Shown piece by piece: positions 1 to 64,000 of a stretch of 64,000 nucleotides of DNA (position 1 is its first letter; every line of letters begins with the position of its first letter). Source of the DNA: Apostichopus japonicus (lineage: Eukaryota; Echinodermata; Holothuroidea; Aspidochirotida; Stichopodidae). The notes beneath the pieces were generated by a model. That model was not told the origin of the DNA and did not search any database. It was given only the letters and a program-made list of their open reading frames with translations. A program made the position numbers and the translations under genes. The stretch lies in NCBI RefSeq assembly GCF_037975245.1, contig NC_092579.1:16826178-16890177 (forward strand), read 5' to 3'.

Positions 1-3000
1 TTGTAACAAACTACAAAGTGACTTTTTCAACCATTTCAATTGGCTGCAGTACCACTAAGGTTTTGGTTTTCAAACCCAAAGAGAGAAGTCTTTTTTTTTT
101 AGGGTATAGCGTAACAATTTTGGGTCCGGTTTTGTCGGCCGGGTTCAGATAAGAAGAAGGTATCCAAACAGTTAGAAACAAAAAACTATCAGGTTTTGGT
201 GATCTGTTACCTTATTCTCTATTTCTTATTATTATATGTGTAAATAGTCTGGGTTTTGTGATAATATTTTGGTTACTAATTTATGTTTGTTTGAATGCTT
301 CATCGCTGTGACAACCATTCGTTGGCCCACGGTTATTATGGGCCAGAAGTGTTATATTGTTTCATATTTTCTAGTGGCTCACTTTGACATCAAAGCCACA
401 ATGGTGATGGTTTACCTTGTTCTGTTTAAGTGTATAATGCCTCACTGTTGTCTTAATTCAATTCTTTGAGGTTTCGAAATGGAGGGGGGCACTATGCTCC
501 TATGTGCTGGTACATATTAATATTGTGGTTGTAATGTAAGTCTATCATGGGTGTATACTAGGGTCTCATTAAATTTATAACAGGTCACTCTTTGTCCAAA
601 GTCAAGTACAGTATGCTGGTTGCTGTTGTCAGGCCTGGTGGTGAGAGGGGGACAAGGTGGTGAAAGGGGGGGGGGACCAGGCGGTGAGAGGGCAACCAGT
701 TGGTATGAGCTCCTGGGTCAAGGAAAATATGGATTTTGGGGTTGGGAAAATATTTGATAAATAATTTGTGTATTTCTCATTTTCATAATATACTAGTAAG
801 GAAAGAATAAAGAGTGCCAATATGGGGGTGGGGGGGGGGAGGGAAGAACGGGTGTTGACCTGATCATCCCAGGAGCCTGACCCAGCTGTTCACCCCTGTG
901 ACTGTGGTATCAATTTTAGTTTATGATGGGTTACTGTGGTCCTCATGTAAATAATACTCTGTAATAAAGACACAGTGGGCTTCGTAGTAGGACCGTGTTG
1001 GACCCTAACGTAAGTTTGTTACTAAGTCACTGTGGTCTCAAGTCACAAGTAATTTGAGAACCCATTTCTTATAGTCATAATGTAACGATATATCACCTTA
1101 GGGTTACATATAAGTTCATAATGGTCATTGCACATTTTGACTATTGATGAACTCTGTTACTGGATACAGTGATTGTCCATCACAGTCTGTTAACGAGCAT
1201 TCAGTCTTAGTCATGTGTCAATGGTTGGTTATTGCATTGTTCTATTTTACTGATTTGTTCTAGGTCACTGATAATGCAAATGGGTCACGTTATCTTGGAC
1301 GGGCGGGTCACCATTTTTGACCGGGGGTGTCTACGTTCACTACAGAGGTCATCTTGTTATTGTGATTGTGCCTGTCAGTGTAAGAGACAATATGTTTAAT
1401 AAAATAACTGTGGTTTTCACGTTTTGTGATTGGACAATTTGGCCTTTACCCATTTGGATTGATATGCATTGGCTCACTTTTGGGTTTCGTCCAATTTTTA
1501 CCCTGTTCGACGCTATGCATGGATGTTATAGATTATGTACCTTGTGTCCCCTATGTATCAGTGAGCAACAAGACCGCCCTCAACATGTTGTACAAAGCAT
1601 CTTGTCACTTGGCCTATTATTATTATTGTATGCAATGGACAAGTGATTTTTATGTTTGCCTTAACCCTGAAAATATAATTGATTTTGTCTCCTCTATTGG
1701 TGGTAGATGCCATAAATATTAATATTTGTACTTAACTGTTTGGCAAGAATACACAACCTGTAGTAAATAGCCTCTCAGGGGTCAGAAAAATTGTCCATAT
1801 TAAGTATAAATCATATTATAAAAATGTAATTCTGGAAATTCAGGTTGGTTAAGAAATGATAGTTTGCTTGTTGAGGGAGGAAAAAAAAGGCATTAAGTTT
1901 GTAACATTCAACGTCCAGGGACCATTATCCACGATTTGGTATCAAAGATTTTACCTTTTTTTTTACTATAATTTGAAACATCATTTGCCTAGTTTATATT
2001 GCTGAGTTTGCTTCCAAACATTGATAATGACCAATCAATGTGTGTACGTTTCAATATTTGCAAAAAAAACAAAAATCTTGTAAGTTAAAATTGAACTGGT
2101 TTGCAATTTTAATAAAAATATTAATAATGTATTTGACTATTTTGCTTGTTGGGACAAATTGCACGTACCATTCTGTTGTGACTAATTTCTGCAAGTTCAT
2201 TTTGCTTTTTTCAGCCTTCTATTAAATTTGATTGTATTTTGAGAATTTGCTTTGATGTTGAAGTAGTAAAAATTACTGAAGGAAATAAAACATAAGACCA
2301 AAAATAGAAAAAGAAGACAAAAAATAGGATAAAAAATAAAGACAAAAAAAAAAGTGAAGAAAGAGGAGCAAATACAAATGTTTGAACCTTTTCTCGTGAC
2401 TCAAAGTTACCAATTTGAAACTTAAGGTAAAATGGTTCTTGATTGGTTGTGCCGGTTCTAACATAGTTCCATCCCTGGTTGAATGGGTTTAATGTACGTT
2501 GAGTGACGTGGACTCGGTCTGTACCAACTAGGACCGAGTTGAAGGTTTCAAGCTGCCAATGATATGGTAAACTGAGTATGAAAACTAGTTTTGAAAGTAT
2601 CAGAATATCGTAATTCATTTTGAAGGATATGAGCACCATGTGCATAGTTGATTTGCTATGTCCATTATTTATGACAGACCAAGTTTTGAAGGGAAACTCA
2701 ACCCTTGCAAAAAAGGGTTGGGATCCATTGCAAATATTCTGATCAATATAATTTTGATTTTAACGAACCAGCTTTTGAAGGTGTGAAGCTTGTGTTAAAT
2801 ATCTGTAGTGTTTTTGATGTTTGTTGCAGTGTGTTCTGGTATAAAAGTGAGTGTGTTATAGATTCGTTTTGATGGATATGCATTTGTTTTAAATGTTGAG
2901 TGTCCCTTTAAATGTCCAGAAGTGATGTTTCTTTGTTGTTTTACTTTTCTTGCACTTTGTGTTTTAGAAAGTGGAAAAAGTGAAGTTCCTGTGAATTTGT

Positions 3001-5700
3001 GGTCTGTTTTAGTTTGGGGATATTGAGGATGTAACGAACGGAAAAAGGACCCCTTTAATGTAAAAAGATCAACTTCCTTTATGCTATGGTTCTTTACAGT
3101 AAGATAAGCTAAAAAAATTTCCTTATATGCTATTAGATTAAATATGATTTTAATCTGAGTGTGCCCATGCAGTTTATGTCTTTACTTCAATAAAGCTGAC
3201 TATGTTATTTACAGAAAGGGCTATGTGGGATGTTGTAGAGTACTATTTACTCAACTGATTAACGATTCAAGTGGGCTAAAATCATGCGTCGTTTACATCC
3301 GTCATTTAGGCCTTCCACCGTGGACCTGTTAGAGGTAACCTAGTTCATAGGTATTCTTTACAGGTTTGGAAGAGAACTAAGATGTGATTTGCCTTATCAA
3401 TACTCTTGAGGAAAACTTGGCTGCGTTTGTTTTTTGGTAAGATGATGTTATTTTTGAGTGTGTGTAATGTTATCTTCATATTCAAGGTATTGAATACTTT
3501 CATGACTGGTATAGTCATTTGATTTTATTTGCACCTAACATATATCAAAATTCAAGTTTGTTGCTATTCTGTTTGAAAATGTAGTTAACAGAGAGTGGTG
3601 AGGTGAAGAGTTTGGTTCCTAGAGGGAGAAAGAGGGAGAGATGTGTAGAGAAAATCTTGTTGGTAGGAAGGTATTTCATTCACAAGATGCTGTAGTGTAG
3701 AGGGTTAATTTTGGTTCAGACAGGATTCTGTGCAAGAGGTTTGGTTCAAAGCTAGTAGTAGGGACAAGGGGGGGGGTGGAGGGTTTGGGGATTTGGTTCA
3801 AATAGTGCAGCATCTGTAAGGTCTTGCTTCACAGAAAGTATGTTTTGGTATACTATGTCAGCTCTGTGACAGATTAAAACTTAAAATTTTACGGTAGTTT
3901 TTGGGTAATTTTAGTAATCGTTTAGTAGTTTCTTCCATCCATGGCCAAGGGTAAAAATAATTAAATTGCCCTGATAATCTGCCAATCAGTCTTTTTTGGT
4001 CTCTGAGGTGATACACCAAAAGCCATTTCCTGTTCTTAGGAGTACCCAAGCAATCAACCACTCTTGGGTGCCAGTTTTTGTTTTCAATCAAAGTAAATAG
4101 CCCCAAAATTAACTCATGCATGCAAACCTGTTGCCACATGATAGATAAATACATCAGCAGATGTATAAAAGGTAGCGTGCAAAATGGCCCCTAGTTCTAC
4201 CCATAAAACCAGGGGCTACTTTTTTTACAGAGTGAGTCCACTGGTCCTGAATATAGGTGGGCAGGCGTCATTTCTGGAAGCTTATTGGTTAAGTTTCTAA
4301 AACAGACCAAACTTCCATCCATTTTGTACTCACAGTAGTTTTAGAAGGAATGTTCATGTGAAAATTTACAAGGTAACAGCTGTGGTCTCTATAGATCAGT
4401 ATTTGATCCAGTGTTTGGTCATGTGCCCTTGGGTGGGGTGGAGGGGGGGGGACCATTTGGGTAAATTTATGTAAGGTTTGTTAATAACCATTTGTGATTG
4501 TGTTTGGTGTTAAAGGCAGGGGGAGGTAAAATGAAAATTGTTAATAAATGGTATTAGACAAATAATTATAAGGTATTAATTGAATGCAGTTACCAGCAAG
4601 CGTGGTGTTATTCTGCATTTATAAGTATCGTAGGAGCTGCAGATCTCTTAGCTACATTGTCAACAAAGCAGCGAGAATTGCTAAAAGAACACGCTTCGAG
4701 TACCGTGAATTACTCAGATAAACATCCCCTACAAGGATTTCAGATTTATATTCAAATTATTATTCTCCTTATTTGTGCTGGCTTATGACATTTGCTTGCT
4801 CGATAGATATAAATAATTGCTTCATCCTCATTTGCATGAACCTGTTGCAGATTTATATCCTATTATGGCATTATTAGTTTTTTTTTCAGTTAAGATTTAA
4901 TAATACTAAATATTACATAACAAATAGACTGCCCAAGGGTTTTTGTGTTTTGGGGAAATACTAATAATTTATGGCATGTTAAACCATATATATATTCTGC
5001 TTATACTTAATTTATGTTGTAGTCGTAGAAACTCCTGCTGTTAGCGTACGTTACACGGTTGGCTGCGTGAATTCTTTTGGTGATAATACGTTGGATTCGG
5101 TTTCAACCTGTCATCTGAGAAAGCCTAATGCCCTGACACTGTTAACATGCTTGATTTAGCTGTGGTTGTTATGGTTTGCTTGAAAAGACTTATAATCATA
5201 TAGAAAATATATACGGGCAGGAAAAAATTTATACATATATGTCCTCTTTTTTGTTTCAATACTCTATAGGATTTTAGTAACAACTGATGTATTTTTTAGT
5301 AAAGTTGCAGCTTTTTGTAATAACCGAAATTGAAACAAAAGGTTGGGGGGGGGGGGGTGGAGGGCATATTGTTTGAAAATTTTACCTAGAAATAGCTTCA
5401 AAATTCCTTTAGCCTTCATGGAATGATCAACATGTTTACATGGTGTGATAAAAGAGAGTCCGAATAGAAACCAAAACCAGTGTGTAACTTTTTTATGTAT
5501 ATTTAAGTAGATTTTGTACAAATTGTAAACTTTGAGAATTTATTCAAAAAGGGAAAAAAAGGTTTTGTTTTTCATTAGCAAGACTATAAATAATACTTTG
5601 AAATACAGTGACCAAAAATGGGAAACAAGGGTTCCTATATATACAATGTAGGAGTAGGGCTAAAGAAACCAAACGAATAAAAAAAAAAAAGCCTGAGATG
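1..5700. other. No recognisable gene; possible 3' UTR/intergenic
   Basis: No open frame here resembles a known protein, and the short ORFs are low-complexity or lack plausible splice partners. The sequence is T-rich on the plus strand with several G-runs (669-675, 829-838, 3771-3777, 5345-5356). An AATAAA at 3189-3194 could be the polyadenylation signal of a plus-strand gene whose coding part lies left of the window, but nothing else supports this. Confidence 0.4.
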
Positions 5701-8700
5701 TAGCTATGTTCAATAATTATTGTTTATTGATCTGTATCTCTCTGCAGAACTTTAAATATAAACAGAATTAACCCAAGTAATCTGACACAAGATCAGGTAG
5801 ACAATATATGTTAATTAAAGTAGCAGTAATTTCTTTCAACTTCCTCAACAAAAAACTGGAATCAAAATCTCAATTATAGTCACCGGAATTACATCTTCTA
5901 CACAAGACATTACAAATGATCTGGAAAACATGAGTTGAAATTCCTCCTCAAAGAAAATAGGACTTAAGAAAATATTATTTCAATGTGTATTTTTCCCTTC
6001 TTAATATGCATTTTAGCAGGTACCACAATTTGCTGTAATAAAGTAACTTAGCACATTACAATTAAAGCAGCTTCTTCCCACTAATAAGACTTAGTGATTT
6101 CTGTGCAACAAATTTGACTGGTTGTCCATCTGACCAAGTTTTCACGAACATCATTTGAACTATGAACCTGTTTTTTTTTTTACAAGATCAATGTGCTACA
6201 GATGACTTGGATTACAACAAAGCAGTCCCCTAACACCAACCTTGAGAATAGTTTATGGTTTGGAAGAAAAAAGTGAACAACTGAACATGAGTAAAATATA
6301 TTTCAAGGTGTTATCATATATACTACTAATTATGTTAGCATCCTCTACCAACCATCGTATCGCACTTTGTACCAACCTGAAGCAATCTTCCTGTCATGAC
6401 ACTGAAGACTACGAATAATATTAATTACTTTACAATGGCAAGTCAGTGTTTAATATAACCATAGAATAGTCACACGGTGATCTTGTTCGTAGCCATCACA
6501 AAAGAGTTTCAAACTTTAACGGAACAAAATGTTTCAAACTACATATTGACTGATCTCAACAAACATACATATTGACTGATATCAACAAACATACATATTG
6601 ACTGATCTCAACAAACACATACATACTGATTGAACTTGTTACACACAGACAAATTGGGTGAACTTGTGACACATTGACTTAAATCAATACTCACACACAT
6701 ACATGCATTGATTGAACTCAACACAAAGGGTGAGGAACTCAACACACATACACATGAAGTATTGAGTGAACCCAATGCCCATACTGAGTTAACTCAACAC
6801 ACATACATGTATTGATTGAACCCAACATCAAGAGTTAACTTTACACATACACATGTTGTATTGAGTGAACCCAACACACAAACAGAGTTAACTCAAAGCA
6901 CACACAAAATGGGACTTCAATATTTAAAAGCTGCTTTTTGAGTTATTTTGATCAAGGTTACAACTGGAAAATAAAGTGTATGTCAAATTTTTTGGACATT
7001 TTTCAATTTGCTTTTTACATGAGATTGATACTAATAAACAAAAAACTGTCTGGGAGATGAAAATTCACTAAATGTTTACAAATTTAATGAAATCATTCAT
7101 AACATGCTCATTATACCTTCATTTGATGATGAAAAAAAGAAAACAAAAACTATCTAGGTCTTGGTTTGATGATGACCTTGTGTGGAGCTTAACCTCCATA
7201 GATTTGGTAAAATTATAGACCAAATATAAAGGCTCTCTTTAGGAGGTACATTATAACTGTAAAACCAATCACAAGTGTACTTTACATGCATGCAACATAA
7301 TATAACGCATAATTCTAAATGCTACCACAAATATTGGAAGCAGTTTGCAGGATATTTGGACAATGTCTAGCTATTCATAAGGATGCAATCTTGAGGTGAT
7401 TGATACTCTTGACATCTGGGTAATATTGTAGAGAAAAAAGACTAAAACTTTTTTTTTTAATGCAATTTCATTGAACGTTGCAATATTTTAACGTCTGTAA
7501 ATAAAACAAGTATAAAAAAAACTAAACACAAAACCACTGAGTTTGTGGATAATAGAGTTGCTATAGAACTATTTACAAAAGAATATCATTTATCATTTAT
7601 ATAATAAACAAGTTTGAAACATGTACATGTACATCTTCCAGAACTAAGACTAAATCAGTTATAAACTGTCTTAATTGTTTTGTTTTTTTATCAAAGCTTC
7701 ACACTCATTTTGATTAAGCATCGCATCTGTTCACTATGTGTGTATGATGAGATGTTCTTAAACAATGTTTCTTTCTTCTCCCAGAAATATGTTGATAGAC
7801 AGAAAACATATCGAACAACAGAACTCAAATTTGCCAACTTTTGCCAACTTTGCATTGACAAAAAAGTGAGCCAACAATCTTCTACTCATCCTCAATGTGG
7901 GCCCTGAAGGCCCTTTGCCAAAGCACACTAATATTCAGCCTCCTCTGAACACTGTTAGGTACAGTGAGAATTGTCTTCTCTCTCTGGCCTTATGCTTAAA
8001 CAGATGTTTCGCTCTTGGTCTGATAGATATTTGGCAACACCAGGGTTTAGGATAAACAGTTGATAAGTCTCTTGTTTCATATCTCAAAGGTCAGTAGTAA
8101 TGGACCCAAAGTTCAGCTTGCTACAAAATAAATGGTCAGAATTTTTCAAAATGCTAGTCCTAGAGGCTCCAATCCAATTATTTTCAGACGTAAAAGAAGA
8201 AGGGTTTAAATTAGACATTTACCATGTTTTAATAAAGCAAAACACTTTATGGGTGACACATAAAGTGTTTGTTGAAATCTAAGCAATCGTGATCAATACT
8301 ATGTGGCATATTTGCGGGCAAAACCGAGACCTATACATGATGTGACATTAATGTAACAAGCTAACAACATAATTTCTGTCTGAGCGCCTCTCAAAAAAAA
8401 AATCCTCAAAAAAACCCCCAGCGCATTGTGAAATACAAAGCCCTAAAGACCAATAAGAGTTCTCATGAAAATTTCTATAATCTCTGTCTACTTTTGAAAA
8501 CCACTTAAAACATCGGACCTACTGTATAGTTATCCACTGTATTCAATTATGTGACCACGAAAACAAACTCAAATACAAAAGACATTAAAACTAAATTTCT
8601 GAATAGTTTTTCTCCAATATCAGTAGAATGGACCTACATGAAGTACTGTATGAGGTTGACCCTTGACATGACACACTGCACTCTTGTCTCCTTGTTACTG

Positions 8701-8816
8701 TACTATCTCTAAACACATCCCTGTCCAATTCCAGGGACGGTACTGTACACAGCGCAAGACCTTAAACTGTTGTCCTAGTGAACAGCACAAACAGACCCAA
8801 GATCACTTCCACTTCG
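5701..8816 (-). other. Probable 3' flank or long 3' UTR of the Josephin gene
   Basis: This stretch follows the stop codon of the minus-strand Josephin gene. No coding exon is visible. The first minus-strand AATAAA I found (TTTATT on plus, 5723-5728) would imply a 3' UTR of about 3.1 kb; a closer non-canonical signal is equally possible. It contains the degenerate repeat tract listed separately at 6535-6905. Confidence 0.3.
6535..6905. repeat. Degenerate tandem repeat (about 25-35 bp units)
   Basis: Units such as ACATATTGACTGATCTCAAC recur near 6541, 6569 and 6595. They then decay into related units containing CACACATACATGTATTGATT and GAACCCAACA up to about 6900. The tract is imperfect and variable in period and has no coding potential. 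It lies in the 3' flank of the Josephin gene. Confidence 0.6.
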
Positions 8817-10245
8817 TCAGGTCTGTAAGGTCCAGGTGCCTGCCTCCACCGCCTCTGATGGAACCACTAGGAGAAGTTCGCAGCCCTTATGTTTCAGTTT
8901 CGTCTCGAGGAATGTCCTCAAGTCTGCGGCAGAACCGATTTCAGATGGCTTGCTCAGTTTTGAGTCCAGATTGTAGTAAACACCCTGCACTTGTCTGACA
9001 GCGATCCAATGTTTGCGCCGGAGCGGAACGCTGACGAACCCAAATTGCAATGGCGATAAAATGTTCAGGATGAAACCCCTAATATTGGAAAAGTTGAGAT
9101 CTTTCATGCTCCTGAGGAGGGGAAGAAAAAACATTGAAACAAGTCCTTGTTGAGATATAATTGGAAAATGAAACCAACTAGCATAAAAAATATTAAAAAA
9201 AACATTTGTTACTGTTGAAAGCACTTAAGGGACTTCAGGGTATTATCTCTCTGGGGAAAAAGGTGATAAACCTTTTCGAGCCACCTCACACTTGCAATTT
9301 GTTGATACGAGTCATGACTCCTAACAACACTGGTACAATGTATGTCCTATGAAAGTGTTTAAAGCGGATACCATGGCCAGGAGGAAAACAAGCAAGTACT
9401 ATTTTAAGTAGACCAAATTTTAGGCAATACACTTTTCCATGACTGTTAGACATTTTCACTCCTCAATTACTATTCCAGAACTGGAATGGACTTATCAAAT
9501 TTCTGTGACATTTCCATTTTTGAACTGCATGTTACCATTCCTCATTTTGAAAGTACACTGGAAGAAAAGACCAGGAAGCTCACATCATGTAGTTCATAAA
9601 GTGAGCTGACATCGTTCTTCAGTGAGAACTACAGTATACATAAAATGAATCTGACTCACTTTCGTTTATCCCACCAAATGGCCTCGCACTGCTTGCTTTG
9701 TACTGCTTTCATGATGACATTAACATCGTAGTTTCCCAGACCTAGCATGCTCCTGTGAGGATTCACCATAGAGCCAGGTGACAATCTTAAAGAAAGAAAA
9801 AATATTGCAGTAGTTACATCTCAATGATAAAACTGTACCTTGAAAAATCAATTGATAAAATTCAAATCATATAAAAAAATATGATCCGCCCACTTCAACT
9901 TTGAAAGACAGCTTACAATTAAGAAATAAATACTAAATCAACTTCCTAACAGCCTGAGCCCTTCATCTGGTTTCCTATTCTGACATGGAAATACTATGAA
10001 TATTCATATCCTATGCAGATTTTAAATTACTCAAGTATATACAATAAGTCACCCTTCAGGTGTGTAATAAATATAGAATTGCCAGTTAAGTAGTATTAAG
10101 GCAACAAATCATAATAACAAAAGACTTACCCCTGACATAGCTCATCTAAATGTTGTTTGCTGAAAGCATTCTCATCCTGGAAAAGATTGTTGAGTGCATG
10201 CAGAGCACAAAGCTCCCACTTTTGTTTCTCGTGATAAATCGACAT
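8817..10245 (-). CDS. JOSD2-like: Josephin-domain deubiquitinase (JOSD1/JOSD2-like), 3 exons
   Basis: A small cysteine-protease deubiquitinase of the Josephin (MJD) family, expected to cleave ubiquitin chains in the cytosol. Coding exons on the minus strand are 10245-10130, 9785-9660 and 9111-8817, with GT-AG junctions and consistent phases, giving 178 aa (human JOSD2 is about 188). The start ATG at 10245 opens [20 protein letters not shown], where C13 is the nucleophile. Exon 2 carries the [18 protein letters not shown] block typical of JOSD1/2. Exon 3 has RRKHWIAV (His115) and YYNLDSKL (Asp130), completing a Cys-His-Asp triad. The protein is essentially the bare Josephin domain, without the UIM or polyQ tail of ataxin-3. 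All catalytic residues are present, so it is probably active. Choosing between JOSD1 and JOSD2 would need a tree. Confidence 0.93.
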
Positions 10246-13089
10246 CTTAACAGTTCTTCTTCATCAGTTTAATGGAAAATTTACAGAACTGGACGACAAA
10301 TCAAGATGGCATACTTTTCGAGCAGCACCAGAAAAAACCAGAATGCTGTATCAGCAATGTTTTCCTTTGAGATTACCCAGACCTATATCCACAGGTAAAA
10401 CCTTGGCAAATGTTTCCAGTAGAAGTACAGTAGGCCTACTGCCTACAATGGCTGTCACCGATATACAGTAACAAGGGTGAGGAATGGTTGAAGAAGAATT
10501 CTCCTCTTTGTTACAGTTTCAACTTTGAAACTGAAATACTATAGTGTAGCTATGGTTCCTGCTCTTTATATAGTTCATGCTTTATAATTAGCCGTGCTAC
10601 CCATTGTTCTCTTTATACAGTAACTGAATTACAATGGAGCATCACAAAACATGGATCTCTAACTCTGAATAACAAAAAAGAATGATTCCAATATGGCAAT
10701 GCAAGGAGGTCAAACTATATGTCCGAACCTGAAAGAAACAAGAATAAAAAATGAACATGAAAATGATTGAAATCCACATGTTTCATCTTGGCATACTGAT
10801 ACTGTAGTCTTTTATATGCCTAGGTACCATATTTCTACGGTTGCCAGATTGGTCAAAGTTACTGTATGTAAGCCAAAATTCCTTAGCTACAATAAACATT
10901 GGCCCCATTATATACATTCTTCAAAAAATCTTCTCCTTAATTGGAGATTCGGCCCCATTTACTTTATTCCTAGACAGTGAGGAATGTTCAATTAGACAAT
11001 TAATAGCATGTCACAATGAGGAGGAATGTTTCTGAAGCTCACAGGGGTTAAAAAATGAGTTCATATATTTAAAAACATGAGACCATTATTTGAATTCTTG
11101 CACATTGAGGGGGTCAATACTGATTCACCTGAGACAGAATCCAAGTGTTAACAAGGATTTACTGATGAGAATTCTCAACTTTGATATGCATATATACGTG
11201 TATGAAGTCCTGCTATTGTATAATTTGGCCAAAAAAATTAGAATAATTTGACAACACTAACTTAGTTGGGTTTCAACGATATTTTATAGACACAGACTAC
11301 TTTTGATAGACAGTGTAATACTTTTGAAAATGCATCATCTCTTTTACTCATTTGTATTTCGACAAATGCCAACGATTGTAGATGACATAGCAGATAACAC
11401 TTACAGGCCCTGTTCCAGAAGGATGGGTAATCATGTTGCACAATTTAGTAACTGACGTTGCTGAGGAATCAGCAAACTTGCCTGTTATTTTCATGCTATT
11501 GTAAAAATTTAGCACAATATGAAAGGACCTTTGCTTGCCAGCCTTAGCCTGAGGGCATTACTGCAGCGATAACTTTTAACCGTAGGCTTCACAACAATAC
11601 CTATTGCTACTGTAGGCTACTTATATTTATACTGATACAGTGATACTGATAGACATAACAATAGCATGGTATAACTAAGCAGCGATATCCTAATTGGGTT
11701 ACTACTTAGGCCAATTGATGCCTGGCTGAATAGACCAATATAGGTCCACTCTCTGAGTAATAGTTTCATATTCATAGAGTGAGTGTTACCTTTATCATTT
11801 ACGATCTCTATAACTACAAACCTCGACAATTAAGAACATCAGTCTAACTAGCCTAGCCTAACTACAATAGTACAATACCAAGTTACCAAGGCAAAGTTGA
11901 AGGCATACTCTACTATTGAAAAATTGAAAAATACAAAATGACCATGGCCTTTCTTTCTCTCTGTTTTACCGGTCGAAAGGTCTCGTAACATCCGAAGGTC
12001 TTGTCAAACAAGGATATAAGGAATTAGTATCACACTGTGTAGCCTACGTAACCGCAACACTCGCAGCGACAGAATGACACCTTAATTGACATGTACACAC
12101 TACGGATAGGCCTCTGTCGTTTGATCCTAATGATGGAACGCCAAACGAGTAAAATCAAAACCACTAACAACTTCAATTTAATTGTTGGTTACACCATGGA
12201 GGTAAAAACAGATAATTACCAAAGGTATGACGTCGGAATGAGGAGGGGCACATGCGGGCTTTGTGAAAATGATTCCTGAAGGTACTCAACAGGCAGTCTC
12301 CAGAGTCAATTAGGAGGAATACGAAACATACATTTGATCATTGTATCACTTGCCACTCCTTTCCACTTTCCACCAAGGTTCTAACTGAATTTCGTGGTGT
12401 AATTCCCCCAGTAAGCAAAACGTTGGGTTGCAGGATCAGGGATACCCCTCCCACTTTCAAAATGGTGATGCTAGTGTCCCATCCTACGCCTACGGCTTAA
12501 CGTTCGAATGTTACATGGTGAACAAAGGATTGTTTCATCACTACACGAATACGTTAACCATATCTAATACATATAATAATTCTACATAATCGCCAAAACG
12601 ACCAACTTGCGAAATTTACACAAAGCTATATAATTGGAGTAACGAGAGTACAGTGACCTGTTATTTTTTTTTTTCGTAATTCGCACGATAATGAGTTATC
12701 GGTAACTTCCTTCGATTCATCATTCAAGTTTTAGCTCAGCCGAAAGCTTTCAGTTGAGCTAATTAATTGAGAGATCGTGTGATTCTGTCGAAATTCTGTG
12801 CCATTTTGCCAGTGTTTGATTGAGTGCCGTGTCGTCATTATTCATTCGATTTGGCAGAACTTTAGTGAGTGGTTTGTGTGAGTTAATTTTTCAAATTTGC
12901 GATCATATTTAATGAATTCGAAGGTCACTGGAGGCCACGAGCGCTCATTTTCTGAAAACGTCATATAAACTACTCCTCCTAGAGCGTTCCAAATAAGTTG
13001 ATGAAATGTGGGATATGACGTTTGAATGGTGTTGAACGTTGTTCATGAAAAAATATTTTTGTCTTCATGTGAGGGCCCAAAACAGGACC
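10246..13089. other. Intergenic; 5' flank of the Josephin gene
   Basis: No convincing coding exon. On the minus strand, an acceptor-like TTTCTTTCAG near 10730 could bound a non-coding 5' exon of the Josephin gene, but the transcription start is not visible. The part around 12540-12720 resembles the 5' flank of the receptor genes and is listed separately. Confidence 0.4.
12540..12720 (+). repeat. Diverged third copy of the receptor-gene 5' flank
   Basis: The stretch with TTCTACATAATCG, CCAACTTGCGAA, TTTACA, a CTATA-AATTGGA core and ATAATGAGTTATCGGTAA lines up, in the same order, with 16065-16195 (unit 1) and 24485-24610 (unit 2). There the corresponding motifs are TTCTACATAATCGACCGAAC and ATAATGACTTATCGGTAA. 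By eye it is roughly 70-80% identical, clearly older than the unit 1/unit 2 split. No LRR exon follows it. Confidence 0.65.
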
Positions 13090-13094
13090 TTCTG

Positions 13095-14445
13095 CAGGGG
13101 CGTATCCAGGATTTTCCAATAGGGGGGCGCCAGGCATGAATGATCGCCGTCCTGGGGGATGGGTCTAAGGGGAGGGGTGTACAATTTTTGCTTTCAAAGA
13201 AGGGCTGAAATGCAAAATGGTGTCATATGCACGGGCGGCGATCCGTACTTCCGAGTGGGGGGGGGGGGATATGACCTTGTTGACTATCTAAGCGTAGCGC
13301 CACCATGAGTTGGCGCGAAGCGTACAAGAAAATTTTGGGATTAACAAACCCTCTAGATGGCCGGAAACGGCACTTCCCGAGGTTTCCAAGCGGCATATAC
13401 CCAACTTTAAAATAGGGATGTCATGTCCGAAATATCTCATAATCAGGATCCAAAATACTTTTTTTTTTTTAATTTCGGGTGTTATTTTGGGAAAATTGCC
13501 CCTGTCAATCTTGTTTCAGGCGCAACGTTAGAATGTTCGAGAGCCCTGTTATATTATTCGATGAAGAAAATGGCCTCATGCAGGCTATTATAGGCCTATA
13601 CACATGCAATACACAATTACACATAGTTACATTCCTAGGTACCGATTGCTACGGCATCCAGGTGAAACGTGTATTAAGCATTACCCTGTTTACATGAGAT
13701 TCTCAGCTGTTCGAGGGAACATGTACGTGTGTAGACCTACTATAGGGCCTATATGAATACTATGAGGGTGCATATATGTACTATATCAATACCGTGGGCG
13801 CAATAATACATTTTGTTGTTATAGGGCCAATGAAGCCTACAGTCAACTATTTTTGCTTTATAAAGACGCTTTATTTGAAAAGATCGCACTGCGTTTATGG
13901 TAGGCGAGAAATGAAGCTAAAAAAGAGCCGTACATTAACGAAGATGCATAAATGTAGGCATGGAAATATTCTTATCCCTGGCATTTGGTGGGGGGGGGGG
14001 GGGATATGGTGCATTACATCCCCTCCACCCATTTTCATGGGGGGATATATCCCCCCTCCACCCAGGATCGCCGCCCATGGCCATATGTGATCCATTTTTC
14101 GACCTTAATAATAAGCAACATTTCCAGTAAATATGGACACAAAATGCACAATTTAGTATGGCTGGCATGTCATTTAGTGTTTATAGTGATAATACAAACA
14201 CAATTACCATCTATGTTTCTAAAACTATTATGCCGCCGAACTTCGCCAGAACCTTTTTTTTGGCAAACAAAAAATAAAGCATACGGGAGGGGAGGGGGGG
14301 GGTTAAGCGATCACCGACATCTCACATAAAGGTCGTCATCAATTTTTTTTTTTTTTTTTTTTTTTGCTAAACTTTCTTCTTTTTTTTTGGTGACGGCCAA
14401 TAGGGGGGGCGCGCGCCTGTTGCGCCCCCCCTGGATACGCCCCTG
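13095..14445 (+). mobile_element. Non-autonomous DNA transposon, 16-bp TIR, 5-bp TSD (copy 1)
   Basis: The left end is CAGGGGCGTATCCAGG and the right end is its inverse, CCTGGATACGCCCCTG. The 1351-bp element is flanked by a 5-bp direct duplication, TTCTG, at 13090-13094 and 14446-14450. Just inside the TIRs the ends are G-rich (left) and C-rich (right). There is no transposase-length ORF. It shares an internal hairpin module (about 13283-13400) with the element at 20506-22711. A superfamily cannot be assigned from TIR and TSD alone; the 5-bp TSD argues against hAT (8), piggyBac (TTAA) and Tc1 (TA). Confidence 0.85.
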
Positions 14446-14496
14446 TTCTGTAAAATGTTCAGTAGTGATGATATGTAGGTAACAGATCATACGCAA

Positions 14497-17400
14497 TGAT
14501 CAGGAAATTTTTACTAATCATGACATATGCTACTGCGTTTTGGGTACCTCTTGACTAACACATTAAATCATAAAGGTAATTTGGCCTCTAAGTCTACATT
14601 TTTCTAGGACTAACTATATAGGGCGCTTCTTATACTGCACCATACAGTCACTAGGTTTAAGAACCGTTTAAATCAGTCCATGATCTTGGGAAATATAGTC
14701 ACCTGATTTCAGGATATGGAGCGGTGCAATTAGGGGGAGAGCATTTCTGAAATGTGGAAACACTGGTTAATTTATTGATCGCACCTGCAAAAAGCCTTGA
14801 TCATGTGTTGCGCATGCGTTACTCCCTTGTAAAACAATGGCAGCAGGTCATTGATGAAATACGACCGTTATGTAACACATTAGCCTAAAAATTCTAAGGC
14901 ACCGTCGAGGGTTACACCATGGTCAAGTATAGTGCAGTGCGGCCAGTGTTGTCTTTGTCATGTGCACGCTTCATGCCATTGATGGTTTGTAGTAGAATGT
15001 ATACACGCAACCCACTATAATAAAATGTGCATACATTCTGTACACTATAATGATGCTGTATACTGTACAGCTTGAGCGCTTGCGATAGAAGGAAATACTA
15101 CAAGGGTGATCCGACGATGTTTTAATAAATCACGGTAGAAAGATACAGCCTATTCTTTATCAATATTTTGTTTTATCTTGAATAACCGAAACTAAACATT
15201 GGATGTAATTTTCAATTGGGAAATGGACCTACATTCTTCATGACAGGTAAATGCAAACTTATATATGCTACTGGAGGTAGCTTTATTAAATAAAAACAAT
15301 AGCTGCATTTAAGTAAAAGTGAAACCGGTGATTTTGTAATTATAAATGATTGTTTGGGAATAGGATATTAAAGAGTTTCTTGTTTTTCAGTCACGAACGT
15401 TCTTTAACAAGTTTCTTAGACTGATCCGACGGTAGGCTATACATTATAGCTATGATAAGGGCTCGATATCTAGAATTTAGTAAATGAACATTTTATACAG
15501 GGTTTGGAAATTCAGTTCCAAGGAAAATGTGCTATGGTGAAAACCTTTCTACTTAATAATATTGTATACCTTGTCTCAAGAATGGACACATGTATAGGGA
15601 ACCCATGCTGAGTTGAACAAAGAAAGCCCTTGATAATAGTTTAAGACCAAAATCATTTGACGTCAACTGGTTCAAAAAATAATAATAATAACTAAGGAAA
15701 TGTAACATTGAAGAGTATCCTACTGCCGTGAGAAGGTGTCATTCTGAGTATAAATGTAATAATTTTTACGGTGAGCTCAAACTACACCAAGGGTCAACAG
15801 TGTCTGCAGAACTCACCTAAACAACTTAGTTTTCAAAATATCTTACAAGGATGATATGACGCATGCTCTGTAACAATGACGTCAACCATTAAACCTCAAT
15901 ACAGCTTTGCATTCTGGTTTAAAGATACTACAAAGGCAATAAAATGATAAACAAGATAATCTAGGCCCTAAGCGCCTTTTGTTCACAACAAATGTTATTA
16001 ACAAACTTTGTCTGCTAAGAAGGAGTATTAAGGCAAAGAATTAGTATCTTATGTTATATATAATTATTCTACATAATCGACCGAACTGCCAACTTGCGAA
16101 CTTTACAAAAATCTATAGAATTGGAATAACGTGGGGAGAATGAAGTCTCATTTCTGTAATGATGATGATAATGACTTATCGGTAATACCTATTGTTTCAT
16201 GAAATATTTTGAATGTGACAGAAAGCATCCCTGTCAGGAAATTCCTTCTACAATAGAATATCAAATATTCTACTCAGAAGTGAAAATGAAACATTGTGAA
16301 ACTTATTTAACCGAAACATTTATCGATAAGTACATAGATTAAGTATAAACACCGTCATATGTAGACCGTTACTGGTTAAGGCTAGTTTGCTTTTACTGAT
16401 TGATTTTGTTGACCTACAACAGCCAAACGTTTTCGACAAATTCTTGAGCCAACATATAATTTCGTTTACCTCTGTATACATAATATACAGTCATTTCTAC
16501 TGGAAGCTCATTGGTCAACCAAACAGCGGTCATTACTGATTTGCAATGGGATACATTGGTATATTCGCTATTGCAAGTACCAGATACGAAATACTAGTCA
16601 TTTTTCTGTCGTCGATTTTACAAATTGGTTCAAACATTGAACTCACGCCTCGAGGAAATCATGGTATTGTATACTGCGTTGGACAAGGTATACAACTGGA
16701 TCACTCAAAGAGTCAATTCAGCTGTGACGTATTTCGCGACTCTTGCGCTGGAGTACAAGAAAAATTATATCTGGAAATTATAAAGATTTCAAGGAAAAAT
16801 TCATCAATTGAAAATGAGCACTTTAAAAATTACCCTGAAACTTGTTCGTACATCTTAGATATTGTACAAAATACAACCTCATTGGCAGAAAATGATAAAA
16901 CTATCATTGCTAATTCTACAGGGATTATAGGATTTAACATTTCTAGTAACAACCTTATCAATATTCCATGTTTCGGCCATGGTTGGTCGGAAGGTTTGAA
17001 ATGGTTGGACTTTTCTTACAACAGAATTAGTCAGTTGGATTCACCGTTGTATTTTGGTAAACCTCCTAATTCATTAAACTACCTCATTTTAAAAGGAAAT
17101 CAAATAAATCAAACACACCCATTTGCTTTTCGTAATCTCACCTCTCTTAAAAAACTTGATGTTAGTGCTAATGCAGATATAGTTGATTGGGCATTTGTTG
17201 AAAACTCAATGAGTTTAAAACTTGTGAATATCAAAGATTCTTGTTCCGGAAGCAGTTTGGTTTGCACTGTAATAAGAATATGACGTTTGTAGTGAACGCA
17301 AACTACAGCGGCTGTTGCACTAGTGATTTTGAATGCAGAAACGTCAATTCCCGTTGCTCTTTTGAATATAATTGGCCTCAATTTGATCTCCCTACTTGTG

Positions 17401-20400
17401 CACCAGGTAAGTGGGTTTTATATTCTCACCAAGAACGCAAGAGAAAAGTGTCAAGAAATAAAGTTAAATAATTAATAAAAAGGCTGTATAGTAAGTTTTG
17501 CATAAGTTACATTACAATTCATATATTGCATATTCTCTAATGCCGTGCAATCAAAAAAAAAAAAAACATTAGAATTAATTTTTACTTCCTTTCAGTTTCA
17601 AGCTAGCTAGTGAAGAAACCGTTAATAGTATTTTATGTGAAGGGTATTTTTGCTAGTAAGTTTATCTCAAATTGAGCTCAAATTGTAGATTTCATGGCTA
17701 TACTTTACGTGGAGAGTAATTTATTCGCCATTTTGGCTTCTCACAATCTGAACACTGATTTGCACTGACAGGCTGCTTAGAATGTTAAAATAACTGACTT
17801 CTGGACTCATGAATATGCAACCTGATGATCTCAATATACAACAAAGGCTAGTTCCGGCTTATAGTTTTATCATACATATGCAATTAAGTTTAACATAGTT
17901 AACCTAATTCACCGTATTTCCTAAGTTTCCTTTTTTTTATTTGGAAATAAGCTTAAGTGCACAAGCAAGGTGTTAAAAGTTACCAGGTTTGTTTCCTCTG
18001 CATATTTTCTGAAAATCCTATAATGTTTGAAATTTGGAAACATGACGATCGCTATTTATCAATATAAACTATGTTATAGACTGAGCGCAAAATACCATAT
18101 AATAAACTAAAGTATTTTAACTAATGCCATTGGTTAATTGGCCATGTCGACATGAAAAAATGCATTACCTGAAAGCAAACCGATATCGTGAATATCCTTA
18201 AATCCTTAAATTAATAAATCCTTAAATATATTCTTCATTGTGTCATCAATTTCACCTAGCCATCGGTTTATCATGTCAAAAATCATGTAAAAGTTAAAGC
18301 AGCATTTTGCGTTTTGTCGCCGTTTTCCACTTTTTTGACAAGTCCAAACAGGTGTTTACATATATCAATCACAAAACAGAAAACTAAGATATTAGCCAAG
18401 TTTTTTTTCCATGCCAATAGCGTTAATTGGAGAGTATACTTAAGGACATTTGCATATAATGAGAAAAGTGTCCTCCGACAAATTACACATTTAATATTAA
18501 TCGCATACAGTTCCCCCCCAGTTTATAAATCTTAGTTATTATTTTTCCGCCAACCCACTAGTTTGAATTCAACCAATCAGAGATGCAGGTTAAGTAATAA
18601 GCCGTTGCTAAATATAGATTCAAATCGTCGAGTTGGTAACGTGGTACAACCAACGAGCTTGACTCTAACAGCTCCCTTGTACAGCTTCCATGACAGTCTA
18701 CACAAATGAAGCATGGTTTTGTATAACGTATTGGCCAATGACGTTCGTAGATTTTATATATTCATATCATGGGCGAGGTTTATTAAGATCCCAACGGAAA
18801 ATATCTTCGAGAAAAACAAAGTTGAAAGTTGTAAATTTTTCGACTTTTATGCCACCATTTGAAGTAAGATTTGAATATATAGATCAGCTAGTTATAGGCC
18901 TATATGTCGTTATGGCATCGTGGATTCAGTGAGATTGAGAAAAACCATGGAAAAGGACACAAAATGCTGCTTTAACAAGGAAGAGAAGACTGGGTGGGGT
19001 AGGAGTGTGACATATTACGTACCACCTTACCATCAGCGACGCCGAAATTTTTAACAAGGTGTCATCTTTATCAAATCCTCTATTAAAATGGCATAATTTT
19101 TTGGCAATTTTATTTTACTGTTTTCTATTACGCAGTACCTCCAATGATGTCGCTTAAGATCAACGAAAATACACTTAAACAATCTTACTACTGGGTTCCC
19201 CAGTTTGAACCAATTCTTATAACGTGCTTTGCTTGGGACGCAATGCCGAAGGTGAACCTTTCCTGGGTTACAAATGGTCGAGACAGAATCTATACACAAA
19301 CAAATGTAACAGAAGGTGATACATCAACGTATAATTCAACATCTCTGCTGCATTATATACCAACAGAAGAGAATTCATCCATTTCCTGTTATGGTAATAG
19401 TGTGATATCATCAGAGTATCACGTGGAAGTGTCACTCTATACATATGGTAAGTTAACAGAAATCATAGCATCACATATGAAGTATCAGTACACACGGTTA
19501 CAGTGTGCACATATTTTTTAAGACCAAGCATAACGTTCAATGGACCTGTGAAAAGATCAGATTAATTGTTATAGACTGGAGGAATAAGTAAACATTTTCA
19601 CAAAATACTTTTCCGAAGACAGGAATATCTCGCCATCATAAATTATGGCAAGTAAACTCCACACGCCAAAATAAGTAGCACATGATGGTACTGAATTTAT
19701 GAAACGTTTTCACGAACATGACGAATGAATGCTTTTGAATTTCGCGGTTGAAATTCGTGGTTGAAATAAGTAAAAACAAAAAAATGTAAAACTAAAGCTC
19801 CTGATATTAAAAAGTTATGTTACTCGCAGAAAATTCCCTCAGATTTTCTCATAATTTACAAGTTTCTTTAATAATTGATAATTAGTTACCTAATGTGTTT
19901 TAATCCTGAAGTTTTCTATTCCTGTTGTTTCAACATGCCCATGATTAGACTCATATCAAGTTTTCCTGAAATTAATCTTCGGATGGAAATATTAGGCGCA
20001 AAGATAGACAACCAAGAACTGTTCAATGGAATCACGTTAGTATAAGTACATATTATAGAGCACATAGTAGTAGGATGATGAAACTGCTTTACACGCATGT
20101 TAGTGTTAATATTGAGTGAACACCTTAATTCTCTTGATTATAATTAGTATACTCTCATTAATTATCGTTTTCCTACTAAACCTGGAAAGTATTATCTATT
20201 CCAGTCCAATTGCTGTGTGACAATTTCATCAGGTGAACAATATTTAAATTAAATTTAAGCTATTATCTTATATATTTCAACTTTAAGCGAGTTCAAATTA
20301 CAGTAAAACATCCAACGATATGTCTGATAAAGGTAATGGGTGCGTAAGTAGTTACCTATGTTACACTTTTGTTAATGAAAAGTCTTTCCAGAACTTTACA

Positions 20401-20477
20401 TTACTTTGAATGGTGAAAGAATCGAGAAGGAATATGTGAATTCTGGAGAGTACTTAAATGTCAGTTGCCATGCTGAT
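14497..20477 (+). repeat. Tandem segmental duplication, unit 1
   Basis: This segment is collinear with 20474-29659. It includes the 5' flank, LRR exon, long intron, first Ig exon, intron and the first 86 bp of the second Ig exon. At 20474-20477 (TGAT) the receptor sequence switches abruptly into sequence matching 14497-14530 (28 of 31 bases). This is what a direct tandem duplication with a 4-bp junction microhomology would give. Unit 2 is longer mainly because of later insertions (20506-22711, 24183-24460, 27075-27663 and the inverted arm at 23635-23754). Confidence 0.88.
16546..20477 (+). pseudogene. Truncated LRR-Ig receptor copy 1 (frameshifted, 3'-deleted)
   Basis: Paralogue of the receptor at 25057-38831. 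Exon 1 (16546-17406) matches the intact copy but has one T fewer near 17256-17258, in AGCAGTTTGG. The frame ends at a TGA at 17281-17283 after 245 residues, before the Cys-rich end of the LRR cap. The remaining exon-1 sequence stays open in another frame to the conserved GTAAGT donor. Exon 2 (19136-19447, Ig-like domain with TCFAWDAMPKVNLSW and SSISCYG) is intact. Exon 3 starts at 20392 but runs into the duplication junction at 20477 after LNVSCHAD. The stalk, membrane and kinase-like exons are absent. If transcribed it could make only a soluble LRR fragment. It is a partial duplicate, probably a pseudogene; an expressed secreted form cannot be excluded. Confidence 0.85.
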
Positions 20478-21198
20478 CATGAAATTTGTACTTATCATGA
20501 CATAGCAGGCGCGTATCCAGGATTTTCAAACCCGGGGGGCGCGAATTACTATCTAAGCGGAGCGCCACCATCGGTTGGCGCGCAGCGTACAAGAAAATTT
20601 CTTGTTTTGAAACCCCCCCAGATCACCGGAAACGGCACTTCTCGGGCTTGAAATGACCAACCAGATGTACACTTTTTGCCTGAGAACCAGGTATTTCCTA
20701 ATAGTTTTTTTTTTCCATCCATAACCTTTTTGAAGTTTGTCAACCCGGCACACATCATGTTCGACCTGATGGCATCTCCTGTGGGTCTTTGCTTTTGTAG
20801 GTGATTCTACGTCGCGGCTCACAATACCCGTCAGCCCCACTTTTCAAGGTTTTAAGCCCCATATTTGTTCAGAATTTGAAAATTCACATTTCTCGTGAAT
20901 AAACTGACTTGAAAACATACCCATAATGTTGTACAAAATTTCATCTAAAATGGACAACCAATATAGAAAAACTTCCTTCAACCCCTAACAGACCGGTCAA
21001 AATTGCACGAGTAGAGGGAAGTGTGATGCAGAATGTTGGTCAGAAATTTTCGAAAATTCCGACACAGTTAATTTATTGGTGTACAAACATTAAAACCTCT
21101 TATAACGGCTATTATAAAACTTGGTTGAAGGAAATGAAAAAAAAGCAGATATTTCCTTCAACCGAACACTACACACATAGGCGTAGGAGGCGCGGCGG

Positions 21199-21579
21199 CA
21201 GTGGCGGAGCTAGGGGTATTGGTCAGGAGTGGCGAGAATGGTCTGTAGGAGCGCTTTCGACACTATCTAAGCGGAGCGCCACCACTGGTTGGCGCGTAGC
21301 GTACAGAAAATTTTTGAATAAAGATACTCCCTAGATCGCCGGGAATGACCCTTTCCGGGCCTGGCTAATTTGGAGAAAAAGGAAGAATAAGGTGTCATCG
21401 CCAAATTACACCAACAAAATGTGAGAAATGTCAATAAGTAGATGAGAGCGCAATAAAAAAGTTAATAATCTAGAATAAGTAAAAAGTGGTAAAGAGCTGA
21501 AAAAGGCCCCAGCAGTCCATTTGAGTCCGTCAGGGGGACATCCACCCCCCCCCCCGACCGTATGGACGCTCCGCCACTG
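21199..21579 (+). mobile_element. hAT-type MITE nested in a transposon
   Basis: A 381-bp element with inverted ends CAGTGGCGGAGC and GCTCCGCCACTG, flanked by the 8-bp duplication CGCGGCGG (21191-21198 and 21580-21587). An 8-bp TSD and CAG-starting TIRs are typical of hAT elements. It carries one copy of the hairpin module also found in the surrounding, different transposon family. It has no coding capacity. Confidence 0.85.
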
Positions 21580-21979
21580 CGCGGCGGGGGTGCAGCCCCT
21601 AATTCGCCATTACTAATGTAAAAGAGAGTTTTGACATAATTGGACCTCCATGCTTTTTATACATCTACATGAGACATGTCGTTGTTTACATTAGCATCCC
21701 GCAAAATACTGCGCAATTTGAACGGACCGTACGGTACATGATGGCATGCGATGTAATAATCGATGCTTGCTTATATGATATTGACATGAACACGTTGAAC
21801 GCGCGCTTAGCGCGCGAAAATTTTTGGTTATTTTTTCAGGCAAGTCGGACAGTTTTGAGGCTTTTCATCCTGGAACGCCATTTTCATGCTCACTGATATG
21901 ATGTGATATCTGCTGTTTGCGTTACAAATTCGAACAGGCGCGTAGCGAGGAATTTGCCAAGGGAGGGGCGAAGCCTGTA

Positions 21980-22165
21980 GGCAAATTATCTAAGCGTAGC
22001 GCCACCATAGGTTGGCGCGAAGCGTACAAGAAAATTTTGGCCGAAAATGCCTCCCAGATCTCTGGAAATGGCACTACCCAGGACCATTTGTTAGCGCGAA
22101 GCGTACAAGCAAATTTTGGCCGAAAATGTCTCCCAGATCGCTGGAAATGACACTTCCCAGGCCTT
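21980..22165 (+). repeat. Hairpin module with 75-bp tandem partial duplication
   Basis: Part of the transposon at 20506-22711. The module reads TATCTAAGCGTAGCGCCACC, then a TTGGCGCGAAGCGTACAAG segment, then a tail of the form CCCAGATCTCTGGAAATGGC. The second half (from TTGGCGCGAAG) is repeated about 75 bp later at 22092. GCGCCA and TGGCGC, separated by about 7-10 bp, form an inverted repeat. Related modules occur near 13283, 20547 and 21264. Confidence 0.7.
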
Positions 22166-23501
22166 GTAAGTTGCCTCTATTTCTTTTTTGAAATTACTTA
22201 GCGATATCATTTAAAAAAAATGCTGAATGGGGGGGGGGGCGGGCGGTCGCCCCCATCCCAAAATGCGTCATGTTCCCCGACGACACGGTCGAGTTCGAGA
22301 CCAGCCACAGTTGGTTTCATAGCACAATTCTACACACGCGTTATGATAGACCATATATAGTACATATATAGATCATTAGTGAGAGAGGAAAATGGAAACG
22401 TCAAAAAATGGAGTTGTCGGTGTAAGGGGTAGGGTGAGTCACACTTTTACGAAATCATTGATCCGTCACTGGCTACCCTTCAGCGCTGTAATGATGTCAC
22501 TGTTCCTCTTTCTCTCCCCGGTGTCTTCGCGTTTTTCTTTTACTCCCTCCTTTTCTCCTTTTTCTCTCTTTCTTCTTTTTCTTTTCCCTTCCTTCCTCTC
22601 CTCCTCCTCTTTTTTCCCCTCTTTTTTCCTTTTTTTTTCTCTTTTTTTTCTCTCCTCTTTTTCTTACCCGGGGGGCGCGCGCCCCCAACGCCCCCCCTGG
22701 ATACGCACCTGCATAGGCTAGCCTTTAGCTATATAGGGTGCTTCTTATACTGCACCATAGGGGAGAGCATTTCTGAAATGTGGAAACATCGGTTAATTTA
22801 TTGATCGCACCTGCAAAAAGCCTTGATCATGTGTTGCGCATGCGTTACTCGCTTGGAAAACAATGGCAGCAGGTCATTGATGAAATACGACGGTTATACA
22901 CCAATATATTAGCCTAAACAATCTAAGACATCTTCGCTGTGACGCCATGGTCAAGTATAGTGCAGTGCTGCCAGTATTGCCTTTGTTATAGCCACGTTCC
23001 AGGCTATTGATGCTTTGTAGTGGAATGCACACACAACTACTATAATAAAATGTGCATAGTGTCTGTACACATAACGGTGCTACCGTACTTGTATGCTTGT
23101 GATAGAAGGAAATACTAGAAGGGTGATCTGAAATGTTAAATAAATCACGATAGAAAGATACAGCCCATTCCTCATCCATATGTTTTGTTTTATGTTGAAT
23201 AACCGAAACTAAACATTGGATGTAATTTTCAATTGGGAAATGAACCTACATTCTTCATGACAGGTAAATGCAAACTTATATATGCTACTGGAGATAGCTT
23301 TATTAATAAAAACAATAGCTGCATTTAAGTAAAAGTGAAACCGGTGATTTTGTAATTATAAATGATTGTTTGGGAATAGGATATTAAAGAGTTTCTTGTT
23401 TATCAGTCACGAACGTTCTTTAACAAGTTGCTTAGACTGATCCGACGGTAGGCTATACATTATAGCTATGATAAGGGCTCGATATCTAGAATTTAGTAAA
23501 T

Positions 23502-23754
23502 GAACATTATATCCAGGGTTTGGAAACTCAGTTCCAAGGAAAATGCGCTATGGTGAAAACCTTTCTACTTAATATTATTGTATACCTTGTCTTAAGAATG
23601 AGACACATGTATAGGTAACCCATGCTGAGTTGTATACAACTCAGCATGGGTTACCTATACATGTGTCTCATTCTTGAGACAAGGTAGGTAGAACGGTTTT
23701 CACCATAGCGCATTTTCCTTGGAACTGAATTTCCAAACCCTGGATATAATGTTC
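23502..23754. repeat. Large near-perfect palindrome (about 120-133 bp arms)
   Basis: The left arm starts GAACATTATATCCAGGGTTT and the right arm ends with its inverse at 23754. The centre, GTTGTATACAAC, lies at 23629-23640. The right arm lacks about 13 bp (the TAATATTATTGTATACC part of the left arm) and has a few substitutions. Unit 1 (15484-15615) has only the left arm in single copy, so the inverted arm was added after the duplication. No TIR-plus-TSD structure is seen. Confidence 0.9.
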
Positions 23755-24182
23755 ACAAAGAAAGCCCTTGATACTAGTTTAAGGCTAAAATCATTTGACG
23801 TCAACTGGGTCAAATGTTAAACGTTGTGACCACCATAGCTAAGGAAAAGTAACATTGACAAGTATCCTACTGCCACGAGAAGGTGTCATTCTGAGTATAA
23901 ATGTTGTCATTTTTGTGAGCTCAAACTACACCAAGGGTCAACAGTGTCTGCAGAACTCACCTAAACAACTTAGTTTTCAAAATATCTTACAAGGATGATA
24001 TGACGCATGCTCTGTAACAATGACGTCATCCATTAAACCTCAATACAGCTTTGCTTCCTGGTTTAAAGATACTACAAAGGCAATAAAATGATAAACAAGA
24101 TGATCTAGGCCCTAAGCGCCTTTTGTTCACAACAAATGTTATTAACAAACTTTGTCTGCTAAGAAGGAGCATAAGGCAAAGA

Positions 24183-24460
24183 AAAATGAGACGGGAGGAA
24201 AGGAAATGACACCTTTATTGAACCCGCCTATATGTCTTAACTTTTTCGCACAAACAAATTGATAAACTGCTCAGAAATATTGCCAATCAAGAAACAACTT
24301 TCCCATAGTACATAAGCTTAGCAGAGCTTCTGCAGCGCGTTGCTGCTCATGTTTTGAGTGTGACAGACAGTATCTGTGCCAATTAATTCCTTCTATTCAA
24401 TGGCATATTATTTAGGCTACTACTTAAAAATGAAAATGAAACGTTGTGAAACTTTAAACA
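24183..24460. other. Segment in the 5' flank of the intact receptor, absent from unit 1
   Basis: Unit 1 passes directly from AAGGCAAAGAA to TTAGTATCTTATG (about 16035-16045), while unit 2 has about 280 extra bp here. The latter part (24350-24455, with GAGTGTGACAGACAG, AATTCCTTCTA and AATGAAACGTTGTGAAACTT) is a diverged copy of 24630-24725 in the same flank. This points to an old local duplication, most likely lost by deletion in unit 1. Confidence 0.65.
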
Positions 24461-25056
24461 ATTAGTATCTTATGTTATATATAATTATTCTACATAATCG
24501 ACCGAACTGCCAACTTGCGAACTTTACAAAAATCTATAGAATTGGAATAACGTGGGGAGAATGAAGTCTCATTTCTGTAATAATGATGATAATGACTTAT
24601 CGGTAATACCTATTGTTTCATGAAATATTTTGAATGTGACAGAAAGCATCCCTGTCAGGAAATTCCTTCTACAATAGAATATCAAATATTCTACTCAGAA
24701 GTGAAAATGAAACATTGTGAAACTTATTAAACCGAAACATTTATCGATAAGTACCTAGATTAAGTATAAACACCGTCATATGTAGACCGTTACTGGTTAA
24801 GGCTAGTTTGCTTTGAGGTATTGGAATGTCAACATCACAATTTAAAAATAACTTTCCTCATACAAATATCATTGTCTATTTTGAAACTTAGTTATCAGAG
24901 ATCATACTGATTGATTTTGTTGACCTGCAACAGCCAAACGTTTTCGACAAATTCTTGAGCCAACATATAATTTTGTTTACCTCTATATATATCATATACA
25001 GTCATTTCTATTGGAAGCTCATTGGTCCACCAAACAGCGGTCATTACTGATTTGCA

Positions 25057-28000
25057 ATGGGATACATTGGTATATTCGCTATTGCAAGTACCAGATACGA
25101 AATACTTGTCATTTTTCTGTCGTCGATTTTACAAATTGGTTCAAACATTGAACTCACGCCTCGAGGAAATCATGGTATTGTATACTGCGTTGGACAAGGT
25201 ATACAACTGGATCACTCAAAGAGTCAATTCAGCTGTGACGTATTTCGTGACTCTTGCGCTGGAGTACAAGAAAAATTATATCTGGAAATTGTAAAGATTT
25301 CAAGGAAGAATTTATCAACTGAAAATAAGCACTTTGAATATTACAATGAAACTTGTTTGTACAGCTTAGATATTTTACAAAATACAACCACATTGGTAGA
25401 AAATGATAAAACTACCATTGCTAATTCTACAGGTATGATAGGATTTAACATATCTAGTAACAACCTTACCAATATTCCATGTTTCGGTCATGATTTGTCG
25501 GAAGGTTTGAAATGGTTGGATTTTTCTTACAACAGGATTAGTCAGTTGACTTCAAAGTTGTATTTTGGTAAACCTCCTAATTCATTAAACTACCTCATTT
25601 TAAAAGGAAATCAAATACATCAAACACACCCATTGGCTTTTCATTATCTCACCTCTCTTAATAAACTTGATGTTAGTGCTAATGCAGATATAGTTGATTG
25701 GGCATTTGTTGAATACTCAACGAGTTTAAAACTTGTGAATATCAAAGATTCTTGTTCCGGAAGCAGTTTTGGTTTGCACTGTACTAAGAATATGACTTTT
25801 GTAGTGAACGCAAACTACAGCAGCTGTTGCAGTAGTGATTTTGAATGCAGAAACGTCAATTCCCGTTGCTCTTTTGAATATAATTGGCCTCGATTTGATC
25901 TCCCTACTTGTGCACCGGGTAAGTGGGTTTTATATTCTCACCAAGAACACAAGAGAAAAGTGTCAAGAAATAAAGTTAAATAATTATTAAAAGGCTTTAG
26001 AGTAAGTGAAGTTACGTTACAATTCATATTGCATTTTCTGTAATGCCGTGCAATCAGGAAAAAAAAACACATTAGATTTCATTTCTACTTCCTATCAATT
26101 TCAAGCTAGTGAAGAAACCATTAATAGTACTTTATGTGAAGAGTATTGTTGCTAGTAAGTTTATCTCAAAAGGAGCTAAAAGTGTAAAGATTGCATGGCT
26201 ACTTGACTTAAGTTATAAGCCATTTTGGCTTCTCCCAATCTGAACTCTGATGTGCACTGGCAGGCTGCTTAGAGTGTTAAAATAACTTACTTCTGGACTC
26301 ATGAATGCAACCTGATGATCTCAATATACAACAAAGACTAGTTCGGGCATATAGTTTTATCATACATATGCAAGTTTAACCAAGTTAACCTTATTCACCT
26401 TCTTTCCTAAGTTTCCTTTTTCATTTGGAAATAAGTTTAATCAAGGTGTTAAAAGTTTCCAGGTTTGTTTCCTCCGCAATTCCGCATATTTTCTGAAAAT
26501 CCTATAATGTTTGAAATTTGAAAACATGGCGATCGCTATTGATCAATATAAACTATGTTATAGACTGAGCGCAGAATACCATATATTAAACTAAAGTATT
26601 TTAACCAATGCCATGGGTTAATTGGCCATGTCGACATGAACAAAATGCAGTATCTGAGAGCAAACCGATATCGTGAATATCCTTAAATCCTTAAATTAAT
26701 AAATCCTTAAATATATGCTTCATTGTGTCCTCAATTTCACCTAGCCATCGATTTATCATGTCAAAAATCATGTAAAACTTAAAGCAGCATTTTGCGTTTT
26801 GTCGCCGTTTTCCACTTTTTTGACAAGTCCATCTAGTTTTTTACATATATCAATCACAAAACAGCAAACTAAGATATTAGCCAAGTTTTTTCCCTGCCAA
26901 AAGCGTTAATTGGCGAGTCATTAAGGACATTTGCAGATATAAGAAAAGTGTCCTCCGTGTGTTAAATTACACATTTAATATTAATCGCATACAGTTCCCC
27001 CAACCCACTAGTTTGAATTCAACCAATCAGAGATGTAGGTTTAGTTATGAGCCGTTGCTAAAAATAGATTCAAAAGGAAGCTGCTCACTTCGCCCAACAA
27101 CAATTTCGCCTAACTGCCATTTCGACCAACCTTACCATTTCGCCCAACCTTGTTGGTCATTTCGCCCAACCAGCATGGTCATTTCGCCCAACCAGCATGG
27201 TCATTTCGCCAAACCTTGCTGGTCATTTTGACCAACATTGATTAAATATTATACTTCAATATTGGTCAATTTAATAAGGAAACGTTCGGGAATTGTTAAC
27301 GTTACGGGATACCAACCGAATATTAAGGAAACTTGAAGTCGTGGTTACAGTCGGTAGGATGGATCAGTGTTTTAGGGGTTAGGTTTGATAGGTTTTTATG
27401 TAGACCGATTCCCCTTTGTTTGTATAACAAACGAAGTAATATAACCCCCAAAAAAAATCAAACTGAACTAGTGAAATAGAAAAAGAAAAATATTTCTAAC
27501 TGAATATGAGTAAAAAATATGGTTGGTCGAAATGACCATGCTGGTTGGGCGAAATGACCATGCTGGTTGGGCGAAATGACCATGCTGGTTGGGCGAAATG
27601 ACCATGCTGGTTGGGCGAAATGGCAGTTGGGCAAATGGTTGTTGGGCGAAGTGACCATAAAGCGATTCAAAACGTCGAGTTGGTAACTTGGTACAACGAC
27701 CCTAACAGCTCCCTGGTACAACTGCCATAGACAGTCTATGATGTTCGTAGCCTTTAAATATTCATATCATGGGCGAGGTTTATTTGGATCCCAACGGAAA
27801 ATATCTTCGAGAAAAACAAAGTTGGAAGTTGTAAATTTTTCGACTTTTATGCCACCATTTGAAGTAAGATTTGAATAGATAAGCTAGTTATATGTCGTTA
27901 TGGCATCGTGGATTCAGTTAGGTTGAGAAAAACCATAGAAAAGGATGTAAATTGCTGCTTTAACAAGGAAGAGAAGACGGAGAGGGTGGGGTGGGAGTGA

Positions 28001-31000
28001 GACATATTACGTACCACCTTACCATCAGCGACGCCAAAATTTGTAACAAGGTGTCATCTTTGCCAAATCCTCTATTAAAATGGCATAATTTGTTGGCAAT
28101 TTTATCTTACTATTCTCTATTACGCAGTACCTCCAACGATGTCGCTTAAGATCAACGAAATTACACTTAAACAATCTTACTACTGGGTTCCCCAGAATGA
28201 ACTAATGGTTATAACGTGCTTTGCTTGGGACGCAATGCCGAAGGTGAACCTTTCCTGGGTTACAAATGGTCGCGACAGAATCTATACACAACTTAAAGTA
28301 ACAGAAGGTGATGCACCAACGTATAATTCAACATCTCTGCTGAGTTATATACCAACACAAGAGAATTCATCAATTTCCTGTTATGGTAATAGTGTGATAT
28401 CATCAGAGTATCACGTGGAAGTGTCACTCTATACATATGGTAAGTTAACAGACTAAAGTATCATAACACACTTATGATAAAGAAATCATAGCATCACATA
28501 TGAAGTATCAGTACAAACGTTTAGATCACAGCATCATGTATTCAGTGTGCACATATTTGTTAAGACCAAGCATAACATTCAATGGATCTGTGAAAAGATC
28601 AGAATAATTGTTATACACTTGAGGAGTTAGTATATAGTAACGTTTGGATCGTTCTGTTATAAACATTTTCACAAAATACTTTTCCGAAGACCGGAATATC
28701 TCGCTATTCATAAATTATGGCAAATAAACTCCACACGCAAAGATAAGTAGCACATGATGGTACTGAATTTATGAAACGTTTTCACGAACACAACGAATGA
28801 ATGCTTTTGAATTTCGCAGACTATGTATTGCAATATTTTCTTTTATATTGTTTATCTATTTCGTGGGCTCTCAGTAGGTACATGTTGATTCGTGGTTGAA
28901 ATAAGTAAAAACAGAAAACTGTAAAACTAAAGCTTTTGAAAAGTTTCATTTTAACAAATAATGCATCATGTACTTGTCTTCTCTCTCGGTGGAGTTTTAA
29001 GTTGCTCGCAGAAAATACCCTGTCTATTAGATTTTCTTATAATTTACATGTTTCTTAAATAATTGATAATTAATGTAATAATGTGTTTAATCCTGAAGTA
29101 TTCGTGTTGTTTTAATATGCCCATGATTAGACTCATATCAATTTTTCCTAAAATTAATCTTGAGATGGAAATATTAGCAGCAAAGATAGTAAACAAAACA
29201 CTGTTCAATGGAATCACGTTACTATAAGTACATATTATATAGCACATAGTGGTAGGATGATAAAACTGCTTTACATGCATGTTAGTGTTAACATTGAGTG
29301 AGCACCTTAATTCACTTGATTATAATTAGTATACTCTCATTAATTATCGTTTTCCTACTAAACTGGGGAATTATTATCTATTCCAGTCCAATTGCTGTCT
29401 GACATTTTCATCAAGTGAACACTATTTAAATTAAATTTAAGCTATTATCTTATATATTTCAACTTTAAGCGAGTTCAAATTACAGTAAAACATCCAACGA
29501 TGTGTCTGTTTAAGCTAATGGGTACGTAGGTAGTTACCTATGTTACATTTTTGTTGATGAAAAGTCTTTCCAGAACTTTACATTACTTTGAATGGTGAAA
29601 GAATCGAGAAGGAATATGTGAATTCTGGAGAGAACTTGAATGTCACTTGCCATGCTGATGGAGCAAGACCTGTATCATCGTTATCCTTTAACGACCGCAA
29701 TGAAGTTGTGACTGAATTACCACCGATCACAAATACGTCCACAAGCATCTCGTTCCTTCTGATGAAACGACTGGAACAGGAGAATATTACATGTACGAGT
29801 ACACAACGACGTGAGGATGAATCTGATCTCACGAGATTTGTCACGGTGACAGTTACTGTGCCTGGTAAGGAAAATAAGCCGTCCGCCACATTGTGGTTAC
29901 AGAGATGTCATTCTTAAAGTTGTTACCAACTGGGAGCCTTAAGAAGAGAGTCTGCTTCCATTTCCCCAATTCTGCTTCTTCTTACAGTATATATTTTTAG
30001 CTTTGGATTTTCTTAAGCATACCTTAAGCAGAATTTCAGTTGTCATCTTCATATGTTATAGTCCAAGAAAAAGAAAGCCTCAGAATGAGTGCTAGTAATA
30101 TTCCATATCTATCCGGTTTTCAAGATACACACCTTTAAATATTATGTTAAATCTATGCATTGGATAATGGATAGCTTTAATGTACAGTTCATTCATACTT
30201 AGTAAAGATCCCTAAATCCTATTGGTCCATTCAGGTCAGCTGACCGTGGTTAATCCTGTGAGTAACGCACGGTAAAATTACGGGGCATCACTTTAATAAA
30301 TCTTTGGTTATATGTAACCAAAAATGTTTTGTTTTATGATTTTTCCCCCACACAAATGGTAGTGTATGAATGAACGGGGTTAATCAACGGTCTAGCGTGC
30401 GTTACTCAAATGATTAATGCACTCCGGGTGTTAATGCTATCGCTGGATGCACTCGGGCTCCGCCCTCGTGCATCGCTTGCATTATCCCCCGATCGTGCAT
30501 TAATCCTATGAGTAACGCACGCTAGACCGTTGATTAACCCCTTATTAATACGTTGTTTTATACACTCCAATAACTCAACCAGACTTTCATTTGGATGTTA
30601 TTCAACACCACTTTGCCTTGAACATTTTGTAATATATTGCAAACATGTCATTGAAGACAATCTAAGTCTTTTGTTTTCCAAACGAGTTTTGTTGCATCTG
30701 ATGAATGGCAACATTGGTATGTGTTTTATACTGCATAGCTCGATCACTTTAATTGATGAACCTCAAGGGTGTAAAGGGGAATTTCACAAATGTAGAGGAA
30801 GAAGTGTTACAAGTGTGTGTTACAAGAAGTGTTAGTGAAATACAACCCTATAATAATAGCAGTGTCTACAACATAGCAATGTTAATTATGTCCCTCAAGT
30901 CATCGTTCAATATGGAAAATCCACTTGATGATGACATTTTGAAGAGCACATACCCTTCAATATGTTTCATGTTTTGAGTGTTGTAGTAAAAGAAAATAAT

Positions 31001-34000
31001 TTTAAAAAAACGTTTATTGAAACATGTTTTCATTTCTTCTCCCACTGTCTTTCAGAAAAGTCGACCACACAACCAGGTAACTTCAGTTGGATATCATGAG
31101 TGATTTATTCCATAACTTAAAAAATTGGAGTAGGATCGGTGTTCTTATTTTTTACCCGAAGACATAGGAATATACCAAAAGGCAAAAGAGCTCCCAAAAC
31201 ATTTATCAATGATAACCTGTGCATCCTTTAATGTTTTGTATATATTTAGTCCAATCTAACATATTAATGGTTTGTTTATTTGTTGTTTTAATTTGCTGTT
31301 TTGTTGTTGTTATGGGAGATCATTCGATGATCATCTAATCTAATTGTAATTGGGGGTAAAGGGTGTAAAGGGGAATTTCACAAACATAGAGGAAGAAGTG
31401 TTAATAGCAATACAACCCTATAATAATAGCAGTGTCTACAACATATTTATGTTAATTATGTCCCTCAAGTCATCGTTCAATATGGAAAATCCACTTGATG
31501 ATGACATTTTGAAGAGCACATACCCTTCAATATGTTTCATGTTTTGAGTGTTGTAGTAAAAGAAAATAATTTAAAAAAAAAACGTTTATTGAAACATGTT
31601 TTCCTTTCTTCTCCCACTGTCTTTCAGAAAAGCCGACCACACAACCAGGTAACTTCAGGTTTGGATATCATGAGTGATTTATTCCATACCTTAGGAATTT
31701 GAAGTAGGATCGGTGTTCTTAATTTTTACCCGAAGACATAATATACCAAAAGGCAAAAGAGCTCCGAAAACATTTATCAATGATGATCTGTGCATCCTTT
31801 AATGTTTTGTATCTTTTTAGTCCAATATAACATATTAATTATTTGTTTATTTGTTGTTTAATTTGCTGTTTTGTTGTTGTTATGGAAGATCATTCGGTGA
31901 TCTTCTAATTGTAATAAATTGTGCACAAAAAATTGTTTTAATGAAATCTCTTGAAATTATCTAGCTACCAATCATTTGTCTTCTGCAAAACGTGTTCAAT
32001 TGCATGTCACGAAATATTTCCATTTACTTTCAGATAGCCCAACAAAAGATCCACCATCTTCAGGTTTTCTTTCATTCAGATATTTATGTAATATTAATGC
32101 ATACAATTAATTTAAATTAGCAACAATGATATAGAGGGGATTTTACTGTTATTAAGATTGATTACTGTTACTGTTTTTTTTTATTGTATTTCTTACTTCA
32201 ATTATCACACTTTTGTTGCCTTCATAGTTATTCCGGAAATCACTTTACTATGTGTTAATCTACTTTTGTTTTGGTACAAGAGTAAGCTATGTGAAAATAA
32301 TTTCAGACCTATTTACGCAACAAGTCCATTGTTTTATTCGAGATTGCTAATTGTAACGTGACATGCAGACGTATCAATAGAAAACTTGTGTCAATGCACT
32401 GTTCAGATATTTGGGTATAACTATCTACTTTCGTTTCAGGATTTGATTATCTTCAATGGATCATACCCAGTATTGCTACACTGTTAACTTGTTTCGTGTT
32501 TGTCTGCATCTACAAGATAACCACGAAGATCAGAGGTAAACGAAGTTGTTTAAAATCGAACTGTTATGCTATATCATAAGATAAGCTGTCATAACAAAAC
32601 ACCATGGTTATGTTTACTATCAACTAATGAAGAACACAAATTTGAAGCGGTTTTACGAAATATTCAAAGTGAATAATGATACTTGTTTATTTGCATGTGT
32701 GACATGACATATGTCAATGCTTGCTGTTTATTTCATGGGTCACATGACATGTTTCAATGCTTGTTGTTTATTTACATGTGTAACATGACATGTCTCAATG
32801 CTTGTTATTTGCTTGCATGTGTAAACAAAATATGTCCCAATGCTTGTTATTTGATTGTATGTGTCACATGACACGCTTCAAATGCTTTTTGTTTACTTGC
32901 ATGTGTCACATAACATGTTTCAATGCTTGTTGCTTATTTACGTACTGTGTAACATGACATGTCCCAATGCTTTTTATTTGTTTGCATGTGTCACATGACA
33001 TGTTTCAATGCTTGTTGTTTATTTGCATGTGTAACATGACATGTCCCAATGCGTATTATCTGTTTGCACGTGTAACATGACATGTTTCAATACTTGTTGT
33101 TGATTTGAATGTGTAACATGACATGTTTCAATACTTGTTGTTGATTTGAATGTGTAACATGACATGTTTCAATACTTGTTGTTGATTTGAATGTGTAACA
33201 TGACATGTTTCAATACTTGTTGTTTATTTGCATGTGCAATATGACATGATTCAATACTTGTTGACAGATCCCTTCAAACTCCAATAATTGAAGAATAATT
33301 TCCGTATTGACATTATTAATATATTTTCATTTCCATATGTAGCTTTGATGTCTGTTACATTTTCAACGTAAGTCTTTTGTGTTCGTTTGGATTTTGGATG
33401 ATTGTTAATACATTTGTTAATTGTCGACTTTTCTACATTGACAGACGCGTTGTATTAACATTAATATGATATTCTCGAATCCAATTTGGAATAACTGAAG
33501 TTATTAGTTGGCTATTCATCACTTTGATATTGACAAATTATTTCTATTACAATGGCCAAGGTTGGTCACTTGATTGAATTATAGTTTATGTTATAACGAT
33601 TGCAAATTCATCCTTTCTATAGACATGTACAATGACAAATGGTTCTAAAATCAGGTGGCATGAATACATTGTTGAATTAATGTGCAATTATTAATTAACT
33701 TTTTATTTAGTTAGCAGATTAATTTATCAAATGTTCAACCTGCAAATGATTCTAAGGGGATAGGAGACATACCATACGTTTTAACTGAATTTTCCCCAGC
33801 CAATAACAAAGAGATGTCTGTTATTTATTCAGAGATGCAGATACAACTCATCTGAAACTCAACAGCTTGCCGGCGGATCAATCACGTAAGATAAAGCAGT
33901 TTTTAATCTGTATTAGACATCATATGCAAATCGTTTTCATATTTGATGATATTTCCTTGACTACTATATCTCTGTCTTTACTTTAGTTGCACATTATTCG

Positions 34001-34551
34001 TCACAAGTGTATCTCCAAAACAAACAGAAGTAAGTAGACTTAAAAACTTTGGTCAAACGCAATTATGAATTTAGAAAATTCAAAATTGTGGTTCTTTATG
34101 TGGCTGAATTTATAATGCACAAATCTTAATGTCTAATTATTTTCATTATGTTATTGCAAACATAACAATGTCTAACTATACTTGTTATCACAAGACTACT
34201 TGTTACGTTAACGATATTGTTTTCATTACCGAGGTATAACCATAATTGTGTATAATGTAAGCACTTATCCGTATTTCATTTAATTTTTAATATAAATGCG
34301 CAGTTCGTTTCATTAGCTGTCGAGTAGTTGAAACAGCTTCAGATAATTCTAATTACCTTTTTACCGTCTTCTGCAAAATGGAAAACAATTATGAGATATA
34401 CATTCTCACTTTGTTTCTGTATTTCACTTTAGATCAGCTCTTCCAAGCATTCCGAGAGACGAAATCAGTTACAATCATTTTAGCAGCAGTGAAAGCAGTA
34501 AGATTTTACATGAATTCTAATCGAAGGAAAGTGCATAATTTAATGATAATG

Positions 34552-34603
<52 letters not shown>

Positions 34604-37600
34604 GTTATTTGCTTTACGAGCAATATTGGGATCGTCTCATGTATGTTTCCCACTGTAAATAAACGATTCACGTTATTATGATGTACACTATGACAAATAT
34701 ATTTTGGAAAAGTATATTGCTGTTGATACATTTTCACTGACTTCCCTATGAAACCTTCACGTGTTCATCTTACCTATCTGAAAGCTTAACGTATTTTTAT
34801 TGTTTTTACACCTGTATCTGCTGTACAGTATATTACTCTGCAGAAAAGGAAAGCACATCGAAGGACAGAATATTTAGTGAGAATGAGTTCTGTATCTTAT
34901 CGACAATAAAGGTCGGAACAATTTACAATAGATGGATGGGTACTATCAAAACTCCCAACAAATTCGCGGTTCTAACGACAATCGCAGGTTAGTCGCAGCC
35001 TTGATTGCTGGTACGCATGTGTCTCGCGTGTAAACTACAAACTGGTTTTACAAAAGCCTTTCTCTTGTATTGAAGTATTGCAGCTAGGAACGTAAACAAC
35101 GAATTGCGAGGTTTTAATGCATTTCGTTTAATTATGCATAGTCTATTAACTAACAGAGACATGTTCCTTTCTTGCTGAAAGTTTGTGATGTAAAGTGTGA
35201 CACTTGAGATATTCAATAGGCCTATATGAAACACTATTTTTCTGCATTAGAGGGAGTTATGGAGAAACAAATCAATTGGGATGCATTTGTCAAACGCACA
35301 CTTGACCTGCCTACGACGGATCATCTTACGAGAATCGAGGGAATAGCAGTCGAAAAAAGTGAGTTATTCTTTCATCGCGTAGATGTCTACGTTACATCTA
35401 TATACTGGTACAAACGTACCACCTTGATATTGAACTGGACTGGTGTAGGTCTTATACAACACTGTTTAGATCATAAACGCTTTTTAAATTCCCGCGTTTT
35501 AGCTTAACATGAAAACTTATCTGGCTGAAGAAATGTTAAAATCACATCTTACTTGCAGGTTTATTGATATATCAATGATCGTATTTTAGTTATCGCTACA
35601 AGCGATAAAATTGTCGGCTTTACTCTGTAATAAATGATCTCCTGATATGTCTGGCGTTTAGCACAGTATAACGATGCATTTTCAATGACGAATCCCTACC
35701 TGTTAGTTCACAAAGAAATAAATCAACGTAAAATTAAATGCAAGCTTTAGCCAGTAGTGAAGGAAAAACATCGGATTATTCATTGTTTGCATGCAGTTAC
35801 GAATAGGTTTGTCTCCTCTCTGGCTTGTACCTATATAGGCAATGGAAGCATGTGAAATTAACATTCGAACCGCATGGTGTAATATCATCAATCGTGCATC
35901 ACATTAGGTATGTAGTATTTTAATCCTTACAGCCACCCTTTACCTGGTTACTGAACGTACTGTCTGTGAGACATTGAAGAGCCGCCTTACATTTGACCCG
36001 AGTTCACAAAGCAGTACATTTTCAGTTTCGGATGTTATGAAACATGTCGCTGCCATTTTGGAAGGAATAAAATGTTTGCAGTCGTATGGGGTGAGTCGAC
36101 TACACAGTTATGTATCAATAGTAGAGTTGCTTATATATATGTTGTTTTCCAAAAGAAGTTGTATTATTATTCAAATTGTTGCAGTACTACACTGACACTT
36201 GCGTTAGTGTGACAGTTGGTTTGCCGATTTTGTCAACATAACTGAATCAACAACAAGATGCCACACTAAAATTTGAAGAACAAAATCATGAGATTCAATG
36301 AATGAGCCGAATCGCATCATCTTTTGAGAATATAAAATTGTTTTTATGACAACATTTAAGAAGCTCTTTGTGGTTAGATTTAAAGAAGTTTAATAAATCG
36401 CACCCCCGCTCACATCAAACCCCGTTTGTTTAAAACACAATGGCCATTGTCCAAGAATATATCCCGTATTCCACTATTATATTAGTTCATTGTTATAACT
36501 AATTGTTTGTGTTTTATGTTTTGTTCAAAACATATATCTTCCAATTAATTTTAACAGTTTTTACATCCGGGGTTATCAACAAAGAAGATTCTATACACAA
36601 ACGAAGGAATCTGCAAATTATATGATTTCTGCCTCGCTGAAGATGCGCCAAAAGTAGTTATGCTAAAGAAGACACAGGTGATCATCCTTCCAAAACCAAT
36701 TTCGAAATGTTTTCATAGTAACAAACTTTTCAAACTATAGTTTTCATTTTTTAATTCCATCTCATTTATTGAATGTTATGTTATTACATAAAATTTCACC
36801 AAACAGAACGTTTGTGTCCTTATCAAAGTTAATCAATATTTCCGTACAAACTAAAATACTGCAATTGTAGGTAACATCTTTATTAATGAACAAAAGGTGC
36901 CCTTTGACGTAGGTAGAAAGCATTAAACAATTTCATCTTGATTGACTTCTTTGATTATTCATGGTATTTTCTAATTGTTGTAGAAGTATATAAATTAAGT
37001 ATAAAGAAGATAATTACGGATTAATATTACCTTTTCAGTTTTTCTTCAATCGTAGTTACGGCTATAAAACTTTCTTATTTTTGCCAGATGAATACTGTCT
37101 CCTTTAATCAGTTACCTCCAGAATCTTTCTTCCGTAATGAATACACTGCTGAGAGTGATGTATGGTCCACAGCTGTAGTAATATGGGAAATCTTATCGAG
37201 TGGTAAAATAAAGAATACAAAACTATTGGGTTTAATGCATGAGCCCTATCCTAAGCTATTATCGTTTTCATAATACAGTATTGCTATAACATTTGTGTAT
37301 GTAAAGAAGAACAAATATTGGAAAATGAGATTTCTCAGAACAATATATGATTTAGGTGACATAATGAATGGCAATATTAGGAAGTTGTTTAGTTTGTATT
37401 GCCATACTTTCATGACTAATTTTGAGACTACCAATCATGATCATCTGAGAAAGCGACTTACAACATTTAATTCGTTCTATAGAGAGTAAAGTCTATGTTC
37501 CTAATATCTTAATAAGCAGAATAATATAGCTATGGACAAATGTAGTGTATTACTTTAGTACCATGCGTATTACACTATTCCACAAGGTTTTTTCCTTTTT

Positions 37601-38831
37601 GCAAAAGTTTAGGCGTAATATTTTATTTTAAGACATACAAAACCACCAGTTCAAAAGAAGGGACGATTCCCCGAACCAAGAGCATATGTCATATTTTGTC
37701 TTCGATTTTTTTTTTCGAAGGAGAAACTCCGTTTCCTGTGGATGAAGATATACAACCCGGTCAATATGTAAATGCACCGATGTTAAAGTGGCCTCAGAGA
37801 TGCTTTCAGCTAAGGTATCACTTACTTATGTCAATCGTAAATCATTTATTTACAGCGAATTTAATATCAATCATGTGAATTTGCAATAATTCACATACAG
37901 ATACAATATAGCAATGTAATTATATCATTGTTTTGTTCAGTAAAGTCAGTAAAATAGCATTGTCAAGACAAAATAACGACAAATAATCCTGCACCATGGT
38001 CCTACTTTAAAAATATTTAATATTTTTCACATGTGGCAATGACGCGCGATAAGCAAAGTGACACCAACATATACATTTAGTGAAACGTTAATTATCATTT
38101 GGCTAAACCAACAGCTTTTCACAACACCTATGGAGGAAATGGCATATTAATATTTAATAAGTTGATTGGGACTAAAATATGATTTAGAGAACTTAGCTAC
38201 TCGGTAGTGTCTTACACTACAATAGCGGGATGTAAACATAACCATTTAAATTGATACATGTCTTTAGTATAAAACATTCTGAAATTAAAATTAATTACTT
38301 ATTCGATAACTATTTACCATTTCATTCCTAAGATTGATAACCATAAGGTTGATAACCAAGGTAAATATCGTTCTATATTGTCTTTCGACAGAAACTTGGT
38401 ATTATTTGATTGTTGGAGTCAAACATGTTCTCTTAGACCTTCAATTCATTATCTTAAAGAATCATTCAGAGCGGTAAGTACATTGTTAACTAAGTGATGC
38501 ATTGATTACAGAAAATACAGGTACACATAAATACACACAAGGCAATGTTTATTTTAAATGCTACAAAAAAGAATGTATAAGTAAATGCGTGAATTAATTT
38601 CTTGAACAGTAATTTACTTTGTATCTTAGGCATTCGAAAATGACACTTACCACGAGCGATGAGTTTTAATTAAAGACTTTCAGAACTAAGGAGAAACATT
38701 TATTATTAGCACCTAAATGTCCTTTCTTTTTGTGTTCGCAGGTTTTCGAAACTTTAAGAGAAAACAGTTTCTATGAGATACCACGCTCGGGATTATATAT
38801 GCCAATGAGTGGAGTTACTAATTACAGTTAA
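25057..38831 (+). CDS. LRR-Ig receptor tyrosine pseudokinase, 19 coding exons, 914 aa
   Basis: Single-pass surface receptor. Exons: 25057-25918, 28128-28439, 29574-29864, 31056-31076, 31628-31648, 32034-32063, 32440-32535, 33343-33367, 33833-33885, 33987-34029, 34433-34497, 34829-34987, 35251-35358, 35933-36090, 36558-36677, 37088-37202, 37721-37814, 38392-38473, 38742-38831; all GT-AG and phase-consistent. Residues 1-30: hydrophobic leader (ILVIFLSSILQ). LRRs at about 125-230 (GLKWLDFSYNRIS, LNYLILKGNQI) with a Cys-rich cap. Ig-like domains at 288-391 and 392-488. Thr/Pro stalk, then one membrane span at about 519-538. Kinase-like domain at about 622-885: Gly loop degenerate (KVGTIYNRWMG), VAIK Lys replaced by Leu655, helix-C Glu by Arg675, HRD by HPG (751-753), catalytic Asn by Lys758, DFG by DFC (771-773). 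Structural SDVWS and RPS are kept. The tail has YEIP and YMPM. It is predicted catalytically dead but intact. Ligand unknown. The signal peptide start is the only ATG considered. Confidence 0.9.
27075..27663. mobile_element. Non-autonomous transposon with minisatellite-built inverted termini
   Basis: A 589-bp insertion in intron 1 of the intact receptor. The flanking 8-bp duplication GATTCAAA (27067-27074 and 27664-27671) appears once at the matching place in unit 1 (about 18618). Both ends carry inverted arrays of a roughly 22-bp unit (ATTTCGCCCAACCAGCATGG). The left arm is 27086-27236 and the right arm 27520-27654, with a unique AT-rich centre. Outer TIRs contain CACTTCGCCCAACAAC. There is no ORF of transposase size. 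The 8-bp TSD would fit hAT or a similar superfamily. Confidence 0.82.
30376..30541. repeat. Palindromic MITE-like element in intron 3
   Basis: Arms GGGGTTAATCAACGGTCTAG (from 30376) and the inverse ending at 30541 are about 50 bp long and near-perfect, including GCGTGCGTTACTCA. The loop contains GGGCTCCGCCCTCGTGCAT. A partial related fragment (GAGTAACGCACGGT) lies at 30258-30272. No clear target-site duplication was found, so a complete foldback transposon is likely but not proven. Confidence 0.65.
30765..31920 (+). repeat. Intragenic tandem duplication carrying a stalk exon
   Basis: Unit A (about 30765-31358) and unit B (about 31359-31920) are direct repeats. Both start AAGGGTGTAAAGGGGAATTT and both contain a run from ACAACCCTATAATAATAGCA to GTTTCATGTTTTGAGTG, a CCCACTGTCTTTCAG acceptor and a 21-bp exon. 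The exons (31056-31076 and 31628-31648) encode EKSTTQPG and EKPTTQPG. The duplication added one stalk repeat without changing the reading frame. Confidence 0.85.
32680..33265 (+). repeat. 41-bp minisatellite in the receptor intron after the membrane exon
   Basis: About 14 units of roughly 41 bp built on TGTAACATGACATGTTTCAA followed by TACTTGTTGTTGATTTGAATG. The three units between about 33113 and 33235 are nearly identical, while those nearer 32680 are more diverged (TGTCACATGACATG variants). It is non-coding; the ORF read through it is a shadow. Confidence 0.85.
34553..34600. repeat. (TA)n microsatellite in receptor intron
   Basis: An uninterrupted TA dinucleotide run of about 48 bp between the exons at 34433-34497 and 34829-34987. 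It produces spurious Tyr/Ile-rich reading frames on both strands. Confidence 0.97.
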
Positions 38832-39340
38832 ACAGAGAGAAGGGGGATATATGGACAGTTTCAAATGATAGCAAAATAATCGAGACAACCACCGATAAAC
38901 CCTATTTGCATTGAAAAGATATCATTTACCATTGTAGTAAAGAAACCATTTTCTCTCTAAACAGAAAAAAAAGGTGATGATCATTGCGCCAAATTATTAC
39001 AATTGATAGTCTGATGTAGACGAAATCGTTGATGTAAGAGAAATTTCTTTGCCACTTTAGAGGCGAAAATCACAGCAGTAGGATGATTTCGTTTATTTGG
39101 TTTGAGCAGTGCGAATCAATATCATTGTGAATACTATAGTTTATAGATTATAGTTAATAGTTTATAGATTGGATAGGAATTAAAGAGTCACAGTAAACCT
39201 AAATAGATATATTAAACTGTTTATTATGACGATACATTTTAACTTTTACTACTCTGTACTAGTCATCGTGACAAGGTTTGCTTCATGTTTGTCTCGTTAT
39301 ACGAGTACATATTCTTAAAATTGTACTATAATAAAACTCT
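38832..39340 (+). other. 3' UTR of the receptor pseudokinase gene
   Basis: Follows the TAA at 38829-38831. The first canonical AATAAA downstream is at 39330-39335, implying a 3' UTR of about 500 bp. No further coding exon is visible. The polyadenylation site is inferred only from this hexamer. Confidence 0.5.
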
Positions 39341-41361
39341 ATCGATTTAACGAAAATGAGACTTTATTCACCGTGATAAATGCTGATTTTTCGGTATAAT
39401 CAGCCGTTTTTAAGATTATCATACAATAATAAGTTAAGCTTTAATGTATCCCTTGTTGAAAAACTTGTTACGGTTGCTTGGTTTCTCTTACTTTCGGTTG
39501 ACGTTTCGGTTGAAGTTTCGGTTAAAGTATTGTAATGGTACTACATCATATAATAGCGGAAGGCTAGAATTACTGCTCGGTTTTCAACTGTAAAATTCGT
39601 GGCACTCCTACGAAAAGAAATTATCCATCGGTCTGCACGATCTTTCTATACAGCACCTATTGTGAGTAACGAAAGTGTTACGAAGTACAGTATATGAATT
39701 ACAGTTGCGTTTCCTTGTTTGTTTCCAGAGAAAGGTATCGGGAATCAAGGGAAAGGTATCGGGGATTAAGCGGATATTCCTGTGGCATTCTTTGTCATAC
39801 GGTAGCTTACTTTACTTAAAGATAATCCACATTGCCATAGTTGAAAACCTCATAAGATATTGCTCCTATAAATCGAGATATGTGTGCTTGAATGTACCCT
39901 AAACACTCTCCTCTTATCAAAGGTATCCCCCTTTCACCCTAACATATGAATTAGGAAGTAATTATTACCACAACATTGCTTTGATTAAGACCGAATTATG
40001 GATCTAATTTATTGTGACAAATATGCCTCAGAAGGCGCCATCTGAAAATTGTAATGGTTTTCAGAGAATCACCACGAGATCCCCCTACATGGGGGAAGGG
40101 TGGGGGGATGGCGGGGGGATTCAACTTCTCAATGACCAATGTCCTTCTTCATATAAATCTGGATCTTCCTCTGTCAATTTTTTCTCTATATTCATTGAAA
40201 ACAAAATAACAATTTCCAAATATTAGTATAGTGATGAAACAGATTCGCCTCATACAAAGAAAGCAACAGTTACTAACACAACTGACTTTGCATGTTGATC
40301 TGATTTTTTTTAGTTATCAAATTAATTTAAGCCTGTAAGTAAATAATCCTATAACTATGCCCCAGAATGCACCATTTCACGTCTTAATTATTATTTTTTT
40401 TTTCTCTCTCTCGAGAATGACCCTCTACGTGAGAGATATATTCAACAACCTGTAGGTCAAACCCCTTCCATTTGAAACTCATGCATCCGACAGTGGTTTC
40501 AATATTAGCATGATCATAGCGTTCTTAGAAATAGCTTGTGATTTGGGTTACTTATTCCTATAGTCTCTTTGGACCATATAGGAGACGAAACAGTTAATTC
40601 GTTACAAAATGACGGCTGAGTTAATACAAAATAGTCAAAGGTATTTCCCCTTCCCCTTTCCATGAATGAAAACAACATTTTACTATAACCTCATCATACG
40701 CTTTGGTCTATGTATAGTTAGACGCTAAGAATTATATTTCAATTCTGTCAAGAAGCTCTCCCACGATTCCGTCAGCAGTTTTAATAAAAAAAATAACGAA
40801 ACTGGCGGGTAATTATTTACTAAACCTTTTCACTCCAACAATTCAACAATTGCCAGAAACAAGGAAGCAACTGTTTCTTTCTTTGGTCAAAATCTTTGTA
40901 AGCTTAAAGAGGTTTTTTACGTTTCACAATAGAAGTTAAGTACATGCATTCGAGTACTGTTATTATTAGGTACCATACCGCTCTTCAAGCTTTCTCTGGT
41001 GTGAACTTTTATATATAGATACATATAGAGAAGTTACAAACGATATTTGAGCGCTGAAGTGGAAAAAAAACGATTTTCTTTTGTAATAACAAGAACACAC
41101 GTATCCGAAATCAACTTTCAGGAAAGGTTTCGATCTGCCACGATGGCATAATATTGTGATGTAGTATGTAGTATATCCCCATCATATTACTTTAAACATG
41201 TGCTTCCATGCGTCTTTGTCTTAAGAGTAACTACTTTCTTCCTGTTCCCAAGTGTATTCACCTCTCGCCCACATCAGAGTCGTATATAAGCCGCCTTTGT
41301 CTTAATTCCATGAAATATGCACCCTGTCGCATATTTCATGTGTATACAAATGTCACAGTCA
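39341..41361. other. Intergenic; no gene seen
   Basis: Only short open frames without recognisable domains or plausible splice partners. It contains a G-rich patch (about 40090-40120) and T/CT runs (about 40390-40415). There is nothing I can assign to a gene. Confidence 0.5.
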
Positions 41362-42161
<800 letters not shown>

Positions 42162-42169
42162 GTTAGTCA

Positions 42170-43903
42170 TAGCCCTCTCCTATGTGCATTAGTAATTATA
42201 AGTAAAAGAGTCTGTGACCAAGAGTTTAAGTCAGAGGTTATTGCCCCTTCGCAGGAAGTTGTAATGACATAAATACTGTAGTTTTTTAGTATGCAAAAGA
42301 CTAGCATTTCAGACTTCAGAAGTGTGTAGTTCAGATACACTATTCTGGATCTGCACTCCAGCAACAATGTCATCTCAGTGTAAATAAAGCTTATATTCTA
42401 CAATTATACCTATGTCTTGAGTTTCTCTTTATCTGCTGTTAATTCTACTTATTTAATTACGGGACCCTGAACTAATTGAGCCGGAGCACCCCGACGGAAT
42501 ATTTAGGAAGAGAAACGGGTGAAGAGAATATTTGTCGGGGAGAGTGTGATCTTCTAATTTATTGCGATTAATCCTTAATAATCAGGCGGGTAGGCTAGCC
42601 TTCGCTGTGTGAAGGGGCAAAACCAAAGCTGTGTCCTGGTAAGGTTTTCATGAACGCCTGTATGACGTTTCATACGAAGTTTTATACGAATTTGAAAACA
42701 TAAAATGCAAGCCATTTACCTGTCAATCACGGAATCAAAGTTAATTTATTTTCCTGTGTAATGTCGTTCAATGCTTATTATGGCTAATATTAATAAGGAA
42801 GTCCTTTTGAGAAGAAGATCACTGTTGAAATTGTTGAAAAAAGTGCTTTGCTGTCCAAATTATACTGTTATACACATTTGAAGTTTTGATAAATCTGGGA
42901 ATCTCATTAAATATGTGCAACCTATGACGTGGAGTGTTGCGCTCATCAAGACTTCTTAGGTAACCCTTATGATTACAAGCCCGCATATATAATTCGAATA
43001 ATGTGATGTTCGTCTTTTCAAATAAAATATTTCAAAAATCGCCTTAAGCCACAAATCTGTGTTCAGTGTCGATCCTTGAAAGGAAGCCTTGTTGAAACAA
43101 ATGAATAACATAACAGAAAATTAGGCAGTCACTCCATTTACACACCATCAATGTGCATAATTAGCTAATGTTTATTTAGAAATGAAACTTGAATTAAGGA
43201 AAGACTTGTTAAAAGGTCAATCTTTGATGGACTTTAAATTTGATGGGAGTTGCAGCTATTTTCATGATTTCTAATGTCTATGAGACTGATTAGGTTTACC
43301 TGAAGAATTTGCATTGAAACCCCAAATCAGTCCCTTCAAAAGTGTGCAGCAATACGAAAGAATTAAAAATGTTTTTCATAGGTGTCCGTAGACCATTAAA
43401 AGAAACAAATTCAGTATAGTAGATGAAATTACGAAACGAAGACAATTACCCCAACCTGGTGACCAGGTGGTTATATAGCAGCTCCTGAATGCAATGAATA
43501 TTCATCTCTCGCGGAACTGCATATATAAATAGCCTATAAACCTTTAGGCCTCTATTTATATCAAATATATCGATGTAGTCCTGTTACGTGCATGTATATT
43601 TTGATAAAGCCAAAATCCTCTGATTTTTTAGTTTTAATGATTAATCTATATTGATCACGCATTAGGTAAAAAGTATATGAGTAATTTGTGGGTGATGGGG
43701 GGGGGGGGGTAGGGCCGAGGTGAGATGGGGTAAGATAACTATATATAGCCTACTCAACAAAAGATAAATTCGTGATAGCCTTCCACTTGAAGAATTTGCA
43801 TTTAAACCCAAAAGCAATCCCTTCCATAGTTTGCAGCAATACGAAAGAATTAAAAGGAAGAATATCGGCATATTCATATAAAAATGTAGACAATTTGAAA
43901 CTG
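42170..43903. other. Intergenic; no gene seen
   Basis: AT-rich sequence without recognisable coding exons or a clear transposon structure. A G-run lies at 43699-43708. An internal direct similarity exists between 43309-43370 and 43790-43855: both contain GAAGAATTTGCATT, AAACCC, TCCCTTC and GCAGCAATACGAAAGAATTAA. It looks like a small dispersed repeat. Confidence 0.45.
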
Positions 43904-44521
43904 AGGCGGCGAGAGTGCGAGGCGGCGAGAGTGCGAGGCGGCGAGAGTGCGAGGCGGCGAGAGTGCGAGGCGGCGAGAGTGCGAGGCGGCGAGAGTGCGA
44001 GGCGGCGAGAGTGCGAGGCGGCGAGAGTGCGAGGCGGCGAGAGTGCGAGGCGGCGAGAGTGCGAGGCGGCGAGAGTGCGAGGCGGCGAGAGTGCGAGGCG
44101 GCGAGAGTGCGAGGCGGCGAGAGTGCGAGGCGGCGAGAGTGCGAGGCGGCGAGAGTGCGAGGCGGCGAGAGTGCGAGGCGGCGAGAGTGCGAGGCGGCGA
44201 GAGTGCGAGGCGGCGAGAGTGCGAGGCGGCGAGTGCGAGGCGGCGAGGTGGCGAGAGTGCGAGGTGGCGAGAGTGCGAGGTGGCGAGAGGGCGAGGTGGC
44301 GAGAGGGCGAGGTAGGGCGAGGTGGCGAGAGGGCGAGGTGGCGAGAGGGGTGGAGGGCGAGGTGGCGAGAGGGCGAGGTGGCGAGAGGGCGAGGTGGCGA
44401 GAGGGCGAGGTGGCGAGAGGGCGAGGTGGCGAGAGGGCGAGGTGGCGAGAGGGCGAGGTGGCGAGAGGGCGAGGTGGCGAGAGGGCGAGGTGGCGAGGTG
44501 GCGAGAGGGCGAGAGGGCGAG
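43904..44521. repeat. 16-bp GC-rich minisatellite with two unit variants
   Basis: About 38 units. The left block (to about 44235) is an almost perfect GAGGCGGCGAGAGTGC array. The right block (about 44240-44521) is GAGGTGGCGAGAGGGC with several shorter or deleted units. The period is not a multiple of 3 and the unit has no stop in any frame, so overlapping Arg-rich, Ser/Pro/Leu-rich frames of up to 290 aa appear on both strands. These are not genes. GC content contrasts sharply with the surrounding AT-rich DNA. Confidence 0.95.
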
Positions 44522-46013
44522 GTGCTGACATTTTCCGCATATTTCACATAGTTTGCGCCCAATCAACCAACCTCCACGGCTAATGTGTTGAACGAAGTTT
44601 TCGAGATACCTTTTTTTGCTTCCTGGGAAAGCTCGATTGGAGGTTTGCAACTGCATATCCTTCAATAACCGACTGTGCCAATTTTTCGTTGTAGGCCTAC
44701 TTGTAAACAATAACATGAAAGTTCCTCATGTGATCGACTTCATTACCACAATGCACTGACCTCAGAACTGAATCAAATAAGCATTGTGTGGTACGTCCGG
44801 CCAGCACAATAGTGTAAACAGTACAGCCATGGAAGGGTACAGTATGTCATTATGGTGGTATATGTAAAAAAAATCGTTTTGTTGTTACCTCTTTAGTATT
44901 GGCACTCTGGTAAAAGCTGACAGCTGGAAGATTTGGTAAGGTTTTAACATCTACACTTAGGCCTACACAAAAGCGGGTTTGCACGTAGTTTGTGGCCTAC
45001 TGTACCATATGCCTATCTAGGCTCCTAGTCCTAGCCTACTGTAGAGTACTAAAGACTTGTTTTGTCTGTTTATGGAGTTGATTTTGGAAGTCTGTTGACA
45101 TGGTTTGGAAATTAAATTGGTGCTATACGTAAGCTAGAACCTTCAGTATCAGGATGAGTGACTCAAGAGCAAAATAACAGGAACTGTCACTCTCTTGTTA
45201 GGTGAAATCAACCATTATATTGGCTGATATGACATAAATCTTTGTGAAGAACAACAACCGAAAGGACCAAGAAAATCTTGCTCCATTTGGGAGATATTCT
45301 AGTTGCAAATCCTCGTCTGAAACCAATTCAATCTCTAGGTCATGGCATAAGCTTCTCGTTTCAGCATTTGCAAAACTCATCTACAATAAAGAAAATAGAA
45401 ATTGTTACAAGTAGCATGGACACTGTGAAGTTTGGACACCTAAGCCTTAAAACACCCCAAAACTATGACTTCCTTATATTGATAAATATGTAAGTACTTA
45501 CTTGCAGTACGTGTTATTTGCACAAAAGTATTTAAGCTGCCTTTTAACCAATAGGGCCAATTAAAAAGACAGTTATAATGTTAATAATACTGTGTATTTT
45601 CTTCAACTCTGCATATACAGTAGCTTTCCTGTTACAACTTGTCTGTTTAAGTGATCTACACCACGCAGATCTCCTCACAAATATTAGTATTATAGATCTA
45701 GTTATATTGCTTCGAACATTACAAACTCATAGAAATAATTTTAAGGGATAGCAGTTATAGTCTCATAACATAAACTTATACTTTACCCACATTTCAGCTG
45801 ATTTTTGTATGCTAAACAATGCTGTAAGGATACAATATACTGTACATAGGCTATGAATCAAACCTGGTGCAATATAATTTCATATATTTACAGGTCAATA
45901 TTTTACTGTCCCTCAAATTGTAAGTTCCAAAGAATTGCTTCCAAAGTAGTTCCTCCAGGCTGGATATTTCTCAGCTTCCAAATGTTTTGCAGAAATTGAG
46001 TTGACATATATTC
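44522..46013. other. Intergenic; no firm gene
   Basis: No exon that I can connect to a gene. A short open frame on the minus strand (45198-45380) has mixed composition but no recognisable domain and no supported splice partner. It may be an old transposon fragment. Confidence 0.4.
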
Positions 46014-47033
46014 TAGGGATGCACCGGATATCCGGTCCGGCCGGACTATCCAGCCGGATAGTGAGCAATGTTCCGGTTCCGGCCAGATATTTTTCAAAAT
46101 CCGGCCGGATCTTTTTCAAAATCTGGCCGGATCTTTTTCAAAATCTGGCCTGAATTATTCCTTAAAAAGGTGTTGGTATTAACTTAAATCAATGTAAACT
46201 ATTTCCAAAAATTAATAAAAACATTCAAAGTAAGGAAAAATTTGGTTTAACATGTTTAATTTAATTTTCTCAATGGTCTGACTCACTGTTTCTAAAGATC
46301 AACCAAAATAATACAACTACTGTAATAATATGAAGCTATATATACAACAAATACAGTTTGCAATGAAATCATTTCTTGCAGCCTTCATCAGTTTAATATT
46401 GTGCAGTTAAAATAGACCATTTATATACTTTTCATTCAAAATACTGTTCCATTGAATCTTTACTTTCCCATTATTTTTGGCATTCATGTTTTCTGTGATT
46501 TTGTATGTGTGGAACAATCTCTTACGTATATAGTTAAATACGTCTGAATTTTTTTTAATTCCACAAAAACCACTTCATCTTAAAATTCATACTTAAACCT
46601 TAGAATAACTTAAATTCTCATAAAAAAGAATAATTCCAGAGCTGACAATGAAAACAATTTCAAAAGTAACCTTTCTACAGTTATCACATACGGAGACAAT
46701 TATCTTCGTAGGTAGTATGCAGTATTTTTCCAGCAAACAAATTTACATACTGTATCAAGCTTGTCAACAATTATATTGTAGTTATTTTATTAAAGAATGT
46801 AGATTACACCACTTCAAGTCATATTTAATCTCATAAATGGGGTCTTAATTTCAACTTCTTTATAATATGCGTATACGTCTCCATGTTTCATACTTCTGCT
46901 TCTTATTCATGATTTTCTTTTGTGTAATGAAAAAATCCGGTTCCCGTCGGATTTTATCCGGCCGGATTTCATGTACTATCCGGCAAAATCCGGTTCCGGC
47001 CGGATCCAAAAATTTGGATCCGGTGCATCCTTG
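46014..47033. mobile_element. hAT-like non-autonomous element, 1020 bp
   Basis: The ends TAGGGATGCACCGGAT and ATCCGGTGCATCCTTG are inverted repeats. The 8-bp duplication ATATATTC flanks them at 46006-46013 and 47034-47041. The TAGGGATGCACC-type terminus and the 8-bp TSD are characteristic of hAT elements. Subterminal regions are packed with CCGG-centred repeats (TCCGGCCGGAT, ATCCGGTTCCGGCC) at 46020-46150 and 46935-47025. The centre is AT-rich and has no transposase. Confidence 0.88.
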
Positions 47034-47041
47034 ATATATTC

Positions 47042-47559
47042 CCGTAGAGAATGAAGTGGCTCCAGTTTGAAATAATTTTTTGTCCATCCTACACTTACAG
47101 AGTTTCCATCATGTTGAACACTAGGGAAGGGAGGTGGGGGAGGGAGCAGAGGAGGTCACCAATGCTTCAATGAACTCAATTTCCAGTGATGTACATATTC
47201 AAAACAATTCTATGCCGATTGTTTTTCTTCAGATATTGAGGCGGCGCTGTAGCTATTTGGAAAGATGCTGTATAAATGATGCATGAAATTTTTCAGAGTT
47301 CATGACCCCTGAAATCTGTACGGTTTCTGGCCTTACAAAATTTGTGTGGTTAGTATTGGAGACATAGCCTTATTAAACTTATCGGTCAGGTGGTTGACTT
47401 GTAGCCATTCCCATCTTGGAACAAGCTCCAAATGTTTGCAAAGGGGTTCTACATATATAACTATTTTTTTATTTTTTTTATTTTCTTATACTGAAAGGTA
47501 ATTCTCCACTTTGAAATGGCGTTGTGAGAAGAGACGAGCTCTACCTCCTGTTCATAGTC
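47042..47559 (+). promoter_or_regulatory. Upstream flank/5' UTR of the SLC17 gene
   Basis: Sequence between the hAT-like element and the start ATG at 47560. A pyrimidine-rich tract ending TTTCTTATACTGAAAG near 47498 could be a 3' splice site for a 5' UTR exon. No promoter motif is clear. Confidence 0.35.
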
Positions 47560-49147
47560 ATGGCAAAGCAGTCTGGGTCATCCTTGCATGTTAATGTGAA
47601 CCCAGATGTCAGCCCTACACATGGGACAAGTGATTCCCTTCATTATAGTAAGTCAACAAGGGACGAAATACTTTTAGAGAATTGATTAGCAATAATTGCT
47701 CGACAATTCTTGGAAATAGCAATTAGCATTAGCAGGTACTGCATCTTTTGCTAATCAAAAGTAATATTGATTAGCAACTGGCAATTCTTGGGTAGCAAAT
47801 TGCTATGCGAACCCAGTTATTTCGTCCCTTGGTCAAGTGCATCCAAAACTCGCTTCAGATGCCGGCACTGTTTGCCAACTTTGGTTGGTTGCCATGGGTA
47901 CCCATTCATGACTATATATGTCACCGAACATGAAACTCACTGTGTGTATATTTTCAGTAGTCTGATTTTAAACTGTGAATTTGTACAGTGAAGTCTACTA
48001 GTAAGACTGTGAACATCTATTCATTACATTGGTGAAATGATGACTGTAGGCACATCTTATATATATTTAACTACTAAAATCCTTCAATTTCTTCTGAAAA
48101 GAAAGCTATGTCTCAGTTATCTGGACAGAAACATCTTAATCTGCAAGTGTTGGCATCAACTTCTCTTTAAGCATGTGAACAGTGCTCTGCCCCATTGAAG
48201 GAACTACTTGGGGAATTTTAGTGTGTCTGTGATGCAAACTTCTTTACAGTATTTGTATATTTTGACGATTCAGTGCAATTGTCGACCCAAAAGACGTTCT
48301 AAAAGGCATTTATACAGCATCACGCCATAATTATGCTTGTGGGTCTTCATTCCGGTAATGATCATGTCATTACGATATAATTGCCGCACAGAATCATGGA
48401 AACTTTGAGGACTTCATTTGCTGAAGTTTTTAATATATTGTTGTGAAATAATCAGTATAAAATGCTCTGGAATAGCCATAAACAGAATGGAACAACTGTT
48501 ACGTTTGGTGATTTTTGTTTTACCGTGTTTTATCCATGCCATGATTGCAGTATTATAGTCCCATATTTGAATTCAAATGGAATATTTTATGAATATGCTA
48601 CTCAGTAACAAATCAAGGAAAATGGAACTAAACTTTGGTAGCACGCAAATTTCTAAGACTATTTTGAATCACACAAACCTTTTTACATTCACCGATTCAT
48701 CGGTTAATAACCACATTGTGGACTCAGATACATATTGTGGGACCCTGTGCTATCTTCATGCTTTGGTCTCTACCATTTTATACTTTAATTTAGTTGGTTT
48801 AATGTTCAAATACATTTTAGTTAACATTTCTAATCTCCCTCTGACAATAAAGTATGTTGCCTTCTGTAAGTTCTACTCTCATAACACACCCATAGTATAT
48901 GCCCTTGCATGTCTAACACTTTTCTCTTTTTCGTCTGTATTCTTCGTGCTAGGAGCTAAGAGAAGATGTTACATCCCTACGAGATTAGTGCTGGTGGTGT
49001 TGCTGTTTCTGGCTAATGTCATGACATATGGCATGCGGGTTAATCTCAGCATCGCTTTGGTTGCCATGGTTAAGGAGAATAACACGGATGTACATCAACA
49101 TTATAGCTATTGTAAAGGACTGCAGAATGATACTCACAGGGCTGATG

Positions 49148-49184
<37 letters not shown>

Positions 49185-52100
49185 AGGGAACATAATTTAT
49201 CTGTACATCAACATTATAGCTATTGTAAAGGACTACAGAATGATACTCACAGGGCTGATGAGGTATATATATATATATATTGCAGGGAACATAATTTATC
49301 TGTACATCAACATTAAAGCTATTGTGAAGGACTACAGAATGATACTCACAGGGCTGGTGAGGTATATATATATTGCAGGGAACATAATTTATCTGTACAT
49401 CAACATTAAAGCTATTGTAAAGGTCTATAGAATGATACTCACAGGGCTGATGAGGTATATATTGCGAGGAACATAATTCATCTGGAGACAGCCAACAATT
49501 CTTATGCGAACTGGCCTAGTTGCTGCACAATGACAAATAACCTGTCACAAGGTTTCTATATAGCTAGGCATAGTAAATTTGTTCTTTATAATAACACACT
49601 TCTTTCCAGTATCAAGGCCGGCTATACGGCAACATGCAACCTATTGAACACAAGATGACACTGCATCAAACGTCAAAAAGAAGGTCTTCTGCTTGCAGTG
49701 ATAATTTAAAAAAACAAATTTCAACCCCTTTTCCTTTCTTTTCTTATAGGCTGGACAATTTGATTGGGACATTGGAATCCAGTCAGTGATCCTAAGTTCC
49801 TTTTACTACGGTTATCTGTTTACACAAATTCCTGGAAGCTGCACCAGTGTTTACTTCAGTGCAAAGTGGACGCTCGGTTTGAGCGTTTTCTTTTCGGCCA
49901 TTTTGAATTTTCTTACGCCTTTAGCTGCCAACCACGGTTACATTTTTCTGATCGGTACCAGGGTACTCTTGGGTCTAGTTCAGGTAAGTTTTAGTTGTTC
50001 CTTGCTAGATACATAAATTATATTTATTTATAACTTTGTAGGAACAATAACCTAAAAGTCCAGAGACCTTTCTAGTTTGCATATATCCATCAGGAGGCTC
50101 ATGAAGGTAGACAATTAACAGTCGACATGCCCATGAATAGCTACTGTATGGTAACTTTAGGTTAAAAACCTGATAACTTGGTTAAGAATCAGGCACTGGA
50201 TTGTGGTACAATCAATATATACACAGTCAACAATAGCTAAAAAAAATTGAAGATATAGATTACGGAAAAATAATTCATTTATTATGCAAACTTTTCAAAA
50301 ATTATCAAATTTGCTCCAACGGCTTTGGACATTTTTAATGTTCCTATATATGATTAGAATGTAATTGCTAACCTTAATCAAACAGTTTTGAGAACTGAAT
50401 AAAGTACTAGCTAAAATAACCTGTCGAAAAGTGTCATTACTTCAACAGTGAATGTTATACAGTAAAAAACTCTAACAGCAGGGGGGGGGGGGTAAGAAGC
50501 TGTAAAAAGTGGGAGGGCAGAAAACTTGTCGGTCCTGGGGCCTTTACCATAAGAAGTTTGGTGTTATAGATACATAGGTGGCCCAGATAACCTAAACAAA
50601 ACGAATTTCAGTGTTACTCCAAATGTTGACTTGACATGTTAATATTTCGACATTTTTCTAAAATCAAGAGAAGAAAATACAAGAAAGGAACTATAATGGA
50701 AATTTGTGAATGCAAAGGATCCAGTTGACTCATGTTATGGCACTGCTGTGGAGTGCATCCATTGTTGAAAAATTGAGGGAACAGAAATAAACTTCTGCCC
50801 CCCCCCCCTGCTCCCTCTAACTTTGCAAAGTTGGGAGGGGTAGATGTGCCACCCCTGCTCCCATAAAGACTACGTTTAAGAAGAGTGTCAGGTAGAATGG
50901 ACATCAAGTAGAGATTTATAATATACAGTTAAGAGAGTAACAGTGTGTTGTGTATTCTATGTACCATATTTTATCTTTATTTGCACTAAATTGTGGGAAC
51001 AGTGTGAATACAAAAAGTCAATTGTTAATTGGTGGTTGGCAATAATTAATGGTTTACTACACTTGTTCAGTCATTATTGATGCCACTCAACAGTTATTTG
51101 TCCCCGGCATGCAGTTTATACCAAGTTTAAGGTTGGGTTTATACAGGATACGCCCTCCTCCTCATGCCTCGAGAAGAAATCCCCGCTAACAGCTCTTTTT
51201 ATATGTTTCTTTCTTCAGGGTGTCTATTTTCCTGCTGTTTTTCATTTGTTGGGCTTATGGCTTCCACCTAGGGAAAGAACTTCCTCATATAGTTTTGTAG
51301 CTGCAGGTATAAACCCTTTTATTTCTTTACAATAATTCTCCTCCAAGTATTGAGCTATGATTAAAATAATACACATGTGATTCGTGTAACACTTCCATCT
51401 CTAATATAAATCAATTAGATTGTTTGGCCTTATGTAATACCTTTCTCCACCAGATATGTTCAGTATGGCATTGGTTTGTATTCTATCTTAGTGGTACCAA
51501 ACTTCAGCTTTCTTACTACTTTATGCAAAGTAATTATGTTTAATATACTGAAAAGCAAAATTTCCAGTTACCCACAGTTTACAAAATGTGATCCCTAGGA
51601 CAACTGATATATATGTACAGTATACAACGCAATACCACATATTGTGTTTGATTTTTGCAAAACTACAGTATATTGTGCTAAAGAACCAATGATCCAAATC
51701 TGAAAATAACACAAACCCCTATATCAATTTCTCTCGGTTTGTTATATCGTACATAATTGCTTCGTAACGCCAAAGTTACCTTAAAATTGTGAAAAATTTA
51801 GCATATTTTGTCAAATTCTTGTAAAGACTATAAAAAATGTGGATTGATATCACTTGAAGGATAACTCATAAGATATGCTAATTTTAACGTTTTGGGGAAG
51901 AATCTTGCCCCCACGCCTCTGCTCCTAATCGTTTTCAAGAAAACATGAACATTGTAATATTCAGAATCAAGAAATTTTGTGGTGAATATTTAAATGGTAA
52001 AGGCTGTCATTATAACCATTTTTTAACATACTTTCTTATTGTATTCATTGTTACTATTCTTATTTTGTAGGTACATGCGTGGGTTCGACTGTTTTCCTCT

Positions 52101-55100
52101 TTATATCTGGTGTGCTTGCTTCCAGTAACATCATGCAGGGTTGGCCATCTGTTTTCTATTTCAGTGGTAAGCCGGTCACTTCTAAAGATCTCTGCTATCA
52201 CAGGGAAATTATTTATCCAGTATCGCATCACAAAATTGCTGTACAAAAAGGTCAAGATTGCTATGCAAGTCCAAAGATGTATATAGCAGTGTTTTTTTAC
52301 ACAGGAATCATAGTATTTCATAAACAGACAAAATCCAGAGGAGACTTCAAAACTGCTACACAAAATTTGAACACTAAAGTTTTAAAATGAGTTATGAAAG
52401 TAAACAAAAACATGTTTCTCCTCCCCACCAGCATCCTTTTGTAGCCCTACTCCCTCCTCCTTCTTTTCTTTCCCCCTTTTCCTTTAGTTTGTGGCATCAC
52501 CGTATGGGAAGTCCCCCAGGGGATATGTGGTGTACTGTAGTGCCCGGGTGGGAATGCTGAATTGGGCAAACTTGGGTGTGGGTGTTACAGGTTACCAATC
52601 ACCAGAGGTGAACTGTTGTAAAAGTTGTGTGAAAAAGCCTTGGCCTTTGATACAAGACCGTAAACCTTGAAACTTTAACTTTTAACTTTTATAGGTATTG
52701 CTGGTATTGTGTGGTGTCTTATGTGGTTTCCTCTGGCATACAACTCACCATCATCTCACCCGTGGATCAGTGAAACAGAGAAAGAATACATCATGGAATC
52801 TTTAAAGTGGAATAAGAGAGCAGTGAGTTATAAACTGTAGGCTACCTTACTTAATAATATTTAGTACCATATGGTATAACACCAGAATGTCGGTCGTCTT
52901 ATGCTTTGATTTGATGGTCAACCATTTTTCTCCCTGTAAAACTGAATTGGTATATATTGTTTAGAAAGAAAAGGGAAAATATCACAGGCAATTTCACATC
53001 TTTATTCTGACCGCTTTCAGACTTGACTTTTGATATAAAATTCTGCAAGATAACCTGAATCATATGGTGTATGCAGAGTACTGTGGACTTAAGAGGGATC
53101 CATGTATCCCACAAGTAACCCCTAGCCATATGTACAGGAACCAATGGTTCCATACTTGCTCACTTGCAAACCTAGTGTGCAGTTGGTATCTCCTACTTCT
53201 CTGCATGTAGAATAATTAAAAACATGAATTTGCATAATTGTGACATATTTGATATTGATTAAGCTCTCATTATCTCACATGGCTGAATCAGAAATTGCTG
53301 TGCTCATAGGTGTATAATAATTTCAGATACTGTGTGAATTGTGTGTGTGACATGCGAGCATTCTGTGGGGGGACATGCGTGCATTGTGTGGGACATTTGT
53401 TCATTTTGTGGGACATGTGCGAATTGCCTGTGACATGTGTACATTATGTCTGACATGTGTGCATCGTCTGTGACGTGCAAATTCTGGGCAACATGTGTGA
53501 ATTGTGACAGGTGTGAATTGTGGCACGTGTGAAATTTAAATTTCCTTGCAAGCTAACATCTACAACAGAATGGATTTCAGTATCATTTCTGTGTTCCTTT
53601 TCATGGCAACACAAATACAATCCAATCTGTCTACCCTTTGAAAGCAGATATACCTTTATACCCACTGTGGATACAAGAATGGTGGTCCAAGGAGCCATTG
53701 TCACTATTAAATCTTAAGGCTCAATTCACATTCCCCCCTTCTTTTTTCTTTTTGTAGGAGGTGGAAACAACGTTTTGTAGAGCAGTCTATTTTTCTCTTC
53801 TTGTCTTACAGAAGCAACGTCATAAAGTACCTTGGTCCTCTCTCCTCCTCTCTATACCAGTCTGGTCTGCACTAATATGCCAAGTCTGCAGCGAGTTTGG
53901 ATTCTTCCTCTTCTTAGCTGAGACTCCTACCTACTTTAGCAATATCCATGGATTTAACCTCTCACAGGTTAGAAGCATGCTTGTATTCTTGACAACAAAA
54001 ACCATGTATGGATCTCTTCATCCATGCATTTTGAGCTGACTTCATCATTTGGTGTTTTTAACTATATCAATTTAAAAAAGATGTTGGTTAGAAGTCATGA
54101 CAGCTATCTCACCCAATGAAAGTCTTGTCCAGTTGCCAGCATACTACCACTTTTTCAGGTGTCAATTTCAGCCAACTGGAAATTCATGAACCTAGATTAG
54201 TTTACATCTTAAACTGTTTGTTGTTTTTGCCAATTATGCTTTGTGACTAGAGGCTGCTAAGATTCATGAAACTAGATAGAGTATACATCTTAAACTGTTT
54301 TTTGGTTATTGTCAATCATGCTTGGTGACTAGAGGCTGCTAAGATTCATGGACCTAGATAGAGTTTACATCTTAAACTGTTTGTTGTTATTGCCAATTAT
54401 GCTTTGTGACTAGAGGCTGCTAAGATTCATGAAACTAGATAGAGTATACATCTTAAACTGTTTTTTGGTTATTGTCAATCATGCTTGGTGACTAGAGGCT
54501 GCTAAGATTCATGGACCTAGATAGAGTATACATCTTAAACTGGTTTGTTTTTATTGCCAATTATGCTTTGTGACTAGAGGCTGCTAAGATTCATGAAACT
54601 AGATAGAGTATATATCTTAAACTGTTTTTTGGTTATTGTCAATCATGCTTGGTGACTAGAGGCTGCTAAGATTCATGGACCTAGATAGAGTATACATCTT
54701 AAACTGGTTTGTTTTTATTGCCAATTATGCTTTGTGACTACAGACTGCTAAGATTCATGAAACTAGATAGAGTATACATCTTAAAGTGGTTTGTTGTTAT
54801 TGTCAATCATGCTTGGTGACTAGAGGCTGCTAAGATTCATGGACCTAGATAGAGTATACATCTTAAACTGGTTTGTTTTTATTGCCAATTATGCTTTGTG
54901 ACTACAGACTGCTAAGATTCATGAACCTAGATAGAGTATACATCTTAAAGTGGTTTGTTGTTATTGTCAATCATGCTTGGTGACTAGAGGCTGCTAAGAT
55001 TCATGGATGTAGATAGAGTATACATTTTAAACTGGTTTGTTTTTATTGCCAATTATGCTTTGTGACTACAGACTGCTAAGATTCATGAACCTAGATCAAG

Positions 55101-57589
55101 TTTACATCTTAAAGTGGTTTGTTGTTATTGTCAATCATGCTTTGTGACTAGAGGCTGCTAAGATTCATGAACCTAGATAGAGTATACATCTTAAACTGTT
55201 TCATCGTTATTGCCAATCATGCTTTGTGTTTAGAGTATAATGATATATGGTATATAAGCTTTGTTCACTTTTGAAAAATACATCTATCAAAAATACACTA
55301 ATGAAAAATACATTGAAAAGGACCATCAGGTTCCTTCTTTACCAAAGCTGATCCAGGAAAGAGTCCATATTTGGGAACATTAGTTGGAATAAAGACGAAC
55401 AGAGAACATTGTGAAATTACCAGAACTTCGCAATGATTGTTTCTACTAACGATTAATCATCCAGCTAAATTTCAATCCTATAAAATGTATTTTCCACATG
55501 TTACCACTTTCATGCAAAAAAAAAAAAATCAGACGTTCTTTGGCAAATTTATTTTAGAGTGGCTTTTTGTCTGGATTACCATGGATACTGCAGCCACTGA
55601 TGGGAGTAGGTGTATCGCTTATAGCTGAATACATTATCAGAGCAAAGCTTGCTAGAGTGGTAGTGGTCAGAAAAGGATTGTCATTGACAGGTAGGTGTCT
55701 ATATATATCATTTCTAATTTTTACTTAATTTGGTGAGGGTCTTGTTTTTGCCATGTTTGTCTTTAGAATGTTTGTTAAAGTTGGTGTTTTGTTAGTATTA
55801 TTTTTGTTAGTATTCTTATGGTTGTCATCGCAGAAGAAGTCGTGGTCATGGTCACCATGACGACGACTACAGCTCATAAAAGAAGGATGAGTAGTGACCA
55901 TTTTCATATTCCAACATGATGTCATAGCATAAACCATTCCAGTGCTACAGATATCTTAAACTAGATTGTAACTAGATACTTATCTACCTGCAGTGTCAGT
56001 GTAACATTGGGGTTGTGTGGGGGTGGACAATGGTTATCTAACATTTAGGCATTGTAAACAAAGAGAAACAAGTATACTTTTTTAAAACAATGGCTTGACA
56101 GATGTATTATATTAACTAGTTTACAATTGTTTTGTGTAGCAATTGTGTTGACTGCACACCACTGAATTGTAAGAGTTCGGTCATGTAAGGAAAATGTGCT
56201 GCGGTCTATAAATGACTTAATTTTAAAACACTTCTGTTTTGCTTGGAAAGCTTTCTAGTATTCCCCATCCTAGCACCATTAAGGTATCCTCGATCGTTTT
56301 CATTGGGCAAAAGTGAACTTAAGTAGAAATCTATAGACAATACTCTCAATGTTTTCAAATGTACCCCCCCTCCTTCCCTCCCTCCCTCCCTCCCCCCACC
56401 CACCTTCCCTCCCCCACCCTCCTTCCCTCCCCTCTGTGGATGCAGAGAGGTGTATGAACTCATCCATTGTTCATGTCTTTTTTTCTTTCCCCTTTAAAGG
56501 TATGATTATTCAGTGCTCCCTGTTCATAGTGACGGCAAATTCAAACTGCAATACGTTGGTCGCTATCACCTGCTTTGTCACGGCCATAACCTTTGGAGGA
56601 TTGTATTCACCAGGTTTCTACGTCAATAGACTAGACATTGCACCAAATTCTGCCGGAGTTCTTTCTGGTATGGTGAATGTGCTCACCACCCTCGGAGGCA
56701 TAGCAGGACCACTCCTTGTAGCACTTATCGTTGGAGATGAGGTGAGTCCAATTGTACGACTCTATGGGATGAGTATTACTTTACTGCATCTCTAGGTCAT
56801 CCTGGGTGGCTAAAGTACCCACAGCTGGGATGGAAGAAAAGGGGGCAGGCACAGGGCCATCTTCTTTTCTTGGTTTGGGATAAGTTAGAGTACATACTCT
56901 TTAGTCCTTTCAGTTAGTTATGCCTTTGATGCCACACCACTGAATTGTGGGTTTCATTTTTATAGGCTGTTGGCAGGGTGGGAGAAGGGGGTGAGAGAAG
57001 TGATGATACAGACAAATGTGTCCTTTACAAAGGAATGTTTGCTTCCAGACAGCTGGGCTTCCCTTTTGAGACCTAATTGTACCAGGAAAGTCCAAAATTT
57101 GAATGTTTGCCATGTTTCATGTCCCATATGAGGTGGTTTAGGAATATCATATTATTTTTCCCCCTTACTAAGATAGGATAGTTAACTGTACATCAACCAT
57201 TGATTTCAAAGAAGAAGAAGAAAAACCCTTTGATATAAAAAAGAAAAAAAGGATTGAGTCCACATATCATGACGATGGAGCGGGTGGAATCAGGATCGGG
57301 TATTTAAAGCGGAGGAGACATGTCAATTTGGTGTAGATTTACCCTTAGCTTGAATATATTGTTCTTTATTGTTGCCTACTTATCCATTCTCTCCAAACAG
57401 GGTTCTGTGAGTGAGTGGAAAGTAGTTTTCTGGATCATTAGCGGTCTTTTGTTCGTCGGTGTCGTAATTTTCGTGTTTTTTGGATCAGGACAACAGCAGT
57501 CCTGGGACAAGGAGCTTGCCACGTCCTCATTTGTCGCCGATGAAAATACGGCAGCTTTACTGGCCGGCAATGATGCAAAGGATAGCTGA
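47560..57589 (+). CDS. SLC17-family anion transporter (sialin/VGLUT/VNUT-like), 10 exons, 516 aa
   Basis: Multi-pass major facilitator transporter for organic anions, expected in lysosomal, vesicular or plasma membrane. Coding exons: 47560-47647, 48953-49149, 49750-49983, 51219-51306, 52071-52166, 52695-52822, 53812-53967, 55558-55690, 56500-56741, 57401-57589, all GT-AG with consistent phases. Family blocks in order: RLVLVVLLFLANVMTYGMRV and NLSIALVAMV (TM1), a glycosylatable loop (NNT, NDT), FDWDIGIQSVILSSFYYGYL with TQIPG, RVLLGLVQGVYFPAV (TM4), YSFVAAGTCVGS, ISETEKEYIMESL, VPWSSLLLSIPVWSALICQV, VNRLDIAPNSAGVL and VSEWKVVFWIISG. The N-terminal 35 and C-terminal 35 residues are cytosolic-type. 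Length fits sialin (495 aa). The TM4 site that is Glu in sialin/VGLUT is Gln here, so substrate or proton coupling may differ. Substrate cannot be read from sequence. Confidence 0.9.
49090..49480 (+). repeat. Tandem repeat duplicating the 3' end and splice donor of SLC17 exon 2
   Basis: Four direct units of roughly 95-112 bp, starting ACATCAACATTATAGCTATT at 49093, 49205, 49301 and about 49397. Each carries the exon end ATGATACTCACAGGGCTGAT followed by GAG or a close variant, then a GTATAT donor, then a TA-run shrinking from about 32 bp to none, then GGAACATAATTTATCTGTAC. The phase-correct donor is the first (exon end 49149). The other three are intronic copies and explain a 299-aa artefact frame over this region. 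Confidence 0.85.
53338..53530 (+). repeat. About 20-bp degenerate minisatellite in SLC17 intron
   Basis: Units related to GTGTGTGACATGTGTGCATT recur about nine times, with variation in the middle. It lies in the intron between the exons at 52695-52822 and 53812-53967 and has no coding role. Confidence 0.7.
54178..55230 (+). repeat. 81-82-bp satellite array with alternating subtypes in SLC17 intron
   Basis: About 13 tandem units containing GACTAGAGGCTGCTAAGATT, then CATGAACCTAGATAGAGTAT and ACATCTTAAACTG, then a TTATTGCCAATTATGCTTTG or TTATTGTCAATCATGCTTGG variant. GATTCATG recurs at 54261, 54343 and 54424. The two variants alternate, giving a higher-order dimer of about 163 bp. It fills most of the intron between the exons at 53812-53967 and 55558-55690. 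Confidence 0.9.
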
Positions 57590-58128
57590 TGAGGAACTAC
57601 ATGATTCATTTAAGTAGAGTAATAATGTAATATTTTTTATACAAATTCAAGGCAATTTAGGCATAATACTTCTATGAAAGATTGGTCACAACATTTGAGT
57701 AGAAATTATTATTCACTTATTTTCTTTGGAGAGGGGGGAGGGGAGGGAGGGGGTGGGTTATTTGATAAAGAGATATTGACATGTATATGGATATCTACAT
57801 GTTTTGGCATTAGAAGGAGATGTAACAGTATTCTTCCACCTTGGTTTGCATTCCCTGTAATATTCAATGTGATGAATATTACTATAAACAGTTATTAGTT
57901 TAAGTGTGCTGTTCAAAAGTAAGAACATTTTACTCATAAAGCTTTCTGAAATTTTTAAGGAATATATGTGATATTAGCATGGGATGGTTGCCATTTTTTT
58001 ATTTTTTAATACTCAACTGCCTGCATTTCAATCGTTAAACTTCTTAAGGATGTTTTTACTTTTTAAGACTTTTATAAATTTGTATACAATAAAAATATGT
58101 GCGATGTATACATGGTTTTGAAAATAAA
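57590..58128 (+). other. 3' UTR of the SLC17 gene
   Basis: Follows the TGA at 57587-57589. Two AATAAA hexamers, at 58088-58093 and 58123-58128, are good polyadenylation signals and give a 3' UTR of about 520-560 bp. A G-rich run at 57729-57756 lies inside it. Confidence 0.6.
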
Positions 58129-61100
58129 TTGTAATCTGGTTTAAAAGTATGATATTTGTCTCTCATTATTGGTCAGCGTACCTACCAAATCATGGAATTG
58201 TTACCATCCCAGCATTGCAAGGAGGATTGTCATGGGCTGATCCAGGAGTTTATAAAGGAGAAGTGACACTATCATTGAAGACAGCTACCATATAAGGGGG
58301 GAGGGCTGGGGGGGATGGGGCGTCCCCTTCTTAATATTTCTCTTTTTGGTTTCAATGATAATCGTAACCTTTGCATTCAGGATGGCATGTGTGTGTGGGG
58401 GTGCATTTGTGATGCCCATTATGTAATCATGATATCTCAAGAAGGGTAAGTTGTACCAATTTCATATTTAATGTGTAGAAGTACCACATTGAGTACAAGA
58501 AGCCTATCGTTTTTGGTAGAGGTCATTTGGGGTCACTAGGGGTCAAATTGTGAAAATGTCCAAACACGATATATCAAGAAGGGAAACCGGCAGATCTCAT
58601 ATTTATTGTGTTGAAGTACCACATTGAGTGCAAGAAGCATATTGTTTTTGGTGGGTGTCAAAAGGTCAATTAGGGTCACCGGGGGATCAAATTGTGAAAA
58701 CTCTTACCACGATATCTCAAGAAGGGAGGCATGGGCAGACCTCATATTTGGTGTGTAGAAGAACCACATAGAGTACAAGAAGCCTATTGATTTTGGAGGT
58801 CATTTGAGGTTGTCAGAGGTCAAATTGTGAAAAACTTGTAAACGTTGTAGCTAGTAACAATTCCACACTGCTTTGAACTCGTCAAAAGGGAAAAAAACGA
58901 AATGAGAAAGAAAACCACATACGCACTCAACCAACATTTCCTTAAATGGAAAATGATTAGTCTAAGGATAATTGAAATAACCATTTGAAATAGAGTGTAG
59001 AGCAACAAGTCGCAATAAGAATCGACATAACAGTAGTCATTTTCAGAATGCCGTGTCATAATCCGATTATTTTCTTCCACCCTTGTGCTGCCTCACTCAA
59101 TTTGAAACCCAACACGGCACATGGTATTTGTATGACTGTGCGAAAAGATGTTTCATAAACGTTGACGTAAATCGTATTATGGGCCATGTCGACTGCATTC
59201 TGTGTGTTTTTAAAATATCTACTCCAGTGGTCGCTTTGTTAAAGTATCAGATGACGGTGAAGAAGCCTCACTTGTCGACAATACTGCATAGACAGACATG
59301 CATGACCCTTTTGGCTTGCCATAATGAACGAACATGCCTGCGAGAAACGACTTCAGTAAGCAGTTTGTTTTGGTCAACTTGTCACAAAAGTGAACTTTGC
59401 AGTGGTTTTTGACAAGGACTTGAACTGGACAAACCCAATGTTCAAGGCGAATAACAGCAACACAAATGATCTCATTTGTACGTGTTGGTGGCCAGTGCTG
59501 TATGATAGATAAAACCACGCCAGCAAACTGGTATAAGTAATGCTTGAAAAGGTAACTAAATTCTCTAGCTGTCGAGGTTAATATAAAGACTAGGCCTAGG
59601 CATAATGGCTAAGTCTGACAGGTATAATAAGGCGGGTCTGGATTTACAACAGATCAACGTCATTCTGAAACAAAACAACAACACACCCAGGCTGTAGATA
59701 ATTGTAGCTTGTATGCACGTTACGTTAATTATAAGCTGACTTGTTTCGCTGCACTGCTGGACAATATATGTGTGGTCGTTGTTGACTAGTTGAAACAGTT
59801 GATGAAGTTGAATCGATATGGCTTCACCAGCTGTTGGAATGACCTTCCGCTGACACCAGTCTCCAGACTTGGGTCGTTTATTCCAGTTCTTGCTTGCAAA
59901 GGGCTTTCGGATATCGTTTTGATACATACTGTACACTAAACATAGGCTCACTACCAGGCTTACTTCGAGAGACTATAGTTGACGACAGGTGAACAAATGT
60001 GACCATGGAGTTGTTATGAAAAAAACAACTCCCTGATGTGACTATTCTCATCACGTCCGATGATAAGGGATAAACAACAAACAATAAGGCCTTACTCACA
60101 CTAGGCTGCATATTGGTCTTCAGGCATTACTAATAAGTACTTGGGATAGCCGGGAAGGGGGGGGGGGTGGTTCAGTTGCTGCGATTTTGATGAAGTTAAA
60201 CGATTTTGTATGCAATTTTTGGAAGGACTTGTAGTATTGACGCATTGTATATTGATATAAGACCACCGTGACAACAACAACAACAACAACAAAATGAGTG
60301 GAATTATTTTTGGTATATTCTTAGGATGTTATAGTTCGATCTATAAAGACCTATATATATACAGTTTACATACTATTTCTAGCATTGTCTGGTATTAACA
60401 ATGCTTTTTGTTATGTAGGCTTAATCCGATACCCCTTTTAGATTTGTTTTTCTTGTCATAAAGTACTGGCATGTGTGTCTACTTGCCACTAAAGCTAGCC
60501 AACGTTGTAACCAGTTTTAAAGACTAACGAAGCACAAAAATAGTGTCGGCTTGTATTTGTATAAAAACTGTGCGCGTACATGTGTATGCCTATGCCTATA
60601 CGAACTAATAGGATACACATGTGACAGGAATACGCATTAAATTGTTCAATGTGCAATGTGAACACATATCGATACCTGTAATTTGCCAGTACATAGGCCT
60701 ATATTTTGTAGTATTCTGTCTGCCAGTAGGGGTGGGGCACTGGAGGTTGCAATTGAATAATCCCCTGATTAAATTAGGGGGTGTACGTAGGTTCGCCCCT
60801 GGTCATAACATATTTTGTTATTAGGGGCTCAACCACTATACTTGGTGTCGGGGGGGGGGGGGCTTTTCGAGTTCTTAATTCAGGAGTCGCGACGCGTATG
60901 CATCGTAGCTCTTCAGATGTGAAGAAACTCCCTCCTATCCCCTTTTAAAACACTAGAAAACGAGATAAAGGCCTAACCAAAATTAATGAATTCGATGGAA
61001 AGTGGGAGCAATTCCAGCTGGATTTTGTTAAGTATATGTTTTACTTGTGCAGTTTCACTTTAGGCTACCGTTGGAAAGTTTTGCAACAATGAACAAACGT

Positions 61101-61819
61101 GCCAACTTAAGATAAAGGTGCCATATTCCGAAAAAACATTTCACAATTAACTTTAACAGCTGTTGGCACGTACCCTCCTTTAATTAATGATATAAATATA
61201 GACTAAAGGGAATGTGTTGTCAGTCTCGTTCAAATATTCATTCAAAAACACGACTGGCAGTTGTGATCCGAAACATTTAACCCAAAATGTGGTAACAAAC
61301 GGTTGGGGCTCCTGGATATCGTGTCCTGGTTCAACGAACCGAGCTAAGTTGCTTCAATCACCTTTGAACAAATTAAGGAGAATTGAAAAATCAAGTTAGT
61401 CATTTGTATAATCACTGTATCACATAATCCGCCGAGATTTCTATTATGCCAGCGTATTGAATTTTCCAGATACCAAGTCAACATTTCGAGATAAAACGTC
61501 AAAAGAGTTTGAAATTAAAGTCGCAAGTCAGGATCAAACACAACTCTCAATAATTCTTAAAAGGTTTAGGCTATTGGTAAATTGATAGCTAGCTGACTCC
61601 CGACGAGATCTCTACTAGAATGATACTTCATAGTATTCGTGCTGTATCAACCATTATTGCCGTATAAGTGATCACGTTGTGGAAGTATAGGACTGCAATA
61701 TGGTTATAAATTAATAAATCACAAAACGAAAAATAGTTGCGTCCAGTGGACTTTCACTCTCTTTCTAAATCCTCAGAATTTTTGCCTAGAATTCAACCTC
61801 ACGAATTATCATCTTAAAT
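58129..61819. other. Intergenic; no gene seen apart from repeats
   Basis: Contains the 140-bp tandem repeat at 58425-58850. Otherwise only short frames without domains, G/C homopolymers (60160-60168, 60851-60862) and a (CAA)n run at 60272-60292. A stretch near 60725-60800 with G-rich, transposon-like composition may be a decayed element, but no TIR/TSD pair was found. Confidence 0.45.
58425..58850 (+). repeat. Three-copy tandem repeat of about 140 bp
   Basis: Units begin with a GATATCTCAAGAAGGG-type motif at 58431, 58568 (GATATATCAAG) and 58711. They continue through CCTCATATTTGGTGTGTAGA and ACCACATTGAGTACAAGAAG and end with GGTCATTTGGGGTCACTAGG and GGTCAAATTGTGAAAA. Units differ by 10-20% by eye. 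Such arrays are probably dispersed satellite-like repeats; no coding role is apparent. Confidence 0.8.
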
Positions 61820-62515
61820 ATGGGCGTCGGAGAAGGGGAAGGGCACAAGCGGCGTAGGCGCCGTCGTCACCGCCGTCACCACCGTAACGCTCATCCGCCT
61901 CTACGGTTTGAAAATAGCAGAGAAGCCCGGATTTACTATTGCTATGTATTCTCATGGGTAATGTTGGTGACTATGGTTATCACAGCTCTGCCACTCGTAG
62001 TTGTATCAGCTATTAGCCTGGGTAACAGATCGTTTCTTTTAATTATCGGATGTGTATTTATTGTCTTAGCTGGACCTTGTCTTGTGTATGTCATACTGAA
62101 ACACAGACAGGTAGCCGACATCTATCGTCGAGCAAAACAAGCTTCAATGGCTGCGCAGGCGCAATCGGAAGAAGGTCACCAAACTGTAGGCCAACCAACA
62201 GAAGGCCCTTCTGTGCCTCCTTCATATCAAGCTGTTATACATGGCTCAGATGTCGCCGGTAACACAAATTACCAAGGAACGCCGCAGGTGCTCCATCCAC
62301 CCTATACACCTTCATGGCCCTCGACACAGAACGCCCAGCAATACGGTCAATTATCTTATGGTTTCACTACCCTTGTTGGTGGTGATGCTAAAACCGAATT
62401 CACGCAAGGTCCTAATTATGCCACAACGTATGGAATTCAACACGAAAACGCAACGACGAGTGTGAAGAATGAGTCAGCAGAGAATAACAAAGGATCTGCA
62501 TTTACATATTCATAG
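61820..62515 (+). CDS. Uncharacterised two-span membrane protein with PPSY motif, 231 aa
   Basis: A single open exon of 232 codons ending in TAG at 62513-62515. The N-terminus is strikingly basic (KRRRRRRHRRHHR at residues 10-22). It is followed by two hydrophobic segments (about 41-65, with WVMLVTMVITALPLVVVSAI, and about 72-93, with FLLIIGCVFIVLAGPCLVYV) joined by a very short loop bearing a possible N-glycan site (GNRS). The remaining 135 residues are a hydrophilic Gln/Thr/Pro/Asn-rich tail with PPSY (133-136), a canonical WW-domain ligand as used by Nedd4-type ubiquitin ligases. Two adjacent spans with both ends inside is the likely topology. I do not recognise the family. The composition is not repeat-like, so it is probably a real gene. 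A CTCAG or CCTAG just upstream (about 61776-61790) may be a 3' splice site, so a 5' UTR exon is possible. Confidence 0.75.
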   Translation: MGVGEGEGHKRRRRRRHRRHHRNAHPPLRFENSREARIYYCYVFSWVMLVTMVITALPLVVVSAISLGNRSFLLIIGCVFIVLAGPCLVYVILKHRQVADIYRRAKQASMAAQAQSEEGHQTVGQPTEGPSVPPSYQAVIHGSDVAGNTNYQGTPQVLHPPYTPSWPSTQNAQQYGQLSYGFTTLVGGDAKTEFTQGPNYATTYGIQHENATTSVKNESAENNKGSAFTYS

Positions 62516-62993
62516 CAAGAAGGTACCTTTCTTTAGACATTGATATACCTTTATCATCTTGGATTAGGACGACCATCACTTTCGGATGAATTTAACAACA
62601 CAATGTTTTGAATGGTGAGTGGATCAAAGAATATTTGTTACTGTAATGATTGAAATGAAATTGAAATTAGGTCTATAGACCTAATTTCAAAATTTTAAAA
62701 TAATATATATATTATTTTTGTGTATACTATTTTGATACAATCACAAGAAGTTATATATAACAGACCCATATAGAACATTGCACTACTGATCATTTTTCTT
62801 TTTATTGTATTCCCCCCCCCCCCCCTCCATTTCTCCCCTTTCTTTGTTAGGCCCTTAATCGCAGAGACAATGATGTCACAAGCAATACAGAGTCCCACGT
62901 GATAAACTCCATATAAGTCAGTAAGTTGGTAATAATGACGAACGCTGATTTAAATAAATCCATACGTACAAGTAAATCTGAATCTTATCAGTG
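62516..62993. other. 3' flank of the two-span membrane protein gene
   Basis: No coding exon. A short inverted repeat GAAATTAGGTCTATAGACCTAATTTC at 62662-62687 is a perfect 26-bp palindrome. A C-run lies at 62812-62825. No canonical AATAAA was noticed close to the stop codon. Confidence 0.4.
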
Positions 62994-63363
62994 CAGTGGC
63001 GTAGGAAGGTACTTTTGAGTGGGGGGGGGGCTGAGGACTGATGGCCGGCCTGGGGAGGGGTCTAAGGGGAGGGGGTGTCCCCCTCCCCTTTTGATTTTTT
63101 TTGCATTTCCAGGTGGCCTCAGATGCAATTTGGTGCAATATAGCACACTTCAACACCCACTCCATTTTGTAAACTTAATTTTGTATTTTCACCTGGCCTT
63201 AGATACAATTTGGTGCTCCAAATGATATTTTTTTTCTCATTTAGAAATGAAAAAGGGGTTTTCTGACTTGCGAACCGGGGGGGGGGGCGGAATGATACTT
63301 CCGCCCCTCCACATTTTTCACTGGGGGCTGGCGCCCCCCAGTCCCCCGGTTCCTACGCCCTTG
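62994..63363. mobile_element. hAT-type MITE, 370 bp
   Basis: The ends CAGTGGCGTAGGAA and TTCCTACGCCCTTG are inverted repeats with mismatches near the tip. The perfect 8-bp target duplication TATCAGTG flanks them at 62986-62993 and 63364-63371. The interior has G-rich and C-rich homopolymer tracts and no transposase. Terminus type and TSD length place it in hAT, related to but distinct from the MITE at 21199-21579. Confidence 0.88.
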
Positions 63364-63371
63364 TATCAGTG

Positions 63372-64000
63372 CCAATTTCGACCAGCTTTAATGCCACAAG
63401 TTAAATATTTTGGTAAACACTTTATGAGCTTCCAGCGATCCATAAACTGATACACACCTATGTACGTCTTTGTAAGTCTTTCAGACAGTGTACATTAATT
63501 GTGATCAGTTGCCATGGCAAGCATAAGGTTATACCGCGTCCAGTAATAAAAGCCTATCACTAAGTAGGCAAACAATGCTTCTAATAAGACAATATTGATT
63601 TTCCTCAACTCTTTTTTCTCAGTCGTAGTAGGAGACAACGTTATCTATCCCTGTGTGTAGGGTTTATCGGTATATGTAGGCAACAGAATTATACCATATA
63701 TGTATCTATCCGAGTGTTGCCTATATTAGGCTTACATAATCTGGTTTAAAAGGAGTGTTAGAGCAAGAGATGAATATTATACATCAAGGCTTCTATAGTG
63801 TTTATCAATTGATTCACCAAGAGACAGCTTTTCCTCTCTCGCTTTTTTCCGCGCAAAACTGAATATCAAATAAATGCAAATATTTTAATGTTGATCCTGA
63901 TAGTTGGAAGTCTGACTTTTGAAACCGTTACTCGTCATCGACTGAGTAGAGAATAAGGATGAACTGTTAGAACAAATCAGTGCTTCATCTTCCTCAACTT
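63372..64000. other. Intergenic; no gene seen
   Basis: No open frame with recognisable domains and no clear repeat structure up to the window edge. Confidence 0.45.

Follow-up and report, generated by a model that had tools for sequence, protein, structure and literature searches.

Receptor pseudokinases, among them Ror, Ryk and EphB6, have been described chiefly in vertebrates and in a small number of model invertebrates, and YxxM motifs are present in ErbB3. Pseudokinases are defined by the loss of at least one of three residues, the VAIK Lys, the HRD Asp and the DFG Asp; some kinases devoid of canonical residues, such as WNK, are nevertheless active (PMC4718504), and residual activity has been reported for ErbB3 (PMC8869822). 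The Trk receptors, as outlined in PMC2772990, consist of leucine-rich repeats (LRRs) flanked by cysteine-rich segments, a pair of Ig domains, one transmembrane segment and a tyrosine kinase, with an intron located in the ATP-binding Lys. Among invertebrates, ApLRRTK from Aplysia associates an LRR ectodomain with a tyrosine kinase and was placed by its authors outside the Trk receptors, in the FGFR family (PMC4200351). No LRR-Ig receptor pseudokinase occurs in the titles and abstract openings listed by literature searches, although absence from print is not claimed.

The gene described here was found in a 64-kb window, the whole stretch of DNA that was analysed, and combines an ectodomain which is Trk-like in order, without Trk sequence, with a kinase fold predicted to be dead. 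Like ApLRRTK, it joins an LRR ectodomain to a tyrosine-kinase fold in an invertebrate, but the description of the Aplysia receptor gives nine LRRs, or eight according to the legend, no Ig domain, a catalytic domain and reported signalling (PMC4200351). Its features are collected in Table 1.

Table 1. Location in the window of the exons of the receptor gene and of the partial copy lying upstream.
Feature	Position	Strand
Partial tandem copy of the 5' part of the gene (matching 22760-29659)	14734..20477	+
Exon 1: hydrophobic leader-like N-terminus, cysteine-bearing N-flank, ~3 LRRs (by eye), LRRCT-like C-flank; residues 1-287	25057..25918	+
Exon 2: first Ig-like domain (C2-set_2)	28128..28439	+
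Exon 3: second Ig-like domain (under the Pfam cut-off)	29574..29864	+
Exon 4: 7-residue mini-exon of the stalk, first copy	31056..31076	+
Exon 5: 7-residue mini-exon of the stalk, second copy; within ~570-bp direct duplication	31628..31648	+
Exon 6: stalk mini-exon, 10 residues	32034..32063	+
Exon 7: transmembrane segment	32440..32535	+
Exon 8: juxtamembrane	33343..33367	+
Exon 9: juxtamembrane	33833..33885	+
Exon 10: juxtamembrane, Y574 and Y579	33987..34029	+
Exon 11: juxtamembrane, Y598	34433..34497	+
Exon 12: Y608/Y609, degenerate Gly loop, β3 strand without Lys	34829..34987	+
Exon 13: helix C, Glu to R675	35251..35358	+
Exon 14: hinge to helix E region	35933..36090	+
Exon 15: HPG for HRD, K758, DFC for DFG	36558..36677	+
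Exon 16: activation-loop end, PPE, SDVWS	37088..37202	+
Exon 17: C-lobe	37721..37814	+
Exon 18: C-lobe, RPS	38392..38473	+
Exon 19: C-terminal tail, Y896-EIP, Y904-MPM, stop	38742..38831	+

The gene structure, inferred from DNA alone, comprises 19 exons on the forward strand (25057-38831), which join from the first ATG at 25057 to a stop codon ending at 38831. The initial annotation had proposed that these exons encode 914 residues without a stop, and the frame rebuilt from the DNA agrees with it: phases are consistent, internal stops are absent and all 18 introns have GT-AG borders, while the two alternative frames of the spliced sequence contain 48 and 74 stops. The open run of exons 8-19 extends over 1112 nt (370 codons), for which the chance in random sequence of that composition is about 9e-12. 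Codon usage in the kinase exons is uninformative, with 5.0 bits for the true frame and 9.5 bits for frame 2; the one comparison in favour of coding is that with drawn intron triplets, in which none of 2000 draws reaches the score of the true frame, and frame 2 passes this as well.

The domains follow one another in the order leader-like N-terminus, short LRR block, two Ig domains, Thr/Pro stalk, transmembrane segment and tyrosine-kinase-like domain. The first Ig domain matches Pfam C2-set_2 (E 1.8e-8), the LRR block matches LRR_8 barely over the cut-off (E 3.4e-6, 27.2 bits for a cut-off of 27), and the second Ig domain matches Ig_3 under the curated cut-off (E 3.2e-4). Residues 519-537 form the most hydrophobic 19-residue stretch of the receptor, and residues 1-518 contain 14 N-glycosylation sequons. 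AlphaFold2 applied to exon 1 with a two-sequence alignment gave a mean pLDDT of 35.2, too low for a fold search. The HMM search proposed in the initial annotation for the kinase-like domain yielded Pfam PK_Tyr_Ser-Thr with an E-value of 1.2e-28 (100.6 bits, cut-off 23.1).

The catalytic apparatus of this domain is gone, many C-lobe framework residues are kept and the LRR/Ig/Ig/stalk/transmembrane/kinase-fold frame is intact. All of the replacements listed at first from the letters of the DNA were recovered: the β3 Lys is missing, its column holding L655 or, in the MAFFT alignment, T656, the helix-C Glu is replaced by R675, HRD by H751-P752-G753, the catalytic-loop Asn by K758 and DFG by D771-F772-C773, where the Asp is kept, and two of the three Gly of the Gly loop are lost (K634/G636/Y639). 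The framework motifs PPE, SDVWS and RPS also stand as first described, with E800, D812/V813/W814 and R873/P874 retained. Two of the three defining residues, the Lys and the HRD Asp, are thus lost, and the predicted product is a strongly diverged receptor pseudokinase. Altogether 23 of 48 conserved columns are lost, the columns being those in which 13 or more of 14 active reference kinases agree. The losses affect 11 of 13 nucleotide/catalytic positions vs 12 of 35 other conserved positions, a split of our own making (Fisher P 0.0029). The joint alteration of the Gly loop, HRD and DFG is shared with MLKL and other strongly degenerate pseudokinases (PMC4718504), but MLKL is not a receptor, and its human and murine forms have the β3 Lys in common.

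The gene might alternatively be a young pseudogene that has lost its function, the kinase exons of which would merely lack a stop so far. The partial copy lying upstream is indeed already broken: its exon 1 (16546-17405) carries a one-base frameshift, its exon 2 occupies 19135-19446, and only the first third of exon 3 is found, from 20391, before it is cut off. It is the one paralogue found in the 64-kb window, damaged and partial, and no kinase exons belonging to it were found there. The ectodomain dN/dS between the copies, near 1 (0.95, bootstrap 0.55-1.94), is likewise what a pseudogene could give; since one copy is broken, however, this value neither refutes nor proves selection. Against this reading, the kinase domain departs from each of the compared kinases at about 80% of its positions and yet exons 8-19 remain without a stop, the losses concentrate in the active site, and the frame is protected between the tandem copies. 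Only one frame-changing gap occurs in 1259 aligned exon bases, whereas four alignable intron blocks with 2471 bases in all contain 25, so that 12.7 would be expected in the exons (P 4e-5); this protection was measured in ectodomain exons, the kinase exons being without a comparator in the window. Substitutions amount to 64 of 1259 exon bases vs 198 of 2471 intron bases. The frame of the ectodomain has been protected while its residues changed fast. A young pseudogene is accordingly regarded as improbable, and the first description of the locus as an intact, selected receptor pseudokinase is supported by its open frame, by losses that fall preferentially on the active site and, for the ectodomain, by the frame protection. 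Positive selection is not claimed, the bootstraps spanning 1 both for the overall dN/dS and for that outside the first 75 codons (1.09, bootstrap 0.6-2.46). Within these first 75 codons the copies differ by no replacement and two silent changes in 225 bases; with so few silent changes, gene conversion explains this stretch as well as constraint does.

With respect to its kinship, the kinase-like domain shares 17-23% identity with each of 17 reference kinases, TrkA reaching 19.3% vs 17.3-23.2% for the 16 others. A tree of 18 kinases leaves its position unsupported, on a branch 9.28 changes per column long. PDB kinases matched at E ≤0.01 number 1459 distinct sequences, the best 60 of which are all EGFR, Eph or FGFR chains. 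Of six groupings submitted to an AU clade test, the tree itself contained one, the grouping with PTK7 was marginally rejected (p 0.046) and rejection failed for the remaining four (p 0.31-0.46). The kinase introns of FGFR/KIT/VEGFR-type genes presumably occupy sites resembling several of those in the 19-exon gene. The domain probably represents, by descent, a separate and strongly diverged tyrosine-kinase-like branch.

The architecture had initially been likened to that of Trk, and the likeness stands for domain order: as in PMC2772990, an LRR block between cysteine clusters is followed by two Ig domains, one transmembrane segment and a kinase fold, the flanking cysteines being recognized by eye and the second Ig falling below the cut-off. 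The best sequence matches do not favour Trk. A divergent Trk neurotrophin receptor orthologue deprived of catalysis would account for the domain order, for the tree, where MuSK, TrkA and Ror1 are the nearest rows by path (a grouping of the best tree, support 76/91, not starred), and for the AU test, where TrkA alone was not rejected (p 0.46). However, the FGFR/KIT/VEGFR/RET/Tie set is likewise unrejected (p 0.37), and no Trk occurs among the best 60 of the 1459 PDB kinase matches, the best 60 of 125 LRR matches or all 32 Ig matches. Nor does kinase identity show any preference for TrkA. Moreover, the first kinase intron is located in codon 660, five codons past L655, whereas the Trk intron described in PMC2772990 sits in the Lys itself. 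Unlike in Trk, the catalytic site is destroyed (HPG, K758, DFC), and residues 771-801, from DFC to PPE, contain no tyrosine. Judged on these comparisons Trk membership is not supported, and such an orthologue appears very improbable.

ErbB3 and other receptor pseudokinases such as PTK7 (CCK4) share with the present receptor a kinase fold deprived of key residues and, in the case of ErbB3, a PI3-kinase-type tail motif; the present receptor differs by its LRR-Ig ectodomain and by the larger number of active-site positions lost (identity 20.4% to ErbB3 and 18.7% to PTK7). The cytoplasmic part contains a single YxxM, the exact YMPM at Y904 in the tail, which reads as a PI3-kinase-type motif. In shuffled cytoplasmic parts any YxxM is common (P 0.33) and an exact YMPM is rare (P 0.0006, for a motif chosen after being seen). 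The reading preferred here, in which we place reasonable but by no means full confidence, is that of a single-pass receptor pseudokinase acting as a non-catalytic, ErbB3-like co-receptor coupled to PI3-kinase. The LRR-Ig ectodomain would bind a protein ligand or a partner receptor, the kinase-like domain, incapable of phosphate transfer, would offer a docking and dimerisation surface, and an active partner tyrosine kinase would phosphorylate the juxtamembrane and tail tyrosines; Y904 would be the chief target and, once phosphorylated, would recruit the p85 subunit of PI3-kinase. The receptor would then probably signal by scaffolding or partnering, not by catalysis, its working principle resembling by analogy that of ErbB3, from a separate descent.

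The same receptor could, with distinctly lower probability, be a non-signalling or inhibitory decoy or adhesion receptor, whose ectodomain competes for ligand or bridges cells and in which the role of the kinase-like domain is confined to stabilising the protein or sequestering a partner. The missing catalytic residues, the extremely long kinase branch and the sequons, as a working ectodomain would carry, are consistent with this, but a domain that merely stabilised the protein would have no use for the tail tyrosines and the many C-lobe framework residues that persist.

If the co-receptor reading is true, the locus would provide an independent case of a receptor passing from enzyme to scaffold, with its active site nearly erased but its frame and a large part of the C-lobe framework retained, and would make it possible to ask whether coupling to PI3-kinase by way of a dead partner has arisen on more than one occasion. 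Of the lineage-specific, possibly immune, receptor family suggested initially, the window offers one broken partial paralogue, and none of the features seen is specific to immunity. More speculatively, and doubtful for the present, it might belong to an undescribed class independent of Trk in some invertebrate lineage, made of LRR-Ig pseudokinase co-receptors linked to PI3-kinase, in the manner of ErbB3, by YMPM tails that a partner phosphorylates, and shaped like recognition receptors by tandem duplication, fast ectodomain change and duplication of stalk exons. The stalk itself contains three mini-exons, of 21, 21 and 30 nt; exons 4 and 5, each a copy of the other, derive from a recent duplication of about 570 bp that has lengthened it.

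The receptor gene, predicted from the DNA by joining exons at consensus splice sites across positions 24500-39500, comprises 19 exons separated by introns that all follow the GT...AG rule (18/18), and its spliced coding sequence of 2745 nt encodes 914 residues devoid of internal stops, compared with 48 and 74 stops in the alternative frames. The intact frame described in the initial annotation was rebuilt identically. Both Ig exons (2 and 3), the TM exon and all three stalk mini-exons share phase 1-1, which corresponds to a modular organization, and residues 519-537 form the most hydrophobic of all 19-residue stretches, the runners-up being located near the N-terminus. The stalk region contains a direct duplication (about 570 bp; ungapped blocks of 172, 125 and 83 nt at 98, 92 and 98% identity) from which, to judge from the DNA, mini-exons 4 (EKSTTQP) and 5 (EKPTTQP) arose, so that the predicted stalk was lengthened by an in-phase exon. 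Direct repeats spaced mostly by 41 bp also occur in intron 7.

The kinase-like domain matches 1459 distinct PDB sequences at E <= 0.01, the best 60 of which are EGFR, Eph and FGFR chains. In 48 columns, at least 13 of the 14 active kinases compared agree; the domain keeps 25 of these columns and has lost 23. The loss is unevenly distributed: the 13 nucleotide-binding and catalytic positions, chosen by the analyst on their textbook roles (three Gly, pocket V and A, β3 Lys, helix-C Glu, HRD R and D, catalytic-loop R and N, DFG D and G), retain 2 and lose 11, whereas the remaining columns retain 23 and lose 12 (P 0.0029). The retained residues include H751, D771, F772, E800, D812, W814, R873 and others, mainly in the C-lobe. 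If decay were random, one would not expect it to concentrate on the active site and spare the framework, a pattern expected when catalysis is lost under continued selection on the fold; this supports the dead kinase domain proposed initially. Definitions of pseudokinases, with MLKL as a strongly degenerate example, are found in PMC4718504, and PMC8869822 gives the prevailing view of ErbB3 as a pseudokinase partner and mentions reports of residual activity.

Sixteen cytoplasmic tyrosines occur between residues 574 and 913, none of them in the activation loop. The C-terminal tail exhibits the motifs YEIP (896) and YMPM (904), the latter of which we take to be a PI3-kinase p85 consensus; upon shuffling of the 373 cytoplasmic residues (20000 draws), at least one YxxM appeared in 33% and the exact YMPM in 0.06% of the draws. 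The predicted gene product is a strongly diverged, apparently functional receptor pseudokinase, which would most likely signal as a non-catalytic co-receptor phosphorylated by a partner. The finding of the initial annotation is real and well described; the immune role it suggested is possible and unsupported.

The same annotation had noted a resemblance to Trk-type architecture; the domain order is Trk-like, with no Trk identity shown. In the PDB, the LRR exon matches the IGF acid-labile subunit (1.2e-10) as well as LGR4, LRFN, Toll-like, LRIG1 and lamprey VLR chains, and no Trk is found among the best 60 of 125 matches; the two Ig domains gave nothing significant (best E 0.11), Trk being absent from all 32 matches. 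Identity of the kinase-like domain to 17 kinase domains ranges from 17.3 (Ror1) to 23.2% (Tie2), with TrkA at 19.3%. In the kinase tree, its branch reaches 9.28 changes per column, and its position, closest by path to MuSK, TrkA and Ror1, is without support; in grouping tests, placement with TrkA was not rejected, nor was placement with the FGFR-like kinases. Trk architecture and gene structure are treated in PMC2772990, LRRs are associated with Trk among tyrosine kinases (PMC8662651), and the LRR-bearing Aplysia receptor ApLRRTK was assigned to the FGFR family by its authors (PMC4200351), which shows that LRR ectodomains occur joined to non-Trk kinases. The predicted protein is a receptor of Trk-like order.

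A partial, damaged tandem copy of the 5' part of the gene, delineated with smaller side matches excluded, lies upstream; its exon 1 lacks one base, its exon 2 is open and its exon 3 is present at the beginning, after which comes repeat-bearing, unrelated DNA; no second set of kinase exons was detected in the window (tblastn, 914-residue protein, E up to 1). Over 419 codons, dN is 0.052 and dS 0.055 (ratio 0.95, bootstrap 0.55-1.94), with 0 replacements in 175 sites of the first 75 codons and 50 in 818 sites of the rest. Frame-changing gaps number 1 in 1259 exon bases versus 25 in the four intron blocks that could be aligned (2471 bases), where 12.7 would be expected in the exons (P 4e-5), or 6.4 if just half fell on the broken copy (P 0.013). 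Substitution-derived stops are absent from the copy, against 3.1 expected with all 64 differences free of constraint and located on it (P 0.04), or 1.6 with half of them. In view of this scarcity of frame-changing gaps and stops, both copies probably had a protected ectodomain frame over much of their history, under a loose residue constraint. A segment of intron 1 is probably a mobile insertion, since it has no counterpart in the tandem copy and, by eye, arrays of a TTTCGCCCAACCAGCATGGTCA-like unit flank it in inverted orientation.

Features of the window and domains of the predicted receptor
Feature	Position	Strand	Observation
Josephin-domain exon (deubiquitinase-type gene)	8817-9224	-	45.1 bits, cut-off 26
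Repeated units, ~80-100 nt	13283, 20548, 21262, 21987, 22083		75-90% identical
Tandem copy	14734-20477		aligns with 22760-29659 in gapped blocks, 82.5-98.9% identity
Unrelated DNA	20478-23400		in place of remainder of the copy's Ig2 exon
Receptor gene	25057-38831	+	19 exons
Intron 1 segment	27075-27663
Intron 7 repeats	32695-33304
Low-complexity array	43882-44560		open in several frames, both strands
MFS transporter-like pieces	49750-56795	+	three of five scanned pieces with sub-threshold Pfam matches
Single-frame ORF	61790-62512	+	241 codons
LRR_8	residues 150-209		Pfam E 3.4e-6
C2-set Ig	residues 298-373		Pfam E 1.8e-8
Second Ig	residues 405-465		Pfam E 3.2e-4, under curated score
Tyrosine-kinase-type domain	residues 678-882		Pfam E 1.2e-28

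The neighbouring coding traces, namely the Josephin exon and the MFS transporter-like pieces, which by eye resemble SLC17, carry no information on the function of the receptor gene. ARAGORN detected no tRNA, and the low-complexity array is probably not a gene. The structure of the receptor gene and the domains present point to an animal. The single-frame ORF, which matches no Pfam family over its cut-off, displays two hydrophobic stretches by eye.
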